In this document: positions 1 to 64,000 of the stretch, piece after piece
Position numbering within the stretch: position 1 is the first letter of the stretch
Layout of the letters: every line of letters begins with the position of its first letter
Assembly (NCBI RefSeq): GCF_004796535.1
Contig: NZ_SPHY01000012.1
Coordinates: 1-64,000 of the forward strand
Direction of reading: 5' to 3'
DNA length: 64,000 nucleotides
Origin: Sphingomonas flavalba
GTDB lineage: Bacteria; Pseudomonadota; Alphaproteobacteria; Sphingomonadales; Sphingomonadaceae
Made by a program: the position numbers and the translations under genes
The notes under the pieces: model-generated
What the model was told of the DNA's origin: nothing
Databases searched by the model: none
What the model saw: the letters and a program-made list of their open reading frames with translations, nothing else

Positions 1-1031
1 CCCAGCCGGCCCCAGCGCCGGCCCCGGTCGCGCCCGCCACGGTCGCCGCGCCGGCGCCGATCACGCCGGTTGCCGCCGCGACCCCGGCGGCCGCAGAGGC
101 GCCGGCCGCCGCCGAATCGCAGGCGGTGGAAGCGCCGGCCCCGTTGCTGCCCGACCCCAATGTGGGCATGCCGCAGGCCGGGTCGATGCAGGTCGAGCAT
201 CAGGTGACGCCGAACGGCCAGGAGGCGCTGTGGATCCATGACGGCGTGCTGATGCCGGTCATCCTCGGCATATCGCTGCTGGTGCTGGTGCTGCTGATAT
301 GGGTGATGATCCGCTACCGTGCCGCCGCCAACCCGGTGCCGTCGCGCACGGCGCACCACACCGTCATCGAGGTGATCTGGACGCTGGTGCCGGTGTTCAT
401 CCTGCTGGCGATCGCGGTGCCGTCGATCGGCCTGCTCGCCGCGCAGTTCAAGCCGGCGGCGAAGGACGCGCTGACCATCAAGGCGGTCGGCAACCAGTGG
501 TACTGGACCTACGAATACCCCGACAACGGCGGTTTCGAAGTCATTTCGAACATGCTGAAGGACGACGCCGGGCCGAACGAGCGCAAGCGCACCGACGCCG
601 ACGGGCCGCCGCTGCTCGCCGTGGACAACCGCATCGTCATGCCGGTCGGCCGGCAGATCAAGATGATCGTCACCTCCAACGACGTGATCCACAGTTGGGC
701 GGTCCCCGCATTCTGGACCAAGATGGACGCCGTCCCCGGCCGCCTGAACGAAGTGCAGTTCACGGTCGAGAAGGAAGGCCTCTATTTCGGCCAGTGCTCC
801 GAGCTGTGCGGCGCCCGCCACGGCTTCATGCCGATCGCGGTCGAGGTGGTCAGCCCAGAGCGTTTCGCCCAGTGGGTCCGCTCCAAGGGCGGCACGATGC
901 CGGAGGACGCGCCGGCCGCTGCCGAGACGCCGGCCGCCGAGGCGCCCGCCACCGTCGCCGCCGCTGCTGCTACGGCCGAGGCGCCCGCCGCTGCTCCTTC
1001 TCAGGCCGCAACGGCCAATTCGGGTAACTGA
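1..1031 (+). CDS. coxB: Cytochrome c oxidase subunit II (5' end cut by window)
   Basis: Subunit II of an aa3-type oxidase accepts electrons from cytochrome c at the CuA centre. The frame is open from base 3, so the true start and signal peptide lie upstream. The first 45 or so visible residues are an Ala/Pro-rich linker ending near [12 protein letters not shown]. Two membrane helices follow (around [18 protein letters not shown] and the segment after [13 protein letters not shown]). The periplasmic cupredoxin domain has the CuA ligands in HSWAVPAFW and [14 protein letters not shown]. The last 40 residues are again Ala/Pro/Glu-rich. The gene is 2 bp upstream of coxA, so the two are co-transcribed. 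Identity is secure. Only the N-terminus is unknown. Confidence 0.97.
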
Positions 1032-1033
1032 CA

Positions 1034-2722
1034 ATGACAGACATCGCCGCAACCCCCAGCGCTTTTCACGCCCATGAGGACGACCACGCGCACGACGCCG
1101 ACCACAAGCCCGGTTTCTTCGCGCGCTGGTTCATGTCGACCAACCACAAGGACATCGGCACCCTCTATCTGATCTTCGCGATCACCGCCGGCATCATCGG
1201 CGGCGCCGTATCGGGCCTGATGCGCGCGGAACTGATGCACCCGGGCATCCAGTATCTGCAGACCTGGGCCAGCTATCACAACGCCATCGTCGGCGGCGGG
1301 CCGGCGACGATGGACGAGGCGTACCATCTGTGGAACGTGCTGATCACCTGCCACGGGCTGATCATGGTGTTCTTCATGGTCATGCCGGCGATGATGGGCG
1401 GGTTCGGCAACTGGTTCATACCGCTGATGATCGGCGCGCCGGACATGGCCTTCCCGCGGATGAACAACATCAGCTTCTGGCTGCTGATCCCGGCATTCGT
1501 GCTGCTGCTCGGCTCCACCTTCTTCCCCGGCGGCACCGGCCTTGGGCCGGGTACAGGCTGGACTATCTACGCGCCGCTCGCGACCAGCGGGTCGGCCGGG
1601 CCGTCGGTCGACCTGGTGATCCTGTCGATCCACCTCGCCGGCGTCAGCTCGATCCTGGGCGCGATCAATATCATCACCACCATCTTCAACATGCGCGCGC
1701 CGGGCATGACCATCCACAAGATGCCACTGTTCGCCTGGGCGACCCTGGTCACCGCGTTCATGCTGCTGCTGGCGCTGCCGGTACTGGCAGCCGCGCTGAC
1801 CATGCTGCTGACCGACCGCAATTTCGGCACCGCGTTCTTCGACCCGGCCGGCGGCGGCGATCCGGTGCTGTACCAGCACCTGTTCTGGTTCTTCGGCCAC
1901 CCGGAAGTGTACATCATGATCCTGCCGGGCTTCGGCATGATCAGCCACATCGTCTCGACCTTCTCGAAGAAGCCGGTGTTCGGCTACCTCGGCATGGCCT
2001 ACGCGATGGTTGCGATCGCGACGGTGGGCTTCATCGTCTGGGCGCACCACATGTTCACCACCGGCATGAGCGTGAACGTCAAGATGTACTTCACCGCCGC
2101 GACGATGGTGATCGCGGTGCCGACCGGCATCAAGATCTTCTCGTGGATCGCGACGATGTGGGGCGGCTCGCTGACCTTCAAGACGCCGATGGTATGGGCG
2201 CTCGGCTTCATCTTCATGTTCACCGTCGGCGGCGTGACCGGCGTCGTGCTCGCCAACGGCGGCATCGACGACTACATGCACGACACCTATTACGTCGTCG
2301 CCCACTTCCACTACGTGCTGTCGCTGGGCGCGGTGTTCTCGCTGTTCGCCGGCTTCTACTACTGGTTCCCGAAGATGTCGGGCCGGATGTACAACGAGCT
2401 GCTCGGCCAGTTGCACTTCTGGACCTTCTTCGTCGGCGTGAACGTGCTGTTCTTCCCGATGCACTTCCTGGGCATCGAGGGCATGCCGCGCCGCATTCCG
2501 GACTATACCCCGGCCTATTCCGGTTGGAACGAGATGGCGAGCACCGGCTACATGATCATGGCCGGCAGCATGATCTTCTTCTTCATCAACCTGTTCTGGT
2601 CGCTGGCCGCGGGCCGGAAGGCGGAGGGTAATCCGTGGGGCGAGGGCGCGACGACGCTTGAGTGGACGCTGCCCAGCCCGCCACCCTACCACCAGTTCAC
2701 GACCTTGCCGCGGATCGACTGA
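1034..2722 (+). CDS. coxA: Cytochrome c oxidase subunit I
   Basis: Catalytic subunit of the haem-copper oxidase (562 aa, 12 membrane helices), which reduces O2 at the haem a3-CuB site and pumps protons. An N-terminal His/Asp-rich cytoplasmic stretch precedes the typical [14 protein letters not shown] motif. The CuB site and active-site Tyr are seen in [20 protein letters not shown]. The double-His loop is [21 protein letters not shown] carries the haem ligands. GHPEVY contains the glutamate typical of A1-type (mitochondrial-like) oxidases. It lies directly after coxB and is followed by a 54-bp gap with a hairpin before ctaB. Confidence 0.98.
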
Positions 2723-2733
2723 ACCAAGACAGG

Positions 2734-2775
2734 ATGAAGCCGCCCGGCATGACCGCCGGGCGGCACGGGATTTGA
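2734..2775 (+). other. Hairpin and possible 13-codon mini-ORF between coxA and ctaB
   Basis: The gap between coxA and ctaB contains a perfect 10-bp stem with a 6-nt loop (arms 2739-2748 and 2755-2764, loop ATGACC). A short reading frame begins ATG at 2734, just after AAGACAGG, and ends TGA at 2773-2775, one base before the ctaB ATG. The peptide would be [13 protein letters not shown]. It may be a translational-coupling leader or simply chance sequence around an mRNA-processing hairpin. The hairpin lacks a T-tract, so it is not a standard terminator. Confidence 0.35.
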
Positions 2776-2776
2776 G

Positions 2777-3694
2777 ATGAGCAGCACGTCAGCGTTGAAC
2801 ACGGCGGATCTGTCGCCCGTTGCCGATTGGCGCGACTTCCTCGCGCTGACCAAGCCGCGGGTGATGACGCTCGTCGTCTTCACCGGGCTGTGCGGGCTGC
2901 TCGCGGCGCCGGGGCACTTGCCCTTCGCGATCGCGTTCACCGCGATATTGTGCATCGCGGTCGGCGCCGGCGCGGCAGGCGCGCTGAACCAGTGGTTCGA
3001 GGCGGACGTCGACGCGCGGATGAAGCGCACCCGCGACCGGCCGCTGCCCGCGGGGCGGATGGACCGCCAGTCGGCGCTGCATTTCGGCATCGGCCTGTCC
3101 TTCTTCTCGGTGCTGCTGCTCGGCCTGGCGACCAATTGGTTCGCCGCGGCGATCCTGGCGGTGTCGATCCTGTTCTACGTCGTCGTCTACACGATGTGGC
3201 TGAAGCCGAGGACGTCGCAGAACATCGTCATCGGTGGCGCCGCCGGGGCGTTTCCGCCGCTGCTCGGCTGGGCGGCAGTAACCGGCGACGTGACGCTGCT
3301 GCCGGTGCTGCTGTTCGCGCTGATCTTCTTGTGGACGCCGCCGCATTTCTGGGCGCTGGCGTTGTTCGTCCGCTCCGACTACGCCGCCGCCGGCTTTCCG
3401 ATGCTGCCGGTCGTCGCCGGCGAGCGGGTCACCCGCCGCCAGATCCTGCTCTACAGCGTGGCGATGAGCGCGGTCGCGGTGCTGCCCTGGGCGCTCGGCC
3501 TGACCGGCGCGCTGTACGGGGCGACGGCGGTGGCGCTGAGCGCGGCGTTCACGCTGCTGGCGCTGCGCGTCGGCCTGTCGCGGGTCGTCGATCCGGCGGC
3601 GATGCGGGCGGAGCGGGCGCTGTTCAAATTCTCGATCGCCTATCTGTTCCTGCTGTTCGGGGCGCTGGTCTTCGACCGGCTGCTGCTGGCATGA
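2777..3694 (+). CDS. ctaB: Protohaem IX farnesyltransferase (haem O synthase)
   Basis: A UbiA-superfamily prenyltransferase (305 aa, about nine membrane helices) that farnesylates haem b to haem O, the precursor of haem A for CoxA. The signature Asp-rich loop [19 protein letters not shown] near residues 73-91 and the second loop around residue 140 ([19 protein letters not shown]) are present. The family motif [11 protein letters not shown] follows. Its stop overlaps the next start as ATGA. Position inside the cox operon fits its role in haem a assembly. Confidence 0.96.
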
Positions 3695-3822
3695 CTGAGC
3701 CGGACGACACCGACCGGATCCGGGCGCGGCAGCGGTCGCGGGCGCTGGTCACTGCGCTGTTGCTCGGCGGGCTGGTCGTGCTGTTCTATTTCATCGCCAT
3801 GGCCAAGATGAGCGGGTCATGA
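3691..3822 (+). CDS. Small single-pass membrane protein of the cox operon (43 aa)
   Basis: A 43-residue frame starts at ATG 3691, overlapping the ctaB stop (ATGA). It ends at TGA 3820-3822, overlapping the ctaG start in the same way. It has a charged N-terminus ([18 protein letters not shown]) and one hydrophobic helix ending [12 protein letters not shown]. Tiny single-helix proteins at this position, between ctaB and ctaG, are common in alphaproteobacterial cox operons and are often called CoxF-like. I infer an assembly or stability role from position only. Four-base overlaps on both sides make it a real translated gene rather than a spacer. Confidence 0.8.
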
Positions 3823-4373
3823 CCGATCTAACCGTCCGCAACCGCCGCAGCGCGATCGCCGCCGCCGTGCTTGTCGTCGGCATGCTCGGCCTCGGCTATG
3901 CCAGCGTGCCGCTGTACCGCCTGTTCTGCCAGGTCACCGGTTTCCAGGGGACGACGCAGCGCGCCGCCGCTGCCCCGGCGACCAGCGCGGTGTCGACCCG
4001 GATGGTCCGCGTCCGCTTCGATTCCAACACCGCGCCGAACCTGCCGTGGGAGTTCAAGCCGGAGCGCGAGACCGACGACATCGCCATCGGCGCGCGCGAC
4101 ATGGCGTTCTTCGTCGCCCGCAACACGTCCAGCCACGAAGTGACCGGGACGGCGACGTTCAACGTGTCGCCCAGCACGGCTGGCAAATATTTCACCAAAA
4201 TCCAGTGCTTCTGCTTCACCCAGCAGACGCTGAAGCCCGGTGAGACCGTACGGATGCCGGTGATCTTCTTCGTCGACCCGAAGATCCTCGACGATCGGGA
4301 CGCGGACGATATTCAGGAAATCACGCTCAGCTACACGTTCTTCCCGGTGGACCCGGCGAAGGCCGGAAGCTAG
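3819..4373 (+). CDS. ctaG: Cytochrome c oxidase assembly protein CtaG/Cox11 (CuB copper chaperone)
   Basis: Cox11-family protein (184 aa) that delivers copper to the CuB site of CoxA. One N-terminal membrane helix (residues about 10-28) precedes the motif VPLYRLFCQVTGFQGTTQRA. The periplasmic immunoglobulin-like domain carries the copper-binding CFCF motif in FTKIQCFCFTQQTLKPGE and the typical MPVIFFVDP segment. Length and order match the family. Start ATG 3819 overlaps the preceding small gene. A 35-bp gap separates it from coxC. Confidence 0.96.
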   Translation: MTDLTVRNRRSAIAAAVLVVGMLGLGYASVPLYRLFCQVTGFQGTTQRAAAAPATSAVSTRMVRVRFDSNTAPNLPWEFKPERETDDIAIGARDMAFFVARNTSSHEVTGTATFNVSPSTAGKYFTKIQCFCFTQQTLKPGETVRMPVIFFVDPKILDDRDADDIQEITLSYTFFPVDPAKAGS

Positions 4374-4408
4374 AGCGGGTCGGAATCAACAAAGGGGTCT
4401 TCAGACAG

Positions 4409-5230
4409 ATGGCCGGCGCCAAGAACCACGACTACCATATCCTGCCTCCCAGCCCGTGGCCGCTGATGGGCTCTTTCTCGGCGCTGGCCATGGCGGTGGG
4501 CGCGGTGATGTGGATGCATTCCGCCGCCCATGGCGGAAGCATTTTCCTGCTGGGCGTCGCCGGCGTGCTCGCCACCATGTATCTGTGGTGGGCGGACGTG
4601 GTGCGCGAAGCCAATGCCGGCGATCATACCCCGGTGGTGTCGCTGCACCTGCGCTACGGCATGATCCTGTTCATCGCGTCGGAAGTGATGTTCTTCGTCG
4701 GCTGGTTCTGGGCGTGGTTCGACTTCGCGCTGTTCCCGGCGGCGGTCGAGTCGGTCGGCGGCGTCTGGCCGCCCAAGGGCATCGAGGTGATCGATCCGTT
4801 CGCATTCCCGCTGCTCAACACGCTGATCCTGCTGTGTTCGGGCACCACCATCACCTGGGCGCACCATTCGCTGATCCACGGTGACCGCGAAGGGCTGAAG
4901 AAGGGTCTGTGGCTGACCATCCTGCTCGGCGCGCTGTTCAGCAGCATCCAGGTGTTCGAGTACATCCACGCGCCGTTCCCGTTCAAGGGGCTGAACTACA
5001 GCGCGGCCTTCTACATGGCGACCGGGTTCCACGGCTTCCACGTGCTGGTCGGCACGATCTTCCTGATCGTCTGCCTGATCCGCACCTACAAGGGCGATTT
5101 CACCCCGCGCCAGCATTTCGGGTTCGAGGCGGCGGCCTGGTACTGGCACTTCGTCGACGTCGTCTGGCTGTTCCTGTTCATCACCATCTATGTCTGGGGC
5201 AGCGCCGGCGCACCGATCCACGGCGGCTGA
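4409..5230 (+). CDS. coxC: Cytochrome c oxidase subunit III
   Basis: Seven-helix subunit III (273 aa). It has the N-terminal KNHDYHILPPSPWPL motif, the conserved WWADVVREA segment, the SEVMFFVGWFWAWF helix with its buried carboxylate, and the C-terminal AAWYWHFVDVVWLFLF helix. It completes the structural set after coxB and coxA. The DUF983 gene begins inside its last codons. Identity is certain from these motifs. Confidence 0.97.
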   Translation: MAGAKNHDYHILPPSPWPLMGSFSALAMAVGAVMWMHSAAHGGSIFLLGVAGVLATMYLWWADVVREANAGDHTPVVSLHLRYGMILFIASEVMFFVGWFWAWFDFALFPAAVESVGGVWPPKGIEVIDPFAFPLLNTLILLCSGTTITWAHHSLIHGDREGLKKGLWLTILLGALFSSIQVFEYIHAPFPFKGLNYSAAFYMATGFHGFHVLVGTIFLIVCLIRTYKGDFTPRQHFGFEAAAWYWHFVDVVWLFLFITIYVWGSAGAPIHGG

Positions 5231-5591
5231 TACGCTTCCCGGTCTCGCCCGAGCATCGTTGCGGGGGCTATGCCCCCGCTGCGGCGCCAAGACGCTGTTC
5301 GCCGGCGTCGTCGGCTTCGCGCCGCGCTGCCGGCCGTGCGGGCTGGACTATTCGGCGTTCAACGTCGGTGACGGACCGGCGGCACTGCTGACCCTGTTCC
5401 TTGGCGGGTTGGTCGTTGGCCTGGCGATCGCGCTGGAGCTGATCTTCGGCCCGCCCTTCTGGGTGCACGCGCTGCTGTGGGTGCCGATAACCGCCGCGCT
5501 GGTCGTCGGCGCGCTGCGGGTGTCGAAGGCGGCATTGCTCTATTCCGAATATCACAACGACGCCGGCGAGGGGCGACAGGGCGGGGCATGA
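5190..5591 (+). CDS. DUF983 family membrane protein
   Basis: A 133-aa protein with an N-terminal zinc-ribbon-like motif (LRGLCPRCGAKTLF then APRCRPCGLDYS) and two membrane helices (about residues 67-112). This is the DUF983 family, regularly encoded between coxC and SURF1 in alphaproteobacteria. I infer a role in oxidase biogenesis from position; no biochemical role is known to me. The ATG at 5190 overlaps coxC by 41 bp. A TTG at 5259, just outside coxC, is an alternative start that keeps the whole conserved domain. Confidence 0.85.
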   Translation: MSGAAPAHRSTAADTLPGLARASLRGLCPRCGAKTLFAGVVGFAPRCRPCGLDYSAFNVGDGPAALLTLFLGGLVVGLAIALELIFGPPFWVHALLWVPITAALVVGALRVSKAALLYSEYHNDAGEGRQGGA

Positions 5592-6157
5592 AGCGGCTGC
5601 CGCTCATCCCGACGATCGTCGTCGCGCTGGCGGTGGCGTTGATGATCGGCCTCGGCATCTGGCAGTTGCAGCGGGCGCAGTGGAAGGCGGGGCTGCTCGC
5701 CAGCTACGCCGCCGCGCACGACAAGCCGCCGGTCGCCTACCCCACCGTGCCCGACCCGCGCGACGCGCCGCTGTTCCGGCGGAGTAGCGCGATGTGCGTT
5801 GCGGTCGTCGGCTGGCGGTCGACCAGCGGGCGCAACCTGGCCGGGGCGCCCGGCTGGTCGCACATCGCCCAGTGCCGGCGCGGGGCGGAAGGGCCGGGGT
5901 TCCAGGCGGTGATGGGCTGGTCCGACCGGCCCGACGACCCGGCGTGGACGGGCGGACTGGTTTCCGGCGTCATCGCCCCCGACAGCCGGCATGTCATCCG
6001 GCTGGTCGCGAGCGAACCGGCGCCGGGCCTGCAAGCCTCCGCGCCGCCGTCGCCCGACGACATTCCCAACAACCACCTGTCCTATGCCGTCCAATGGTTC
6101 CTGTTCGCCGGTGTCGCGACCGTCATCTACGTGCTGGCGCTGCGCCGGCGGGGCTGA
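5588..6157 (+). CDS. SURF1 family cytochrome oxidase biogenesis protein
   Basis: A 189-aa protein with membrane helices at both ends (after MKRLPLIPTIVVALAVAL and near VQWFLFAGVATVIYVLAL) flanking a periplasmic domain. This is the SURF1/Shy1 architecture, used in haem a insertion into CoxA. The early GIWQLQRAQWK motif and the late NNHLSYAVQWF motif are family hallmarks. It is somewhat shorter than many SURF1 proteins (220-250 aa), with the middle beta-rich part reduced. The start ATG overlaps the DUF983 stop. Confidence 0.88.
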   Translation: MKRLPLIPTIVVALAVALMIGLGIWQLQRAQWKAGLLASYAAAHDKPPVAYPTVPDPRDAPLFRRSSAMCVAVVGWRSTSGRNLAGAPGWSHIAQCRRGAEGPGFQAVMGWSDRPDDPAWTGGLVSGVIAPDSRHVIRLVASEPAPGLQASAPPSPDDIPNNHLSYAVQWFLFAGVATVIYVLALRRRG

Positions 6158-6218
6158 GGCGGCGGCGGCGCGGCGCAGCGGCGTTGCGATGTGCGGCCAG
6201 CCCGGCTAAGCGCCCGCC

Positions 6219-7616
6219 ATGCGCTATATCAGCACCAGGGGGGCCGCGCCGCCGCTCGACTTCGAACAGGTGACGCTGGCAGGGCTCGCGCCCGACGGCG
6301 GCCTGTACCTGCCGGAACGCTGGCCGGCCTTTTCGGCCGACGCGATCGCGGGGCTGGCCGGCCTGTCCTATGTCGACACCGCCGTCGCGGTGATGAAGCC
6401 GTTCGTCGGCGATGCGCTGGACGAGGCGGCGCTGCGCGCGCTGTGCGAGCAGGCTTACGGCCGCTTCTCGCATGCCGCCGTCACCCCGCTGGTCCAGCTT
6501 GACGAGCGGCAGTGGCTGCTGGAGCTGTTCCACGGCCCGACGCTGGCGTTCAAGGACGTTGCGCTGCAACTGCTCGGCCTGCTGTTCGAGCGCTTCCTGT
6601 CCAGCCGCGACACCCACCTGACCATTGTCGGCGCGACCAGCGGCGATACCGGATCGGCGGCAATCGACGCGATCGCCGGGCGTGCCAAGGTTGACATCTT
6701 CATGCTCCACCCGGAAGGCCGGGTATCCGACGTGCAGCGCCGCCAGATGACGACGGTGTTCGCGCCCAATGTCCACAACATCGCGATCGACGGCAGCTTC
6801 GACGATGCGCAGGCGCTGGTGAAGGCGATGTTCGCCGACCGCGATTTTGCCGGGCGCTTCGCCCTGTCGGCGGTCAATTCGATCAACTGGGCGCGGTTGA
6901 TGGCGCAGGTCGTCTATTATTTCTACGCCGCCGTCCGGCTCGGCGCGCCGGGGCGACCGGTCGCCTTCTCGGTGCCGACCGGCAATTTCGGCGACGTGTT
7001 CGCCGGCTATGTCGCGGCGAAGATGGGCCTGCCGATCGCCCGGCTGATCGTCGCGACCAACGTCAACGATATCCTTCACCGCGCGCTGTCCAGCGGCGAC
7101 TATTCGACCGGCACGGTGACCGCGACGGCGACGCCGTCGATGGACATCCAGGTCAGCTCCAATTTCGAGCGCCTGCTGTTCGACCTGGGCGGGCGCGACG
7201 GCCAGGCGATGGCGGCGCAGATGCACGGGTTCGAGGCGACGAAAGCGATGCGGCTGACCGACGCGCAGTTGAGCGGCGCCGCCGGCCTGTTCGCCAGCGC
7301 GCGGATCGACGCCGACGACATGGCGCTGGCGATGCGCTGGGCGAACGAGGCGGCCGGGCAGGTGATCGACCCGCACAGCGCCGTCGGCCTCGCCGCCGCC
7401 CGCGCCGCCGATCTCGATCCGGCGATCCCGCTGGTCACGTTGGCCACCGCGCATGCCGCCAAGTTCCGCGACGCGGTTGAGCGCGCGACCGGCAGCCGGC
7501 CGACATTGCCGGCGCGGGTCGGCGACCTGTTCGCTCGCGCCGAGCGCTGCGTGTCGCTGCCGGCCGATCTTGGCGCGGTCACCGCCCATATCGCGGCGCA
7601 CGCCACGCCGCGGTGA
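6219..7616 (+). CDS. thrC: Threonine synthase
   Basis: PLP-dependent enzyme (465 aa) converting O-phosphohomoserine to threonine, the last step of the pathway whose homoserine dehydrogenase is at 57778-59070. The N-terminus MRYISTRGAAPPLDFEQV is typical of the long threonine synthases. The PLP lysine is in FHGPTLAFKDVALQLL. GATSGDTGSAA binds the phosphate. SVPTGNFGDVFAGY is also conserved. It overlaps the following methyltransferase by GTGA, so it is co-translated with a gene unrelated to threonine. Confidence 0.97.
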   Translation: MRYISTRGAAPPLDFEQVTLAGLAPDGGLYLPERWPAFSADAIAGLAGLSYVDTAVAVMKPFVGDALDEAALRALCEQAYGRFSHAAVTPLVQLDERQWLLELFHGPTLAFKDVALQLLGLLFERFLSSRDTHLTIVGATSGDTGSAAIDAIAGRAKVDIFMLHPEGRVSDVQRRQMTTVFAPNVHNIAIDGSFDDAQALVKAMFADRDFAGRFALSAVNSINWARLMAQVVYYFYAAVRLGAPGRPVAFSVPTGNFGDVFAGYVAAKMGLPIARLIVATNVNDILHRALSSGDYSTGTVTATATPSMDIQVSSNFERLLFDLGGRDGQAMAAQMHGFEATKAMRLTDAQLSGAAGLFASARIDADDMALAMRWANEAAGQVIDPHSAVGLAAARAADLDPAIPLVTLATAHAAKFRDAVERATGSRPTLPARVGDLFARAERCVSLPADLGAVTAHIAAHATPR

Positions 7617-8485
7617 CGCTCACCACCCTCATCGGCGAGCCGTGGGCCGACTACGGCCTGGTCGACAGCGGGCATGGCCGCAAGCTGGAACGCTATGGCC
7701 GGTTCCGCTTCATCCGGCCGGAACCGCAGGCGCTGTGGCCGCCCGCCGCATCCGACTGGCGGGCGGATGGCGCGTTCATCCCCGGATCGGACGAGGACGG
7801 CGGCGGGCGCTGGCAGTTGACCGGGCCGGTGCCGGACGAAGGCTGGCCGCTTGGCTGGAACGAGGTGCGTTTCCAGGCCAACTGCACGCCGTTCCGCCAC
7901 CTCGGCTTCTTTCCCGACATGGCGCCGGTGTGGACGTGGATGCGCGAGCGGATCGCCGGGCGGGCGCCGTCGTCGGTGATGAATCTGTTCGGCTATACCG
8001 GCGTCGGCACGCTGGCGCTGGCGGCGGCGGGGGCGCACATGGTCCATGTCGACGCGTCGCGCAAATCGGTGGACGCGGCGCGGGCCAACGCCATCCTGTC
8101 CGGTCAGGCGGCGGCGCCGATCCGCTGGCTAGTCGACGACGCGGCCAAGTTCGTCGCCCGCGAGGTGCGGCGCGGCCACCGTTACGACGGCATCATCCTC
8201 GACCCGCCGAAATATGGCCGTGGCCCGGCGGGGGAGGTGTGGCGGCTGGAAGAAGGGCTGCCCGGCCTGATCGCCGATTGCCGCCGGCTGCTCGACGCCG
8301 AATCGCGTTTCCTGTTCCTGACCGTCTACGCTGTCAGGATGTCGGCGCTGGCAATCGGCGAATTGCTGGCACAGGCCTTTGCCGACCTGCCCGGCCGGGT
8401 CGAGGCCGGCGAGCTGGCGGTGCGCGAGGAAGCGCGCGGGCTGCTGCTGCCCACCGCCATCTTCGCGCGCTGGACGGCCGACTGA
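7613..8485 (+). CDS. Class I SAM-dependent methyltransferase (RlmI/RlmK-like)
   Basis: A 290-aa Rossmann-fold methyltransferase. The SAM site is in LFGYTGVGTLALAAAGA with the acidic residue in HVDASRKSVDAARANA. The catalytic-region motif ILDPPKYGRGPAGEVW resembles the DPPxY region of RlmI/RlmK-type 23S rRNA cytosine or guanine methyltransferases. There is no N-terminal PUA domain as in RlmI, so the exact substrate is open. The start is a GTG overlapping the thrC stop. Confidence 0.85.
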   Translation: MTLTTLIGEPWADYGLVDSGHGRKLERYGRFRFIRPEPQALWPPAASDWRADGAFIPGSDEDGGGRWQLTGPVPDEGWPLGWNEVRFQANCTPFRHLGFFPDMAPVWTWMRERIAGRAPSSVMNLFGYTGVGTLALAAAGAHMVHVDASRKSVDAARANAILSGQAAAPIRWLVDDAAKFVAREVRRGHRYDGIILDPPKYGRGPAGEVWRLEEGLPGLIADCRRLLDAESRFLFLTVYAVRMSALAIGELLAQAFADLPGRVEAGELAVREEARGLLLPTAIFARWTAD

Positions 8486-8569
8486 GCCACGAGCGGACGG
8501 CGTTCCGCCGTCGCCGCCGCAAGCCGGATCGTGGCGATGCCGTTCCTACTGCCCGCTAAAATGGTGCTA

Positions 8570-8701
8570 GGCCGGTATGATAGGCGTGGACAAGCCTCAT
8601 CCTTTCGTCGCATAGTCAAGCCAGTTCGCTGCGTTCCCTTCGCGGCGATTTCTGGCGGGTTCCGTTCAAAGGGGGGAACTGGGAACGGAACCCGCTTTTT
8701 T
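8570..8701 (+). ncRNA. Candidate small RNA with two hairpins
   Basis: The 350-bp gap between the methyltransferase (+) and mucR1 (-) holds no convincing ORF but clear RNA structure. Hairpin 1 has an 8-bp stem (8626-8633 with 8641-8648, one G-U) and a pyrimidine-rich loop TTCCCTT. It is extended by the 5-bp pair GCCAG/CTGGC (8620-8624, 8652-8656). Hairpin 2 is a perfect terminator ending in six Ts at 8701. A C/U-rich loop followed by a terminator is the usual design of trans-acting sRNAs that pair with Shine-Dalgarno regions. The 5' end is a guess, since I found no strong promoter. It could instead be a long 3' UTR. A covariance-model search, for example with the alphaproteobacterial suhB/MmgR models, would settle the family. 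Confidence 0.45.
8655..8701 (+). terminator. Intrinsic terminator, 13-bp perfect stem and T6
   Basis: Arms 8655-8667 (GCGGGTTCCGTTC) and 8683-8695 are perfect reverse complements, with a 15-nt G-rich loop and the run TTTTTT at 8696-8701. The T-tract lies only on the + side, so it ends + strand transcription, either of the candidate sRNA or of the thrC-methyltransferase message 170 bp upstream. It is the clearest Rho-independent terminator I found in the window. Confidence 0.85.
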
Positions 8702-8835
8702 CGACGGTCGACGTTCGACGGCTGTGCGCCGTAGCTACGCGTTCTCTCGGCACGGCGTTCAGGCGGGAAGGCGCGGGCCAGCGCCAAGCCCGGAATCCGT
8801 GGCGTCGAGGCCGAACGGAAAGGCGTGACGACGGA

Positions 8836-9354
8836 TCAGCCGGCGGTGTCGGCGGTCTTGCGCCGGCTGGCGGGCTTCTTCACCGTGGCGCCGGCCTTGG
8901 CGCGGGGGGCCTTGGCCGGGGCGGATGCGGCCTTTGCCTTTGCGGCGGCGGGGCGCTTGCGGCCGAGACCCAGCTTCTGCGCGACGAGGCGGCGCTGTTC
9001 CGAATAGGCAGGCGCGACCATCGGATAGCTGCTCGGCAGGTTGTAGCGCTGGCGGTATTCCGCTGGCGTCAGGCCATGGCGGGCGAGATGTCTCTTCAAG
9101 GTCTTGTATGGTTTGCCGTCGATCAGGCTAAGAATATAATCGCGTGATCCCAGGCTCTTGCGGACCGTGACTGCCGGCTGGACTTCCGGTGCATCAGGTT
9201 CGGTGGAGGCCGGCGCATTGATGTCGGTCAATGCCGCATGCGTCGCCTTGATCAGTGCGGCCAGTTCGGCGCTCGGCACCGAATTGTTGGTGACATAGGC
9301 ACTCAACAAGTCGACGGTCAGCATGGTGAGATCTGTCTGTTCGGTGTCGGCCAT
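8836..9354 (-). CDS. MucR/Ros family transcriptional regulator with basic C-terminal tail (MucR1)
   Basis: A 172-aa MucR-family protein, a nucleoid-associated AT-rich-DNA binder in alphaproteobacteria. The N-terminal oligomerisation region (residues 5-45) contains the typical LTVDLLSAYVTNNSV. The DNA-binding finger is SLIDGKPYKTLKRHLARHGL, followed by LPSSYPMVAPAYSEQRR. Residues 76 and 79, normally the zinc cysteines of Ros, are Ser and Asp, so classical zinc coordination is lost. Residues 131-172 form a Lys/Ala/Pro tail like histone H1 C-termini, absent from the paralogue at 43121-43534. The upstream region is AT-richer than the surroundings, as expected for autoregulation. Confidence 0.92.
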   Translation of the reverse strand: MADTEQTDLTMLTVDLLSAYVTNNSVPSAELAALIKATHAALTDINAPASTEPDAPEVQPAVTVRKSLGSRDYILSLIDGKPYKTLKRHLARHGLTPAEYRQRYNLPSSYPMVAPAYSEQRRLVAQKLGLGRKRPAAAKAKAASAPAKAPRAKAGATVKKPASRRKTADTAG

Positions 9355-9657
9355 TATTTTCTACTCCGTATTCAGGGGCGGCACAGCACGGGATACTCCA
9401 TAGGTCAGTCGAAAGGGGACGACCGACCAATATCGCCTGCCGATGCTTGCATGAAAATGCCGTATCTGTCGACCCGATCCGGCCGGATATATCGGAAAGA
9501 CGGTGTATTCGGCGGCGAAGCATTGGTGAACCGGTGTCGAAGCGAACACCGCGAGTAGTCTTCGCTGGTGTTTATGAGTAGGCGCCGTCATCGATAGCTG
9601 CGCGGTCGCCGCCGGCCTTGCGGCCTACACCGGCGACTGCCGACGCGCGGCAGCCGG
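9355..9657. other. Intergenic region between mucR1 and the TonB receptor
   Basis: This 303-bp gap contains no credible gene. The part next to mucR1 (about 9355-9500) is noticeably richer in A+T than the flanking genes, has several T-A steps, and probably holds the mucR1 promoter. The part next to the receptor stop contains two GC hairpins described separately. The short frames that can be drawn here lack ribosome sites and conserved motifs. Confidence 0.6.
9604..9652 (-). terminator. Tandem GC hairpins downstream of the TonB receptor
   Basis: Just past the receptor stop (9658 on the minus strand), CTGCCG at 9636-9641 pairs with CGGCAG at 9647-9652. GTCGCCG at 9604-9610 pairs with CGGCGAC at 9630-9636. 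There is no U-tract, so these may be mRNA 3'-end stabilisers or part of a factor-dependent terminator rather than an intrinsic one. Confidence 0.3.
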
Positions 9658-12639
9658 TCAGAAGCGGAAGCCGGCGGCGACCCCGTAGCGGCGCGGTTCC
9701 AGCGTGAAGATGTTGGTGAACAGCCCGGTTGACTGGTCGGTCACATACTGGCCGGTGATCGCGCTGTTATTGGCGAGATTCTGGATGAAACCGCGCACGA
9801 ACCAGCGGTCTTCGGCGCCATTCAGCTGCACCTGCGCGTTCATGATCGCATAGCCCTGCATCCGGTCGATCTGGCCGTTGAAGATGCCGGCGTAGGACTC
9901 GCCGGTGTAGGTGATGTCGAAGCGGGGCACGAACGACATGCCGTTGGCGAAATCGGCGGTGTACTGGATGCCTGCCGAGAATTTGTAGCGCGGCGCCTGC
10001 GGCAACTGGTTGCCGCGGATGTTGACCTCCACCCCGCTGTCGGCGACCTGGAAGGCATTGGCCCCGAACAGACCGTCGACCACCGGCTGCAACGCCAGCA
10101 GTTGCGATCCGTTGGGCAGGGTGCTGGTGGCAAGCTGCTTAAGTGTTTCGCACAACGAGAAGGCGCCGGTCGCGCCCAGTCCGGGAATTGGCCCCGGCGC
10201 CTGCAGGCCAAACGCCTGGGTATTGACCAAGCCGACGAACATGTTGGCGCCGGCACTGTTGCCGGCCACCGTCGGCACCACCGCGCAGTTGGCGGCAGTC
10301 GCCAGATCCTTGATGATGACGACGTCGGACCGACCGCCGGACGGATCGCGGGTGTTGACCAGATATTTGTCGCCTGAAACCTTGGTGTGCAAATAGCTGA
10401 AGTTCAGGTTGACCAGCAGCCGGCGCACCGGGCTGACGATGGCTTCCGCTTCCAACCCGTAAATATTGGCGCTGACATTGTCGTTTACTGAAGTGCGTGA
10501 AACGATGCGGCTGAGCTGTAAATTCTTGTACTTGTAGTAGAATCCGGTGAGGTTCAGGCGCAGTGTGCCATTGAGGAACGTGTTTTTCGACCCGATTTCG
10601 AATGCATCGACCGTTTCAGGGCCGAATGTTTCCGACACGGTATCATCGGATAGTGGCGGATTGATACCGCCGGACTTGTAGCCGCGAGAATAGGACAAAT
10701 AGAGTAAATTGTCGGATGTGATCTTATAGTCTATGACTGCGCGCCCAGTCATTCGGCTAAACCCCACGCGATTGACGGCAAATTCTTGTGTCCCCGGTGT
10801 TTTGGGATCGAAGTCGAGTGCCGCATAGTTCAATGCGTCTTTGAAGTCGGCTGCTCCGAAGGGGACTATCGCAAAGCGATTTGATCCCGACGCATCCTGC
10901 AGCAGGGTGGTGCGGGCGCGGTACAGCTTCTTGTCGTTGTTGTAGCGCGCGCCGAGGGTCAGTTTCAGCTTGTCGGAGAATTCCAGATAGGCTTCGCCGA
11001 ACACGCCGTAGGATTTCAGCCGGAACAGGTCCGAATGATTGCGGTAGGTCGGCGTGCCGAAATAGCTGAGCGGCACCCCGAGCGGCGCCATCTGCGCCGA
11101 CGTCGCCGCGCCGAGCAGGCCGGACGCGTAATCGATGCCGAACGAGCTGATATAGTAGCTGTTGTCGCGGGTCTTGCTGTCCAAGTACAGGCCGCCGATC
11201 AGGAAGTTGAACATGCCGTCCAGCTTGCTGTCGATATGCGCCTCCACCGAATATTGCCGGGTCGTCTGCTTTGACCGGTCGAAGTCGAGGCTGGTGTCGA
11301 AGCAGCCGATGCTGTGGCCGCCGTAGACGCCGGTGCCGGTCGGTTCCAGGTCCGACTGGCAGATGCCGCCGGCCGGGCCGTTGGGGATCAGCGCCTGGCG
11401 GACGGGGTCGAGGAATGGCGCAAGGCTGCCCGTCCGGCCATAAGCGTTCAGCGCCAGCAGGCCGGGGTTGGCGGCCAGCGAGTTCTGCACCGCGAGATTA
11501 TAGTCGGAGCGCGAATCCACCTCGTTCTTGGCATAGCCGCCGGTGACGGTCAGGCTGAACGCGTCGCCGAGCTGCTGGTGGAACTTGCCCATGACCTGAA
11601 TTTCGCGGGCATAATAGGTCGGCTTGAAATCCGTGTTGACGGTGCGCACCCCGGCCGGGTTGACCGCATTGGAGAACACGTCCGGCCCATAGACGCTGCC
11701 CAGGCCGAACGGGGTGAGCGCGCCGCCGGACTGGATGGCGAGGAATTCGTTCGACACCAGCGTTGCCGGGAAGGTGGAATTGCCGTTCAGCGTTTCGTTC
11801 GCCAGCTTGTCCGGCAGGCAGCCGAGCACGCCGGTTGGGTCGCGGTGGCACAGCTGCTTCTGGATGCGCGAGCGGTCGTCTTTCTCGCGGAAGTAATAGC
11901 CCATCAGGTCAAGGGTGGTGTCGGGGCTGGGTTCCCAGCGGATCGAGCCTCGCAGCGCATAGAGGTCGCGGCCATCGATCCGGCTGTCGTCGTAGAGGTT
12001 ATGGGTATAGCCGTCGCGGTTCAGATAATAGCCGGCGACGCGGACGCCGAGCGTCTCGCCGACCGGCAGGTTGACCATGCCGTTGACCTTGACCGAGTCG
12101 TAATTGCCGTATTCGACCGACCCGCTGGCGCCGAACGCGGACAGGCTGGGCCGCGCGGTGATGAAATTGACGACGCCCGACGTCGCGTTGCGGCCGAACA
12201 GCGTGCCCTGCGGGCCGCGCAGCACCTCCACCCGTTCCAGATCGAAATATTCGGTTTCGAACAGCCGGGTCGACAGCAGTGGCATATCGTTGACGTGGAT
12301 CGCGGTGGCGGAATCGCAGGTGATGCCGACGCACAGGTCGCCGATGCCGCGAATGTTGAAGCTGGACGAGGTGAAGTTGGTCTTGGTGAAGGTGACGTTG
12401 GGCAGCGACAGTTGCAGGTCGGTGGCGTTGCGGATCTGCTGCTTCTCGAGCGTTTCCGCCGAGAAGGCGGAGACGGCGATCGGCACGTCCTGAAGCCGTT
12501 CCGACTGGCGCTGGGCGGTGACGACGATATCGGCGAGGCCGGTATCCGGTTCGCCGGCTGCCGGCGCGGACTGTGCCATGACCGGCGCCGCGACCAGCAA
12601 AGCGAACATGCTTGCGCCCAGAAGATCGAGTTTCCTCAT
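9658..12639 (-). CDS. TonB-dependent outer-membrane receptor
   Basis: A 993-aa receptor with a signal peptide (MRKLDLLGASMFALLVAAPVMA, cleaved before QSA), a TonB-box-like segment DIVVTAQRQSERLQDVPIA, a plug (about residues 45-165, with RVEVLRGPQGTLFGRNATSG) and a 22-strand barrel ending in the usual terminal aromatic (RYGVAAGFRF). There is no N-terminal STN domain, so it is a transporter without sigma signalling. The plug is of the type common in sphingomonads for plant-derived or aromatic substrates; the ligand cannot be read from sequence. The DNA at 10441-10880, coding for the conserved YLSYSRGYKSGGIN barrel region, falls to about 50% GC, well below its flanks. Confidence 0.93.
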   Translation of the reverse strand: MRKLDLLGASMFALLVAAPVMAQSAPAAGEPDTGLADIVVTAQRQSERLQDVPIAVSAFSAETLEKQQIRNATDLQLSLPNVTFTKTNFTSSSFNIRGIGDLCVGITCDSATAIHVNDMPLLSTRLFETEYFDLERVEVLRGPQGTLFGRNATSGVVNFITARPSLSAFGASGSVEYGNYDSVKVNGMVNLPVGETLGVRVAGYYLNRDGYTHNLYDDSRIDGRDLYALRGSIRWEPSPDTTLDLMGYYFREKDDRSRIQKQLCHRDPTGVLGCLPDKLANETLNGNSTFPATLVSNEFLAIQSGGALTPFGLGSVYGPDVFSNAVNPAGVRTVNTDFKPTYYAREIQVMGKFHQQLGDAFSLTVTGGYAKNEVDSRSDYNLAVQNSLAANPGLLALNAYGRTGSLAPFLDPVRQALIPNGPAGGICQSDLEPTGTGVYGGHSIGCFDTSLDFDRSKQTTRQYSVEAHIDSKLDGMFNFLIGGLYLDSKTRDNSYYISSFGIDYASGLLGAATSAQMAPLGVPLSYFGTPTYRNHSDLFRLKSYGVFGEAYLEFSDKLKLTLGARYNNDKKLYRARTTLLQDASGSNRFAIVPFGAADFKDALNYAALDFDPKTPGTQEFAVNRVGFSRMTGRAVIDYKITSDNLLYLSYSRGYKSGGINPPLSDDTVSETFGPETVDAFEIGSKNTFLNGTLRLNLTGFYYKYKNLQLSRIVSRTSVNDNVSANIYGLEAEAIVSPVRRLLVNLNFSYLHTKVSGDKYLVNTRDPSGGRSDVVIIKDLATAANCAVVPTVAGNSAGANMFVGLVNTQAFGLQAPGPIPGLGATGAFSLCETLKQLATSTLPNGSQLLALQPVVDGLFGANAFQVADSGVEVNIRGNQLPQAPRYKFSAGIQYTADFANGMSFVPRFDITYTGESYAGIFNGQIDRMQGYAIMNAQVQLNGAEDRWFVRGFIQNLANNSAITGQYVTDQSTGLFTNIFTLEPRRYGVAAGFRF

Positions 12640-13001
12640 CAGACCATCCTCCCCAATGGCGCCGGTCTCCCGGCCATCGCGCCTGGCACGTTATGCTGCA
12701 ACATGTTGCGTGTAGATTGCGTTACGGTCAATGGGCGAGCCGCCGCCAAGTCATAGGGTTTCTGCGGAATTGCCGTTGGATAGCCACAATCGCGGCGGCG
12801 GGCCGGCGGATGCCGTAACGGCATTGCCTTGCTGCGCAAGAAAATGGGCCGGGCGACGAGATGCGGGCACTTCGGCGAACCGCGCCCGTCCAATCCGCGC
12901 GTGCGGGGCCGGATATGCGTCCGGAACGGGGCCGGCGTTCGGCGGCTTCGATTTCGGCGATTGCGGTGCTAGGCGCGAGGCAGAACAGGCAAGGAGTGAT
13001 C
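12640..13001. other. Intergenic region between the divergent TonB receptor and folE
   Basis: A 362-bp divergent promoter region. It contains a perfect 12-bp palindrome about 60 bp upstream of the receptor start (separate entry). A small inverted repeat ATGCCG-TAA-CGGCAT lies at 12810-12824. An in-frame extension of folE back to an ATG at 12861 is possible, but the protein it adds is low-complexity and unlike FolE. I see no other gene here. Confidence 0.55.
12698..12709. promoter_or_regulatory. Perfect 12-bp palindrome upstream of the TonB receptor (possible operator)
   Basis: GCAACATGTTGC is its own reverse complement and lies 59-70 bp upstream of the receptor start codon, in the only stretch of this gap with moderate A+T. 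Its size and position suit a dimeric repressor or activator site. No local regulator gene is adjacent, so the binding protein is unknown. Confidence 0.35.
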
Positions 13002-13601
13002 GTGGGCGATCGACAGAAGGATGACGCGGCGCGGCCGCCGGTGCCGGCCGACGTGCTGGCGGCGGTGCGGACGCTGATCGAATGGGCGGGCGACGACCCG
13101 GCCCGCGAAGGGCTGGCCGACACCCCGGCGCGGGTGGCGCGGGCGTGGAAGGAATATTGCCGCGGCTATGACGAGGACCCCGGCCTGCACCTCAGCCGCA
13201 CCTTCGAGGAAGTCGGCGGTTATGACGAGATCGTGCTGCTGAAGGACATCCCGTTCCATTCGCATTGCGAACACCACATGGCGCCGATCATCGGCAAGGC
13301 GCACATCGCCTATCTGCCGCGCGACCGTGTCGTCGGCATTTCGAAGCTGGCGCGGGTGCTCCACGGCTATGCGCGGCGGTTGCAGGTGCAGGAAAGGCTG
13401 ACGGCGGAAGTCGCCAACTGCATCTGGGACAATCTGCACCCCCACGGCGTCGCGGTGGTGATCGAGGCGAGCCATGCCTGCATGACCGCGCGGGGCGTGC
13501 GGACCCCCGGTGTCGGCATGGTGACCAGCCGGATGATGGGCGTGTTCCGCGACGACGAGCGCAGCCGCAAGGAGGTGCTGGCGCTGATCGGGCGCTGCTG
13601 A
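13002..13601 (+). CDS. folE: GTP cyclohydrolase I
   Basis: A 199-aa homodecameric enzyme that turns GTP into dihydroneopterin triphosphate, the first step of folate/pterin synthesis. The zinc site is seen in [17 protein letters not shown] and again in [34 protein letters not shown] is the substrate-binding region. I chose the GTG at 13002 because AGGAG (12992-12996) sits 5 bp upstream and it gives the family's usual length. A second GTG at 12996 and an ATG at 12861 are in frame but fit less well. Confidence 0.95.
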
Positions 13602-13626
13602 GGGCGCGTTTCGCGACGCCCCCCAA

Positions 13627-14208
13627 TTAAAGCAGCGGTACGTGCGGGGCCGAATCGATCGGCAGGTGGCCGGCGCGGCGCGGGTCGTCGAAGGTTTCGA
13701 CCGCCCGCGCGATCGGCGCGAAGCCCTGGGCGCGGTAGAAGCCGAGCGCCGACGGGTGGTCTAGCGAGCAGGTCCGCACCCACAGCCGCTCCACGCCCGG
13801 CGCCCAGGCGCGGGTCATCGCCTGCGCCATCAGCCAGCGGCCGAGCCCGCCCCCGGCCAGTTCCGGCACCAGCCCGAAATAGACGATCTCGCAGGCGCCC
13901 GGCTGGCGGAAATCCAGTTCCAGCATGCCGACCTCGATGCCGTGGCGGTCGATCGCCGCGCAGACATGGACGGCGGGGTCGGCGAGGATCGCATCGAGCG
14001 CCGCGTCGGCGAGGATGAGGCGCGAGAACCACAGCCACGGCTCGCCGACCCGGCGGAACAGCGCGCGATAGCGTTCGCGCTCCGGCGCCGGCCAGCGGAC
14101 CAGCCGCAGCGGCGAATCCGGCATCGGCCGGGGGCGCGGCCGCTCGCGCATTTCGAGGGTCGTGACGACCGCGGCGACCTGGCCGGCGGGAAGTGGCGTC
14201 AGTCCCAC
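13627..14208 (-). CDS. GNAT family N-acetyltransferase
   Basis: A 193-aa GNAT protein. The acetyl-CoA binding motif A is in VPELAGGGLGRWLMAQA, followed by beta-strand-5 residues RLWVRTCSLDHPSALGFYRAQGF, a strong GNAT ending. The acceptor substrate is unknown. The GTG start at 14208 overlaps the hemF stop by 10 bp, indicating translational coupling in a trmL-hemF-GNAT operon. Internal ATGs near 14151 would give a shorter protein that still contains the whole domain. Confidence 0.85.
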   Translation of the reverse strand: MGLTPLPAGQVAAVVTTLEMRERPRPRPMPDSPLRLVRWPAPERERYRALFRRVGEPWLWFSRLILADAALDAILADPAVHVCAAIDRHGIEVGMLELDFRQPGACEIVYFGLVPELAGGGLGRWLMAQAMTRAWAPGVERLWVRTCSLDHPSALGFYRAQGFAPIARAVETFDDPRRAGHLPIDSAPHVPLL

Positions 14209-15041
14209 GTCGCCATCGGCGGCAGGCTCATCAGGATCGCGTCAACATTGCCGCCGGTCTTCAGCCCGAACAGCGTACCGCGATCGTAGAGCAGGTTGAA
14301 TTCGGCGTAGCGACCGCGCCAGGCGCGCTGGCGGGCAAGGTCGGCATCGTCCCAGGCGGTGCCCATTCGCCGCCGGACGATCGGCGGGAAGGCGGCGAGG
14401 AACGCTTCGCCGACCGCGCGGGTGAACGCGAAATTGGCGGTGAAATCGCCTTCGAGATGATCGTAGAATATGCCGCCGACGCCGCGGTGGACCTTGCGGT
14501 GGGGCAGGTAGAAATAGTCGTCCGCCCACGCCTTGAAACGCGGATAGTGATCGGGGTCGTGCGCGTCGCACGCCGCCTGCAGCGCGGCATGGAAGTCTGC
14601 GGTGTCTTTCGCATAGGGGATCGGCGGGTTGAGGTCTGCGCCGCCGCCGAACCAGCGCTTCGTCGTCGTCAGGAAGCGGGTGTTCATGTGGACCGCCGGC
14701 ACATGTGGATTCGCCATGTGGGCGACGAGGCTGATGCCGGTGGCGAAGAAGCGCGGATCGTCCGCCGCGCCGTGGATCGAGCGGGCGAATTCGCCATCGA
14801 AGGTGCCGCCGACGGTGGAGACGTTGACCCCGACCTTTTCGAACACCCGGCCCTTCATCAGCCCCTGCACGCCGCTGCCGCCGGGCGCGCCGGTCGAGTC
14901 AGTCCGGTCCCAGGGACGGTAGGCGAAGGCGGCGTCGCTGCCCGCTTCGCGCTCGATCGACTCGAATTCGGCGCAGATCCGGTCGCGGAGTTGCTCGAAC
15001 CAGGCGCGGGCGGTCTGCTGTTCGTCGTCAAGGGCGATCAT
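14199..15041 (-). CDS. hemF: Aerobic coproporphyrinogen III oxidase
   Basis: Oxygen-dependent haem-biosynthesis enzyme (280 aa) that decarboxylates coproporphyrinogen III to protoporphyrinogen IX. The signature WFGGGADLNPPIPYAKD, the VHMNTRFL segment and the YCDHYFYLPHR-like region (here WADDYFYLPHRKVHRGVGG) are present. The C-terminal RGRYAEFNLLYDRGTLFGL is diagnostic. The stop of trmL overlaps its start. Oxygen-dependent haem synthesis suits the aerobic respiratory genes around it. Confidence 0.96.
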   Translation of the reverse strand: MIALDDEQQTARAWFEQLRDRICAEFESIEREAGSDAAFAYRPWDRTDSTGAPGGSGVQGLMKGRVFEKVGVNVSTVGGTFDGEFARSIHGAADDPRFFATGISLVAHMANPHVPAVHMNTRFLTTTKRWFGGGADLNPPIPYAKDTADFHAALQAACDAHDPDHYPRFKAWADDYFYLPHRKVHRGVGGIFYDHLEGDFTANFAFTRAVGEAFLAAFPPIVRRRMGTAWDDADLARQRAWRGRYAEFNLLYDRGTLFGLKTGGNVDAILMSLPPMATWD

Positions 15042-15487
15042 TCCGGAAATCCTTCTGTCTGCCGTAACGCCTCGGCGAGGGCGATGCCCGCGGACACGGC
15101 GAGATTCAAGGATCGAAGGCCGGGCCGCATCGGAATCCGCACGCGCAGCGCCGCCGCGTCGTGGACCAGATCCGGCGCGCCGCCGCTTTCGGACCCCATC
15201 AGCACGATGTCGTCGGCGGCGAAGCGCGTGGCGTGCAGCGGAGTCGCGCCATGCGCGGTGAGCAGCACCAGCCGCCCCGGCTGCGCCCGGCGGAATGCCG
15301 CCCAGTCGGCATGGCGGGTCATGTCGGCATGGGCGAGATAGTCCATGCCCGCCCGCCGCATCCGCGCGTCGGAGAACACGAATCCACAGGGTTCGACGAT
15401 GTCGACCGGGACGCCGAAGCAGGCGCCGATGCGCAGAACCGCGCCGACGTTGCCGGCGATGTCGGGCTGATAAAGGGCGATACGCAT
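15038..15487 (-). CDS. trmL: tRNA (cytidine(34)-2'-O)-methyltransferase
   Basis: A small SPOUT-family enzyme (149 aa) that 2'-O-methylates the wobble base of tRNA-Leu. The N-terminal MRIALYQPDIAGNVGAVLRIG and the C-terminal knot motifs VLMGSESGGAPD and IPMRPGLRSLNLAVSAGIALAE define the TrmL/YibK group. It is the first gene of a short minus-strand operon with hemF and a GNAT protein. Length is exactly that of the minimal YibK type. Confidence 0.93.
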   Translation of the reverse strand: MRIALYQPDIAGNVGAVLRIGACFGVPVDIVEPCGFVFSDARMRRAGMDYLAHADMTRHADWAAFRRAQPGRLVLLTAHGATPLHATRFAADDIVLMGSESGGAPDLVHDAAALRVRIPMRPGLRSLNLAVSAGIALAEALRQTEGFPE

Positions 15488-15552
15488 CGGGAACCTTCGT
15501 GGCGTTGGGGTGCGGTTGCGGGGTGTAGCCGGTTAGCCGGTCAGAAATCTTG

Positions 15553-15581
15553 TTGGCAAATGCCTTGCGGCTTGGCTATCA
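15553..15581 (+). promoter_or_regulatory. Candidate sigma-70 promoter for petABC
   Basis: TTGGCA at 15553-15558, a 17-bp spacer and CTATCA at 15576-15581 lie about 125 bp upstream of petA. This sits in a 220-bp divergent gap with no other gene. The -35 is good and the -10 moderate. I infer that it drives the bc1 operon. Confidence 0.4.
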
Positions 15582-15707
15582 GGCCCGCGACTGCCGGGGG
15601 TACAGGCGGCGGCGTAACAAGATGCGGCAACGCGGTTGCCGTGTCTTCGGCCGTCCTCCTGCCATGGCAGCACGCGTGATAAGGGGTCATGGCGCAAGGG
15701 CTGGTGA

Positions 15708-16283
15708 ATGGCGACGCTTGAACAGATTGAACCGGGCGACATCGCCCAAGAAGACGGCGTCCGCCGACGCGACTTCCTGAATGTGGCGGCGGTCAGCTTC
15801 GCCGGGGTCGGCGCGGCCGCGGTCGTCGTGCCGCTGGTCACCCAGATGAACCCGTCCGCCGACGTGCTGGCGCAGGCGTCGACCGAAGTCGACATCTCCG
15901 CGATCCAGCCGGGGCAGGCGATCAAGACGGTGTTCCGCAAGCAGCCGCTGTTCGTGCGGCACCTGACGCCGAAGGAGATCGCCGAGGCCGACGCGGTGCC
16001 GGCGAGTTCGCTGCGCGACCCGCAGTCGCTCGAGGACCGGACCAAGCCGGGCAAGACCCAGTGGCTGATCACGATGGGTGTCTGCACCCACCTCGGCTGC
16101 GTGCCGCTCGGGGCCGGCGAGGGTGAGAATCGCGGTGAGTTCGGCGGGTATTTCTGCCCGTGCCACGGCTCGCACTACGACACTGCCGCCCGTATCCGCA
16201 AAGGCCCGGCGCCGAAGAATCTCGTCGTGCCCGATTACGTCTTCCGGTCGGACACCGTCGTCGAAGTTGGAGCAAAGGCATGA
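15708..16283 (+). CDS. petA: Ubiquinol-cytochrome c reductase Rieske iron-sulfur subunit
   Basis: Rieske protein (191 aa) of the cytochrome bc1 complex, which passes electrons from ubiquinol to cytochrome c1. An N-terminal twin-arginine-type anchor ([21 protein letters not shown]) is followed by a flexible hinge. The [2Fe-2S] cluster loops are CTHLGC and CPCHGS with the closing Pro loop. It overlaps petB by ATGA, so the three subunits are made from one message. Confidence 0.97.
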
Positions 16284-17581
16284 GCTTCCCTTGGGCCAAG
16301 CAATACGCCCCCACCAACCCGGTGATGAAGTGGGTCGATGACCGGCTGCCGCTTCCGCGTCTGGTCTACAACGCCGTCGGCGCCGGCTATCCGGTGCCGC
16401 GCAACCTGAATTATTTCTGGAACTTCGGTGTTCTCGCCGGGGTCGCGCTGACCATCCAGATCGTCACCGGCATCGTGCTGGCGATGCATTACGCCGCCAA
16501 TGCCGGTGTCGCGTTCGATTCCGTCGAGCACATCATGCGCGACGTCAATTCCGGCTGGCTGCTGCGCTACGCGCACGCCAACGGGGCGTCCTTCTTCTTC
16601 ATCGTCGTCTACATCCACATCTTCCGCGGGCTGTATTTCGGTTCGTACAAGGCGCCGCGCGAGATGGTCTGGCTGCTCGGCCTGGTCATCTTCCTGCTGA
16701 TGATGGCGACGGCGTTCATGGGCTATGTGCTGCCCTGGGGCCAGATGAGCTTCTGGGGCGCGCAGGTCATCACCGGCCTGTTCTCGGCAATCCCGCTGGT
16801 CGGCGAGACGATCCACACCTGGCTGCTCGGCGGGTTTGCGCCGGACAACGCCGCGCTCAACCGCTTCTTCTCGCTGCACTATCTGCTGCCGTTCGTGATC
16901 GCCGGCGTCATCGTCCTCCACATCTGGGCGCTGCACATTCCCGGGTCGAGCAACCCGACCGGCGTCGAGGTGAAGGACGAGCAGGACACGGTGCCGTTCC
17001 ACCCATATTACACCGCCAAGGACGGCTTCGGCGTCGCGATCTTCATGACGCTGTTCGCGATCATGCTGTTCTTCGCGCCGAACGCGCTCGGCCACCCGGA
17101 CAACTACATCCCGGCCAACCCGCTTTCGACGCCGGCGCACATCGTCCCCGAATGGTATTTCTGGCCGTTCTACGCGATCCTGCGCGCCTTCACGGTCGAC
17201 TTCATCCTGCCGGCCAAGCTGTGGGGCGTGCTGGCGATGTTCGCCGCGATCCTGCTGCTGTTCTTCCTGCCGTGGATCGACAAGTCGCCGGTTCGCTCGG
17301 CGACCTACCGGCCGCTGTACAAGAAGTTCTTCTGGGTGCTGGTCATCGACGTGCTGATCCTCGGCTATTGCGGCGGCGCGCCGGCGGAAGAGCCGTTCGT
17401 GATGCTGAGCCAGATCGCGTCGATCTACTATTTCGCGCATTTCCTGATCGTGCTGCCGTTCGTCGCCAGCATCGAGCGGACGCTGCCGTTGCCCGCTTCG
17501 ATCACGGAGGCGGTGCTCGCCAAGCACGGGACCACGGTATCTGACGCCGACGGCACTGCCGCCGCAGCGCCGGCTGAATAA
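16280..17581 (+). CDS. petB: Cytochrome b of the bc1 complex
   Basis: Membrane subunit (433 aa, eight helices) holding haems bL and bH and both quinone sites. Visible signatures are [21 protein letters not shown], the Qo-site [14 protein letters not shown] (PEWY motif) and the helix-B and helix-D histidines around [12 protein letters not shown] and [21 protein letters not shown] start at ATG 16280, overlapping the petA stop. Upstream in-frame codons belong to petA in another frame. The last 20 residues are an Ala-rich tail. Confidence 0.97.
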
Positions 17582-17597
17582 GGGGGCATCAGCACCT

Positions 17598-18437
17598 ATG
17601 CTTCGTATCATTCTTGGAGCCATCGGCGCCGCATTCTGCGGTGTCCTGCTGATCGCCTTCGGCACCGGCGCCTACAACCACCTGACCGAGCCGGCCGCGG
17701 CGACGGTCGAGCAGGAGTTCCACCTGCAGCCCAAGGCGCTGCACCTGGCCAGCGACGGGCCGTTCGGCAAGTTCGACCGCCGTCAGCTCCAGCGCGGCTT
17801 CCAGGTCTACAAGGAAGTCTGCTCGGCCTGTCACTCGCTGCGCTTGGTGGCGTTCCGCGACCTGCAGGCGCTCGGCTACACCGAGGCCGAGATCAAGGCG
17901 ATCGCCGACCAGTGGGCGATCCAGCAGCCGGCGATCGACCCGGAGACCGGCGAGGCGACGACCCGCAAGTCGATCTCGTCCGATCACTTCCCGCTGCCGT
18001 TCCCGAACGAGGTCGCGGCGCGGGCCGCCAACAACAACGCGCTGCCGCCCGACCAGTCGCTGATGACCAAGACGCATCACGGCGGCGCCGCCTATGTCTA
18101 TTCGATCCTGACCGGCTATCAGGATCAGCCGCCGGAGCTGCTGAAGAAGTTCCCGGATGCCAAGACCGGGTCCGGGCTGCACTACAACCCGTATTTCGCC
18201 AACCTGAACCTGGCGATGGCGCCGCCGCTGAACGACGGGCAGGTCACCTATACGGACGGCACCGCGTCGACCGTCGACCAGATGGCGCAGGACGTGTCGG
18301 CCTTCCTGGTGTGGACGGCGGAGCCGAAGCTGGAGAACCGGCACAGCGCCGGCATCGCGACGGTGGCGTTCCTGATCGTCTTTTCGGTGCTGACTTTCCT
18401 GTCGTACCGGAACATCTGGGCGGGCAAGCCGCATTGA
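17598..18437 (+). CDS. petC: Cytochrome c1
   Basis: Haem c subunit of bc1 (279 aa), exported by an N-terminal helix (MLRIILGAIGAAFCGVLLIAF) and anchored by a C-terminal helix (VAFLIVFSVLTFLSYRNIWAG). Covalent haem is bound at CSACHSLRL. The sixth ligand Met lies in the LAMAPPLNDG segment. YVYSILTGYQ and GLHYNPYFA are typical. It completes petABC, and apt follows 4 bp later. Confidence 0.97.
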   Translation: MLRIILGAIGAAFCGVLLIAFGTGAYNHLTEPAAATVEQEFHLQPKALHLASDGPFGKFDRRQLQRGFQVYKEVCSACHSLRLVAFRDLQALGYTEAEIKAIADQWAIQQPAIDPETGEATTRKSISSDHFPLPFPNEVAARAANNNALPPDQSLMTKTHHGGAAYVYSILTGYQDQPPELLKKFPDAKTGSGLHYNPYFANLNLAMAPPLNDGQVTYTDGTASTVDQMAQDVSAFLVWTAEPKLENRHSAGIATVAFLIVFSVLTFLSYRNIWAGKPH

Positions 18438-18441
18438 TCGG

Positions 18442-18978
18442 ATGACCCGCGCCGAATTGCAGGCGCTGGTCCGGACGATCCCCGACTTTCCGAAGCCGGG
18501 GATCCTGTTCCGCGACATCACGACGCTGTTGATCGACGGTCGCGGCTTTGCCGCCGCCGTCGATCGGATGGTCGCGCTCGCCCGGCCGCATCGGGTCGAC
18601 GTGGTCGCGGCTATCGAGGCGCGCGGCTTCCTGTTCGGCGCCGCCGTCGCGCGCGCGCTCGGTGCCGGCGTGCTGCCGGTGCGCAAGGCCGGCAAGCTGC
18701 CGGGGCCGCGCATCGGCATCGACTATGCGCTGGAATACGGCACCGATCGGCTGGAAATCCACGAAGGCGCATTGCTGCCCGGCCATCGCGTGCTGTTGCT
18801 CGACGATCTGATCGCGACCGGCGGCACCGCGCTGGCCACCGTCCGCCTGCTGCGCGACGCGGGGGCGACGGTGCCGGCGGCGCTGTTCGCGATCGACCTG
18901 CCCGAATTGGGCGGTGCCGGTCGGCTGCGCGCGGACGGGCTGGCCGTCGACGCGCTGATGGCTTTCCCAGGCCATTGA
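18442..18978 (+). CDS. apt: Adenine phosphoribosyltransferase
   Basis: Purine-salvage enzyme (178 aa) making AMP from adenine and PRPP. The PRPP loop is VLLLDDLIATGGTALATV. The N-terminal IPDFPKPGILFRDITTLL and the adenine-region AIEARGFLFGAAVA motifs are classic for Apt. It sits 4 bp after petC and is probably transcribed with the bc1 genes, although the pathways are unrelated. Confidence 0.96.
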   Translation: MTRAELQALVRTIPDFPKPGILFRDITTLLIDGRGFAAAVDRMVALARPHRVDVVAAIEARGFLFGAAVARALGAGVLPVRKAGKLPGPRIGIDYALEYGTDRLEIHEGALLPGHRVLLLDDLIATGGTALATVRLLRDAGATVPAALFAIDLPELGGAGRLRADGLAVDALMAFPGH

Positions 18979-19029
18979 GCGACAAGGCTTAATTCATCCT
19001 TAGCCCGGAACGGCTATCGCGGCGGCAAT

Positions 19030-20730
19030 ATGGTCGCCGATCTTTCGATGACGCTTGCGCGATGGCTGGCCGCGGCGGCGATGCTGCTGCTGGCGGCGCC
19101 TGCTACCGCGCAGGGCGGGGGCGGGGAGATCGTGCCAACTTGCCGGATCGCGACGGCGGCCGACACCGGCGTGGCGGAGATGCTGCGCCGTCCGGCTGGG
19201 CCCTGCGCGCCGCTGGCGCGGGCGACGCGCGGCACGGTGTGGCTGGATTTCGGCGCGCCGCCGCAGCTTCGCGATGACCATGACCTGCACCGGCTGCTGA
19301 TCGACAACCACCGCGTCCACCAGATCGACCTCTATCTCGCCCGTGGCGACGGCAGCGTGACGCACGAACGATACGACCCCGACACCGCGCTGCGCGGCTG
19401 GCGGACCGGCGGCTACCTGAGCATGATCGTACCCCCCAGCGCGCCGGTGACGCGGATGCTGGTGCGACTCGGGGATGTCGAGCTGATCACTTTCTCGCGC
19501 CCCACCCGGCTGATGCCGCTCTATGTGGATTTCCGGAGCGAGCGCCGCGACGCCGCGCTGTATGGGCTGGCGCTCGGCGTGCTCGCGCTGACCATCCTCG
19601 TCCATCTGGCGCTGTTCCCGGCGATCCGCCAGCGGTTCCAGTTGTTCTACGTCGCCCACGCCACCGTGCTGTTCGCCTATGCCGCCGCCTATTCGGGCCT
19701 GCTGCTGCTGGTCGCGCCGGGGCTTTCGGCCGATGGCGTGTCGCGGTTGATCTCGGCGATGCTGTCCGCCGCCACGGCGACCGGCCTGCTGTTCTCCACC
19801 GATTTCATCGAGCAGCGCTATGTCCCGCGCGGGCTGCGCTTCTACGCCATTGTCAGCGCCGCGGCCTCGGTCGTCTGCGCGCTGCTGCTGCTGCTCGGCC
19901 CCGATGCGCTGACCGCGCCGGTCTACGGCGCCGCCAACCTGGTCGGGATGAACGGGCTGGCGCTGGTCGTGCTGGTGCTGGCGGTCGGCGCGGCGCGGGG
20001 CAGCCGCACCGCCCGTGTCCTGGCCCTCGGCTGGGCGGTGCCGATTGCGATCGGCGTCACCTATCCGCTTCGCATCCTGGGGGTGGTGCCCGACGGGCTG
20101 GTCGACGACGGCGCGATGGTCGCGGCGGTGACGGTCGAATGCCTGATCCTGTCGCTGCCGGTGGTTGCGCGGATCAAGGCGATGCGGCTCGACCATGAAC
20201 GGGTGCGCGAGCGTCAGTTGGTGCTGGAACGCCAGGCGGCGACCGACGCGCTGACCGGCCTCGCCAACCGGCGTGGCTTCGTCGCGGCGATCGAGCGCGC
20301 ATTGCAGATCGGCGGCCCATCCAGCCCGGTGGCGCTGCTGATGATCGACATCGACCATTTCAAGGCGGTCAACGACCGTTACGGCCATGTCCGCGCCGAT
20401 ACGGTGCTGGCCGATCTCGGCATGCTGGTCGCCCGTGCCGCCGGGCCCGGGGCGATCGTTGCCCGCTATGGTGGCGAGGAGTTCGTCGTCGTGCTGATGG
20501 AGCTGGACCTGAAGCGGGCGCACACCATTGCCGAACGGATCAGGGCCGGGGTCTGTGCCGCCGGTGCGGACCTGCTCGATGTGACGGTCAGCATCGGCCT
20601 CGCTTGCGGGCGCTGCGACGCGATCGACCGGCTGATGGTCGATGCCGACCTCGCGCTCTACGATGCCAAGCGCGGCGGCCGGAACCGAGTCGAGATGGCG
20701 TCCGCGGCCAAGGCGTCGATCGCGGCGTAG
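19030..20730 (+). CDS. Membrane diguanylate cyclase with 7TMR-DISM sensor (GGEEF)
   Basis: A 566-aa protein. It has a signal peptide (residues about 7-28), a periplasmic beta-rich DISM-type domain (60-165), seven membrane helices (about 172-380), a short coiled linker (385-405) and a GGDEF domain (405-556). The active site is RYGGEEF at 476-485 with metal ligands in MIDIDHFKAVND, so c-di-GMP synthesis is likely. The inhibitory RxxD I-site expected at 472-475 reads GPGA, so product feedback is probably lost. ATG 19048 (residue 7) is an alternative start that places the signal peptide at the very N-terminus. The ligand is unknown. Confidence 0.9.
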   Translation: MVADLSMTLARWLAAAAMLLLAAPATAQGGGGEIVPTCRIATAADTGVAEMLRRPAGPCAPLARATRGTVWLDFGAPPQLRDDHDLHRLLIDNHRVHQIDLYLARGDGSVTHERYDPDTALRGWRTGGYLSMIVPPSAPVTRMLVRLGDVELITFSRPTRLMPLYVDFRSERRDAALYGLALGVLALTILVHLALFPAIRQRFQLFYVAHATVLFAYAAAYSGLLLLVAPGLSADGVSRLISAMLSAATATGLLFSTDFIEQRYVPRGLRFYAIVSAAASVVCALLLLLGPDALTAPVYGAANLVGMNGLALVVLVLAVGAARGSRTARVLALGWAVPIAIGVTYPLRILGVVPDGLVDDGAMVAAVTVECLILSLPVVARIKAMRLDHERVRERQLVLERQAATDALTGLANRRGFVAAIERALQIGGPSSPVALLMIDIDHFKAVNDRYGHVRADTVLADLGMLVARAAGPGAIVARYGGEEFVVVLMELDLKRAHTIAERIRAGVCAAGADLLDVTVSIGLACGRCDAIDRLMVDADLALYDAKRGGRNRVEMASAAKASIAA

Positions 20731-20760
20731 AAGGTGTCCGTCGCGCGGGCCGGCGCTGTC

Positions 20761-20886
20761 CTAGGGTTTGTCCGCTTGAAGCGGAAACGGCACCGGCCCG
20801 CTCCCCCACCCGGCCTCCCAACGGCAGCATCATGTGGGAGGTCGGGTGGGGAGCGGGCTGGTGCCGCCTAAAGCGGACAGGCCCTA
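20761..20886. repeat. Large palindromic repeat, copy A, between convergent genes
   Basis: The core left arm at 20791-20820 and right arm at 20835-20863 pair with two mismatches and one deletion around a 14-nt loop. Flanking pairs (TGTCCGCTT at 20769-20777 with AAGCGGACA at 20871-20879, CTAGGG with CCCTAG) lengthen the palindrome to the whole gap. It separates the cyclase (+) from the MaoC gene (-), whose stop codon lies inside it. Copies B (54824-54902) and C (59105-59187) share the core and sit in the same setting. It is probably a bidirectional terminator and a dispersed repeat. Confidence 0.8.
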
Positions 20887-21330
20887 GGGCCGTCGGCGGA
20901 CCAGCGCGATCGAGGTGAAGCGCATCACCGGCTCGTCATGCTGGTTGAACATGGTGACGCGCGAGCGGAACGAGCCCATGTCCGGCCGGCTGCGCGACGG
21001 TGTCACCTCGACCAGCTCGTTTTCCAGCCGCAGCGTGTCGCCGGGATAGACCGGCTTCAGCCAGCGCAGCTCGTCGACGCCCGGCGAGCCGAGCCCGGCA
21101 TGCTCATGCGCCTTCAGGTCCTCGACGATCATCGCCATCGCCATCGCGCAGCTATGCCAGCCGCTGGCCGACAGCCGGCCGAAATGGGTCTTGGCCGCTG
21201 CTTCGTCCGACAGGTGGAACGGTTGCGGGTCGTATTTGGCGGCGAAGGCGATCACCTCCTCGCGGGTGACGTGGTACTGGCCGAAGCCGCGCTTCGTGCC
21301 GACGACCATATCCTCAAGATATTCCATCAT
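20884..21330 (-). CDS. MaoC family (R)-hydratase
   Basis: A 148-aa single hot-dog-fold protein of the MaoC/PhaJ group, which hydrates or dehydrates enoyl-CoA thioesters. The catalytic region has the conserved AAKYDPQPFHLSDEAAAKTHFG, with Asp and His of the hydratase motif, followed by SGWHSCAMAMAMI. The second half (SPGVDELRWLKPVYPGDTLRLE) is typical. The start at 21330 overlaps the esterase stop (ATGA), so I reject the longer in-frame extension through the esterase gene. The substrate is unknown. Confidence 0.88.
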   Translation of the reverse strand: MMEYLEDMVVGTKRGFGQYHVTREEVIAFAAKYDPQPFHLSDEAAAKTHFGRLSASGWHSCAMAMAMIVEDLKAHEHAGLGSPGVDELRWLKPVYPGDTLRLENELVEVTPSRSRPDMGSFRSRVTMFNQHDEPVMRFTSIALVRRRP

Positions 21331-22310
21331 GCCTGCCCCTTCGCCGCGCCTGCCGCCTGCGCCATCACCCGGTTCGCTTCCGCCTCCGCGACGATGTCCT
21401 TCAGGATGCACAGGCAGGCGGCCACGTCGCCCTGCGCGGAAGGGACCGCCTTGCGCAGGTTGATGAAGCCGTGGATGCTGCCCGCCGCCTCGCGGAACAC
21501 GGTCGGCACCCCGGCGGCGACGAGCGCCGCGGCATAGGCGCGGCCCTGATCGCGCAACGGGTCCAGCCCGGCGGTGACGACCAGTGTCGGCGGCGTGCCG
21601 GCCTGGTCGGCGTGCAGCACGCCGTTGCGCCGGTCGCCCGGCACCGGGGCGTAATGGGTGCCGAACCAGCGCATCGCGTCGCCGGTCAGCAGGTAGCCGT
21701 CGGCGAAATCGGTGAGCGAGGGATAGTCCTCCGCCTCGTCGACGACCGGGTAGATCGGCCATTGCGCGATGACCGGCGCCGCCGCCGGCCGGTCGCGCAG
21801 CGCCTGCGTGGTGCCGATGGCGAGGTTGCCGCCGGCGCTGTCCCCGGCGAGGACCAGCGCGGTCACGCCGACGCCCAGCGCCGCCGGGCTGCCCGCCACC
21901 CAGCGCGCCGCCGCCTCGCAATCGTCGGGCGCCGCCGGGAACGGGTGTTCCGGCGCCAGCCGGTAGGCGACGGCGACGACCGGCAGGTCGAGCAGCCGCG
22001 CCGCTTCCGCGCAGAAGCTGTCATGCGACTCGAGATCGCCGATCACGAAGCCGCCGCCGTGGAAGAACAGCAGCACCGGCCCCGGCGTCCGGCTTTCGCG
22101 CGCGTCGTAGAGGCGCAGGCCGATGCCGTCCGGCGTCGCCAAGTCGCGGCGGACGGCAAGCGGCTCCGCCGGCGCCTCGGCGACCGCGATCATCGCGTTG
22201 AACGCCAGCCGCGCCGCCGGTGGGTCCAGCTCATGCATCTTCGGGCCGGGCACCGAGTCGAGCAGGGTCAGGAACGCACGGACATCGGGCCGGACGAAAG
22301 GCTGGGACAT
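21327..22310 (-). CDS. Alpha/beta hydrolase, hormone-sensitive-lipase-type esterase
   Basis: A 327-aa carboxylesterase of the HSL/acetyl-hydrolase family (family IV). The oxyanion-hole motif is LLFFHGGGFVIGDLESHD. The nucleophile elbow is VLAGDSAGGNLA. The Asp and His come late (GLDPLRDQG and GSIHGFINLRK). It has no signal peptide, so it is cytoplasmic. It is co-translated with the MaoC hydratase, suggesting joint action on an acyl ester or thioester, but no substrate can be assigned. Confidence 0.9.
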   Translation of the reverse strand: MSQPFVRPDVRAFLTLLDSVPGPKMHELDPPAARLAFNAMIAVAEAPAEPLAVRRDLATPDGIGLRLYDARESRTPGPVLLFFHGGGFVIGDLESHDSFCAEAARLLDLPVVAVAYRLAPEHPFPAAPDDCEAAARWVAGSPAALGVGVTALVLAGDSAGGNLAIGTTQALRDRPAAAPVIAQWPIYPVVDEAEDYPSLTDFADGYLLTGDAMRWFGTHYAPVPGDRRNGVLHADQAGTPPTLVVTAGLDPLRDQGRAYAAALVAAGVPTVFREAAGSIHGFINLRKAVPSAQGDVAACLCILKDIVAEAEANRVMAQAAGAAKGQA

Positions 22311-22435
22311 CGGCTTGTCACTCTCGGTTATCGGGCGGCCAGCCTAGGCGGGCGGCAGCGGCCCGTCCATCCGCCTGGAGTTTGTTCGCGTTATGCGGAA
22401 CAAGCTCCGGCGCAACGCCGCCGAAACAAGGTCGA

Positions 22436-22463
22436 TTGCGACTCTCCCCAGTTTTTCTAAATA
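22436..22463 (+). promoter_or_regulatory. Candidate korAB promoter with leader hairpin
   Basis: TTGCGA (22436-22441), a 16-bp spacer and TAAATA (22458-22463) form the best sigma-70-like match in the 211-bp gap before korA. A small hairpin GGGCCT-AAG-AGGCCC (22480-22494) lies in the leader. The region around the -10 is locally AT-rich. The transcript would have a leader of roughly 50 nt. Confidence 0.45.
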
Positions 22464-22521
22464 GGCTATAGCCGTGCCGGGGCCTAAGAGGCCCAGGCTT
22501 GAATTGCAGGACGTATAGCCA

Positions 22522-24392
22522 ATGGCTTCAGCCGTACATCAGGTGACCCGCGCAGAGGCCGCCGACACTCCTCCTCCCGAAGCGGTGGTGGTGCGCTTTG
22601 CCGGGGACAGCGGCGATGGCATGCAGCTGACCGGCGGTCAGTTCACCCTGTCGACCGCGCTGGCCGGCAACGACCTGTCGACCTTCCCGGATTTTCCGGC
22701 CGAGATTCGCGCGCCGCAGGGCACGACCTTCGGCGTCTCCGCCTTCCAGATCAATTTCGGATCGCGCGCGATCGACACCGCCGGCGACCAGCCGGACGTG
22801 CTGGTGGCGATGAACCCGGCGGCGTTGAAAACCAATGTCGGCGCGCTGAAGGACGGCGGGCTGGTCATTGTCGACACCGGCGAGTTCGGCCCGCGCAACC
22901 TGGCCAAGGCCGGGTATGAGGCGAGCCCGCTCGACGACGGGTCGCTGGCGCGCTGGCAGGTGCTGGCCTTCGACATTTCCGCGCTGACGCTTGAATCGGT
23001 GAAGCCGTTCGGCCTTGGCAACAAGGAAGCGCTGCGCTGCAAGAACATGTGGACGCTAGGCCTGGCGCTGTGGATGTTCGACCGCGACCGGCAGCCGATC
23101 GTCGACTGGCTGAAATCGAAATTCGCCAAGGCGCCGGAGCTGGCGGAGGCGAATATCGCCGCGTTGAACGCCGGCCATGCCTATGGTGAGACGGCCGAAC
23201 TGACCGGGCCGATGAAGCAGCACCGGATCGCCGCCGCCCCGGCCGCGCCCGGCCTGTACCGGACGATCACCGGCGGCGAGGCGATCTCGCTCGGGCTGGT
23301 CGCCGGCGCGCAGCTGGCCGATCTGCCGATGTTCTTCGGCGGCTATCCGATCACCCCGGCGTCGGCGATCCTCCACCACCTGTCGCGGTTGAAGGAATAT
23401 GGCGTCACCACCTTCCAGGCGGAGGACGAGATCGCGGCGGTCTGTTCCGCGATCGGCGCCTCCTATGCCGGCAAGCTGGGCGTCACGTCGTCGTCCGGCC
23501 CCGGCATCGCGCTGAAGACCGAGGCGATCGGGCTGGCGATCATGACCGAGCTGCCGCTGGTCATCGTCAACTCGCAGCGCGGCGGCCCGTCGACCGGCCT
23601 GCCGACCAAGACCGAGCAGTCCGACCTGTATCAGGCGGTCTACGGCCGCAACGGCGACGCGCCGTTGCCGGTCATCGCCGCGCGATCTCCGGCCGACGCG
23701 TTCGACTGCGCGATCGAGGCCTGCCGCCTTGCCACCCGGTTCATGACCCCGGTGATGCTGCTGACCGACGGCTATATCGCCAACGCGGCGGAGCCGTGGA
23801 AGGTGCCGGACATGAGCGGCTACGCACCGTTCCCGGTCGCCTTCCTCGACCATGTGCCGGACGGCGGGTTCAAGCCCTATGCACGCGACGAGAATCTGGC
23901 GCGGCCGTGGGCGCGGCCGGGCACGCCGGGCCTGCTCCACCGCATCGGCGGGATCGAGAAGCAGGACGGATCCGGCAACATCGACTATGCGCCGGCCAAC
24001 CACCAGGCGATGACCAACCTGCGCAAGGCGAAGATCGACGGCATCGCCGCCCACATTCCCGAACAGACGGTGACGCTGGGCGACGGTGAGGGGCGGCTTG
24101 CCGTCGTCGGCTGGGGCTCGACCTTCGGGCCGATCCACCAGGCGGTGCGCCGGGCGCGCGAGCGCGGCCTGTCGGTCGACCATGTCCACGTTCGCCACAT
24201 CTGGCCGTTGCCGACCAATCTGGGCGATCTGCTGCGCCGCTACGAGCGGATCATCGTGCCGGAAATGAACGCCGGCCAGTTCAAGACGGTGCTGCGCGAC
24301 CAGTATCTGGTCGACGCCCGGTCGCTGGCCAAGGTGTCGGGTCAACCCTTCCGTATCGCGGAAATCGCGGCGGCTATCGAAAGTGCGCTCTC

Positions 24393-24396
<4 letters not shown>
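22522..24396 (+). CDS. korA: 2-oxoacid:ferredoxin oxidoreductase, fused gamma-alpha subunit
   Basis: A 624-aa subunit of a 2-oxoglutarate (or other 2-oxoacid) ferredoxin oxidoreductase. The N-terminal gamma domain (residues 15-210) starts VVVRFAGDSGDGMQLTGGQF. The alpha domain I begins near FFGGYPITPASAILHHLS and is followed by the QAEDEIAAVCSAIGASYAGK stretch of thiamine-binding partners. The C-terminal transketolase-like domain has VGWGSTFGPI. It overlaps korB by ATGA. There is no ferredoxin domain or ferredoxin gene next to it. The fusion is the KorAB form found in aerobes. Confidence 0.93.
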
Positions 24397-25427
<1,031 letters not shown>

Positions 25428-25439
25428 CCGGGCGGTTTC

Positions 25440-25462
25440 GCCTAAAGCGGACAAACGCTAAA
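25440..25462. repeat. Solitary flank module of the palindromic repeat family
   Basis: CCTAAAGCGGACAAACGCTA, just after korB, matches the right flank of repeat copies A (CCTAAAGCGGACAGGCCCTA) and B (CCTAACGCATACAAACGCTA). The GC-rich core palindrome is missing. A related small palindrome, GTTTGTTCGCG to GCGGAACAAGC, lies at 22382-22405. These look like remnants or independent modules of the same family. Confidence 0.5.
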
Positions 25463-25499
25463 CGCTGGACCGCATGATCCGGTCGCGTAAGATGCCGTC

Positions 25500-26780
25500 A
25501 TGAATGCGCAGCAGCCCGATCGGGACGGTCAGTTCCTGCCCAGAAGGCGCGGCGGCGCGGTCGGCTGGCGGCTGTGGTCGGCGCTGGTTGCGGCGCCGTT
25601 CCACCGCATGCTCGACCGCATCGACGCCGGGCTGGAAGCGGGTGCGATCGAAGCCTGGCTGCCCGACGGCTCGTACCGCATCCTCGGCGGCCGCGCGCCC
25701 GGCCCGGTGGCGGAGGTGCGGCTGAACAGCTGGCGGGCGCTGTTGCGGCTGGCCGGCGACGGGTCGTTCGGCTGGTACCGCGCCTGGGACAGGGGAGAAT
25801 GGGCCAGCCCCGATCCGGTGCCGCTGTTCGCGCTGTTCATGCGCAACGCCCCGTCGCTCGACCGGGTGGCGCGGGCGCGGGGGCTTGGCCGATTGTTCGG
25901 CCGCCTGCGCCACTGGCTGCGCCGCAACAGCCGGAACGGATCGCGCCGCAACATCGCCTTCCACTACGACTTGGGCAACGCGTTCTACGCCGCCTGGCTC
26001 GACGAGACGATGACCTATTCGGCGGCGCTGTTCCAGGAGCCGATCCGCCCGGACGAGGAACTGGCCTATGCCCAGTTGAACAAGGTCCGCGCGCTGCTCG
26101 ACCGGCTGGACCTGAAACCGGACCAGCATCTGCTGGAGATCGGCTGCGGCTGGGGCACGCTGGCCGAGATCGCGGCCGACGAATATGGCGTCGGCGTCAC
26201 CGGCATCACCCTGTCGGCGGAGCAGCGGGCGCATGCGCTGGCGCTCAACCGCGCCAACGTCAACGCTGGGCGGGTGCGGATCGAGCTGACCGATTATCGT
26301 GACGTCGCCGGGACGTTCGACGCGATCGCCAGCGTGGAGATGGTGGAGGCGGTCGGCCAGGCTTATTGGGGCACCTATGCCGAGGCGCTGGCCCGCTGCC
26401 TGAAGCCGGGCGGGCGCGCCGCGATCCAGTTCATCGCGATCGACGACGCGATTTTCGACCGCTACGCCACCGGGGCGGACTTCATCCAGACCTGCATCTT
26501 TCCCGGCGGCATGCTGCTGTCGGAAAGCGCGTTCCGGGCGCTGTGCGAGCAGGCCGGCCTTGCCTGGCGCGATCGTCGCGGCTTCGGCCTGCACTATGCG
26601 GAAACGCTGCGCCGCTGGCGCGAGCGCTTCGACGCGGCGATCGAGGCGGGGCGGCTGCCGCCCGGCTTCGACGAACGCTTCGTGCGGCTGTGGCGTTATT
26701 ATCTGATGTATTGCGAAGGGGGCTTTCGCGGCGGCGGCATCGACGTCGCGCAGGTGACGCTGGTCAAGGAGGGGGGATGA
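25500..26780 (+). CDS. Cyclopropane-fatty-acyl-phospholipid synthase family methyltransferase
   Basis: A 426-aa CFA-synthase-like enzyme acting on membrane phospholipid acyl chains with SAM. The N-terminal half (to about residue 150) is the family's lipid-binding region, ending in RNIAFHYDLGNAFYAAWLDE with the TMTYSAALF motif. The SAM site is LLEIGCGWGTLAEIAADEYG. The active-site segment QFIAIDDAIFDRYATGADFI and the C-terminal RRWRERFD helix follow. It may make cyclopropane, methyl-branched or related fatty acids. It overlaps the next gene by 4 bp. Confidence 0.9.
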   Translation: MNAQQPDRDGQFLPRRRGGAVGWRLWSALVAAPFHRMLDRIDAGLEAGAIEAWLPDGSYRILGGRAPGPVAEVRLNSWRALLRLAGDGSFGWYRAWDRGEWASPDPVPLFALFMRNAPSLDRVARARGLGRLFGRLRHWLRRNSRNGSRRNIAFHYDLGNAFYAAWLDETMTYSAALFQEPIRPDEELAYAQLNKVRALLDRLDLKPDQHLLEIGCGWGTLAEIAADEYGVGVTGITLSAEQRAHALALNRANVNAGRVRIELTDYRDVAGTFDAIASVEMVEAVGQAYWGTYAEALARCLKPGGRAAIQFIAIDDAIFDRYATGADFIQTCIFPGGMLLSESAFRALCEQAGLAWRDRRGFGLHYAETLRRWRERFDAAIEAGRLPPGFDERFVRLWRYYLMYCEGGFRGGGIDVAQVTLVKEGG

Positions 26781-27970
26781 TGCGGACCTGGCTGGGGGCG
26801 GCGCTGGCCGCCGGGCTGCTGGTGCTGCCGGCGGCGGGGATGGCGAAGGACGGCGTCCGGCTTACGCCAGACAAGGCCGCGAAGCTGCGCAACGCCGGCG
26901 CGGAGGTGCTGTTCTGGAGCCAGGCGGAGCGCGACGCCAACTTCCCGAACATGGAGCGGCTGTTCCCCGGCGATACGGTGGCGGCGTCGGACCACCCGCG
27001 CCCGTTGCCGGACGGGAAGCCGCTCGCCCTGGGGCCGGGGGACCCGGCCGGGGCGTATATGGTGGCGAACAACGTCGCCGGGCTGCTGGTCCTCCAGCAT
27101 GGCAAGGTCCGGCTGGAGCGCTATGCGCGCGGCTTTTCGCGCACCGGGCGCTGGACCAGCTTCTCTGTCGCCAAGTCGCTGACCTCGACGCTGGTCGGCG
27201 CGGCGATCGCCGACGGATATATCGCTTCGGTCGACGACCCGGTCAGCCGCTACATCCCGGAGTTGACCGGTGCCGGCTATGACGGCGTGACCATCCGCCA
27301 GGTGCTGACGATGACGTCGGGCGTGCGCTGGAACGAGGACTATACCGACCCGAAATCGGATGTCGCGCGGATGCTGACCGAGCCGCCGCCGGCCGGGGTT
27401 GACCAGACCGTCGCTTATATGCGCGCCCTGCCGCGCGAGGCGGAGCCGGGGACGAAATGGGTCTACAAGACCGGCGAGACCAACCTGATCGGCGTGCTGG
27501 TCGCGCGCGCCACGGGTAAATCGCTCGCCGCCTATGCGGCCGAGAAGATCTGGCAGCCCTATGGCATGGAACAGCCGCTATTCTGGATGGTCGACAGCGG
27601 TGGCGGCAATATCGGCGGCTGCTGCCTGTCCGCGTCGCTGCGCGACTATGCAAGGATCGGCCAGTTCGTGCTCGACGGCGGCGTCGCCGCGGGGCGGAAA
27701 GTGGTGGCGGACGGGTGGTTCGCCGCCGCGACCCATGGCCAGGCCGATACCGGCGCGCCCGGCTACGGCTATGGCTATCAATGGTGGACCGAACCCGACG
27801 CCAGCTTCGATGCGCGCGGCATCTTCGGCCAGATGATCCATATCGACCCGGCGCGCGGGCTGGTGGTGGCGATGGTCAGCGCGTGGCCGAGGGCGACCGA
27901 CCCGGCGTTGAGCGAAGCGCGCCGGGTGTTCGTCACCCGGATCAGCGCGGCGCTGGACGCTGGCCGCTGA
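26777..27970 (+). CDS. Exported serine hydrolase, beta-lactamase/NylB-like fold
   Basis: A 397-aa protein with an N-terminal signal peptide (MMRTWLGAALAAGLLVLPAAGMA). The nucleophile tetrad SVAK in WTSFSVAKSLTSTLVG is the SxxK of class C beta-lactamases and related esterases. The segment WVYKTGETNLIGVL supplies the Tyr region, and GGNIGGCCLSASLRDYARIG is characteristic of the NylB-like (6-aminohexanoate-dimer hydrolase) branch. Function as esterase, amidase or peptidase is open. It overlaps the CFA-like gene at its start and the convergent fecR gene by 29 bp at its end. Confidence 0.87.
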   Translation: MMRTWLGAALAAGLLVLPAAGMAKDGVRLTPDKAAKLRNAGAEVLFWSQAERDANFPNMERLFPGDTVAASDHPRPLPDGKPLALGPGDPAGAYMVANNVAGLLVLQHGKVRLERYARGFSRTGRWTSFSVAKSLTSTLVGAAIADGYIASVDDPVSRYIPELTGAGYDGVTIRQVLTMTSGVRWNEDYTDPKSDVARMLTEPPPAGVDQTVAYMRALPREAEPGTKWVYKTGETNLIGVLVARATGKSLAAYAAEKIWQPYGMEQPLFWMVDSGGGNIGGCCLSASLRDYARIGQFVLDGGVAAGRKVVADGWFAAATHGQADTGAPGYGYGYQWWTEPDASFDARGIFGQMIHIDPARGLVVAMVSAWPRATDPALSEARRVFVTRISAALDAGR

Positions 27971-28916
27971 GCCCGCCGGCGCGCGCCTTGCTGATCGAGA
28001 TCATGCGCGGATCGTGCACCAGCTCGCGTAGTGCAGAGGTGTCGCCCTGATCGATCACGCCGTAGATCGGCAGGGCGGCGTTGCGCGGATCGGTGACGAC
28101 GACCGTGTCGTGGGTATAGCGGTTGACCGTCGCTACCACCTGCGCCAGCGGCTCGCCCCGGAACACCAGAACCCCGCGCGTCCAGGCGGTCGCCTGGTCG
28201 ACATTGGCTTCCTTCGTCTGCGAAATGAAGCCGACGCTTTCGCCGCCGTCGTTCAGCATGCCGAAGCGGACCTGTTCGCCCTTGCGCGCGCTCTTGACCA
28301 CGGTGTCGCCGCGGGCGCCGTCGACCGACGGGCCGCGCAGCGCGATGCGGACGACGCCGCTGACCACTGTCACCGCCGCCTGATGCGGCGCGACCCTTAC
28401 GTCGAAGGCGGTGCCGACCGCGCGAATCTCGCCATGCGCGACCTCGACGATGAACGGCCGGCGGCTGTCATGGGCGACGTTGAACAGCGCTTCGCCTTCA
28501 GTCAGGCGGATGCGGCGTTCGGCCGGGGTGTAGGCGAGGGCGACGCGGCTGGCGCCGCCCAGCGTCACCACCGATCCGTCGTTCAGCCGTAGCACCCGCC
28601 GTTCGGCGCGGTCAGCGGCGTATTCGGCGCCGCGCGGCGCTGGGGCGCTGACGTCCCGCGTCGACAGCCAGGCGCCGGCGCCGACCGCCCCCACCAGCAC
28701 CGCCGCCAGGCCGGCTGCCAGCGGCCAGCGGCGCCGGGCAGCCGGTTCGGCGGCATGCTCGCCGGGATGCTGGAACCGGCCGAGCCACGCCCAGAACGCC
28801 TCCGCCTCGGCGCGGTCGTCGGGGTGAAGCGAATCCGCCCGCCCGGCGAGGACGCCGTCGAACACCGCGTCCGCGCGCGGGCCCAAGCGGTTGACTGGCG
28901 GTTCGTCGCGCATCAT
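27942..28916 (-). CDS. FecR family anti-sigma factor
   Basis: A 324-aa transmembrane regulator of surface signalling. The short cytoplasmic N-terminus contains the Trp-rich helix AEAEAFWAWLGRFQHP that binds the sigma factor. One membrane helix lies at residues 64-84. The periplasmic FecR domain (about 110-215) includes DGSVVTLGGASRVAL and GTAFDVRV. The C-terminal STN-like region (245-310, GVLVFRGEPLAQVVATVNRYT) contacts the receptor's signalling domain. It overlaps the upstream sigma gene by 4 bp and forms with it and the receptor at 29626 a FecI/FecR/FecA-type circuit. Confidence 0.92.
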   Translation of the reverse strand: MMRDEPPVNRLGPRADAVFDGVLAGRADSLHPDDRAEAEAFWAWLGRFQHPGEHAAEPAARRRWPLAAGLAAVLVGAVGAGAWLSTRDVSAPAPRGAEYAADRAERRVLRLNDGSVVTLGGASRVALAYTPAERRIRLTEGEALFNVAHDSRRPFIVEVAHGEIRAVGTAFDVRVAPHQAAVTVVSGVVRIALRGPSVDGARGDTVVKSARKGEQVRFGMLNDGGESVGFISQTKEANVDQATAWTRGVLVFRGEPLAQVVATVNRYTHDTVVVTDPRNAALPIYGVIDQGDTSALRELVHDPRMISISKARAGGLSGQRPAPR

Positions 28917-29455
28917 CGGTCCGTTCGCAGGGCGGCGAGCCGCTGATAGAGATGGGCGACGGCGTGGACCAGATGCTTCTGGACCATGCGGGGGCTGATC
29001 CGCAGCGCCTTGGCGATGTCCGCCGTCGACATTTCGTCGAAGCGGCGCATGACGAACACCCGCCGGCAGGGCGGCGACAGTTCGGCCAGCGCCGCGTCGA
29101 GCAGATGCTGCAGATCATCCAGGGTGCGGCCGTCCTCCTGCGCGGCGCGGACCGGCGGCGCCAGCGCTTCGTCGAACGGCTCGGCGGGGGCCGGGCGGCG
29201 GCCGCGATCGGCGATCAGGTTGGCGGCGATGCGGAACAGATAGGCTTGCGGCCGTTCGACCGGATGGGTGCGCCCGGCCTGGATCAGCCGTACGCAGGCT
29301 TCCTGCACCAGATCCTCCGCCTCCGTCGGATCGCTGACCCGCCGCGCGACGAAGGCGCGCAGCGCGGCGCGGCTGGACTCCAGCAACTCGGCCTCGATGC
29401 CGCTTGCACGGAGTGAATCGATCCGTTGCTGTGGCCTGCTCGCCATGCCTTGCAT
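28913..29455 (-). CDS. ECF sigma factor, FecI-like
   Basis: A 180-aa group IV sigma factor. Region 2 is at about residues 25-95 (ALRAFVARRVSDPTEAEDLVQEACVRLI, with QAYLFRIAANLIADRGRR). Region 4 is at 112-175 (LAELSPPCRRVFVMRRFDEMSTADIAKALRIS helix-turn-helix, then VQKHLVHAVAHL). This is the FecI subgroup. It is transcribed away from the STN receptor that it probably controls, and its activity should depend on FecR at 27942-28916. Confidence 0.92.
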   Translation of the reverse strand: MQGMASRPQQRIDSLRASGIEAELLESSRAALRAFVARRVSDPTEAEDLVQEACVRLIQAGRTHPVERPQAYLFRIAANLIADRGRRPAPAEPFDEALAPPVRAAQEDGRTLDDLQHLLDAALAELSPPCRRVFVMRRFDEMSTADIAKALRISPRMVQKHLVHAVAHLYQRLAALRTDR

Positions 29456-29625
29456 CCCCTGTCGTCAATGATGACGCTGGAGCCAGGGCGAAGCGAACTG
29501 TTTTTCGGCAACAGCGAAAATAAATCGCGCCACCGGGCGGCACGGCGGTTCGTAAACGCGCCCGCCGAACGTCATATCTAGACCGGGCCAAGGGGAAAGG
29601 GCCGGGCAGACGAAGGGGGAATCGC
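29456..29625. promoter_or_regulatory. Divergent control region between the ECF sigma gene and STN receptor
   Basis: This 170-bp region must hold the receptor promoter and the sigma-gene promoter. There is an AT-richer core around 29490-29530 (TGTTTTTCGG, GAAAATAAATCGC). The receptor start is preceded by GAAGGGGGA 5 bp upstream of its GTG. I cannot pick out a canonical FecI-type promoter with confidence. A conserved pair shared with other sigma targets would be needed to define it. Confidence 0.4.
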
Positions 29626-32600
29626 GTGAAATCAGGATATTTGCTGTCGGCCGCCCTGTGCGCCATCGCTTCTCCGGCCCTGTCGGCCGAGGCGCGCTAT
29701 GCCATCGACCTGCCGGCGCAGACGCTCGATGCTTCGCTGTATCAGGTCGCGCGGGCGACCGGCGTCCAACTGATCTTCACCGACGAACAGATCACCCACC
29801 TGCACGCGCCGCGCGTCGCCGGACGCTATACGCTGGCGCAGGCGCTGAGCGCGGTGCTTGCCCGCAGCGGCTATACCTATCGCGTCACCGGCGAGAACAG
29901 TGTCCGCATCATCCGCGCCGACACGCCGCGGGTGACGCCGATTGCCTATCGGCAGGATGGCGAACCGGCGCCGACGGCGGCCGTTCCCGCCGCCGCTGAC
30001 GCGCCGGCGCGCAACTCCACGCAGGAAGCGATCGCCGCGACCACCGGTGACGCGGATGCCGCCGCCGACATCGTCGTCGTCGGGTCGCGGATCGCCGGCA
30101 GCAAGGTGACGGCGGCGCTGCCGGTCACCATCGTCGACGCGCAGTCGATCTCGGCGACCGGCTCGCTGTCGGGCGACGAGCTGTTCCGCTCGATCCCGCA
30201 GATGGGCGACGTCAGCTTCAACAGCGCCTATCTGCCGAACAGCTCCAATTCGGCGCGCGGCGATGTCGGCTCGGTCAACCTGCGCAACCTGGGCGTCGGC
30301 AACACGCTGGTGCTGCTGAACGGCCGCCGGGTGGTCAACCACCCGACCAGCCGCGCCGACGACAATCTGGTGCCGACGCTGACCTACAACACCAACGCGA
30401 TTCCGGTGTTCGGGCTCGAACGGCTGGAGGTGCTGCGCGACGGCGCGGCGGCGATCTACGGGTCGGACGCCGTCGCCGGCGTGGTCAACACCGTGCTGCG
30501 CACCAACTATAACGGGGTAATGGCCGAGACCCAGGTCGGCTATGCCGAAGACACCAGCATGGTCGAGCTCAACGCCAATCTGCTGGCCGGCACCGATCTG
30601 GGCGGGCGCGGCAACGTCACGCTGTTCGCCAGCTACGACCACCGCACCTCGCTCGACGCGCGGGACCAGGATTATACCGCGTCGGCCGACAAGCGGCCGC
30701 TGTTCGACGGCACCCCGTTCGAGGGGCTGAACGGACTGGACGGGCGCAGCACGATCACCCCGTGGGGTTCGTTCCAGACCTATGGCAACGTCCGGGTGCG
30801 GCAGGGCGCGACCAACCTGACCAACGCGTCCGGCCAGTTCCATATCCAGCCGGACAGCAACAGCGGCTGCCAGACGGCGTTGGCGGGCGGGCTGTGCATC
30901 GACGACGGCACGATCAGCGGCGCCGCCGACCGCAACCTGCGCTTCGACGCGGCCCACGCGTTCAACACCAGCGTGATCCCGGCGGTCAAGCGGCTGAACC
31001 TGTTCCTGAACGGCCATTACGACCTGACCGACAACCTCGAATTCTTCGGCGAGGCCGGGTATTATCGCGCCACCACCCGCAGCATCCAGGCGTCGACCGG
31101 CACGCTGAGTTCCGGGCCGCTCGTCATCCCGACGAGCAACTATTACAACCCGTTCGGTCCGACGACATTGCCGGACGGATCGCCCAACCCCAACCGCCTG
31201 CCGGGCATCGACGCGCCGGCGGACGGGCAGGCGATCACCCTCAGCAGCTATAATTTCGCCGATGTCGGCCCCAATGTCGTGAACGTGAAGAACGAGCAGT
31301 TCCGCCTGCTCGGCGGCCTCCGCTTCGAGGCGCTCGGTTTCAAGTGGGAAAGCGCGCTGGTCTATTCGGAGGCGACGGTCCGCGACCGGTCCGACGGCCT
31401 CAGCCAGACGCTGCTCCAGAAGCAGTTGGCGCTGGCCACGCCGGACGCCTACAACCCGTTCAGCGGCGGCACGATTGCCGATCCGGCCGGCGCCGACGCG
31501 ACGCCGAGCCGCCAGGCGGCGATCGACGCGATCAAGATCACCACCACCCGCTTCAACAAGGCGACGCTGGCGATGGCCGACCTGCGCGGCAGCCGCGCTG
31601 ATCTGCTGACCCTGCCGGGCGGCGATGTCGGCTTTGCCTTTGGCGGCGAGATTCGGCGCGAGACGCAGATCGACAACCGCGACCCGCATGTCGACGGCAC
31701 GATCCAGTTCGTTGACGCGGTCAGCGGCTTCGTCAACGCCAGCGACCTGATCGGGTCCAGCCCGTCGCCGGACACCCGCGGCCGCCGCACCGTTGCCGCC
31801 GCCTATGCCGAGCTGGCGATCCCGCTGGTGTCGCCGGACATGGGGGTGCCGCTCGTCTACCGTGCCGAATTGCAGGTCGCCGGGCGCTACGAGCATTACA
31901 GCGACGTCGGGTCGGTGGCGAAGCCGAAGGTTGCCGGCGCGTGGGACATCGTCCCGGGCCTCAGGCTGCGCGGCTCCTATGCCCAGGGCTTCAAGGCGCC
32001 GAACCTGGAGCAGATCAACGCGACGGTGGTCACCCGGTCCAACACCCGCACCGACTATATCCGCTGCGAGGCGGACCTGCGCGCCGGGCGGATCGCCAGC
32101 TTCGCCGATTGCAGCCAGGGCTTCGCCACCTCCGCCCAGCGCTCCGGCAACCCGGACCTGAAGCCGGAAACCTCGACCACCTGGGGCGCCGGCGTTGTGC
32201 TGGAGCCGCGCTTCCTGGAGGACCGGTTGGGCCGGATGACCTTCACCGTCGATTACTGGAACATCCGGCAGAAGGGCATCGTCGGCCTGTTCGGCGAAGG
32301 CAACGCGCTGATCAACGACTATCTGGAGCGGGTTGGCGGCGGTGAGGACGCCAACGTCATCCGCGCCGCTCCGACCGCCGACGACATCGCGCTGTTCGCC
32401 GGCACCGGCCTGACCCCGGCCGGGCGGGTGCTGTTCGTCCGCGACAAATATGTGAACCTGCTGCCGCAGACGGTGTCGGGCGTCGACTTCGGCTTCTTCT
32501 GGAAGCTGCCCGATTTCGGCATCGGCACGTTCCAGCTCAGCGCCAACGCCGCCTATCTGCGCAAGTTCTTCCTGCAGCCGTCGCCGCCGATCCAGACGCT

Positions 32601-33003
32601 GATCGACGCCCGCGCCGCCGGCACGATCAACCCCGGCACGATCATCGCCGAGGCCGGCGACCGCATCCGACAGAGCGGCAAGCCGCGGTGGAAGGGCTCC
32701 GGCTCGCTGACCTGGACCTATGACCGGTTCCAGATCGGCGCCTACACCCAATATACCGGGTCGGTGGAGGATACCGGCCTGCTCGACCCGGCCGGCGTGC
32801 CGTGGGTCATCGACGATCAGATGACCTTCAACCTTTATGCGCAAGTCGAGGTCGGCGGCGACAGCACCGGCCGCTACCGGTTGCGGATCGGCGTGCGCAA
32901 CCTGACCGACGCGAAGCCGCCGCTGTCGTCGGACGGCTATCTCGCCAGCCTCTACAACCCCTATGCGCGTTACTGGTACGCCAATTTCCGTGCGTCCTTC
33001 TAA
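29626..33003 (+). CDS. TonB-dependent receptor with STN signalling domain
   Basis: A 1125-aa FecA/FpvA-type receptor. It has a signal peptide (MKSGYLLSAALCAIASPALSA), an STN domain at residues about 24-97 (YAIDLPAQTLDASLYQVARATG then GRYTLAQALSAVLARSGYTY), a linker with a TonB-box-like DIVVVGSRI (about 148-156), a plug (165-275, LVLLNGRRVVNHP and LEVLRDGAAAIYGSDAVAGV) and a large barrel ending RYWYANFRASF. The plug resembles the long sphingomonad/xanthomonad receptors for carbohydrates, peptides or other organics rather than siderophores. The start is a GTG with a strong ribosome site. The STN domain and the divergent sigma/FecR pair make it a signalling receptor. Confidence 0.94.
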   Translation: MKSGYLLSAALCAIASPALSAEARYAIDLPAQTLDASLYQVARATGVQLIFTDEQITHLHAPRVAGRYTLAQALSAVLARSGYTYRVTGENSVRIIRADTPRVTPIAYRQDGEPAPTAAVPAAADAPARNSTQEAIAATTGDADAAADIVVVGSRIAGSKVTAALPVTIVDAQSISATGSLSGDELFRSIPQMGDVSFNSAYLPNSSNSARGDVGSVNLRNLGVGNTLVLLNGRRVVNHPTSRADDNLVPTLTYNTNAIPVFGLERLEVLRDGAAAIYGSDAVAGVVNTVLRTNYNGVMAETQVGYAEDTSMVELNANLLAGTDLGGRGNVTLFASYDHRTSLDARDQDYTASADKRPLFDGTPFEGLNGLDGRSTITPWGSFQTYGNVRVRQGATNLTNASGQFHIQPDSNSGCQTALAGGLCIDDGTISGAADRNLRFDAAHAFNTSVIPAVKRLNLFLNGHYDLTDNLEFFGEAGYYRATTRSIQASTGTLSSGPLVIPTSNYYNPFGPTTLPDGSPNPNRLPGIDAPADGQAITLSSYNFADVGPNVVNVKNEQFRLLGGLRFEALGFKWESALVYSEATVRDRSDGLSQTLLQKQLALATPDAYNPFSGGTIADPAGADATPSRQAAIDAIKITTTRFNKATLAMADLRGSRADLLTLPGGDVGFAFGGEIRRETQIDNRDPHVDGTIQFVDAVSGFVNASDLIGSSPSPDTRGRRTVAAAYAELAIPLVSPDMGVPLVYRAELQVAGRYEHYSDVGSVAKPKVAGAWDIVPGLRLRGSYAQGFKAPNLEQINATVVTRSNTRTDYIRCEADLRAGRIASFADCSQGFATSAQRSGNPDLKPETSTTWGAGVVLEPRFLEDRLGRMTFTVDYWNIRQKGIVGLFGEGNALINDYLERVGGGEDANVIRAAPTADDIALFAGTGLTPAGRVLFVRDKYVNLLPQTVSGVDFGFFWKLPDFGIGTFQLSANAAYLRKFFLQPSPPIQTLIDARAAGTINPGTIIAEAGDRIRQSGKPRWKGSGSLTWTYDRFQIGAYTQYTGSVEDTGLLDPAGVPWVIDDQMTFNLYAQVEVGGDSTGRYRLRIGVRNLTDAKPPLSSDGYLASLYNPYARYWYANFRASF

Positions 33004-33016
33004 GCGGGGCGCCGGG

Positions 33017-34744
33017 GTGCGGCGCGGTTTCCGCTGCCTTGCCGGGCTGCTGGCGATCACGCTGGCGGTCCCGGCCGGGCTCGTCGCCCAGACCGGGCCG
33101 TCGGGCGGCGACATCGTCGGCTATGGCGAGATCCACCATCCGACGATCGGCCGCGACGGCATGGTGGTCAGCCAGAACGCCATCGCCACCCGCGTTGGCG
33201 TCGAAATACTGCGCAAGGGCGGCAACGCGGTCGACGCGGCGGTGGCCACCGCCTTCGCGCTGGCGGTGACGCTGCCGCGCGCCGGCAATATCGGCGGCGG
33301 CGGCTATATGCTGATCCATATGGCGGCGACGCCCGACCGCCCGGCCCAGACGATCGCGATCGATTATTATGGCCAGGCGCCGCATGCGACGACGCCGGAC
33401 CTGCTGCTCGACGCCGCCGGCCGCTTCGACCGGGAAAAGGGCTATTCGATGAAGGGCGTCGCCATCCCCGGCACCGTCGCCGGGCTGTGGGAGGCGCACC
33501 AGCGGTTCGGCAAGCTGCGCTGGGGCACGCTGATCGCCCCGGCGATCGCGCTCGCCCGCAACGGCGTGGTGCTGAGCGACGACGAAGCGAAGGCGACCGC
33601 CGAGCAGGCGAAGGCGATGGCCGACGATCCCGGCGCGATGGCCGCGTTCTTCAAACCCGGCGGCGCGCCTTACCAGCCGGGCGAGTTGTTCCGCCAGCCC
33701 GATCTGGCCTGGTCGCTGAAGCAGATCGCGGCGCGCGGCCGCGACGGATTCTACAAGGGGCCGGTGGCCGAACGGCTGGTCGCCGGGATCAAGGCCGGCG
33801 GCGGCATCATCGATGCGGCCGACCTCGCCGATTACCGTGCGATCGTCAGCCAGCCGATCTGGTCCGACTATCGTGGGCAGCGCATCGCCTACATGCCGCC
33901 GACCGCATCGGGCGTCACCGTCGCCGAGGCGATGAACATCCTGGAACATTTCCCACTGGCCGAAACCGGCTGGGGCAGCGCCGCGACGCTGCACACGGTG
34001 GCGGAGGCGGTGAAGATCGCCTGGTCCGACCGCCGGCTGGTCGGCGGCGCCCCCGACTGGAACACGCCGACCACCGGCCTGGCCAGCAAGGGCTTTGCCG
34101 CCGAGCGTGCGAAGCTGATCCAGCCCGACAAGACGCTTGGCGCGGCAACGCTGCCGGACGGCAATCCTTATCCGTACGAAAGCCGCGACACGACGCATTT
34201 CTCCGTCGCCGATGCGGCGGGCAATGCGGTGACCAACACCTATACCCTGTCCGCCTCCTATGGCGCGCATGTGGTGGCGCCGGGCACCGGCTTCCTGCTC
34301 AACAACTCGTTCGGCAACCTGGCCTGGGGGCTGCGCGGCGCCGGGCGCGAGGCGACGAAGCCGGTGCCGGGCAAGCGGGTCGGATCGACGATCACCCCGA
34401 TCATCGTGTTCCGCGACGACAAGCCCTGGCTGCTGACCGGCACGCCCGGCGGCGGCTATATCATCGCGACGATGGTGCAGCTGCTGTCCAACGTCATCGA
34501 CCACCGCCTGAACGTCGCGGAAGCGGCGCAGCGCCCGCGCATCAACCAGAGCGGGCCGGGCGCGCCGATCGAGCTTGAACCCGGTTTTTCGCCCGACATC
34601 GTACCGCTGCTGGAGGCAAGAGGGCATGCGGTGAAGTCCTCGGCGACGATGGGCAGCACCCAGTCGATCATGGTGACGAACGGGCTGTTCCTGGGCGCCG
34701 CCGACACCCGCCGCCCGGATGCGCTGGCGCTTGGCGTGCGCTAG
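33017..34744 (+). CDS. ggt: Gamma-glutamyltransferase, exported
   Basis: A 575-aa Ntn-hydrolase that removes or transfers gamma-glutamyl groups from glutathione and related peptides in the periplasm. A signal peptide (FRCLAGLLAITLAVPAGLVAQ) precedes GRDGMVVSQNAIATRVG. The autocatalytic cleavage site and catalytic Thr are at DTTHFSVADAAGNAV. The oxyanion/gamma-glutamyl site is TGTPGGGYIIATM. I start at GTG 33017, 13 bp after the receptor stop, with AGCGGGG upstream. An in-frame ATG at 32963 lies inside the receptor gene. Tight spacing implies co-transcription with the STN receptor. Confidence 0.93.
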   Translation: MRRGFRCLAGLLAITLAVPAGLVAQTGPSGGDIVGYGEIHHPTIGRDGMVVSQNAIATRVGVEILRKGGNAVDAAVATAFALAVTLPRAGNIGGGGYMLIHMAATPDRPAQTIAIDYYGQAPHATTPDLLLDAAGRFDREKGYSMKGVAIPGTVAGLWEAHQRFGKLRWGTLIAPAIALARNGVVLSDDEAKATAEQAKAMADDPGAMAAFFKPGGAPYQPGELFRQPDLAWSLKQIAARGRDGFYKGPVAERLVAGIKAGGGIIDAADLADYRAIVSQPIWSDYRGQRIAYMPPTASGVTVAEAMNILEHFPLAETGWGSAATLHTVAEAVKIAWSDRRLVGGAPDWNTPTTGLASKGFAAERAKLIQPDKTLGAATLPDGNPYPYESRDTTHFSVADAAGNAVTNTYTLSASYGAHVVAPGTGFLLNNSFGNLAWGLRGAGREATKPVPGKRVGSTITPIIVFRDDKPWLLTGTPGGGYIIATMVQLLSNVIDHRLNVAEAAQRPRINQSGPGAPIELEPGFSPDIVPLLEARGHAVKSSATMGSTQSIMVTNGLFLGAADTRRPDALALGVR

Positions 34745-34804
34745 GAAGGATCGGCGGCGCGGAGCGGATTCGGCCTCCGGCGCCGCCGCAACGAAGGAGC
34801 TGTG

Positions 34805-36253
34805 ATGACCCGTCTTGCCCTGTCCGCCTGCCTGCTGATCGGCGCCTCTCCGCTGGCCGCCGCGCCGCTCCCCCCGGCCGAGAACGCCGCGATCACCGCC
34901 GATGTCGACGGGCGAGCCGGCGCTCTTGCCGACACCGCCAAGGCGATCTGGACCTATGCCGAGGTTGGCTATCAGGAGGTGAAAAGCTCTGCCCTGCTCC
35001 AGCAGGATCTGCGCAAGGCCGGCTTCACCGTCACCGCTGGGGTGGCGGGCATGCCGACCGCCTTCGTCGCCATCTTCAAGAACGGGGCCGGGCCGGTCAT
35101 CGCCATCCTCGCCGAGTTCGACGCGCTGCCCGGTCTCGCCCAGACGACCGATCCGGTGGCGACGCCGATCGCCGGGCAGGCGGCGGGCCATGGTTGCGGC
35201 CACAATGTGTTCGGCGCTGCATCGATTACCGCGGCGATGGCGGTCAAGGACTGGATGGTCCGCAACAAGGTGGCGGGCGAGCTGCGCGTCTACGGCACCC
35301 CGGCGGAGGAAGGCGGATCGGGCAAGGTCTACATGGTCCGATCGGGCCTGTTCGACGATGTTGCGGCGACGCTGCACTGGCACCCCGGCGACGGCAACGC
35401 GGTCAGCGTCGGCAAGAGCCAGGCGAATATCAGCGGCAAGTTCCGCTTCCGCGGCGTCTCCGCCCACGCCTCTGCCGCGCCGGACAAGGGACGGTCGGCG
35501 CTCGACGGCGTCGAGATCATGGATGTCGCGACCAATTTCCTGCGCGAGCACGTTCCGCAGGGCACGCGCATCCACTACGTCATCACCGAAGGCGGCAAGG
35601 CGCCCAACGTCGTCCCCGATTTCGCCGAGGTCTATTACTACGTCCGGCACACCGACCCGGCGATCGTCAAGGCGGTGTGGCAGCGGGTGAACGACGCGGC
35701 ACAGGGCGCCGCCCTCGCCTCCGGCACCAAGGTGGAGGTGGAGATCACCGGCGGCGTCTATTCGATGCTGGGCAACGACACGCTGGCGGCGGTGATGCAG
35801 CGCAATCTGGAGGCGGTCGGCGGCCCGGCATGGACGGCGGCGGAGCGCGGCTGGGCGGAAAAGCTTCAGCCGTCGCTGCCGACGAAGAAGGATCTGGCGT
35901 CGGCGGCGCAGATCCAGCCGCTCCACCGCCAGGATTCCGGCGGCTCGACCGACGTGTCGGACATCAGCTGGGTGTCGCCGACCGTCGGCCTGTCGACCGC
36001 GACCTGGGTGCCCGGAACCCCGGCGCATAGCTGGCAGGCCGTCGCTGCCAGCGGCGGGTCGATCGGCGCAAAAGGCGGCGTTGTCGCCGCCAAGGCGCTG
36101 GCGTTGAGCGCCGCCGAACTGTTCCGCAGCCCGGACACGCTCGCCGCCGCCCGCGCCGAGCTGGACAAGGCGCGCGGCGCCGATTTCAAATATCAGGCGA
36201 TGGTCGGCGACCGTACCCCGCCGCTCGACTACCGCAAGCCGGCCGGAAATTAG
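34805..36253 (+). CDS. Exported M20D-type amidohydrolase
   Basis: A 482-aa metallo-amidohydrolase of the AbgB/aminoacylase group (M20D). A signal peptide (MTRLALSACLLIGASPLAAAP) is followed by the metal-binding loop GQAAGHGCGHNVFG, the catalytic EE in YGTPAEEGGSGKVYM and the later HWHPGDGNA. The dimerisation domain is about 190-320. Members cut N-acyl or p-aminobenzoyl-glutamate-type amides. ATG 34805 is 5 bp after AGGAG. It follows ggt by 60 bp and should act on the same imported compounds, as inferred from the layout. Confidence 0.9.
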   Translation: MTRLALSACLLIGASPLAAAPLPPAENAAITADVDGRAGALADTAKAIWTYAEVGYQEVKSSALLQQDLRKAGFTVTAGVAGMPTAFVAIFKNGAGPVIAILAEFDALPGLAQTTDPVATPIAGQAAGHGCGHNVFGAASITAAMAVKDWMVRNKVAGELRVYGTPAEEGGSGKVYMVRSGLFDDVAATLHWHPGDGNAVSVGKSQANISGKFRFRGVSAHASAAPDKGRSALDGVEIMDVATNFLREHVPQGTRIHYVITEGGKAPNVVPDFAEVYYYVRHTDPAIVKAVWQRVNDAAQGAALASGTKVEVEITGGVYSMLGNDTLAAVMQRNLEAVGGPAWTAAERGWAEKLQPSLPTKKDLASAAQIQPLHRQDSGGSTDVSDISWVSPTVGLSTATWVPGTPAHSWQAVAASGGSIGAKGGVVAAKALALSAAELFRSPDTLAAARAELDKARGADFKYQAMVGDRTPPLDYRKPAGN

Positions 36254-36284
36254 GCGCGCGGAACAAAGGCCGCCCCGGCTGGGC

Positions 36285-37631
36285 TTACTTCGCGGGCGCC
36301 TGCGCTTCTGCCGCGCTGACTCGCCAGATGCGATCGCCGACGTCGTCGGCGACAAGCAGCGCGCCGGTCTTGTCGACGATGACGCCGACCGGCCGGCCCT
36401 GGGCGCGGCCCTTGGCATCGAGGAAGCCGGTCAGCAGGTCGACGGGCTTTACGCCCTTCACCGGATAGCCGTTGTCGCCGAACGGGACGTAGACGACCTT
36501 GTAGCCGGACGGCGGCTTGCGGTTCCATGATCCGTGCTCGCCGACGAAGGCGCCGTTGGCGAAGCGCGACCCGAGCTTGGCGTCGGTGGCGAAGGCCAGG
36601 CCGAGCGCGGCGACGTGCGCGCCGAGCGCGTAGTCCGGGCGTTTGGCATATTCCTGCAGGTCCGGCCTCTCCGGCTGTACCCGCCGATCGAGATAGCCGC
36701 CCCAATAGGTGTGGGGCCAGCCGTAGAAAGCAGCGAATTCGACACGGGTCAGATAGTCGGGCGACAGGTCGCCGCCCATCATGTCGCGTTCGTTGACGAC
36801 GGTCCACAGCGCCCCGGTCTTCGGCTCGTAGGCGAGGCCGACCGGGTTGCGCAGGCCGGAGGCGAAGATGTTGTAGCGGCCGCTGGCGATGTCGACCTGC
36901 AGAATATTGGCGCGGTGGGTTTCCAGCTCCAGCCCCTTTTCGCCGATATTGCTGGCCGATCCGACGGCGACGAACAGCGATTTGCCGTCCGGCGCCGGGA
37001 TCAGGTTGCGCGACCAGTGGTTGCCGCCGCCGGGCAGGCTGGCGATCTTCTGCGGCTTGGCGGTGATCTTGGTCTGGCCGACCTTGAACGGGTAGGCGAC
37101 GATCGCGTCGGTGTTGCCGATGAACAGCCGGTCGCCGACCAGCGCCATGCCGAACGGCGAGTTGAGGCCGGTCAGCAGCACCGAGCGCGCCTCCGGCCGC
37201 CCGTCGCCGTCGGCGTCGCGCAGCAGGGTGATGCGGTTGGCGGAAGGGACGGCGGCGCCGGCGCGGCCGAGCAGCAGATTCATGACGAAGCCGGTGACGC
37301 CGCCGCCCTTGCGCGGCGGCGAATTGGTTTCGGCGACCAGCACGTCGCCGTTGGGCAGCAGCGTCATCCAGCGCGGATGGTCAAGGTCGCCGGCATATTC
37401 GCTGACCGTCAGTCCTGCCGCCGCCACCGGCCGGGCATTGCCCTGCCAGCCGATCGGCTTGGCGATATTGACTGTTGGGATCAGCTCGTTGCGCGGCGGC
37501 GAGATGGTCGGGCGCTGGCCGACGACCGCGTCGAACGCCAGCTTGACGTTGTCGCGGCGGCTGAGCAGCGCGACCGCGGCGGCCGCCGCCACGATCACGA
37601 TCAGGATGAAGATCAGCAGCCTGCGGCTCAT
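36285..37631 (-). CDS. PQQ-type sorbosone/glucose dehydrogenase-like beta-propeller protein
   Basis: A 448-aa protein with an N-terminal membrane anchor (LLIFILIVIVAAAAAVALL) and a periplasmic six-bladed propeller of the L-sorbosone/soluble-glucose dehydrogenase family. Characteristic segments are HPRWMTLLPNGDVLVAE, LNSPFGMALVGDRLFIGNTD, GGGNHWSRNLIPAPDGKSLF and FASGLRNPVGLAYEP. Many relatives bind PQQ, but no PQQ synthesis genes are in the window and the true substrate is unknown. It converges with the M20D gene with only a 31-bp gap. Confidence 0.8.
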   Translation of the reverse strand: MSRRLLIFILIVIVAAAAAVALLSRRDNVKLAFDAVVGQRPTISPPRNELIPTVNIAKPIGWQGNARPVAAAGLTVSEYAGDLDHPRWMTLLPNGDVLVAETNSPPRKGGGVTGFVMNLLLGRAGAAVPSANRITLLRDADGDGRPEARSVLLTGLNSPFGMALVGDRLFIGNTDAIVAYPFKVGQTKITAKPQKIASLPGGGNHWSRNLIPAPDGKSLFVAVGSASNIGEKGLELETHRANILQVDIASGRYNIFASGLRNPVGLAYEPKTGALWTVVNERDMMGGDLSPDYLTRVEFAAFYGWPHTYWGGYLDRRVQPERPDLQEYAKRPDYALGAHVAALGLAFATDAKLGSRFANGAFVGEHGSWNRKPPSGYKVVYVPFGDNGYPVKGVKPVDLLTGFLDAKGRAQGRPVGVIVDKTGALLVADDVGDRIWRVSAAEAQAPAK

Positions 37632-37783
37632 CGCGTTCGCTCCTTCCGGCCCGGGGGGCGCGGTGATGATAATGCGGTCGGGTTCAACGCCGCGTCGCCG
37701 GGACTTTAGAGTCTGATCGGCGTGTGGGGAAGCGGCTCCTGCCCCGGTCTCAATCCGGCCGACAGAGAGCGGCGATCAGCGTT

Positions 37784-38689
37784 TCACTCCTCCGGCAGCC
37801 GTTCGGCCCCCGGCGGGTGGAGGCGCAGCCGCGTCACCCGCCGCGCGTCGCCATCGACCACCTCGATGCGCCAGCCACTCGGATGGGTGACGATCTCGCC
37901 GCACTGGGGAATCCGCCCGGCGAGCACGAAGGTCAGCCCGCCCAGCGTGTCGACATCCTCGTCGACCTCCGCCAGCCGCACGTCGACGGTCTCGCCGACC
38001 TCCTCCAGCGTGGCGCGCGCGTCCGCTTCCCACTGGCCATTCTCGCCGTGGACCAGCGCCTCCGGCGCGTGCTCGTCATATTCGTCCTCGATCTCGCCGA
38101 CGATCTCCTCGACCAGATCCTCGATGGTGACGAGGCCGTCGGTGCCGGAATATTCGTCGAGCACGATCGCCAGATGGGTGCGCGTCGCCCGCATCTCGGC
38201 CAGCAGGTCGAGCACCCGCATCGACTGCGGCACGTAGCGCGGCTGGCGCATCAGCGTGGCGATCGCCGCCGGGCGCTCCGCGCCGGTCGCCAGGATCGAG
38301 AACACGTCCTTGACGTGGATCATGCCGATCACCGTGTCCAGGCTGCCGCGGTAGACCGGCAGGCGGCTGTGGCTCGCCTCCGCGAACAGGGCGACCAGCG
38401 TGTCGAAGCTGGCGGTTTCCGACACGGCGACGATGTCGCCGCGCGGCACCGCGACATGGCCTGCGGTGCGCTCGCCGAAATGCAGCAGGTTGCGGACCAT
38501 CTGCCGTTCGATCGGCGACAGGTCGCCGGCCGCGTCTGGCTCCGGGTCCCCTTCATGCTCCTCGATCGCTTCTTCGATCTGGTCGCGAAGGGTGGGCTCG
38601 CCCTCATTGCCGAACAGGCGCCCGAAAAGCCCATTGAACAGGCCACCCGTTTGCGCCGGATGGCCGCTGCTACTGGAATCGTCTGGCAT
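37784..38689 (-). CDS. CorC/HlyC family CBS-domain protein
   Basis: A 301-aa cytoplasmic protein with two CBS domains (about residues 72-195, with RGDIVAVSETASFDTLVALF and MRVLDLLAEMRATRTHLAIVLDEYSGTDGLVTIEDLVEEIVGEI) and a C-terminal CorC_HlyC domain (about 215-300). It lacks the N-terminal membrane DUF21 domain. In E. coli the relative CorC is linked to Mg/Co efflux. It is the last gene of the conserved miaB-phoH-ybeY-corC order, 12 bp after ybeY. Confidence 0.9.
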   Translation of the reverse strand: MPDDSSSSGHPAQTGGLFNGLFGRLFGNEGEPTLRDQIEEAIEEHEGDPEPDAAGDLSPIERQMVRNLLHFGERTAGHVAVPRGDIVAVSETASFDTLVALFAEASHSRLPVYRGSLDTVIGMIHVKDVFSILATGAERPAAIATLMRQPRYVPQSMRVLDLLAEMRATRTHLAIVLDEYSGTDGLVTIEDLVEEIVGEIEDEYDEHAPEALVHGENGQWEADARATLEEVGETVDVRLAEVDEDVDTLGGLTFVLAGRIPQCGEIVTHPSGWRIEVVDGDARRVTRLRLHPPGAERLPEE

Positions 38690-38701
38690 CTAGCGAGCCG
38701 G

Positions 38702-39214
38702 TCAGCCCCCCTCGTCGGTGTCGTCATAAGGATCGTGCAGGCCGAGTTTCGCCATGGTTTCGCGCTCCATCGCCTCCATCGCCCCGGCCTCCTCCGTGCC
38801 CTGGTGGTCGTAACCTAGCAAATGATAGGTGCCGTGGACAATCAGATGTATCGCATGGGCGTCAATATCGACGCCGCGCGCCGCCGCTTCCGCCGCGCAG
38901 ACCCCGTGCGCCAGCACGATGTCGCCGAGCAGTACCTCGCCGTCGTCGGTATTGGCGAGGGTGGCGAGCATGTCCGGCTCGACCATCGGGAAGGACAGGA
39001 CGTTGGTCGGCTTGTCCTTCCCCCGATATTGCGCGTTCAGCGTGCGGACTTCGTCGTCGTCGGTCAGCCGAACGGCGACCTCGACGGAGAAATCGGCATC
39101 GGCGAGCGCGACGAATGGGCTGTTGCGGATCGCCGCCGTGACGGCGCGCGCGGCCGCGCCATCCCAGTCGGCGGCGGGCCATGCGGGTTCGGCCTGGACG
39201 GCTATGTCAAGCAT
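38702..39214 (-). CDS. ybeY: Endoribonuclease YbeY, rRNA maturation factor
   Basis: A 170-aa zinc-dependent RNase involved in 16S rRNA 3'-end processing and ribosome quality control. The zinc motif is HLIVHGTYHLLGYDHQG, preceded by LNAQYRGKDKPTNVLSFPM and LGDIVLAHGVCAAEAA, all hallmark segments. It lies between phoH and corC as in most proteobacteria. The 204-bp gap upstream to phoH is unusually long and contains a 28-bp inverted repeat. Confidence 0.96.
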   Translation of the reverse strand: MLDIAVQAEPAWPAADWDGAAARAVTAAIRNSPFVALADADFSVEVAVRLTDDDEVRTLNAQYRGKDKPTNVLSFPMVEPDMLATLANTDDGEVLLGDIVLAHGVCAAEAAARGVDIDAHAIHLIVHGTYHLLGYDHQGTEEAGAMEAMERETMAKLGLHDPYDDTDEGG

Positions 39215-39257
39215 TCGGGGCCTTCTCTGTGTCCTTCACGTGCGGCCGGGCGGGGCA

Positions 39258-39397
39258 GTCCCTCGACTGCGCTCGGGATGGACGGGGTTGAGAGTGCGCG
39301 CCGATGGCCGGAAGGCGACGCGTGATCGTGCCTGAAGCGCCTGACCAGCTTTCAGGGTTACGAATGAAACCGTCCATCCCGAGCGCAGTCGAGGGAC
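39258..39397. repeat. 28-bp perfect inverted repeat in the phoH-ybeY gap
   Basis: Arms 39258-39285 (beginning GTCCCTCGACTGCGCTCGGG) and 39370-39397 are exact reverse complements, separated by 84 bp. They fill most of the 204-bp gap inside an otherwise tight operon. The sequence has no coding potential and no T-tract. It looks like a pair of REP/MITE-like units in opposite orientation. When transcribed it would form a very long stem between phoH and ybeY. Confidence 0.75.
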
Positions 39398-39418
39398 GCA
39401 CCGAAACCCCGCACCGCA

Positions 39419-40414
<996 letters not shown>

Positions 40415-40547
40415 CCGGACCTTTCATTGGCACGAGTCACGATCCGCAAAATGGGGCGGCGCAGCCTGAAAATCCAGCGCCATCGCGCGCGCCGCGCATA
40501 ATCGGCCGGCCGCCCGATGCGGCCGGGCCACAGTTGCGGGCCGCCGA

Positions 40548-41867
40548 TCAGGCGCGCGGCAGGGTGCCGCACGCTTCGCCGCTCAGGCTGTTCGGCCCCG
40601 CCGCAACGATATCGACCTCGACCAGATCGCCGATCGTGCCGCCGATCAGGTGCACCGATTGCAGCCAGGGCGATTTGCCGATCCACTGGCCGGGGAGCTT
40701 GCCCTTGCGTTCCAGCAGCACGCTGGTCCGCCGCCCGACGGTTGCTTCGTTGAACGCCATCTGGCGGGCGTTGATCGCCGCCTGCAGCCGGCGCAGCCGC
40801 TCGTCCATCACCTCGGGCGCGATCTGGTCGGCCATGGTTGCCGCCGGGGTGCCGGGGCGGGGGGAATATTTGAAGCTGTAGGCCTGTGCGTAGTCGGCGC
40901 GGTCGACGATATCCAGCGTCGCCGCGAACTCGGCCTCGGTCTCGCCCGGGAAGCCGACGATGAAGTCGCCGGACAGGGCGATGTCTGGGCGCGCTGCCCG
41001 CACCCGGTCGATGACCCGCAGGTAGCTGGCGGTGTCGTGGCTGCGGTTCATCGCCTTCAGCACCCGGTCGCTGCCCGACTGCACCGGCAGATGGAGGAAC
41101 GGCATCAGCTTGGCGATGTCGCGGTGCGCGGCGATCAGCCCGTCGCTCATGTCGTTGGGGTGGCTGGTGGTGTAGCGGATGCGGGCGATGCCGGGGATCA
41201 GCGCGATCGCCTCGATCAGGTCGTGCAGCCCGCGCCCGGCTTCGTCGGCCCAGGCGTTGACGTTCTGGCCGAGCAGGGTGATTTCCTTCGCGCCGGCGTC
41301 GGCCAGCGCCTTCGCCTCGTCGACGATCGCCGCCCACGGCCGGCTTATCTCCGCCCCGCGGGTGTAGGGGACGACGCAATAGGTGCAGAATTTGTCGCAG
41401 CCCTCCTGCACGGTCAGGAAGGCGCTGGGGCCGCTGCGGCGTCGGGCGGGCAGGGCGCCGAACTTCGAATCGGCCGGCATGTCGGTGTCGACCGCGCTTT
41501 CGCCGCGCGCCGCCCGCGCGACCAAGCCGGGCAGATGGTGGTAGGCCTGCGGGCCGACGACGATGTCGACATCGCGGGTCCGGCGCACCACTTCCTCCCC
41601 CTCCGCCTGGGCGACGCAGCCGGCGAGAGCGACCATCGGCCGGCTGCCGTCTTCCCGGCGCAGGCGGCCGATGTCGGAATAGACCTTGTCGACCGCCTTC
41701 TCGCGGATGTGGCAGGTGTTGAGCACCACCAGATCGGCGTCGTCGGCACCGGCCGCCGGCGTCATCCCCTCGGCGGTGAGCAGTTCGGTCATCCGCTCGC
41801 CGTCATAGACGTTCATCTGGCAACCGAACGACTTGACGTGGAAGCGGCGGGGAAGCGGGCGGTCCAT
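40548..41867 (-). CDS. miaB: tRNA-2-methylthio-N6-dimethylallyladenosine synthase
   Basis: Radical-SAM methylthiotransferase (439 aa) modifying A37 of tRNAs. The N-terminal MTTase domain holds cluster cysteines in [24 protein letters not shown] and [10 protein letters not shown]. The radical-SAM cluster is in [17 protein letters not shown]. The C-terminal TRAM domain ends near [17 protein letters not shown]. It starts 8 bp downstream of plsC and belongs to the fur-plsC-miaB-phoH-ybeY-corC run. Confidence 0.97.
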
Positions 41868-41875
41868 CGGCGGCG

Positions 41876-42655
41876 CTATAGGCCCGCCTTGCCGCCCTGG
41901 GAAGCCGACAGCGCCGTGCGGATCCGCTCGCGCGCTTCATGAGCAATCGCCTTGCGGTCGCCGATCGGCGCCGGGTCGAATGGCTCCAGCCAGCGGATCG
42001 TTACCGCGAAGCCGCCGGGCCGGGCGAGCAGCCGCCGGGCATTGTCCAGCCCCGGTTCGTCGCCGACCCAGGCGACGGCGGCGCTGTCCGGCCCGAAATC
42101 GAGCAGCACTGGCTGGATGCGCATCGGCCGGGGCGGCGGCGCCATCACCGCGAACAGCGCCGGCTTGAACGGCAGCAGGCCATGGCCGTCGGTGGTCGTC
42201 CCTTCCGGGAAGATCGCAATTGGCTGGCGCGCGTCCAGCGCGGCGCGGATCGCCGCCACCTGCGCGCCGACGTTCAGCCGATCGGCGCGGGCGACGAACA
42301 CCGTGTTGTTCAGCCTGGCCAGCCAGCCGACGATGGGCGCCCGCGCCACTCCGTCGTGGGCGACGAACGCTGCGCCGCTCGCCCCGCCGAGGATGCAGAT
42401 GTCGATCCAGCTCAGATGGTTGGCGACGTAGAATACGTCCGCTTCCACCCGCGCCCCGTTCGTCGCCACCCGCGCGCCGCAGATGCGGGCGACGGCGCCC
42501 AGGAACCGGCGCGGCCAGGGCGATGGCCGCCGCGCCAGCCGCCAGGCGAGGTGGAGCAGCAGGCAGAGGAAGATGAGGATGAGCAGAGCGGCGAGGCGCG
42601 CCAGCGCCCGGATGCCGCCCAGCGGGTCAGCCCTTGCGATCGAGGCTGACGCCAT
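41876..42655 (-). CDS. plsC: 1-acyl-sn-glycerol-3-phosphate acyltransferase
   Basis: A 259-aa membrane acyltransferase for phosphatidic acid synthesis. An N-terminal membrane segment ([17 protein letters not shown]) precedes the HX4D catalytic motif [14 protein letters not shown]. The glycerol-phosphate site is [19 protein letters not shown]. The start overlaps the end of fur by 29 bp in another frame, and no later good start exists before the first helix. The Ala-rich C-terminus carries nothing recognisable. Confidence 0.9.
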
Positions 42656-43049
42656 ACAGCTCCATGCGGTGGTCGACGAGGCGATAGCCCAGCCGCTCGG
42701 CGATCAGCCGCTGCAACTGTTCGACTTCGGGGTCGACGAACTCGATGACCTTGCCGGTCTCGACGTCGATCAGATGGTCGTGATGCGCCTCCGGCGCCGC
42801 TTCGTAGCGGGCACGGCCGTCGCCGAAATCATGGCGTTCGAGGATGCCGGCTTCCTCGAACAGCCGGACCGTGCGGTAGACGGTGGCGATCGAGATGCCC
42901 GAATCGATCGCCGCCGCGCGGGCGTGCAGCTTCTCCACATCGGGATGGTCGTCGGACTCCGAAAGCACACGGGCGATGACGCGCCGCTGCTCGGTGATGC
43001 GGAGGCCCTTTTCGGCGCAAAGCGCTTCTACGTCGATGGTCCGGCTCAT
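42627..43049 (-). CDS. fur: Fur family metal-dependent repressor
   Basis: A 140-aa regulator with the winged-helix DNA-binding domain (GLRITEQRRVIARVLSESDDHPDVEKLHARA, then SIATVYRTVRLFEEAGIL) and the metal site EAAPEAHHDHLIDVETGKVIEF. The C-terminal CxxC pairs of E. coli Fur are absent, as in alphaproteobacterial Fur/Mur proteins, so it may respond to manganese rather than iron. It is first in the run towards plsC and miaB. Targets could include the TonB receptors here, but no Fur box was identified. Confidence 0.92.
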   Translation of the reverse strand: MSRTIDVEALCAEKGLRITEQRRVIARVLSESDDHPDVEKLHARAAAIDSGISIATVYRTVRLFEEAGILERHDFGDGRARYEAAPEAHHDHLIDVETGKVIEFVDPEVEQLQRLIAERLGYRLVDHRMELYGVSLDRKG

Positions 43050-43120
43050 GGCGATTGTGTAGCCGCTTTCCTGCGGTTGGCAAAGCCGCCGGAAAGCGTC
43101 CGGCGGCTTCGCGGATCGAT

Positions 43121-43534
43121 CTAGCGCTTGCGGCGCTGGGTGCCGAGGCCAATCTTCTTGGCCAGCGAGCGGCGCTGTTCGGCGTAATTCGGCGCAACCA
43201 TCGGGTAATCAGACGGAAGGCCCCATTTGGCGCGGTACTGGTCCGGGGTCATCTGGTAATGGGTCATCAGATGCCGCTTCAGCATCTTCAGTTTCTTGCC
43301 GTCTTCCAGACAGACGATGTAATCCGGCTTGACCGAGGCGCGCACCGAGACCTTCGGCTCCTGCTTCACTTCCGGTTCTTCGGCGGCCTGCCCCAGACCA
43401 GCCAGCGCACCGTGCACATTCTGTATGAGCGCGGGAATGTCGGACACCGCGACGCTATTGTTGCTGACATGCGCGGCCACGATATCGGCGGTCAACGTGA
43501 TGAGCGTTTCGCTCAGTTCGGATGCTTCGGACAT
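43121..43534 (-). CDS. MucR/Ros family transcriptional regulator (MucR2)
   Basis: A 137-aa MucR paralogue. N-terminal oligomerisation region [21 protein letters not shown]. The finger is [26 protein letters not shown], followed by [17 protein letters not shown]. Ligand positions are Cys75, Asp78, His88 and His92, a CDHH arrangement that can still bind zinc. It has only a short basic tail, unlike the paralogue at 8836-9354. It is inserted between rimI and fur, and its upstream region is strikingly AT-rich. Confidence 0.93.
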
Positions 43535-43559
43535 GTCTGCGACTTTCTTCTGAAGGGAC

Positions 43560-43665
43560 AGTCATTTCGACTGCGTCGGGTCTCATGTCCTGATGATAGA
43601 ATAAATACAAGGGCCGCTACAGGAAAATCAGGGCGTTTTTCTATAATTCATCATTAAATGATTGG
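43560..43665 (-). promoter_or_regulatory. AT-rich mucR2 upstream region
   Basis: About 100 bp upstream of mucR2 is far richer in A+T than the window (segments such as GATAGAATAAATACAA and TTTTTCTATAATTCATCATT). It includes an imperfect palindrome ATCATT-A-AATGAT at 43650-43662 that overlaps the rimI stop. MucR proteins bind AT-rich DNA at T-A steps, so this is a likely promoter and autoregulatory site. I could not fix the -10 and -35. Confidence 0.5.
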
Positions 43666-44127
43666 CAGGTTTCGTTTATAGGTTAGTGCATCGCGCGCGA
43701 TTCCATCGCGGCCGCGATAATAGCCTGCGCGCCGGCCGACCTGGCGGAAGCCGTTGCGCTCGTAGAGCGCGATCGCCGGATTTCCTTCACGCACTTCCAG
43801 ATGCAGCGCGGTTACGTTCAGTGCGCGGGCCTCGGCGACCACCCGGTCGAGCAGGGCGGTGCCGATGCCGCGCTGGCGGTGCTGCGGCCGGACCCCGATC
43901 AGCAGCAGTTCGCCCTCGCCGGCGATCGCTCGGCTCAGCGCAAAGCCGGCGGGCTCGCCGTCCGCGCGCGCGATCAGCAGCCAGCTCCCCATCATGCCCA
44001 GGATCCCGGCGCATTGCGGGTCGGTCCACGCTTCGCCGAAAGTCGGGTCGAAGCTGTCCGCCATCACCTGCATCACCGCCCCCAGATTGGCCGTGCTGCC
44101 GGCGGTGATCGTGACAGAGGCCACCAT
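43654..44127 (-). CDS. rimI: Ribosomal-protein-alanine N-acetyltransferase
   Basis: A 157-aa GNAT protein of the RimI type. It has the acetyl-CoA motif LLIGVRPQHRQRGIGTALLDRVVAEA and the RimI-specific LHLEVREGNPAIALYERNGFRQVGRR. It directly follows tsaB (6 bp), the usual tsaB-rimI pairing. In E. coli it acetylates the N-terminus of ribosomal protein S18. Confidence 0.92.
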   Translation of the reverse strand: MVASVTITAGSTANLGAVMQVMADSFDPTFGEAWTDPQCAGILGMMGSWLLIARADGEPAGFALSRAIAGEGELLLIGVRPQHRQRGIGTALLDRVVAEARALNVTALHLEVREGNPAIALYERNGFRQVGRRAGYYRGRDGIARDALTYKRNLPII

Positions 44128-44133
44128 CGCCGG

Positions 44134-44766
44134 TCAGTGCACCGGCGCGGCGCCGGGCAGGCGTGCGTCCGGCCCGCGCCCGTAGATCGGGCTGGGGGTG
44201 AGCGCGGTGAAGCCGGCGGGGAGCAGGCATACGGCGCGGGCGTCCGGCGCCGCATCGCCCAGCGGCCGGTCGCCGCGCAGCGCCGCCAGCCGTGCCGCGG
44301 CGGATCCGACCAGCGGCAGCGCGCCGACCGCGGCGAGCGCGGCGTCGGGCGGCAGCGAGGCGAGCGGGGCGGTTTCGTGCATCGGGCCGGCGGCGAAGGG
44401 GTGGATGAAATATTCTCCATGCCCCCCGATCAGCACGACGGCAAGCATGTCCGGCGCATCCGGCGCGGCGAAGGCGCTGGCGGCGGCCAGCGCGGTCGAC
44501 GAGAATCCGCCGACCGTCGCGCCCCAGCCGAGCGCCAGCGCGCGCGCCGCCGCCAGGCCGACGCGCACGCCGGTGAAGCTGCCTGGCCCGCAATCGACGA
44601 GGATATGATCGGCGCGTCCCCCGCCCGGCAGCGCCGCGATCATCGGCACCAGCCGTTCGGCATGGCCGCGCCCGACGCTTTCATGGCCGTGCGCGACCAG
44701 CCGGTCGTCGTCGTACAGGGCGACCGAGCAGGCCGTCGTCGCGGTCTCGATCGCCAGCGTGCGCAA
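44134..44766 (-). CDS. tsaB: tRNA threonylcarbamoyladenosine synthesis protein TsaB
   Basis: An inactive ASKHA-fold partner of TsaD in making t6A37 of tRNA. The conserved opening LRTLAIETATTACSVAL and the segment VDCGPGSFTGVRVGLAAARALALG are family signatures. I place the start at TTG 44766, just downstream of the nitroreductase stop, giving 210 aa. The ATG at 44847 would add 27 residues unlike TsaB and overlap the neighbour by 77 bp. It is tightly coupled to rimI. Confidence 0.9.
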   Translation of the reverse strand: MRTLAIETATTACSVALYDDDRLVAHGHESVGRGHAERLVPMIAALPGGGRADHILVDCGPGSFTGVRVGLAAARALALGWGATVGGFSSTALAAASAFAAPDAPDMLAVVLIGGHGEYFIHPFAAGPMHETAPLASLPPDAALAAVGALPLVGSAAARLAALRGDRPLGDAAPDARAVCLLPAGFTALTPSPIYGRGPDARLPGAAPVH

Positions 44767-44770
44767 CGGG

Positions 44771-45364
44771 TCAGGCGATCCGGTTGAACCGTTCGAACGG
44801 CGGGCGCGGCAGCCGGTCGAAAATCGTCGACGGGTCACCGTGGCCAAGCGTCGCGATGAAATTGGATTTGACGGATGGCGTGTCGGCGAAGAACGCCGCG
44901 TCGACGGCCGCGTTGTCGAAGCCGGACATCGGCCCGGTGTCGAGGCCGAGGACGCGCGCGGCGATGATCAGATAGGCGCCCTGCAGCGAACTGTTGCGCA
45001 TCGCATGTTCGCGGCGCAGCGCGTCCTTGCCGTCGAACCAGCTTTTCGCATCGGTGTGGGGGAAGAATTCGGGCAGATATTCGTGGAAATCCTGGTCCAT
45101 GCCGATGATGACCGTCACCGGCGCCTTGCGGATCTTGGCGCCGTTGGTGCCGGATGCCAGCGCCGCCAGCCTGTCCTTCGCGTCCTGGCTGATGCACCAG
45201 ACCAGCCGCGCCGGTAGCTGGTTGGCCGATGTCGGCCCCATCTTCATCAGCTCCCAGATCGCGCGGAGCTGGTCTTCGCCGACCGGTTCGTCGGTATAGC
45301 CGTTATAGGTCCGCGCGGTGCGGAAGATCTGGTCGAGTGCCTCGGGCGGCAGCGGTGCGGCCAT
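44771..45364 (-). CDS. Nitroreductase family protein, RutE-like (malonic semialdehyde reductase group)
   Basis: A 197-aa FMN-dependent oxidoreductase. The N-terminal FMN contact is RTARTYNGYTDEPVGEDQLRA, followed by MKMGPTSANQLPARLVW, the group signature of RutE/HadB. The C-terminal FMN contact is SNFIATLGHGDPSTIFDRLPR. RutE reduces malonic semialdehyde to 3-hydroxypropionate in E. coli uracil breakdown. No rut genes are near, so a general detoxifying role is equally likely. Confidence 0.86.
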   Translation of the reverse strand: MAAPLPPEALDQIFRTARTYNGYTDEPVGEDQLRAIWELMKMGPTSANQLPARLVWCISQDAKDRLAALASGTNGAKIRKAPVTVIIGMDQDFHEYLPEFFPHTDAKSWFDGKDALRREHAMRNSSLQGAYLIIAARVLGLDTGPMSGFDNAAVDAAFFADTPSVKSNFIATLGHGDPSTIFDRLPRPPFERFNRIA

Positions 45365-45397
45365 GGTCGGTCCTTCTGCGGGGCTGGTACCGGGCGG

Positions 45398-45973
45398 TCA
45401 GATCGCGCGGACTTCGGTCACTTCCGGCACGTAGTGCTTGAGCAGCGTCTCGATCCCGCGCTTCAGCGTCGCGGTCGACGACGGGCAGCCGGAGCAGGCG
45501 CCCTGCATGTGCAGGCTGACGACGCCGTCGCTGAACCCGCGATAGAGGATGTCGCCGCCGTCATTGGCCACCGCCGGGCGGACCCGCGTCTCGATCAGTT
45601 CGCGGATCTGCGCGACGACGTCGGCATCTTCCGGCGCGTCGCCATAATCGGTGTCGTCCTCCTCGATCGCGATCGCCGCGGCGGAGCCGGTGCGGAACAG
45701 CGGCATGTCGCCGGCGAAATGGTCGAGCAACACGCCCAGGATCTGGGGCTTGGCGTCGCGCCAGGCAGCGCCGGATCCGATTGTCACCGATATGAAGTCG
45801 CGCCCGAAGAACACACCTTCGACATCGCCCAGCGAGAACAGCGCTTCGGCGAGCGGCGAGGCGTCCGCGTCTTCCGGCGTCGCGAAATCCCGGGTGCCGA
45901 CCTCCATGACCGTGCGGCCGGGGAGGAACTTGACGGTTGCCGGGTTGGGGGTGGTTTCGGTCTCGATCAGCAT
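45398..45973 (-). CDS. NfuA-like Fe-S cluster carrier
   Basis: A 191-aa two-domain Nfu protein. The N-terminal Nfu_N domain (MLIETETTPNPATVKFLPG through FGRDFISVTIG) and the C-terminal NifU-like domain (IETRVRPAVANDGGDILYRGF) with the cluster-binding CSGCPSSTATLKRGIE are intact. It transfers [4Fe-4S] clusters to target enzymes such as MiaB. I choose ATG 45973 (MLIETE), the usual family start. ATG 45982 adds three residues. Confidence 0.93.
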   Translation of the reverse strand: MLIETETTPNPATVKFLPGRTVMEVGTRDFATPEDADASPLAEALFSLGDVEGVFFGRDFISVTIGSGAAWRDAKPQILGVLLDHFAGDMPLFRTGSAAAIAIEEDDTDYGDAPEDADVVAQIRELIETRVRPAVANDGGDILYRGFSDGVVSLHMQGACSGCPSSTATLKRGIETLLKHYVPEVTEVRAI

Positions 45974-46049
45974 GGCCGTCATGTGGGCCTGCCGGTGCGC
46001 GCGATCAACCCTGAAAGCCGGTCGGGGAAGGCCAAATTTCCATGCCGGT

Positions 46050-47348
46050 TCAGCGTGGCGTCGCGGCGAGCCGGCTCATCAGCACCGCGGCGCGCGTCGC
46101 CTGCCGCTCGAAACTGCCCAGGTCGACCGTCTCGCCCGGCGCGTGATCGCCTTCGCTCGACGGGCCGAGGCCGACCAGCCCGGCGACGTCGGCGGCGACG
46201 AAGGCGATGTCGCCGGCGCCGCGCTTCAGCGGGTCGAGCGGCGCCTGCTCCGGCAAACCGAGGTCGCGGTTGACGCCGTTCAACGTGGCGAGCAGCGCGC
46301 GGTTGCCGTCGGTCGGCGCCATCGCCGGATAGCCTTCCTCGAAGCGGATCGTCGCCTTCGCGCCGGCCAGCGGCTGGTCGACGATCGCCTGCATCCGGGC
46401 GCGGACGCGTTCGGTCTGCGCGTTGCTCAGCGTCCGCATGTCGCCGCGCGCGATCGCCTGTTCGGCGATGATGTTGCTCTTGCCGGCAGCGGTGCCGCGG
46501 ATCCCCTGGCCGTCAAGCGCCGCCTGCGCGCCGCCCAGGACCAGCCCGACGTTGAAGGTCAGGTTCGGTTCCGGCAGCTCGCGCCGGAACGTGTCGATGA
46601 TCCGCGCCATCTCATAGACGGCGCCGTTGCCGGCGGAGGTGCTGAAGATGCCGCTGGAATGGCCGCCGCGGGCGGTGACGGTCAGCGTCCAGCTCGTCGA
46701 GCTGCGCCGGGCGATGCTGCCCATGTCCTTGCCGTCGACCACCGAGAGCCCTTCGAAGTCGAGGGCGGCGTCGGCGCGCTTGCCGGCTTCGATCAGGTCG
46801 CGCCGCGCCAGCGGGATCGGATCGCCGACATCTTCCTCGTCGCCGGTCAGTACCACTTCGATGTCGGCGTTCTTCAACGTGCCCGCCGCCTTCATCGCGC
46901 GCAGCGCCGCGAGCATCACCACGACGCCGCCCTTGTCGTCCGACGCGCCGGGACCTTCGCCCTTGTCGCCCTTGCGGGTGAAGGTCTGGAACGGTGAATC
47001 CTTTTCGAACACCGTATCCAGATGGCCGATCAGCAGCAGCCGCTTGCCCCGTCCGTTGCCCTTGTGCACCGCGATCAGGTGTCCGGCGCGCTTGGCCTCC
47101 GCCATCGGCACCCAGCGCGTTTCGAAGCCGAGCGCGTCCAGCTCCGGCTTGACCATCGCGCCGACCTCGGTGACGCCGGGCAGGTTCAGCGTGCCCGAAT
47201 TGACGTTGACCAGCTTTTCGAGCAGCGCGACGTTGCGCTCCTGTTCCGCTGCAACGATTGCGGCCATCTTCTTCTCGGCGGTGCTCGGCGCGGCATGGAG
47301 CGGCCCGGCGATCAGCGCGGCGGCGACGGCAAAAGGCAGCAATTTCAT
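46050..47348 (-). CDS. Exported M20 peptidase, glutamate-carboxypeptidase-like
   Basis: A 432-aa zinc peptidase with a signal peptide (MKLLPFAVAAALIAGPLHA). Metal and catalytic residues are in LLIGHLDTVFEKDSPFQ, GPGASDDKGGVVVMLAAL and VLTGDEEDVGDP. The C-terminal His region lies near GLGPSSEGDHAPGETVDLG, which is typical of carboxypeptidase G2/M20A relatives that trim C-terminal glutamate or other residues. It stands alone, so its substrate is unknown. A link to the gamma-glutamyl locus at 33017-36253 is only thematic. Confidence 0.88.
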   Translation of the reverse strand: MKLLPFAVAAALIAGPLHAAPSTAEKKMAAIVAAEQERNVALLEKLVNVNSGTLNLPGVTEVGAMVKPELDALGFETRWVPMAEAKRAGHLIAVHKGNGRGKRLLLIGHLDTVFEKDSPFQTFTRKGDKGEGPGASDDKGGVVVMLAALRAMKAAGTLKNADIEVVLTGDEEDVGDPIPLARRDLIEAGKRADAALDFEGLSVVDGKDMGSIARRSSTSWTLTVTARGGHSSGIFSTSAGNGAVYEMARIIDTFRRELPEPNLTFNVGLVLGGAQAALDGQGIRGTAAGKSNIIAEQAIARGDMRTLSNAQTERVRARMQAIVDQPLAGAKATIRFEEGYPAMAPTDGNRALLATLNGVNRDLGLPEQAPLDPLKRGAGDIAFVAADVAGLVGLGPSSEGDHAPGETVDLGSFERQATRAAVLMSRLAATPR

Positions 47349-47415
47349 TCGGTCATCCTCTCTGCCCGCGTTTTTTGCAGAAGCAGGCGGGAAAGGAAAG
47401 CGCGGCGGCGGGTAT

Positions 47416-48168
47416 TCAGCCTCGCGTCCGGTCGCCTGTCCGGTGCGCGGCGTTCCATGCCGACAGGTTGGCGACGCCTTCGCGCACGAACGGGCTGCGG
47501 CGTATGCCCCAGAGCAGCGCGTCGGCGACGACCGTGCCGGGGAAGCGCAACCGCCGCCGGGTCTGGATCAGCAGCACGACGCGGGTTTCCGGCGTGTCGT
47601 TCCACACCTCGTGCTCGAACGTGTCGTCGAAGGTCAGCGTCTCGCCATGGCCCCAGCGGACGATTTCGCTGCCGATCCGCATGCGGCAGCCGGCGCCGGC
47701 GGGGACGACCAGGCCCAGATGCGTCGTCACCAGCCCCTTGGTCACCCCGCGATGGGGCGGGATATGCGCGCCCGGCCTCAACACCGAGAAGAAAGCGGAA
47801 TTAAGGTCGGGTATGGCGCCGATTAGCCGCGCCGTCTTTGGGCAGCGCGCCAGATTCTCGGCGATCGGCGTGCCGTAGCCGTGGAGGAAGAAGCTCTGCC
47901 ATTCGGCGATCGGCGCGATCCGCCGATGATCCGGCGAAATCGCGGCGAGTGGCGGAATGCCGTCCGGGTTGGCCAGCACCGTTTCCGCCTCGTGGCGGAT
48001 CATCAGCCAGCTTTCGCGCAGCATGCGGGTGAACGGGAAATCGGCAGGGTTCAACACCGGCGTGTCGGGGATTTCCGAATAGCGCGCGATCAGCCGGTCC
48101 AGTGACGGGCGGGCCTTCTTGACGGCCCGGTACAGCCACGGACGACGCGGATTGGTACTCATATCCAT
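47416..48168 (-). CDS. Aspartyl/asparaginyl beta-hydroxylase domain protein (LpxO-like)
   Basis: A 250-aa Fe(II)/2-oxoglutarate dioxygenase. The iron ligands are seen in HIPPHRGVTKGLVTTHLGL and TFDDTFEHEVWNDTPETRVVLL. The latter also supplies the Arg for 2OG. Upstream, WQSFFLHGYG is typical of the LpxO/OlsC/AspH lipid-hydroxylase branch. Members 2-hydroxylate acyl chains of lipid A or ornithine lipids, or Asp residues in EGF domains. ATG 48168 is my start. A GTG at 48177 and an ATG at 48162 are in frame. The lipid target is unknown. Confidence 0.85.
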   Translation of the reverse strand: MDMSTNPRRPWLYRAVKKARPSLDRLIARYSEIPDTPVLNPADFPFTRMLRESWLMIRHEAETVLANPDGIPPLAAISPDHRRIAPIAEWQSFFLHGYGTPIAENLARCPKTARLIGAIPDLNSAFFSVLRPGAHIPPHRGVTKGLVTTHLGLVVPAGAGCRMRIGSEIVRWGHGETLTFDDTFEHEVWNDTPETRVVLLIQTRRRLRFPGTVVADALLWGIRRSPFVREGVANLSAWNAAHRTGDRTRG

Positions 48169-48429
48169 AACGGTCACAGCATTGCCGCAACAAACTCGCG
48201 GCGGGGCGGATGGTTGCCCGGCCTTGCTTTCGCCACTGTTTGCCGCGATAGGGCGTGCCGCGCACGGGGCAAACCCGCGGCGGCGGCAGCGTGAACAGCC
48301 CGGAAACGGGCCCGGCCGCCCCCCTTATGCGCCGACGCACAAGGCTTCCCTATCACGCGGGTCGTCAAGGACCCCTGGCATTAGCGGCCGCGCCATGCGC
48401 GCCGTGCGTTGCCGTACTGAAAGTTTTCC

Positions 48430-49737
48430 ATGACCAGTTTTTCGCAGCTCGGCCTTGCCGAGCCGATCCTGAAGGCGCTGACCGCCAAGGGCTATGACAC
48501 GCCGACGCCGATCCAGGCGCAGGCGATCCCGCCCGTGCTCGCCGGCCGCGACCTGTGCGGCATCGCCCAGACCGGCACCGGCAAGACGGCGGCGTTCGCC
48601 CTGCCCGCCCTCGACCATTTCGTTCGCCACCCGAAGCCGACGCCGATCCAGGGCTGCCGCATGCTGGTGCTGTCGCCGACGCGCGAGCTGGCGGCGCAGA
48701 TCGCCGTCTCCTTTCGCGAATACAGCCGCTTCCTGCGCCTGTCGGTCGAAACCGTGTTCGGCGGCGTGCCGATCGGGCGCCAGATCAACAAGCTGCGCGC
48801 CGGCGTCGACATCCTCGTCGCCACGCCGGGCCGGCTGCTCGACCTGATCGACCAGCGCGCGCTGACCCTCCGCGACGTCGAGATCTTCGTTCTCGACGAG
48901 GCCGATCAGATGCTCGACCTCGGCTTCATTCACGCCCTGAAGCGGGTCGACAAGCTGCTGCCGCGCCAGCGCCATACCATGTTCTTCTCCGCGACGATGC
49001 CGAAGGCGATCGCCGAGCTGGGCGACCGTTTCCTGACCGATCCGGTCAAGGTGTCGGTCACGCCGGCCGCGACCACCGCCGAGCGGGTCGACCAGTTCGT
49101 CACCTTCGTCGGCAAGACGGAGAAGCAGGCGCTGCTGACGATGACGCTGGCGGAGACGGAGATCGACCGCGCGCTGGTCTTCACCCGCACCAAGCACGGC
49201 GCCGACCGGGTGGTGAAGCATCTGCTCGCCGCCGGCATCGGCTGCGCGGCGATCCACGGCAACAAGAGCCAGCCGCAACGGACCACCGCGTTGCAGGCGT
49301 TCCGCGACGGCCGCATCCGTATCCTCGTCGCGACCGACATCGCCGCGCGCGGCATTGACGTGTCCGGCGTCAGCCATGTGTTCAATTTCGAGCTGCCGAA
49401 CGTGGCGGAACAATATGTCCACCGCATCGGCCGCACCGCGCGCGCCGGAGCGACCGGCATCGCGATCAGCTTCGTCGATGAGGAGGAGCGCGCCTATCTG
49501 CGCGGGATCGAGCGGCTGACCCGCGTCCGCCTGGAGCCGATGCCGCTGCCGGAGGATTTCAACCGGCGCAAGGCGGCGCTGCCCAAGCCCACTCAGGCGC
49601 CGCCGACCGCCCAGCGCCGCTTCAAGGACAGCCGCGCCGCGCCCGCCGCCGCAGACCGCCCGAAGCGCCCGTTCCGCCCGAACCGCTCGCGCAACGGCGT
49701 CGGCGCGCACAAGGGCGCCGTCACCCGCACCCGCTGA
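48430..49737 (+). CDS. DEAD-box RNA helicase, RhlE-like
   Basis: A 435-aa ATP-dependent RNA helicase. Motifs run in order: Q motif TPIQAQAIPP, motif I AQTGTGKTAAF, PTRELAAQ, TPGRLLDL, motif II VLDEADQML, motif III SATMPK, then motif V VATDIAARGIDVSGV and motif VI YVHRIGRTARAG. The C-terminal 60 residues are basic and Pro/Ala/Arg-rich, suited to RNA binding. It overlaps the convergent phzF-like gene by 17 bp. Confidence 0.95.
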   Translation: MTSFSQLGLAEPILKALTAKGYDTPTPIQAQAIPPVLAGRDLCGIAQTGTGKTAAFALPALDHFVRHPKPTPIQGCRMLVLSPTRELAAQIAVSFREYSRFLRLSVETVFGGVPIGRQINKLRAGVDILVATPGRLLDLIDQRALTLRDVEIFVLDEADQMLDLGFIHALKRVDKLLPRQRHTMFFSATMPKAIAELGDRFLTDPVKVSVTPAATTAERVDQFVTFVGKTEKQALLTMTLAETEIDRALVFTRTKHGADRVVKHLLAAGIGCAAIHGNKSQPQRTTALQAFRDGRIRILVATDIAARGIDVSGVSHVFNFELPNVAEQYVHRIGRTARAGATGIAISFVDEEERAYLRGIERLTRVRLEPMPLPEDFNRRKAALPKPTQAPPTAQRRFKDSRAAPAAADRPKRPFRPNRSRNGVGAHKGAVTRTR

Positions 49738-50533
49738 CCTCTTCCCCTAAGCGGAAGCGACCCTCGATCACGGTGACGCAGCGGCCGCCGAGGACCACTT
49801 TATCGCCGTCGAGCGCGCAGTCGAGACGGCCGCCGCGCCGGCTGGCCTGAAAGGCGGTGAAGCGGGTCCGGCCGAGCCGCTTCGCCCACCACGGCACGAT
49901 CACCGCATGGGCCGAGCCGGTCACCGGATCCTCGTCGATCCCGGCGCCGGGGGCGAAGGCGCGGCTGACGATGGCGGTGTCTTCGCCCGGCGCGGTGCAG
50001 ATGGTCAGCAGGTCGCCTTCGCGGGCCAGCGCGGCGAAATCGGGCGCGACCGCCTTCACCGCCGCCGCCGTCTCGAGCACGACCACCGCATAGCCACCGG
50101 GGTGCCACAGCGTCTCGCCGGTCACGCCGAGCGCGGCGAGCACGCGCGGCAGCGGCTTCGGCGCCGGTGCCCAGGCGGGGAGGGTCAGCGCATAGCCGGC
50201 GTCCGCGCGGCCGACGGTCAGCAGGCCCGCCTCGCGCGTGCGGAAACGCACCCGGTCGCGCTCGCCGATCAGGACATGGCCGGCGGCCAGCGTCGCGTGG
50301 CCGCACAGCGCGACCTCCGTCGTCGGGGTGAACCAGCGCAAGGCGTAATCCGCATCCGCATCGCCGTCGGCGGGCACGGTGAAGGCGGTTTCCGACACAT
50401 TATTCTCGGCCGCGATCGCCTGCAGCGTCGCATCCGGTAGCCAGGTATCGAGCGGCAGCACCGCCGCCGGGTTGCCGGCGAACGGGCGGTCGGCGAAAGC
50501 GTCGACCTGGGTGAAGGGCAGGTCCAGCGTCAT
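49721..50533 (-). CDS. PhzF family isomerase/epimerase
   Basis: A 270-aa two-domain diaminopimelate-epimerase-fold protein. The opening LPFTQVDAFADRPFAGNPAAV and the catalytic glutamate region AAENNVSETAFTV match PhzF. EDPVTGSAHAVIVPWWA is the second-domain motif. PhzF itself isomerises a phenazine precursor, but no phenazine genes are near, and most homologues have unknown substrates. The ATG at 50533 overlaps the stop of the CDF gene. Confidence 0.9.
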   Translation of the reverse strand: MTLDLPFTQVDAFADRPFAGNPAAVLPLDTWLPDATLQAIAAENNVSETAFTVPADGDADADYALRWFTPTTEVALCGHATLAAGHVLIGERDRVRFRTREAGLLTVGRADAGYALTLPAWAPAPKPLPRVLAALGVTGETLWHPGGYAVVVLETAAAVKAVAPDFAALAREGDLLTICTAPGEDTAIVSRAFAPGAGIDEDPVTGSAHAVIVPWWAKRLGRTRFTAFQASRRGGRLDCALDGDKVVLGGRCVTVIEGRFRLGEEVSGCG

Positions 50534-51456
50534 TCCGGCGTCTCCCGCAGCGCTTCGAGCGCGCTGTCCGCGGTATCGATCTGGCCTTCCGGATCGACAT
50601 GGATCAATACTTCGACGCCGGGGAATTCCGCCGCCAGCGCCGCTTCCGCCGCCTCGACCGCCCGGTGGGCGGCGGCCACCGTCATCGCCGGGTCGACCCA
50701 GACGTGGAACTGGATGAAGTCGTGGGTACCGGACCGACGGGTGCGCAGGTCGTGCATCCCCTTCAACGTCGGCTGGGCGTTGACGATCGTCGCGACGCGC
50801 CGGCGTTTGTCCTCCGGCCATTCCTTGTCCATCAGCTCGTCGATCGCCGCCGTCGCAGAGCGCCAGGCGCCATAGGCCAGCCACAGCGCGATGGCGATGC
50901 CGAACAGCGGGTCGGCACCTGACAGCCCGGCATATTGGTCGAGGACCAGCGCGGCGATCACCGCCAGGTTCAGCATCAGGTCGGACTGGTAATGCAGCCG
51001 GTCGGCGCCGATCGCCATCGATCCGGTGCGGGCGATCACCCGGCGCTGGTAGGCGGTCAGCAGCAATGTCGCGCCGATCGCCGCCACCGACACGGCGATA
51101 CCCTCGCCAGCGGCACTGGTCGTCGCGCCGCTGGCGAGGCGGCCGACGGCGCCGGTCAGGATCGCGATCGCCGACGCGCTGATCAGCATTACCTGGAACA
51201 GCGCGGCCAGCGCCTCCGCCTTGCCATGGCCGAAGCGGTGCTCGGCATCGGCGGGCTGTGCCGCGTGGCGGACGGCATAGAGTGTGACGAGCGAGGCGAC
51301 GAGGTCCAATCCGGTGTCGGCCAGCGAGCCGAGCATCGCCATCGATCCCGTCGCCCAGGTCGCATAGCCTTTCAGCGCCAGCAGGAACAATGCGGTGGCG
51401 ACGCTGGCCAGCGCCGCACGGGTGGTCAGGCCGGGCAGGGGCCGATGGCCGCTCAC
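50530..51456 (-). CDS. Cation diffusion facilitator (divalent metal exporter)
   Basis: A 308-aa CDF/FieF-like transporter with six membrane helices. The first metal site is in GSLADTGLDLVASLVTLYAV with HRFGHGKAEALAALFQ following. The second is in DQYAGLSGADPLFG. The cytoplasmic domain holds HDLRTRRSGTHDFIQFHVWVDPAM. It probably exports Zn, Fe or Cd. The GTG start at 51456 overlaps the pdxH stop (GTGA). A longer frame to 51687 would run through pdxH and is rejected. Confidence 0.93.
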   Translation of the reverse strand: MSGHRPLPGLTTRAALASVATALFLLALKGYATWATGSMAMLGSLADTGLDLVASLVTLYAVRHAAQPADAEHRFGHGKAEALAALFQVMLISASAIAILTGAVGRLASGATTSAAGEGIAVSVAAIGATLLLTAYQRRVIARTGSMAIGADRLHYQSDLMLNLAVIAALVLDQYAGLSGADPLFGIAIALWLAYGAWRSATAAIDELMDKEWPEDKRRRVATIVNAQPTLKGMHDLRTRRSGTHDFIQFHVWVDPAMTVAAAHRAVEAAEAALAAEFPGVEVLIHVDPEGQIDTADSALEALRETPE

Positions 51457-52031
51457 GGGTAGAGCAGGCCCTCCCTCCAGCCGTCGCCGTCGCGGGTGAA
51501 CAGGCGGCGGTGATGGAGGCGGTAGGGGCGGTCCTCCCAGAACTCGATACGGCTGGGGGTGACGCGATAGCCGGACCAGTGCGGCGGGCGCGGCACCTCC
51601 TGCCCCTCGTAACGGGCGCGGACCGCTTCGTAACGCAGTTCGAACTCGGCGCGCGATGGCAGCGGCCGCGACTGGTCGGATGCCCATGCGCCCAGCCGCG
51701 AGTCGCGGTGGCGGGTGGCGAAATAGGCATCGGCCAGCGCTGCGTCGACCGGCGTCACCGACCCTTCGATACGGACCTGCCGGCGCAGCGATTTCCAGTG
51801 GAACAGCAGCGCCGCATTGGGGTTGTCGGCGAGGTCGCCGGCCTTGCGGCTGTGCTGGTTGGTGTAGAAGACGAAGCCTTCCGGCCCATGCCCCTTCAGC
51901 AGCACCATCCGCACCGACGGGCGGCCTTCGGCATCGGCGGTGGCGAGGGCCATCGCGTTGGGGTCGTTCGGCTCGTTCGCCTGGGCGGCGGCCAGCCAGT
52001 CATCGAACAGGGCGAAGGGATTCTCTGACAT
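51453..52031 (-). CDS. pdxH: Pyridoxamine 5'-phosphate oxidase
   Basis: FMN enzyme (192 aa) that oxidises pyridoxine or pyridoxamine phosphate to PLP, the cofactor of ThrC in this window. Signatures are PSVRMVLLKGHGPEGFVFYTN, NPNAALLFHWKSLRRQVRIEG and the C-terminal WEDRPYRLHHRRLFTRDGDGW with GYRVTPSRIEFWE. It is first in an overlapping trio with the CDF and PhzF genes. The start lies 115 bp from the divergent dnaJ-like gene. Confidence 0.95.
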   Translation of the reverse strand: MSENPFALFDDWLAAAQANEPNDPNAMALATADAEGRPSVRMVLLKGHGPEGFVFYTNQHSRKAGDLADNPNAALLFHWKSLRRQVRIEGSVTPVDAALADAYFATRHRDSRLGAWASDQSRPLPSRAEFELRYEAVRARYEGQEVPRPPHWSGYRVTPSRIEFWEDRPYRLHHRRLFTRDGDGWREGLLYP

Positions 52032-52146
52032 GGACGGGGTTTAGGCGCCCCCCGCAAAGCTGTCACCCCCGGCCGGGCGTTGGAATCGCGCGGCGCCGCT
52101 CCCAATTAGTGGACGAGCAACAGAAACCACGTACATAGCGAGAGCC

Positions 52147-53061
52147 ATGGCAGATCCTTACGCAACACTGGGCGTCGCGCGCACCGCCAGCGAGGCCGAT
52201 ATCAAGAAGGCGTATCGCAAGCTCGCCAAGGAATTGCACCCCGACCGGAACAAGGACAATCCGAAGGCGTCGGAACGCTTCTCGCAGGTGACGACCGCCT
52301 ATGATCTGTTGAACGACAAGGACAAGCGCGCCCGCTTCGACCGTGGCGAGATCGACGGCGACGGCAACCCGACCTATGCCGGCTTCGGCGCGCGCGGCCC
52401 CGGTGCCGGCGGCTTTCGCCCCAATCAGGACCAGGGCTTCGCCGCCAGCGATTTCGGCGATATATTCGAGGGGATTTTCGGTGGCGGGCGGGGCGGCGGC
52501 TTCACCGGCGGTTTCGGCCGGCGCCAGGCGCCGCCGCCAAAGGGCGCCAATGTCGCCTATCGGCTGCGCGTGCCGTTCGAGGACGCGGCGGCGCGGCGCG
52601 ACCAGCGCATCACGCTCGGCGACGGCAAGACGATCGACCTGAAACTGCCCGCCGGGCTGGAGAACGGCACCCAGATGCGGCTGGCCGGCAAGGGCGAGCC
52701 GGGGCCGGGCGGTGCAGGCGATGCGATCGTGACGATCGAGGTCGTGCCGCACCGTTTCTTCACCCGCGACGGCGACGATGTCCGCCTCGACCTGCCGATC
52801 ACCGTGCCGGAAGCGGTGCTCGGCGGCCGGGTCCGCGTGCCGACGGTCGACGGGCCGGTCACCCTTACCATCCCCGCCGGTTCCACGTCCGGCCGGGTGC
52901 TGCGGCTGAAGGACAAGGGTTTCCACGGGCGGAACGGGCGGGGCAGCCAGTTGGTTACCTTGCTGGTCGACGTGCCGAAGGACGATCCGGACATGCGCGC
53001 AGTGGCGGAAAAGCTGAAGGATCGGGATCTCGGCAACCCGCGCGCCGCGCTCGGCGTCTAG
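52147..53061 (+). CDS. DnaJ/CbpA-like co-chaperone without zinc finger
   Basis: A 304-aa type II J-protein. The J domain (residues 1-70) has YATLGVARTASEADIKKAYRKLAKELHPDRNKDNP with the HPD motif. A Gly/Phe-rich linker follows (about 75-140, GFGARGPGAGGF, GGGRGGGFTGGFGRR). The C-terminal substrate-binding domains have FEDAAARRDQRITLGDGK and VPHRFFTRDGDDVRLDLPI. There is no zinc-finger domain, so it is CbpA-like rather than canonical DnaJ. It would stimulate DnaK. The YihY gene follows at 5 bp. Confidence 0.92.
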   Translation: MADPYATLGVARTASEADIKKAYRKLAKELHPDRNKDNPKASERFSQVTTAYDLLNDKDKRARFDRGEIDGDGNPTYAGFGARGPGAGGFRPNQDQGFAASDFGDIFEGIFGGGRGGGFTGGFGRRQAPPPKGANVAYRLRVPFEDAAARRDQRITLGDGKTIDLKLPAGLENGTQMRLAGKGEPGPGGAGDAIVTIEVVPHRFFTRDGDDVRLDLPITVPEAVLGGRVRVPTVDGPVTLTIPAGSTSGRVLRLKDKGFHGRNGRGSQLVTLLVDVPKDDPDMRAVAEKLKDRDLGNPRAALGV

Positions 53062-53065
53062 GCGC

Positions 53066-53998
53066 TTGTCCGGCGACACGTCCCCGCTTTCGCCCGAAGC
53101 GCGCCGCCGCGCCGGCCGCCGTCCGTCGCGCCGCCGCATTTGGGCGGTGGTGAAGCGCGTCGCTGCCGGCACGTTCAACGAAGGCTTTCCGCACGCCGGC
53201 AACCTCGCCTACCTGTCACTCCTCACCCTGTTTCCGTTCTTCATCCTGCTCGCCGCGCTTGCCCAGTTGTTCGGGCAGACGGCGGACGGGCAGGCGGCGA
53301 TCGTGCTGTTCCTGCGCACGGTGCCGCCCAGCGTGGCGGATGTTCTGCGCCAGCCGATCGCCGACGTGCTCGCCGCGCGATCCGGCATGCTGCTGTGGCT
53401 GGGCGCGCTGGTCGGGCTGTGGAGCACCGCCAGCTTCATCGAGACGATCCGCGACATCCTGCGCCGCGCCTACGGCGTCAAATACAATCGGCCGTTCTAC
53501 GAATACCGGCTGATCTCGATGGGGATCATCATCGGCTCGGTGCTGCTGGCGCTGATCGCCTTCGCCGCGCAGGTGCTGCTGATCGGGGTCGAGCAATTCG
53601 TTTACCGGCTGGTGCCGATCGCCAGCGGAACCGCGCAGCTGATCAGCCTGTCGCGGTTGGTGCCGCCGGCGGTGCTGTTCGTCGCGCTCTACATCATCTT
53701 CTACAGCCTGACGCCGTCGCGCTACCGCCGCGCCCGCGGCTGCCCGAAATGGCCGGGCGCTTTGCTGGTCACGCTGTGGTGGCAGGCGACGACGGAATTG
53801 CTGCCGGTCGTCCTCGGCATGCTGGGGTCCTACAACCGCACCTACGGCAGCCTGGCCGGGGTGATCGTGTCGCTGCTGTTCTTCTTCGTCATCGGCCTGG
53901 GCGTCGTCGTCGGCGCGGAATTGAACGCGGCGCTGGCGGAGGGCGATGAACCAAGGCTAAAGAGCCGGGAAAGCGAAATGCACGCTGAAAGGGAATGA
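53066..53998 (+). CDS. YihY/BrkB family membrane protein
   Basis: A 310-aa inner-membrane protein with about six helices. The family motif FPHAGNLAYLSLLTLFPFFILLAAL opens the domain. WSTASFIETIRDILRRAYGVK and WWQATTELLPVVLGMLGSYNRTYGSLAGVIV are typical of YihY/BrkB (formerly mis-called RNase BN). Function is not established. The start is a TTG. The end overlaps fabI by 4 bp. Confidence 0.88.
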   Translation: MSGDTSPLSPEARRRAGRRPSRRRIWAVVKRVAAGTFNEGFPHAGNLAYLSLLTLFPFFILLAALAQLFGQTADGQAAIVLFLRTVPPSVADVLRQPIADVLAARSGMLLWLGALVGLWSTASFIETIRDILRRAYGVKYNRPFYEYRLISMGIIIGSVLLALIAFAAQVLLIGVEQFVYRLVPIASGTAQLISLSRLVPPAVLFVALYIIFYSLTPSRYRRARGCPKWPGALLVTLWWQATTELLPVVLGMLGSYNRTYGSLAGVIVSLLFFFVIGLGVVVGAELNAALAEGDEPRLKSRESEMHAERE

Positions 53999-54804
53999 GT
54001 GTGAATGGCCTGATGAAGGGAAAACGCGGCCTGATCATGGGCTTGGCCAATGACCGGTCGCTGGCCTGGGGCATCGCCAAGAAATTGAGCGAGGCGGGTG
54101 CCGAGCTTGCCTTCGCCTACCAGGGGGAGGCGACCGAGAAGCGGGTGCGCCCGCTGGCGGAATCGCTTAGCTCCGACTTCCTGATCGAATGCGACGTGGC
54201 GGAAATGGCCGCGCTCGATACCGCCTTCGCAACGCTCGCCGCGCGCTGGCCGACGATCGACTTCGTCGTCCACGCCATCGGCTTTTCCGACAAGAACCAG
54301 TTGCGCGGGCGCTATTACGACACGACGCTCGACAATTTCCTGATGACGATGAACATCTCCGCCTACAGCCTGGTCGCGGTGACGCAGCGGGCGCGGGCGA
54401 TGATGCCGAACGGCGGTGCGATCCTGACGCTGACCTATTACGGCGCGGAGAAGGTGGTGCCGCATTACAACGTCATGGGCGTGGCCAAGGCGGCGCTGGA
54501 AACCAGCGTCAAATATCTGGCGGTCGATCTGGGCGCCGACAACATCCGGATCAACGCCATCTCCGCCGGTCCGATCCAGACGCTGGCGGCGCGCGGCATC
54601 GGCGATTTCAACTATATCCTGAAATGGAACCAGCTGAACGCGCCGCTGCGCCGCAACGTGACGATCGAGGATGTCGGCGGCGCCGGCCTGTACATGCTGA
54701 GCGACCTGTCGTCGGGCGTCACCGGCGAGATCCACCATGTCGACGCCGGCTACAACGTCATCGGCATGAAGGCGGAGGATGCACCGGATATCGCGCTGGT
54801 TTAG
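53995..54804 (+). CDS. fabI: Enoyl-[acyl-carrier-protein] reductase [NADH]
   Basis: A 269-aa short-chain dehydrogenase-type enzyme for the last reduction of fatty-acid elongation. The NAD site is KGKRGLIMGLANDRSLAWGIA. The catalytic Tyr-(x)6-Lys is in YNVMGVAKAALETSVKYLA with the upstream YYGAEKVVPHY. It is a classical FabI, not FabL or FabV. It overlaps the YihY gene and is followed by repeat copy B between it and the convergent ABC permease gene. Confidence 0.96.
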   Translation: MSVNGLMKGKRGLIMGLANDRSLAWGIAKKLSEAGAELAFAYQGEATEKRVRPLAESLSSDFLIECDVAEMAALDTAFATLAARWPTIDFVVHAIGFSDKNQLRGRYYDTTLDNFLMTMNISAYSLVAVTQRARAMMPNGGAILTLTYYGAEKVVPHYNVMGVAKAALETSVKYLAVDLGADNIRINAISAGPIQTLAARGIGDFNYILKWNQLNAPLRRNVTIEDVGGAGLYMLSDLSSGVTGEIHHVDAGYNVIGMKAEDAPDIALV

Positions 54805-54823
54805 GGTTTGCTCCGTTTGAGCT

Positions 54824-54902
54824 GCGCCGGCCCGCTCCCCCACCCGGCCTCCCAACGACAGTATCCTGAAATGGGAGGCCGGGTGGGGGAGCGGGCCGGC
54901 GC
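54824..54902. repeat. Large palindromic repeat, copy B, between convergent genes
   Basis: Arms 54824-54854 and 54872-54902 are perfect 31-bp reverse complements around a 17-nt loop (ACGACAGTATCCTGAAA). Flanks TAGGGTTTG (54802-54810) and CCTAACGCATACAAACGCTA resemble those of copy A. The fabI stop codon lies in the left flank and the ABC permease stop is 25 bp beyond the right arm. The long GC stem could terminate transcription from both sides. Confidence 0.85.
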
Positions 54903-54927
54903 CGATTCCGCCTAACGCATACAAACG

Positions 54928-55689
54928 CTACGCCTTCAGCCGGTATCCGGTGCGGAAGATCCAGACGATCGCCGCCAGGCAGCCGAGCATGAACACCAGC
55001 GTCAGCGCCAGGCTGATGCCGACCGCCACGTCGCCCTGGCCATAGAAGCTCCAGCGAAAGCCGCTGATCAGATAGACCACCGGGTTGAATAGGCTGACGC
55101 TGCGCCAGAACGGCGGCAGCATGTCGATCGAATAGAAGGCGCCGCCGAGGAAGGTCAGCGGCGTCACCACCAGCATCGGCACGAAGCTCAGCTTCTCGAA
55201 CCCGTCGGCCCAGACGCCGAGGATGAAGCCGAACAGGCTGAAGGTGATCGCGGTCAGCAGCAGGAAGGCGACCATCGCGCCGGGGTGGGCGATGTGGATC
55301 GGCATGAAACAGGCGGCGGTCGCCAGGATGATCAGGCCGAGCACGACCGACTTGGTCGCCGCCGCGCCGACATAGCCGACGACGATCTCCCACGCCGAAA
55401 CCGGCGCCGACAGCAGTTCGTAGATCGTGCCGGTGAATTTCGGGAAATAGATGCCGATCGACGCGTTGGAAATGCTCTGGGTGAGCAGGGTCAGCATGAT
55501 CAGGCCGGGGACGATGAACGCGCCATAGTCGACGCCGCCGACCTGCTGCATCCGCGAGCCGATCGCTCCGCCGAACACGATGAAATAGAGCGAGGTGGTC
55601 AGAACCGGCGCGACCAGGCTCTGCCACAGGGTCCGCAGCGCCCGCGCCATTTCGAAACGGTAGATCGCCAGGATGCCATGGCCGTTCAT
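54928..55689 (-). CDS. ABC-2 type transporter permease
   Basis: A 253-aa permease with six membrane helices. It has the ABC-2 signature around [26 protein letters not shown] (here IYELL) and the C-terminal [17 protein letters not shown]. The start ATG overlaps the stop of the ATP-binding gene, so the pair forms one exporter. Substrates of this group include lipids, polysaccharides or drugs; none can be assigned here. Confidence 0.9.
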
Positions 55690-56630
55690 GCCGCCTCTCC
55701 CTGGCTGACCAGCCCGACGAAGATGTCTTCCAGCGTGCTGCGTGTCATGTCCATGTCGGTGACTGGTATGTCCAGATCGCCCATCCGCCGCAGCAGCGAC
55801 GGGATGCCGGTATGGTCGGCCTTGGTGTCGAAGGTCAGGACGAGCTGGTGGCCGCCATCCTCCAGCGTCAGGTCCCATTCGCCAAGCGCCGCCGGCACCG
55901 TCGTCATCGGTTCTTGCAGGGTCAGCACCAGCCGCCGCTTGCCGAGCTTGGCCATCAGCGCCGCCTTGTCCTCGACAAGGATCAGCCGGCCCTTGTCGAT
56001 TACCCCGACGCGGTCGGCCATCTCCTCCGCTTCCTCGATATAGTGGGTGGTAAGGATGATGGTGACGCCATTGGCCCTGAGGCCGCTGACCAGATCCCAC
56101 ATGTCGCGGCGCAGGGTGACGTCGACGCCGGCGGTCGGTTCGTCGAGGAACAGGATGTCCGGCTCGTGCGCCAGCGCCTTGGCGATCAGCACCCGCCGCT
56201 TCATCCCGCCGGACAGGGTCATGATCTTGCTGTCGCGCTTGTCCCACAGCGACAGGTCGCGCAGCACCTTTTCGATATGCGCCGGGTTGGGCGGCCGGCC
56301 GAACAGGCCGCGGCTGAACCGGACGGTAGCATAGACCGTCTCGAACGAATCGGTCGACAATTCCTGCGGCACCAGCCCGATCTTGCGCCGCGCCGCCTTC
56401 GCGTCGCGCACCACGTCATGGCCGTCGGCGATGACGGTGCCGGTCGTCGGGTTGACGATGCCGCAGATGATGCTGATCAGCGTCGTCTTGCCCGCGCCGT
56501 TCGGCCCGAGCAGCGCGAAGATCTCGCCGCGCGCGATCTCCAGGTCGACGCTGTGCAGCGCCGTATGCCCGGATTTGTAGGTCTTGGAGACCCCGGAAAC
56601 GGTGATGACGGGGGACAAGCGGGGCTCCAT
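55686..56630 (-). CDS. ABC transporter ATP-binding protein
   Basis: A 314-aa ATPase. Walker A is [14 protein letters not shown], the Q-loop is [16 protein letters not shown], the signature is [21 protein letters not shown], Walker B is [20 protein letters not shown] and the H-loop is [15 protein letters not shown]. An 85-residue C-terminal extension typical of ABC-2 drug/lipid exporters follows. The start at 56630 is preceded by long non-coding sequence in frame. The oxygenase at 56742 diverges from it with a 111-bp gap. Confidence 0.93.
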
Positions 56631-56741
56631 GCGACGCGGCCGGGGCACCGCTTTAAACACTTCGGGCGCGGTGCCCAAGCCCGAATGGCCAGCGGCGTCT
56701 GGCCGCTGGCGCCGGGCGGGGAATAGCCGTAAACCGCGGGC

Positions 56742-57692
56742 ATGTCCGGTGTTTCCCTGTCGTCCGTTCCGCCGCTTTCCCTTGCCGACGAGGCGCGCGA
56801 TCCTGCCGGTTTCGCCCATGCGCTCGGCACCAGCTTCGAACGCTTCGGCTTCGCCGTCGTCGCGGACCATGGTATCGATCCCGCGCTGATCGAGCGTGCC
56901 TGGGCGGAAACCCGTGCCTTCTTCGCCCTGCCGGCCGGGCGAAAGGCCGCGTACCACCTGCCCGGCAAGGCCGGCGCGCGCGGCTACACCCCGTTCGGGA
57001 TCGAGATCGCCAAGGATGCGAAGCAGCACGACCTGAAGGAATTCTGGCATGTCGGGCGCGAACTGCCCGCCGGCCACCGCTACCGCGACCATATGGCCGA
57101 CAATCTGTGGCCGGCCGAACTGCCGGATTTCAAGCCGACCTTCCTCGCCCTGTTCGACGCGCTCGACCGGGTCGGGCTGCGTCTGCTCTCCGCCATCGCC
57201 TGCCACCTCGGCCTCGCGCCCGACTGGTTCGTCGGCCCGACCGAAAACGGCAACAGCGTGCTGCGCCTGCTCCATTATCCGCCGGTCCCGGCCGATGCCC
57301 CCGGCGTCCGCGCCGGCGCGCATGAGGACATCAACCTGATCACCCTGCTGCTCGGCGCGGAGGAGGCCGGCCTGCAACTGCTCGACCGCGACGGCCGCTG
57401 GCTGCCGGTCGCGCCGCCGGACGGGGCACTGGTCGTCAATGTCGGCGACATGCTGCAGCGGCTGACCAACCACGTCCTGCCGTCGACCACCCACCGGGTG
57501 GTCAACCCGCCACCGGAACGACGCAGGATCTCGCGGTATTCGATGCCCTATTTCCTGCATCTGGCGTCTGACTTTGAAATCCGCACGCTGCCCCAGTGCA
57601 TCACCCCGCGAAACCCGGATCGCTATCCCGATCCGATCACCGCCGACCAGTATTTGACCCGGCGCCTGCGCGAGATCGGGCTGCTGAAATAA
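56742..57692 (+). CDS. Isopenicillin-N-synthase-family 2OG-Fe(II) oxygenase
   Basis: A 316-aa non-haem iron oxygenase. The N-terminal DIOX_N domain has [23 protein letters not shown]. The jelly-roll core has the iron ligands [20 protein letters not shown] and [13 protein letters not shown], with the 2OG/substrate arginine-serine pair in [14 protein letters not shown]. Such proteins often act on amino acids, flavonoids or ethylene pathways. The true substrate is unknown. No beta-lactam cluster is present. Confidence 0.9.
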
Positions 57693-57777
57693 GCACCCGT
57701 TCGGGTGAAAGCCGTTCCTTTTCCGGCCGAGCCGGGGCAGGGAGGGGCGGCGTTTGGCTGCAATGACGAGGATGACG

Positions 57778-59070
57778 ATGGCGGAACCGCTTAGGATCGC
57801 GCTGGCCGGGCTTGGCACCGTCGGGGGCGGGGTGATTCGCGTGCTCGACGAGAATCGCGATCTGATCGCGCGGCGGGCTGGCCGGCCGATCGAGGTCGTC
57901 GCGGTTTCCGCGCGCGACCGGTCGAAGGACCGCGGCGTCGACGTGTCGCGCTTCGCCTGGGTCGATGACACCGCCGCGCTCGCCGATCACGACGGCGTCG
58001 ACACGGTGGTCGAGCTGGTCGGCGGGGCCGACGGCCCGGCGTTGACCCTTGCCCGCCGCAGCCTCGCCGCCGGCCGCTCCTTCGTCACCGCCAACAAGGC
58101 GATGATCGCCCATCACGGCCTGGAACTGGCCGGCGCGGCGGAGGCGGGCGGCGTCGCGTTCAAATATGAGGCGGCGGTCGCCGGCGGCATCCCGGTCATC
58201 AAGGGGCTGCGCGAGGGCGCGGCGGCGAACCAGCTCAGCCGCATCTACGGGATCCTCAACGGCACCTGCAACTACATCCTGACGACGATGGAGCGCGAAG
58301 GCCGCGATTTCGCCGAGGTGCTCGCCGAGGCGCAGGCGCTCGGCTATGCGGAGGCCGATCCCAGCTTCGACATCGACGGGGTCGACGCGGCGCACAAGCT
58401 GTCGATCCTGGCCAGCCTGGCATTCGGCTCGCGGCTGGCGTTCGGCGGCGTGGCGATCACCGGCATCCGCCACGTCATTGCCGCCGACATCGCAGAGGCG
58501 GCGGCGCTCGGCTACCGCATCCGGCTGGTCGGCATCGGCGAGGCGACGGAGCAGGGGCTGTTCCAGCGCATCCACCCCTATCTGGTGCCGGTCGACCATC
58601 CGCTCGCCCATGTGTCCGGCTCGCTGAACGCGGTGGTGGCGGAAGGGAATTTCGTCGGCCGCCTGCTGTTCCAGGGGCGCGGCGCCGGCGACGGGCCGAC
58701 CGCCAGCGCCGTCGTCGCCGACCTGATCGACATCGCGCGCGGCGAATACGGCCCCGCCTTCGCGATGCCGGTCGCGGCGCTGTCGGAACAGCCCGCTGCC
58801 GACGCCGGCGGCCGTGTCGGCAAGGCCTATCTGCGCTTCATCGTTCAGGATCGCCCTGGCGTGCTGGCCGAGATCGCGGCGGCGACCCGCGACGCCAATG
58901 TCTCGATCGAAAGCCTGATCCAGCGCGGCAAGCGGCCGGACGGCAGCGCGATCGTCGCCATCGTCACCCATGCCGGCCCGGAACGCGCGGTGGCGGAGGC
59001 GCTCGCCCGGCTGAGCGATTCGCCCAGCCTGACCGGCGCGCCGATGCTGATGCACATTCTGGAGGAATAG
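57778..59070 (+). CDS. hom: Homoserine dehydrogenase
   Basis: A 430-aa NAD(P)-dependent enzyme for the third step of the threonine/methionine pathway. The nucleotide site is [18 protein letters not shown]. The catalytic region is [22 protein letters not shown] with [15 protein letters not shown]. The C-terminal ACT domain (about residues 350-425, [20 protein letters not shown]) mediates threonine feedback. I start at ATG 57778 with GAGG 6 bp upstream. ATGs at 57772 and 57763 and a TTG at 57754 are in frame. Confidence 0.96.
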
Positions 59071-59104
59071 TCGGGGCGTGATCCAGCGTTGCTGAATCTG
59101 GAAA

Positions 59105-59187
59105 CGGCACCGGCCCTCTCCCCCACCCGGCCTCCCATTTCAGGATACTGTCGTTGGGAGGCCGGGTGGGGGAGAGGGCCGGTGCCG
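59105..59187. repeat. Large palindromic repeat, copy C, between convergent genes
   Basis: Arms 59105-59137 and 59155-59187 are perfect 33-bp reverse complements. The 17-nt loop (TTTCAGGATACTGTCGT) is exactly the reverse complement of the copy B loop, so this copy is the same element in the opposite orientation. It fills the gap between hom (+) and the CitE-like gene (-), ending 8 bp from the latter's stop. No T-tract flanks it. Confidence 0.85.
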
Positions 59188-59194
59188 CGCGAAC

Positions 59195-60037
59195 CTACGC
59201 CGCGGTAACCCCGGCAAGCGCGCGCAGGCGCAGCGCCTCCTCCAGATGCAGGCGCTCGACCATCCGGCCGTCGACCCTGACCGCGCCCTTGTCGGCGTTT
59301 TCGGGCTGGTCGAAGGCGGCGATCACCGCGTCCGCCCAGGCCAGTTCTTCCGTCGACGGGCCGAACACCGCGTTGCACGGCGCGATCTGCGCGGGGTGGA
59401 TCACCGTCTTGCCGTCGAAGCCGAAATCGCGACCCTGTTCGCATTCGGCCCGGAAGCGGTCGAGGTCGGTGAAATCGTTGCAGACCCCGTCGAGCACCGC
59501 CGCGCCATGCGCGCGGGCGGCGGCGACCGCCGCTGTCAGCACCGGCAGGAACGGCGCGCGGCCGGGCAGCAGCCGCGCCCGCATCTCCAGCGCCAGATCG
59601 TTGGTGCCCATCACCAGCCCGCCAAGGCCGGTCACGCCGGCGATCGCGTGGAGCACCGGCAGGCAGGCGCAGGTCTCGACCATCGCCCAGAGCGGCGTCG
59701 CCGTGCCCATCAGCGAGCGGACGTCGGCCAGCGCGTGCGGCGAATCGACCTTGGGGACCAGAATGCCGTCCGGCTCTGCCGCGGCGATCGCGCGCAGGTC
59801 GGCGATACCCCATTCGGTGGTCAGCGCGTTGATCCGCACGATCAGTTCGCGCCGGCCGAAGCCGCCTTCGCGCACCGCCGCCGCGGCCGCCGCGCGCGCA
59901 TCGGCCTTGGCTTCGGGCGCCACCGCATCCTCCAGGTCGAGGATGACCATGTCGGCATCCAGGGTCTGCGCCTTGGCGATCGCCCTGGCGTTGGAGGCGG
60001 GAAGATATAGGGCGCTGCGACGGGGGCGGGGGGGCAT
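59195..60037 (-). CDS. CitE-like CoA-ester lyase (HpcH/HpaI aldolase family)
   Basis: A 280-aa TIM-barrel lyase. The opening RSALYLPASNARAIAKAQTLDADMVILDLEDAVAPEAK and the metal/substrate sites around LMGTATPLWAMVETCACL and DGKTVIHPAQIAPCNAVFGPS are those of citrate-lyase-beta-like and malyl/citramalyl-CoA lyases. No citrate lyase alpha or gamma subunits are present, so it acts alone on an acyl-CoA ester such as (3S)-malyl-CoA or citramalyl-CoA. The exact substrate is unknown. Confidence 0.9.
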   Translation of the reverse strand: MPPRPRRSALYLPASNARAIAKAQTLDADMVILDLEDAVAPEAKADARAAAAAAVREGGFGRRELIVRINALTTEWGIADLRAIAAAEPDGILVPKVDSPHALADVRSLMGTATPLWAMVETCACLPVLHAIAGVTGLGGLVMGTNDLALEMRARLLPGRAPFLPVLTAAVAAARAHGAAVLDGVCNDFTDLDRFRAECEQGRDFGFDGKTVIHPAQIAPCNAVFGPSTEELAWADAVIAAFDQPENADKGAVRVDGRMVERLHLEEALRLRALAGVTAA

Positions 60038-60068
60038 GAACCCCCGTCGCAGCTTTCCGGTCAGCAGG

Positions 60069-60461
60069 TCAAGCCAGCGCTGCGCGCAGGGGCGTGCGCG
60101 TGCGCAGGGGCATGTGTATCAACCAGGCGGCTTGCCGCCGGCTGTAGCCTGCTGCCAGAAATTCCTTGGTTTCGTCGCAGGTCGCGCCGCGCGGGCTGTG
60201 CCCGACGATCGACGCGAAGCGGCGCAGCGCCTCCAGCCGCCCGTCGGCCAGCGGTGACGCCAGCGCGATGCCGAACAGCCGGTTGAGCCACCGGCCGAGT
60301 CGCGATTCGCGGCGCAGTTCCCGGCGCACGTCGACCCGCGCGCCCAGGCCGATGACGCGATATTCGAGCGCGGTGAACAGCGGCGCGCTGTCGGCGTGGG
60401 CGGCGCCGTAAAGCGCCAGCGCCTCGACTTCGGGCCATGCCTGGAAATTGCGAAAGGCCAT
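60069..60461 (-). CDS. Uncharacterised 130-aa protein divergent from a TetR gene
   Basis: I do not recognise this family. It is a soluble-looking 130-residue protein, rich in Arg (RRELRRESRLGRWLNRLFG) with two amphipathic helical stretches and a C-terminal basic end. It has a single Cys and no membrane helix or signal peptide. Its start lies 20 bp from the perfect operator at 60481-60527. It is therefore a likely target of the TetR regulator encoded on the other side. No catalytic motif was seen. Confidence 0.7.
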   Translation of the reverse strand: MAFRNFQAWPEVEALALYGAAHADSAPLFTALEYRVIGLGARVDVRRELRRESRLGRWLNRLFGIALASPLADGRLEALRRFASIVGHSPRGATCDETKEFLAAGYSRRQAAWLIHMPLRTRTPLRAALA

Positions 60462-60480
60462 GACGAATCCCCGGATGGAA

Positions 60481-60527
60481 TGTAACTGAACGGTACGTTC
60501 TTGATTGATACGTACCGTTCAGTTACA
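60481..60527. promoter_or_regulatory. TetR-type operator: perfect 18-bp inverted repeat
   Basis: Arms 60481-60498 (TGTAACTGAACGGTACGT) and 60510-60527 are exact reverse complements around 11 nt. Each arm contains the near-palindrome GAACGGTACGTTC or its complement, so two regulator dimers may bind. The repeat lies in the 101-bp gap between the divergent orphan and TetR genes and spans the predicted TetR promoter. This is a textbook arrangement for autorepression and joint control of both genes. Confidence 0.85.
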
Positions 60528-60529
60528 TA
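60501..60529 (+). promoter_or_regulatory. Predicted tetR promoter inside the operator
   Basis: TTGATT (60501-60506), a 17-bp spacer and TACATA (60524-60529) match sigma-70 spacing. The spacer is the right operator arm, so bound repressor would exclude RNA polymerase. On the minus strand TACATT (60484-60479) could serve as the -10 for the orphan gene, although its -35 is poor. Confidence 0.6.
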
Positions 60530-60562
60530 GTCGTCAACCGGGGGAACGGAGATTTTTTGCGC

Positions 60563-61168
60563 ATGACCAACGACACGGTTGAGGCGGCTGAATCGGCCCC
60601 GCACAAGAAGGCGGCCGAACGGGTCTTCGAAGCGGCGCAGAGCCTGTTCTACGAAAAGGGCATCCGCGCGGTCGGCGTCGACGAGATCGTGTCCCGCGCC
60701 GGGGTCACCAAGCCGAGCCTCTACCGGGCCTTCGCGTCGAAGGATGCGCTGGTCGCGGCCTGCCTGCAGGCGGCCGGCGACAGCAACCGCGCCGCGGTCG
60801 AGCAGGCGATCCGCGCCGCCGGCACCGATCCGCGCGCCCAGCTTCTCGCCGTCGTTCGCTACAAGGCGGCGAAGATGGCCGACAGCGATTTCCGCGGCTG
60901 CCCGATGGCGAATATCGCCGCCGAATTCGCCGAGGCGGATCACCCCGGCCGCGTCGTCGCCGCCGCCTGCAAGGCGGAGATTCGCGGTCGTCTGGCCGAG
61001 GTGGCGGCCGCCATCCCGGTCGCTCGGCCGGAAGTGCTGGCCGACGGCCTGCTGATGCTGATCGAGGGCGCCTTCTCGCTTTATTGCGGCTGCGGCTGCA
61101 GCGAACTGCCGGCGATCCTCGAACGCAATGCTGAACTGCTGATCGACGCGCACCGCGCCGCCGCCTGA
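60563..61168 (+). CDS. TetR/AcrR family transcriptional regulator
   Basis: A 201-aa repressor. The N-terminal helix-turn-helix (residues about 15-60) reads FEAAQSLFYEKGIRAVGVDEIVSRAG then VTKPSLYRAFASKDALVAAC. The C-terminal ligand and dimer domain includes RGCPMANIAAEFAEADHPGR, a motif of the group that often senses organic or electrophilic compounds. I start at ATG 60563. A TTG at 60557 is in frame. It is followed within 49 bp by the PrnB-like gene and is probably autoregulated through the 60481-60527 palindrome. Confidence 0.92.
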   Translation: MTNDTVEAAESAPHKKAAERVFEAAQSLFYEKGIRAVGVDEIVSRAGVTKPSLYRAFASKDALVAACLQAAGDSNRAAVEQAIRAAGTDPRAQLLAVVRYKAAKMADSDFRGCPMANIAAEFAEADHPGRVVAAACKAEIRGRLAEVAAAIPVARPEVLADGLLMLIEGAFSLYCGCGCSELPAILERNAELLIDAHRAAA

Positions 61169-61217
61169 TACGGATTGGCCATTGAGCGGCCGGTGCCGGT
61201 CGATATAGGCGGATGCC

Positions 61218-62396
61218 ATGAGCCGCCTTGCCGAAGCCTTCGATGGCTGGATTCGATCGACGTTCGTCGCCATCAACACCGAGCTTGAGGATCTGTATTT
61301 CGCCCGGCCCGACCCGTCGCAGGTCATCGGCGTCGGCGACGATCTGAAGGCGCGGCTGCGGGATGAAGGCCACGCCCACGTCGTCGCCCTGCTGGCGGAA
61401 GGGAATACCGGCGAGGGCTTCGACAGCGCGTTCAACGTGCTCGGCAATGTCGGCCTCTACATGGGCGCCCTGCGCCGGCACGAGCTGACCAACCCGGACC
61501 GGGAGGAAAAATCCCCGTTCGTCGAGGCGTCGTCGCTGGCCCTGCACGTCGGCGCGTCGGTCGGCATGGCGCCGCGTTTCGCCACCGCCCATCTCGCCAC
61601 GCACAACCTGGCGGTCGACGGCATCCGCAAGAGCTTCACGTCGCTCGCCGACGAGTTCCTGTTCATCGACGAAAATACGCGCGGCATCCTGTGCATCCAG
61701 CGCGCGGCGGACGCGCTCAGCCGGATCGTCCCGCTCGGCGTGTCCAGCCCGCTCGCCGAATCGCTGCTGCGCGACGCCGCTGCCGCGCTGGAGGATCTGG
61801 TCGCGGTCAACGAACGGCTGTTCGCCCGGCTCGACGTCGGCCGGTTCTTCTATTGCGTCCGGCCGTACTACAAACCCTACCGGGTTGGCCGGCAGGTCTG
61901 GCGCGGCGCCAATGCCGGCGATTTCTCGGGGATCAACGAGGTCGACCTGCTGCTCGGCGTCTGCCGGGCCAACGACCCCTATTACGCGCAGTTGCTGATG
62001 GACAAGATGCTGTTCATGCTGCCGGGCGATCAGGCGCGGCTGCGCGACTGCATGATGCGGCGCAGCCTGCTCGACGAGCTGCTGGCGGCGATGGCGGAGC
62101 ATCGCGACAGCGGCTGGTTCCGGGCGAATGCCGCGGCGTTCCTCGACGTGTGCGCCGTGTTTGCGCGCAGCGCCGTGCAGCATCACGACCAGCTCGTCGC
62201 CCGCTTCATCGACCAGCCCGCCGCCAGCTTGCCGGAGGAGCGGCTGGAAGGCATCACCGCCAGCGGCCCGCCGCTTGCCGTGCTGCTGCGTTCGCTGGAG
62301 GTGCTGCGCGACTATCGCTGCGCGGCGCCGCGGCAGGACCTGCCCACCCGCCATGCCGATTTTGCTGCACTGCGCCACGCGGTCGAGCGGGGCTGA
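61218..62396 (+). CDS. PrnB-like (DUF1864) haem-dioxygenase-superfamily protein
   Basis: A 392-aa protein that I place in the PrnB/DUF1864 family, distant relatives of indoleamine 2,3-dioxygenase. PrnB rearranges chlorotryptophan in pyrrolnitrin synthesis. The family motif of PrnB (RPFYEPIRVGG type) appears as FFYCVRPYYKPYRVGRQVW at residues 210-228. The C-terminal helix VFARSAVQHHDQLVARF (about 314-330) carries His321/His322 where PrnB has its haem ligand. The early NVLGNVGLYMGALRRHEL also matches the fold. There is no halogenase or other prn gene here, so the substrate is unknown. It follows a TetR gene and precedes an exported hydrolase. Confidence 0.65.
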   Translation: MSRLAEAFDGWIRSTFVAINTELEDLYFARPDPSQVIGVGDDLKARLRDEGHAHVVALLAEGNTGEGFDSAFNVLGNVGLYMGALRRHELTNPDREEKSPFVEASSLALHVGASVGMAPRFATAHLATHNLAVDGIRKSFTSLADEFLFIDENTRGILCIQRAADALSRIVPLGVSSPLAESLLRDAAAALEDLVAVNERLFARLDVGRFFYCVRPYYKPYRVGRQVWRGANAGDFSGINEVDLLLGVCRANDPYYAQLLMDKMLFMLPGDQARLRDCMMRRSLLDELLAAMAEHRDSGWFRANAAAFLDVCAVFARSAVQHHDQLVARFIDQPAASLPEERLEGITASGPPLAVLLRSLEVLRDYRCAAPRQDLPTRHADFAALRHAVERG

Positions 62397-62423
62397 ACTC
62401 CGGCCATAGCGCCGGTTGAGTTC
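62395..62423 (+). terminator. Weak hairpin after the PrnB-like gene
   Basis: GAACTC (62395-62400) pairs with GAGTTC (62418-62423), and CGGC (62401-62404) with GCCG (62411-62414), directly over the PrnB-like stop codon. The following TTCTT gives only a poor U-tract, so it may attenuate rather than fully terminate transcription into the hydrolase gene. Confidence 0.35.
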
Positions 62424-62477
62424 TTGGAAAAAGCCTGCCACTGGCCGCTGAAGCCGGCTATACTGGAGGAAACCGAC

Positions 62478-64000
62478 GTGCATTTTCGTGGAATGTTGCG
62501 GGCGACCGCTGCCCTGTCCCTGCTGTTCGCCGCCGCCGCTCCGGCCGTGGCCGCCCAGGCCGAGCCGGCCAACGACATTCCCGCCCGTTTCACGCCGCCG
62601 TCCGAGCGCAACGACTATGTCAAGCGTGTCGAGATGGTGCCGATGCGCGACGGGGTGAAGCTCTACACCGTCATCGTCATCCCCAAGGGCGCGAAGAACG
62701 CGCCGATCCTTTTGACCCGCACCCCCTACAACGCCGCCGGGCGCACCACCCGGATGGACAGCCCCAACATGCTGTCGATCCTGCCCGAAGGGGACGAGGT
62801 GTTCGTCAAGGACGGCTATATCCGCGTGTTCCAGGACGTGCGCGGCAAATACGGGTCGGAAGGCGACTACAAGTTGACCCGTCCGGTCCGCGGCCCGCTG
62901 AACGAGACGGCGACCGATCATGTCACTGATGCGTGGGATACGGTCGACTGGCTGGTCAAGAACGTATCCGAATCGAACGGCCGGGTCGGCATGGTCGGCT
63001 CGTCCTACGAAGGGCTGACCGTGGTCATGGCGCTGCTCGATCCGCACCCCGCGCTGAAGGTCGCGGCGCCGGAAAGCCCGATGGTCGACGGCTGGATGGG
63101 CGACGACTGGTTCCACCACGGCGCCTTCCGCCAGGTCAACATCGGCTGGATGCAGTCGCAGACCGGCTTCAAGGGCGCCGGCAAGGGCCCGGCACTCGGC
63201 ATCTACGACCAGTATGAAACCTTCCTGCGCTTCGGTTCGGCCGGCGATTGGGCGAAGGTTTCGGGTTTCGACCAACTGCCCGCATGGCGGCGCATGGTCG
63301 AGCATCCGGCCTATGATGGCTACTGGCAGGGCCAGGCGCTCGACAAGCTGCTTGTCGCCAACCCGTCCAAGGTCCCGACGATGTGGGAACAGGGCCTGTG
63401 GGACCAGGAGGACATGTATGGCGCGATCGCCAGTTGGGAGGCGCTGACCAAGGCCGGGCACGGCGCCAACAACTTCCTGGTGATGGGGCCGTGGCGGCAC
63501 AGCCAGGCCAATTACGACGGGTCCAGCCTTGGGCCGTTAAAGTGGGATGGCGACACCGCGCTGCAGTGGCGCCGGGACGTGCTGCTGCCCTTCTTCAATC
63601 ATTATCTGAAGGACGGCCCAGCCTTCACCCCGCCGCGCGCCTTCCTCTACAACACCGGCGAGAACCGTTGGGATCGCTACAATACCTGGCCGCTTGCCTG
63701 CGAATCGGGCTGCCCGTCGCCGTTGAAGCCGCTCTACCTGCAGCCCGGCTTCGGCCTCGGTTTTGCGAAGCCGTCCGATACCGGCGCCGACAGCTATGTG
63801 TCCGACCCGGCCAAGCCGGTGCCGTATCTGACCCGGCCGATCAGCTTCGGCCAGCGCGACCGCTGGCAGACCTGGCTGGTGTCCGACCAGCGCGCGGTCG
63901 ACGGGCGGCCGGACGTGCTGACCTATACCAGTGAGGTGCTGACCAGTCCGGTGCGCCTGTCCGGCGTGCCCTATGCCGACATCTATGCCCGCACCACCGG
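62478..64000 (+). CDS. Exported CocE/NonD family hydrolase (3' end beyond window)
   Basis: The frame runs open from GTG 62478 (GGAGG 8 bp upstream) to the window edge: at least 507 residues, with the C-terminus missing. A signal peptide (LRATAALSLLFAAAAPAVAAQA) precedes VEMVPMRDGVKLYTVIVIPK, the usual start of the X-Pro dipeptidyl-peptidase/CocE fold. The nucleophile elbow is MVGSSYEGLTVVMA, as in alpha-amino-acid ester hydrolases and glutaryl-7-ACA acylases. DVRGKYGSEGDY and MGPWRHSQANYDG follow, with the latter carrying the catalytic His. It cleaves esters or amides of amino acids or acyl groups in the periplasm. Confidence 0.9.
   Translation, partial: MHFRGMLRATAALSLLFAAAAPAVAAQAEPANDIPARFTPPSERNDYVKRVEMVPMRDGVKLYTVIVIPKGAKNAPILLTRTPYNAAGRTTRMDSPNMLSILPEGDEVFVKDGYIRVFQDVRGKYGSEGDYKLTRPVRGPLNETATDHVTDAWDTVDWLVKNVSESNGRVGMVGSSYEGLTVVMALLDPHPALKVAAPESPMVDGWMGDDWFHHGAFRQVNIGWMQSQTGFKGAGKGPALGIYDQYETFLRFGSAGDWAKVSGFDQLPAWRRMVEHPAYDGYWQGQALDKLLVANPSKVPTMWEQGLWDQEDMYGAIASWEALTKAGHGANNFLVMGPWRHSQANYDGSSLGPLKWDGDTALQWRRDVLLPFFNHYLKDGPAFTPPRAFLYNTGENRWDRYNTWPLACESGCPSPLKPLYLQPGFGLGFAKPSDTGADSYVSDPAKPVPYLTRPISFGQRDRWQTWLVSDQRAVDGRPDVLTYTSEVLTSPVRLSGVPYADIYARTT

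Follow-up and report, generated by a model that had tools for sequence, protein, structure and literature searches.

A surface-signalling locus of Sphingomonas flavalba that may serve the scavenging of N-blocked glutamyl amides

Genes of the locus and the surface-signalling module

The locus lies in a stretch of 64,000 nucleotides from S. flavalba (contig NZ_SPHY01000012.1, hereafter the window) and comprises five genes, whose reading frames were found to be open at the positions listed here. The products of all five match their Pfam families above the respective cut-offs.

27942..28916, minus strand: FecR-like anti-sigma factor, 324 residues (Pfam PF04773, 71.8 bits)
28913..29455, minus strand: FecI-type ECF sigma factor, 180 residues (Sigma70_r2 and r4_2 over the cut-off; TIGR02937, 81 bits)
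29456..29625, no strand: divergent intergenic region, the gap between the sigma factor and receptor genes
29626..33003, plus strand: STN-domain TonB-dependent receptor, 1125 residues (STN 34.5 bits, Plug 56.4, TonB barrel 114)
29764..29919, plus strand: STN signalling domain of the receptor (Pfam STN)
33017..34744, plus strand: GGT-fold Ntn hydrolase with a signal-like start and an altered donor pocket, 575 residues (PF01019, G_glu_transpept, 481 bits)
34805..36253, plus strand: AbgB-like M20D amidohydrolase with a signal-like start, 482 residues (TIGR01891; M20 and M20_dimer)

This layout bears out the one described in an earlier note on this DNA, i.e., sigma factor and FecR genes divergent from an STN receptor gene that is followed by genes of the GGT and M20D families. 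The short spacing that it reported is also correct, with 13 bases between the receptor stop codon and the GTG at 33017; an alternative in-frame ATG at 32963 would make the GGT gene overlap that of the receptor. The M20D gene starts at the ATG at 34805, 60 bases past the GGT stop codon, and the gap contains a G+C-rich hairpin that lacks a T run and is no more stable than expected by chance (54 of 200 shuffled sequences fold equally well or better). No Rfam family matched between 27900 and 36400. On the opposite strand the sigma factor gene and fecR overlap by 4 bases, and a single membrane span can be read in the FecR-like protein. Signal-peptide-like N-termini were recognized by eye in the receptor, the GGT and the M20D protein, so that both enzymes, called exported in the earlier note, are predicted to leave the cytoplasm.

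The ECF sigma factor, the anti-sigma factor and the STN-bearing receptor are encoded next to each other. The whole genome has two FecR matches, of which this is one, and the STN domain of the receptor is the only Pfam STN match; a further STN, detected with a home-made profile, adjoins the second genomic FecR. At residue 148 the receptor carries the motif DIVVVG, which we take to be TonB-box-like. The divergent and adjacent arrangement of these three components, as well as the co-occurrence of STN and FecR, resembles FecI/FecR/FecA signalling, and receptors of this kind with a known function belong chiefly to iron systems (PMC11637429). It could therefore be proposed that the receptor imports a ferric siderophore bearing glutamyl or dicarboxyl amides, and that the two enzymes break the ligand and free the iron; we consider this improbable. 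The best Fur-box score in the region 29456..29625 (10 of 19 matches to an E. coli-type consensus) is not above chance, given that shuffled sequences mostly reach 9-10, and six ECF promoter patterns scanned alongside gave no match. Among the 18 proteins scanned of the 60 called in the window, no iron-transport family was found except for a fur-family gene located 6 kb away. Furthermore, the clade of the window receptor differs from the FecA systems in being tied to amide hydrolases and SDF symporters, and in 36 of 50 receptors DctBD or LysR regulators take the place of the FecIR pair.

Neighbours of the receptor relatives

The neighbourhood of the receptor was compared in a sample of 249 genomes of the family, in which 44 receptor matches besides that of the window were found and 40 neighbourhoods were fetched (those of G140, G078, G107 and G134 were left out). 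Five of these loci (L048, L056, L057, L064 and L093) have less than 6 kb on one side, where the absence of a partner carries little weight. Two further sets were added, nine named loci and a class-wide sample of two (L118 and L119), and genes in unannotated loci were called with our own script. A GGT gene is present within 8 kb in nine of the 12 closest family receptors versus none of the other 29 fetched. It is missing from all nine named loci, including two Hyphomonas loci that have STN and FecIR, and of the class-wide pair only L119 has the receptor followed by a GGT gene. The chance of finding a GGT gene near a receptor is approx. 1.7% per receptor (32 GGT genes in 11 genomes). Since the window genome has 58 TonB receptors over the cut-off, a GGT gene beside an arbitrary one has little meaning, and only the linkage to the clade of the window receptor was counted. 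The M20D gene, on the other hand, accompanies one of 52 receptors, that of the window genome. Hence, of the two conserved partners that the earlier note had envisaged, ggt was supported for the closest family receptors and M20D was not. A literature search of partial coverage returned no paper on the pairing of this receptor with a GGT.

An STN domain and a FecR within 3 kb are carried together by the same five of 52 receptors; the home-made profiles used for both derive from sequences of this same set, and matches on those source sequences arise by construction, whereas absences elsewhere do not. More frequent neighbours are SDF symporters (36 of 50 receptors have one within 8 kb) and DctB/DctD-like regulators, which adjoin 27 of 50; the symporter of one receptor relative exceeds the DctA cut-off (667 bits versus 513). 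The window locus itself has no symporter. M14 and amidohydrolase enzymes also adjoin receptors of this group, and D-amino-acid-dehydrogenase-like genes occur near them. In four of the nine named loci the D-glutamate gene dgcN is located 8.7 kb from the receptor, and in two Pseudoalteromonas plasmids dgcR-dgcN lies at approx. 6-7 kb. Overall dgcN was found in four of 52 receptor loci and in none of the 41 family loci, never together with a GGT gene. The Pseudoalteromonas dgcR-dgcN-dgcA system resembles the window locus in having a 39% identical receptor in the same gene run, together with an amidohydrolase and an M14 carboxypeptidase; nevertheless, the stretch shown for it has neither FecIR nor a GGT.

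Donor pocket of the GGT-fold enzyme

The GGT-fold enzyme is 41% identical to the canonical periplasmic Ggt of E. coli and scores above the cut-off of the gamma-glutamyltransferase equivalog (TIGR00066, 444 bits versus 358). It has the catalytic Thr within a TTH motif, Ser462 and the oxyanion GG pair. In contrast with the E. coli enzyme, four donor contacts are replaced together (R114Y, N411S, Q430S and D433N, in E. coli numbering) and the lid stretch is shorter, so that by its Tyr and Asn at positions 114 and 433 it falls outside the gamma-glutamyltransferases defined by Arg114 and Asp433. Three of the sites in the residue table are the following.

33368..33370, plus strand: codon of Tyr118 (E. 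coli Arg114)
34190..34192, plus strand: codon of the catalytic Thr392, which is kept (E. coli Thr391)
34307..34318, plus strand: codons of Ser431-Asn434, where Ser takes the place of E. coli Gln430 and Asn that of Asp433

Asp433 is absent in 11 of 11 GGTs encoded within 3.3 kb of such receptors, a limit for linkage that was set after the data were seen, and is kept in 31 of the 37 others tabulated; the unlinked GGT loci were chosen for their similarity to the window proteins. When all GGTs within 8 kb are counted, 11 of 14 lack it; L037_0, L038_2 and L039_13, at 5.3-6.7 kb and on the opposite strand, keep it. L077_4, a fused gene call that retains Asp433, was excluded from both the GGT tree and the 37. 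On this tree Asp433 changes only twice, therefore the linked enzymes are not independent. Both Arg114 and Asp433 are kept in 11 of 11 GGTs of the class that are about equally similar to the window enzyme (43-48%), and the pocket is also kept in five of five loci where a GGT lies beside TonB receptors of another clade.

In E. coli, Arg114 contacts the alpha-carboxylate of the donor, while Gln430 and Asp433 contact its alpha-amino group (PMC8062742). The D433N change abolishes transpeptidation and brings about the hydrolysis of glutaryl amides (PMC8062742; PMC11421214). Single contact losses need not change the substrate, since hydrolysis of the ordinary donor remains at 82% in E. coli D433N and at 40% in B. 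subtilis D445A, and B. licheniformis R109S has 85% of its activity left (PMC8062742). However, an aromatic residue at the Arg position, as in B. licheniformis R109F, abolishes activity (PMC8062742; PMC11421214). Among the ligands suggested in the earlier note were glutathione conjugates and gamma-glutamyl peptides, to be trimmed in the periplasm, which would call for a working gamma-glutamyl hydrolase. The equivalog score, the intact catalytic residues and the hydrolysis left in D433N would agree with such an enzyme, but with the usual contacts replaced all at once, the lid shortened and a tyrosine at the Arg position, ordinary gamma-glutamyl substrates are less likely; moreover, the same genome encodes on contig C31 another GGT that retains Arg114 and Asp433. 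We thus regard this suggestion as improbable.

With Asn at position 433 the window enzyme also resembles the class IV cephalosporin acylases (PMC8062742) and D433N variants of GGT; it differs from them in the replaced Arg114 equivalent and in the position of its gene directly behind that of a TonB receptor. Lacking Arg114 as well, it may cut something non-glutamyl. It could act as a broad acylase on peptides or amines, stripping off a dicarboxylic cap such as glutaryl or succinyl, the dicarboxylate and not glutamate being the prize. The symporter above the DctA cut-off and the frequent DctB/DctD-like regulators are consistent with this role, but the presence of dgcN and of D-amino-acid-dehydrogenase-like genes nearby speaks for glutamate or other D-amino acids, and the M20D enzyme is AbgB-like; on balance this role appears rather unlikely.

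Lasso isopeptidases are S9-like enzymes, and we know of no isopeptidase in the GGT family. Nevertheless, the loss of both alpha-group contacts would suit an in-chain glutamyl residue, and an enzyme of this fold might open internal gamma-glutamyl isopeptide bonds in peptides that are folded or cross-linked. Lasso isopeptidase clusters likewise combine a TonB transporter and a sigma/anti-sigma pair with an isopeptide-amide hydrolase (PMC9266682), whereas the hydrolases of the window are a GGT-fold enzyme and an M20D. An endogenous lasso peptide was rejected, as the B2 transglutaminase-like protein had no match in the window genome, which leaves other organisms as the source of any such peptide; this B2 family is present in two of nine genomes with a GGT-linked receptor. 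Such isopeptide scavenging seems to us improbable.

The M20D enzyme and a possible route for blocked glutamate

The M20D protein (TIGR01891, 255 bits versus a cut-off of 154) has the motifs GHGCGHN, PAEEGG, HWHPG and AHSWQ, and with its metal-site motifs kept is 39% identical to E. coli AbgB over 438 residues versus 27% to AbgA. AbgB is subunit B of p-aminobenzoyl-glutamate hydrolase, which requires both of its subunits, AbgA as well as AbgB, and did not act on various dipeptides (PMC5082436). The window enzyme differs from AbgB in its signal-like start and in that no AbgA gene adjoins it, nor was a second M20 present among the neighbours scanned. Import of p-aminobenzoyl-glutamate through AbgT was rejected because a genome search found no AbgT. 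A cysteate ligand was not adopted either; cuyA and cuyB adjoin the M20D relative at L084, the one locus examined for them among 11 M20D loci chosen by similarity to the window protein. Single in-frame stops were reported in 27 of 83 M20D matches, and no sign of recoding was seen in the five genomes checked, where one alignment passes a C-terminal stop and four end at the C terminus.

The gene families and their neighbours support a surface-signalling system tied to amide-bond hydrolases. As for the ligand, the N-acyl glutamate also named in the earlier note fits better than glutathione or a free gamma-glutamyl peptide, given the AbgB-like M20D and the receptor relatives that lie near SDF symporters and, in six instances, dgcN. 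In the altered pocket the usual gamma-glutamyl grips are absent, so that another form of glutamate, a blocked one, is probably what the locus collects. We tentatively propose that it serves the surface-signalled scavenging of an N-blocked glutamyl amide. The STN receptor would bind the compound and, via FecR, free the sigma factor, so that the receptor, GGT and M20D genes are transcribed; the compound would then be imported by the receptor via TonB. The altered GGT would cut a gamma-type amide in which the alpha-amino group of the glutamyl residue is blocked, and the resulting N-acyl glutamate, which belongs to the substrate class of AbgB-like M20D enzymes, would be split to release glutamate. 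This would finally enter the cell through one of the symporters of the genome. Signalling and both uptake steps are drawn from what is known of these families, while the two cleavages are suggested by residues and neighbours. Plausible sources are peptidoglycan stem peptides (gamma-D-Glu with an acylated alpha-amino group), other D-Glu peptides and folate breakdown products.

A wider reading, which we hold to be doubtful, is that the receptor clade found in sphingomonads, Hyphomonas and Pseudoalteromonas imports (D-)glutamyl compounds in blocked form, for instance peptidoglycan stem peptides, with GGTs of rebuilt pocket acquired more than once as internal gamma-glutamyl amidases, and FecIR/STN acting as an exchangeable sensor. 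If so, D-glutamyl peptides would be a ligand class for surface signalling.

Surface-signalling receptors are habitually read as iron receptors and GGT genes as glutathione enzymes, and this locus argues against both habits. It marks out a group of GGT-fold enzymes with natural alterations, and offers residues and neighbours that can be tested together with a short list of candidate substrates. Should a D-glutamyl peptide of the cell wall prove to be the ligand, an outer-membrane entry route would be added to the recycling of D-glutamate.

Organization of the locus and its signalling genes

The five-gene layout claimed in the earlier note was borne out by gene calls and family matches, and the genes are arranged as follows:

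27942-28916, minus strand, FecR
28913-29455, minus strand, FecI-type sigma factor, with a 4-base overlap with the FecR gene
29626-33003, plus strand, STN TonB receptor
33017-34744, plus strand, enzyme of the gamma-glutamyltransferase (GGT) family, 13 bases after the receptor gene
34805-36253, plus strand, M20D amidohydrolase

In its testable gene-level features, which were found here, the system is like FecIRA signalling and would work alike. The flanking genes look unrelated to the locus: upstream lies one for a serine hydrolase of the beta-lactamase type, and downstream one for a protein resembling sorbosone dehydrogenase. The hydrolase gene (beta-lactamase/PBP-type, PF00144, 26774-27970) is convergent with fecR, with an overlap of 29 bases; a PF00144 protein also occurs in a Sphingopyxis dgcN run (L099). 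The genome (3.07 Mb in 35 contigs) encodes 58 TonB receptors above the Pfam cut-off, two FecR, three GGTs and six SDF symporters, and no AbgT. The window receptor carries the only STN domain detected by Pfam; a second STN, found with a home-made profile, adjoins the other FecR of the genome (L107).

Relatives of the receptor were searched at E <= 1e-150, which gave matches in 42 of 249 family genomes (45 matches including the window's own). Neighbourhoods were taken for 40 of the 44 other family matches, for nine named loci of a second collection and for two class-wide loci; in the class-wide sample of 385 genomes (E <= 1e-200) four matched, of which one was the window receptor itself and another had already been obtained. 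Within 8 kb, DctB/DctD-like genes are present for 27 of 50 receptors, an SDF symporter for 36/50 and a LysR gene for 9/50. With home-made profiles, whose hits on the members used to build them are by construction, five of the 52 receptors were found to carry STN, and FecR lies within 3 kb of these same five and no other; in L066, L101 and L119 FecR is more distant and adjoins a different STN-bearing receptor. Since STN and a near FecR coincide in this way, they act, together with FecI, like a single sensor module that can be exchanged, in a line of receptors that otherwise relies on different regulators. Two of the five STN receptors belong to near-identical Hyphomonas loci that include amidohydrolases and no GGT. 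No iron-transport family was found among the scanned neighbours of the receptor relatives, a minority of all neighbours; a PepSY-type gene lies about 18 kb from the receptor in one Pseudoalteromonas stretch.

Pairing of the receptor with GGT and the altered donor pocket

A quick tree of 50 receptors placed the window receptor within a group of 21 rows (support 89). Of the 12 closest family receptors, nine have a GGT gene within 8 kb, versus none of the other 29 fetched family receptors; the figures are 0/9 for the named set and 1/2 for the class-wide receptors. Over the 21 tree rows and the two class receptors, the latter placed by identity only, pairing amounts to 10/23. The chance of a nearby GGT is approx. 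1.7% per receptor (32 GGT genes in 11 genomes), and the formal probability of the pairing, 2e-14, ignores kinship, i.e., the nine GGT-paired receptors represent about three receptor lineages. The closest pairing is that of L033, where an M14 peptidase precedes the receptor (54%), followed after 40 bases by the GGT (70%). No record of the receptor-GGT pairing was found in the literature searched, which is weak evidence of novelty. In L041 (G236:C5, 6181-18243) two different GGT-family genes, both lacking Asp433, flank an STN receptor, together with FecIR and a 976-residue beta-propeller amidohydrolase.

Alignment with the E. coli enzyme, whose numbering is used for the pocket residues, revealed that the catalytic Thr (392) and the glycine pair are conserved in the window GGT, which has the replacements Arg114 to Tyr, Asn411 to Ser, Gln430 to Ser, Asp433 to Asn and Ser463 to Thr; its lid stretch has 21 residues versus 27. 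As described in passages of PMC8062742, Arg114 touches the donor alpha-carboxylate, and Asp433 and its neighbours the alpha-amino group. The same passages report no detectable activity for R114L, for R114D and for B. licheniformis R109F, the last being the nearest tested change to Tyr, and 85% activity for R109S, Ser being found at that position in some extremophile GGTs; D433N lost transpeptidation, gained glutaryl-cephalosporin acylase activity and retained 82% of ordinary hydrolysis. A matching mutant of Pseudomonas GGT has been applied to the hydrolysis of glutaryl and sulfobutanoyl amides, as stated in part of PMC11421214. Given these mutant effects, the residue combination speaks for an altered substrate but is no proof of one; the window enzyme belongs to the fold family and departs from gamma-glutamyltransferase in the donor pocket, at Arg114 and Asp433.

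Asp433 is missing in all ten family GGTs located within 3.3 kb (a limit set after the data were seen) of receptors of the window receptor's clade, and in the single linked GGT of the class sample (L119); three GGTs at 5.3-6.7 kb keep it, so that it is missing in 11/14 within 8 kb. Of the other GGTs, 31/37 keep Asp433, those without it being 4/24 on the family tree and 2/13 in class loci. The GGT tree requires no more than two changes at 433. Arg114 is replaced in the window GGT, L033, L040-L043 and L119, and kept in L037-L039. Both residues are kept in all 11 of the class GGTs in this comparison that were chosen because they share 43-48% identity with the window GGT, and in five GGTs immediately behind TonB receptors that belong to another clade (L078, L080, L081, L108 and L109); given the latter, the pocket change goes with the window receptor's clade and not with receptors in general. 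These five other-clade receptors, from five genomes, have 881-913 residues. Within the genome itself, Arg114 and Asp433 are both present in the GGT on contig C31 (L105), whose residues 411 and 430 are Glu, like those of the B. subtilis enzyme; the third, on contig C3 (L104), is altered too, with no receptor of the window receptor's clade nearby.

The M20D amidohydrolase

The window M20D shares 39% identity with E. coli AbgB and 27% with AbgA, keeps the metal motifs, and has HmrA as its best sequence match among solved structures; judged by inspection of the sequences, it has a signal-like start, whereas AbgB has none. The expectation that M20D would be a conserved partner of the receptor clade did not hold, since it adjoins the receptor in the window only (1/52); L043 contains another M20 peptidase. 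Neighbourhoods were fetched for the 11 closest family homologues of the enzyme, and five of them (L082, L086, L088, L089 and L090) lie in an M14, TonB receptor, M20D order beside FecR and sigma factor genes, with an STN receptor near four of the five. From these five, M20D is a partner that recurs in FecIR-TonB loci, though with a different receptor clade (approx. 26% identity). With conserved M14 proteins of approx. 930 residues, these loci represent another type of peptidase locus under surface signalling. L087 has its M20D directly downstream of an SDF symporter, and in L084 the neighbours are cuyA and cuyB, together with genes for a receptor and an M14 protein. The M14 proteins of L082, L084, L086 and L088-L090 are 51-62% identical to the one preceding the L033 receptor. 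The order in L084 (G216:C1:468000-487500, 7632-17481) is LysR, M20D, CuyA D-cysteate sulfo-lyase, CuyB cysteate racemase, TonB receptor and M14 peptidase, which makes this locus a candidate for the uptake of a compound that contains cysteate.

Pointers to the ligand and a possible order of reactions

Among the SDF symporters near the receptor kin, one tested scored above the DctA cut-off and one below both the DctA and GltP cut-offs; the one M14 protein tested matched AstE/AspA-like proteins. Amidohydrolases related to that of Pseudoalteromonas occur in 10 loci of receptor kin; those tested match subfamily PRK09061 below its cut-off, and we take them to be D-aminoacylase-like. D-amino-acid-dehydrogenase-like genes are near 8/50 receptors (one tested, 332 bits versus a cut-off of 383). 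In two annotated Pseudoalteromonas plasmids, the genes after a 39% identical receptor encode an amidohydrolase, an M14 peptidase and an NhaC antiporter, and then come dgcR and dgcN, with dgcA also in the stretch. In NZ_CP091443.1 (106633-118675, L134) and NZ_CP032091.1 (L133) the TonB receptor, amidohydrolase, M14 and NhaC genes directly adjoin dgcR-dgcN(-dgcA), as if D-glutamate catabolism owned an outer-membrane import set. In 4/9 named loci the receptor has a DgcN homologue (47%) at a distance of 8.7 kb (one tested, 445 bits, below the cut-off of 480); it was found in 0/41 family loci, and DgcA in none. PMC12363236 and PMC10845958 assign dgcN to the breakdown of D-acidic amino acids.

The earlier note was right in what it observed and only partly so in its interpretation, which included gamma-glutamyl peptides among the ligands: an ordinary gamma-glutamyl substrate appears disfavoured for the window GGT, and given the replacement of Arg114 the acyl group cut may be other than glutamyl. 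A pocket without the alpha-amino contacts would suit a glutamyl group with a blocked alpha-amino. With such a substrate, GGT would then cut the gamma amide and give an N-acyl glutamate that would be taken by the AbgB-type M20D. We infer that this order, in which the product of GGT is the substrate of the AbgB-type enzyme, may explain why both enzymes are paired in the window.
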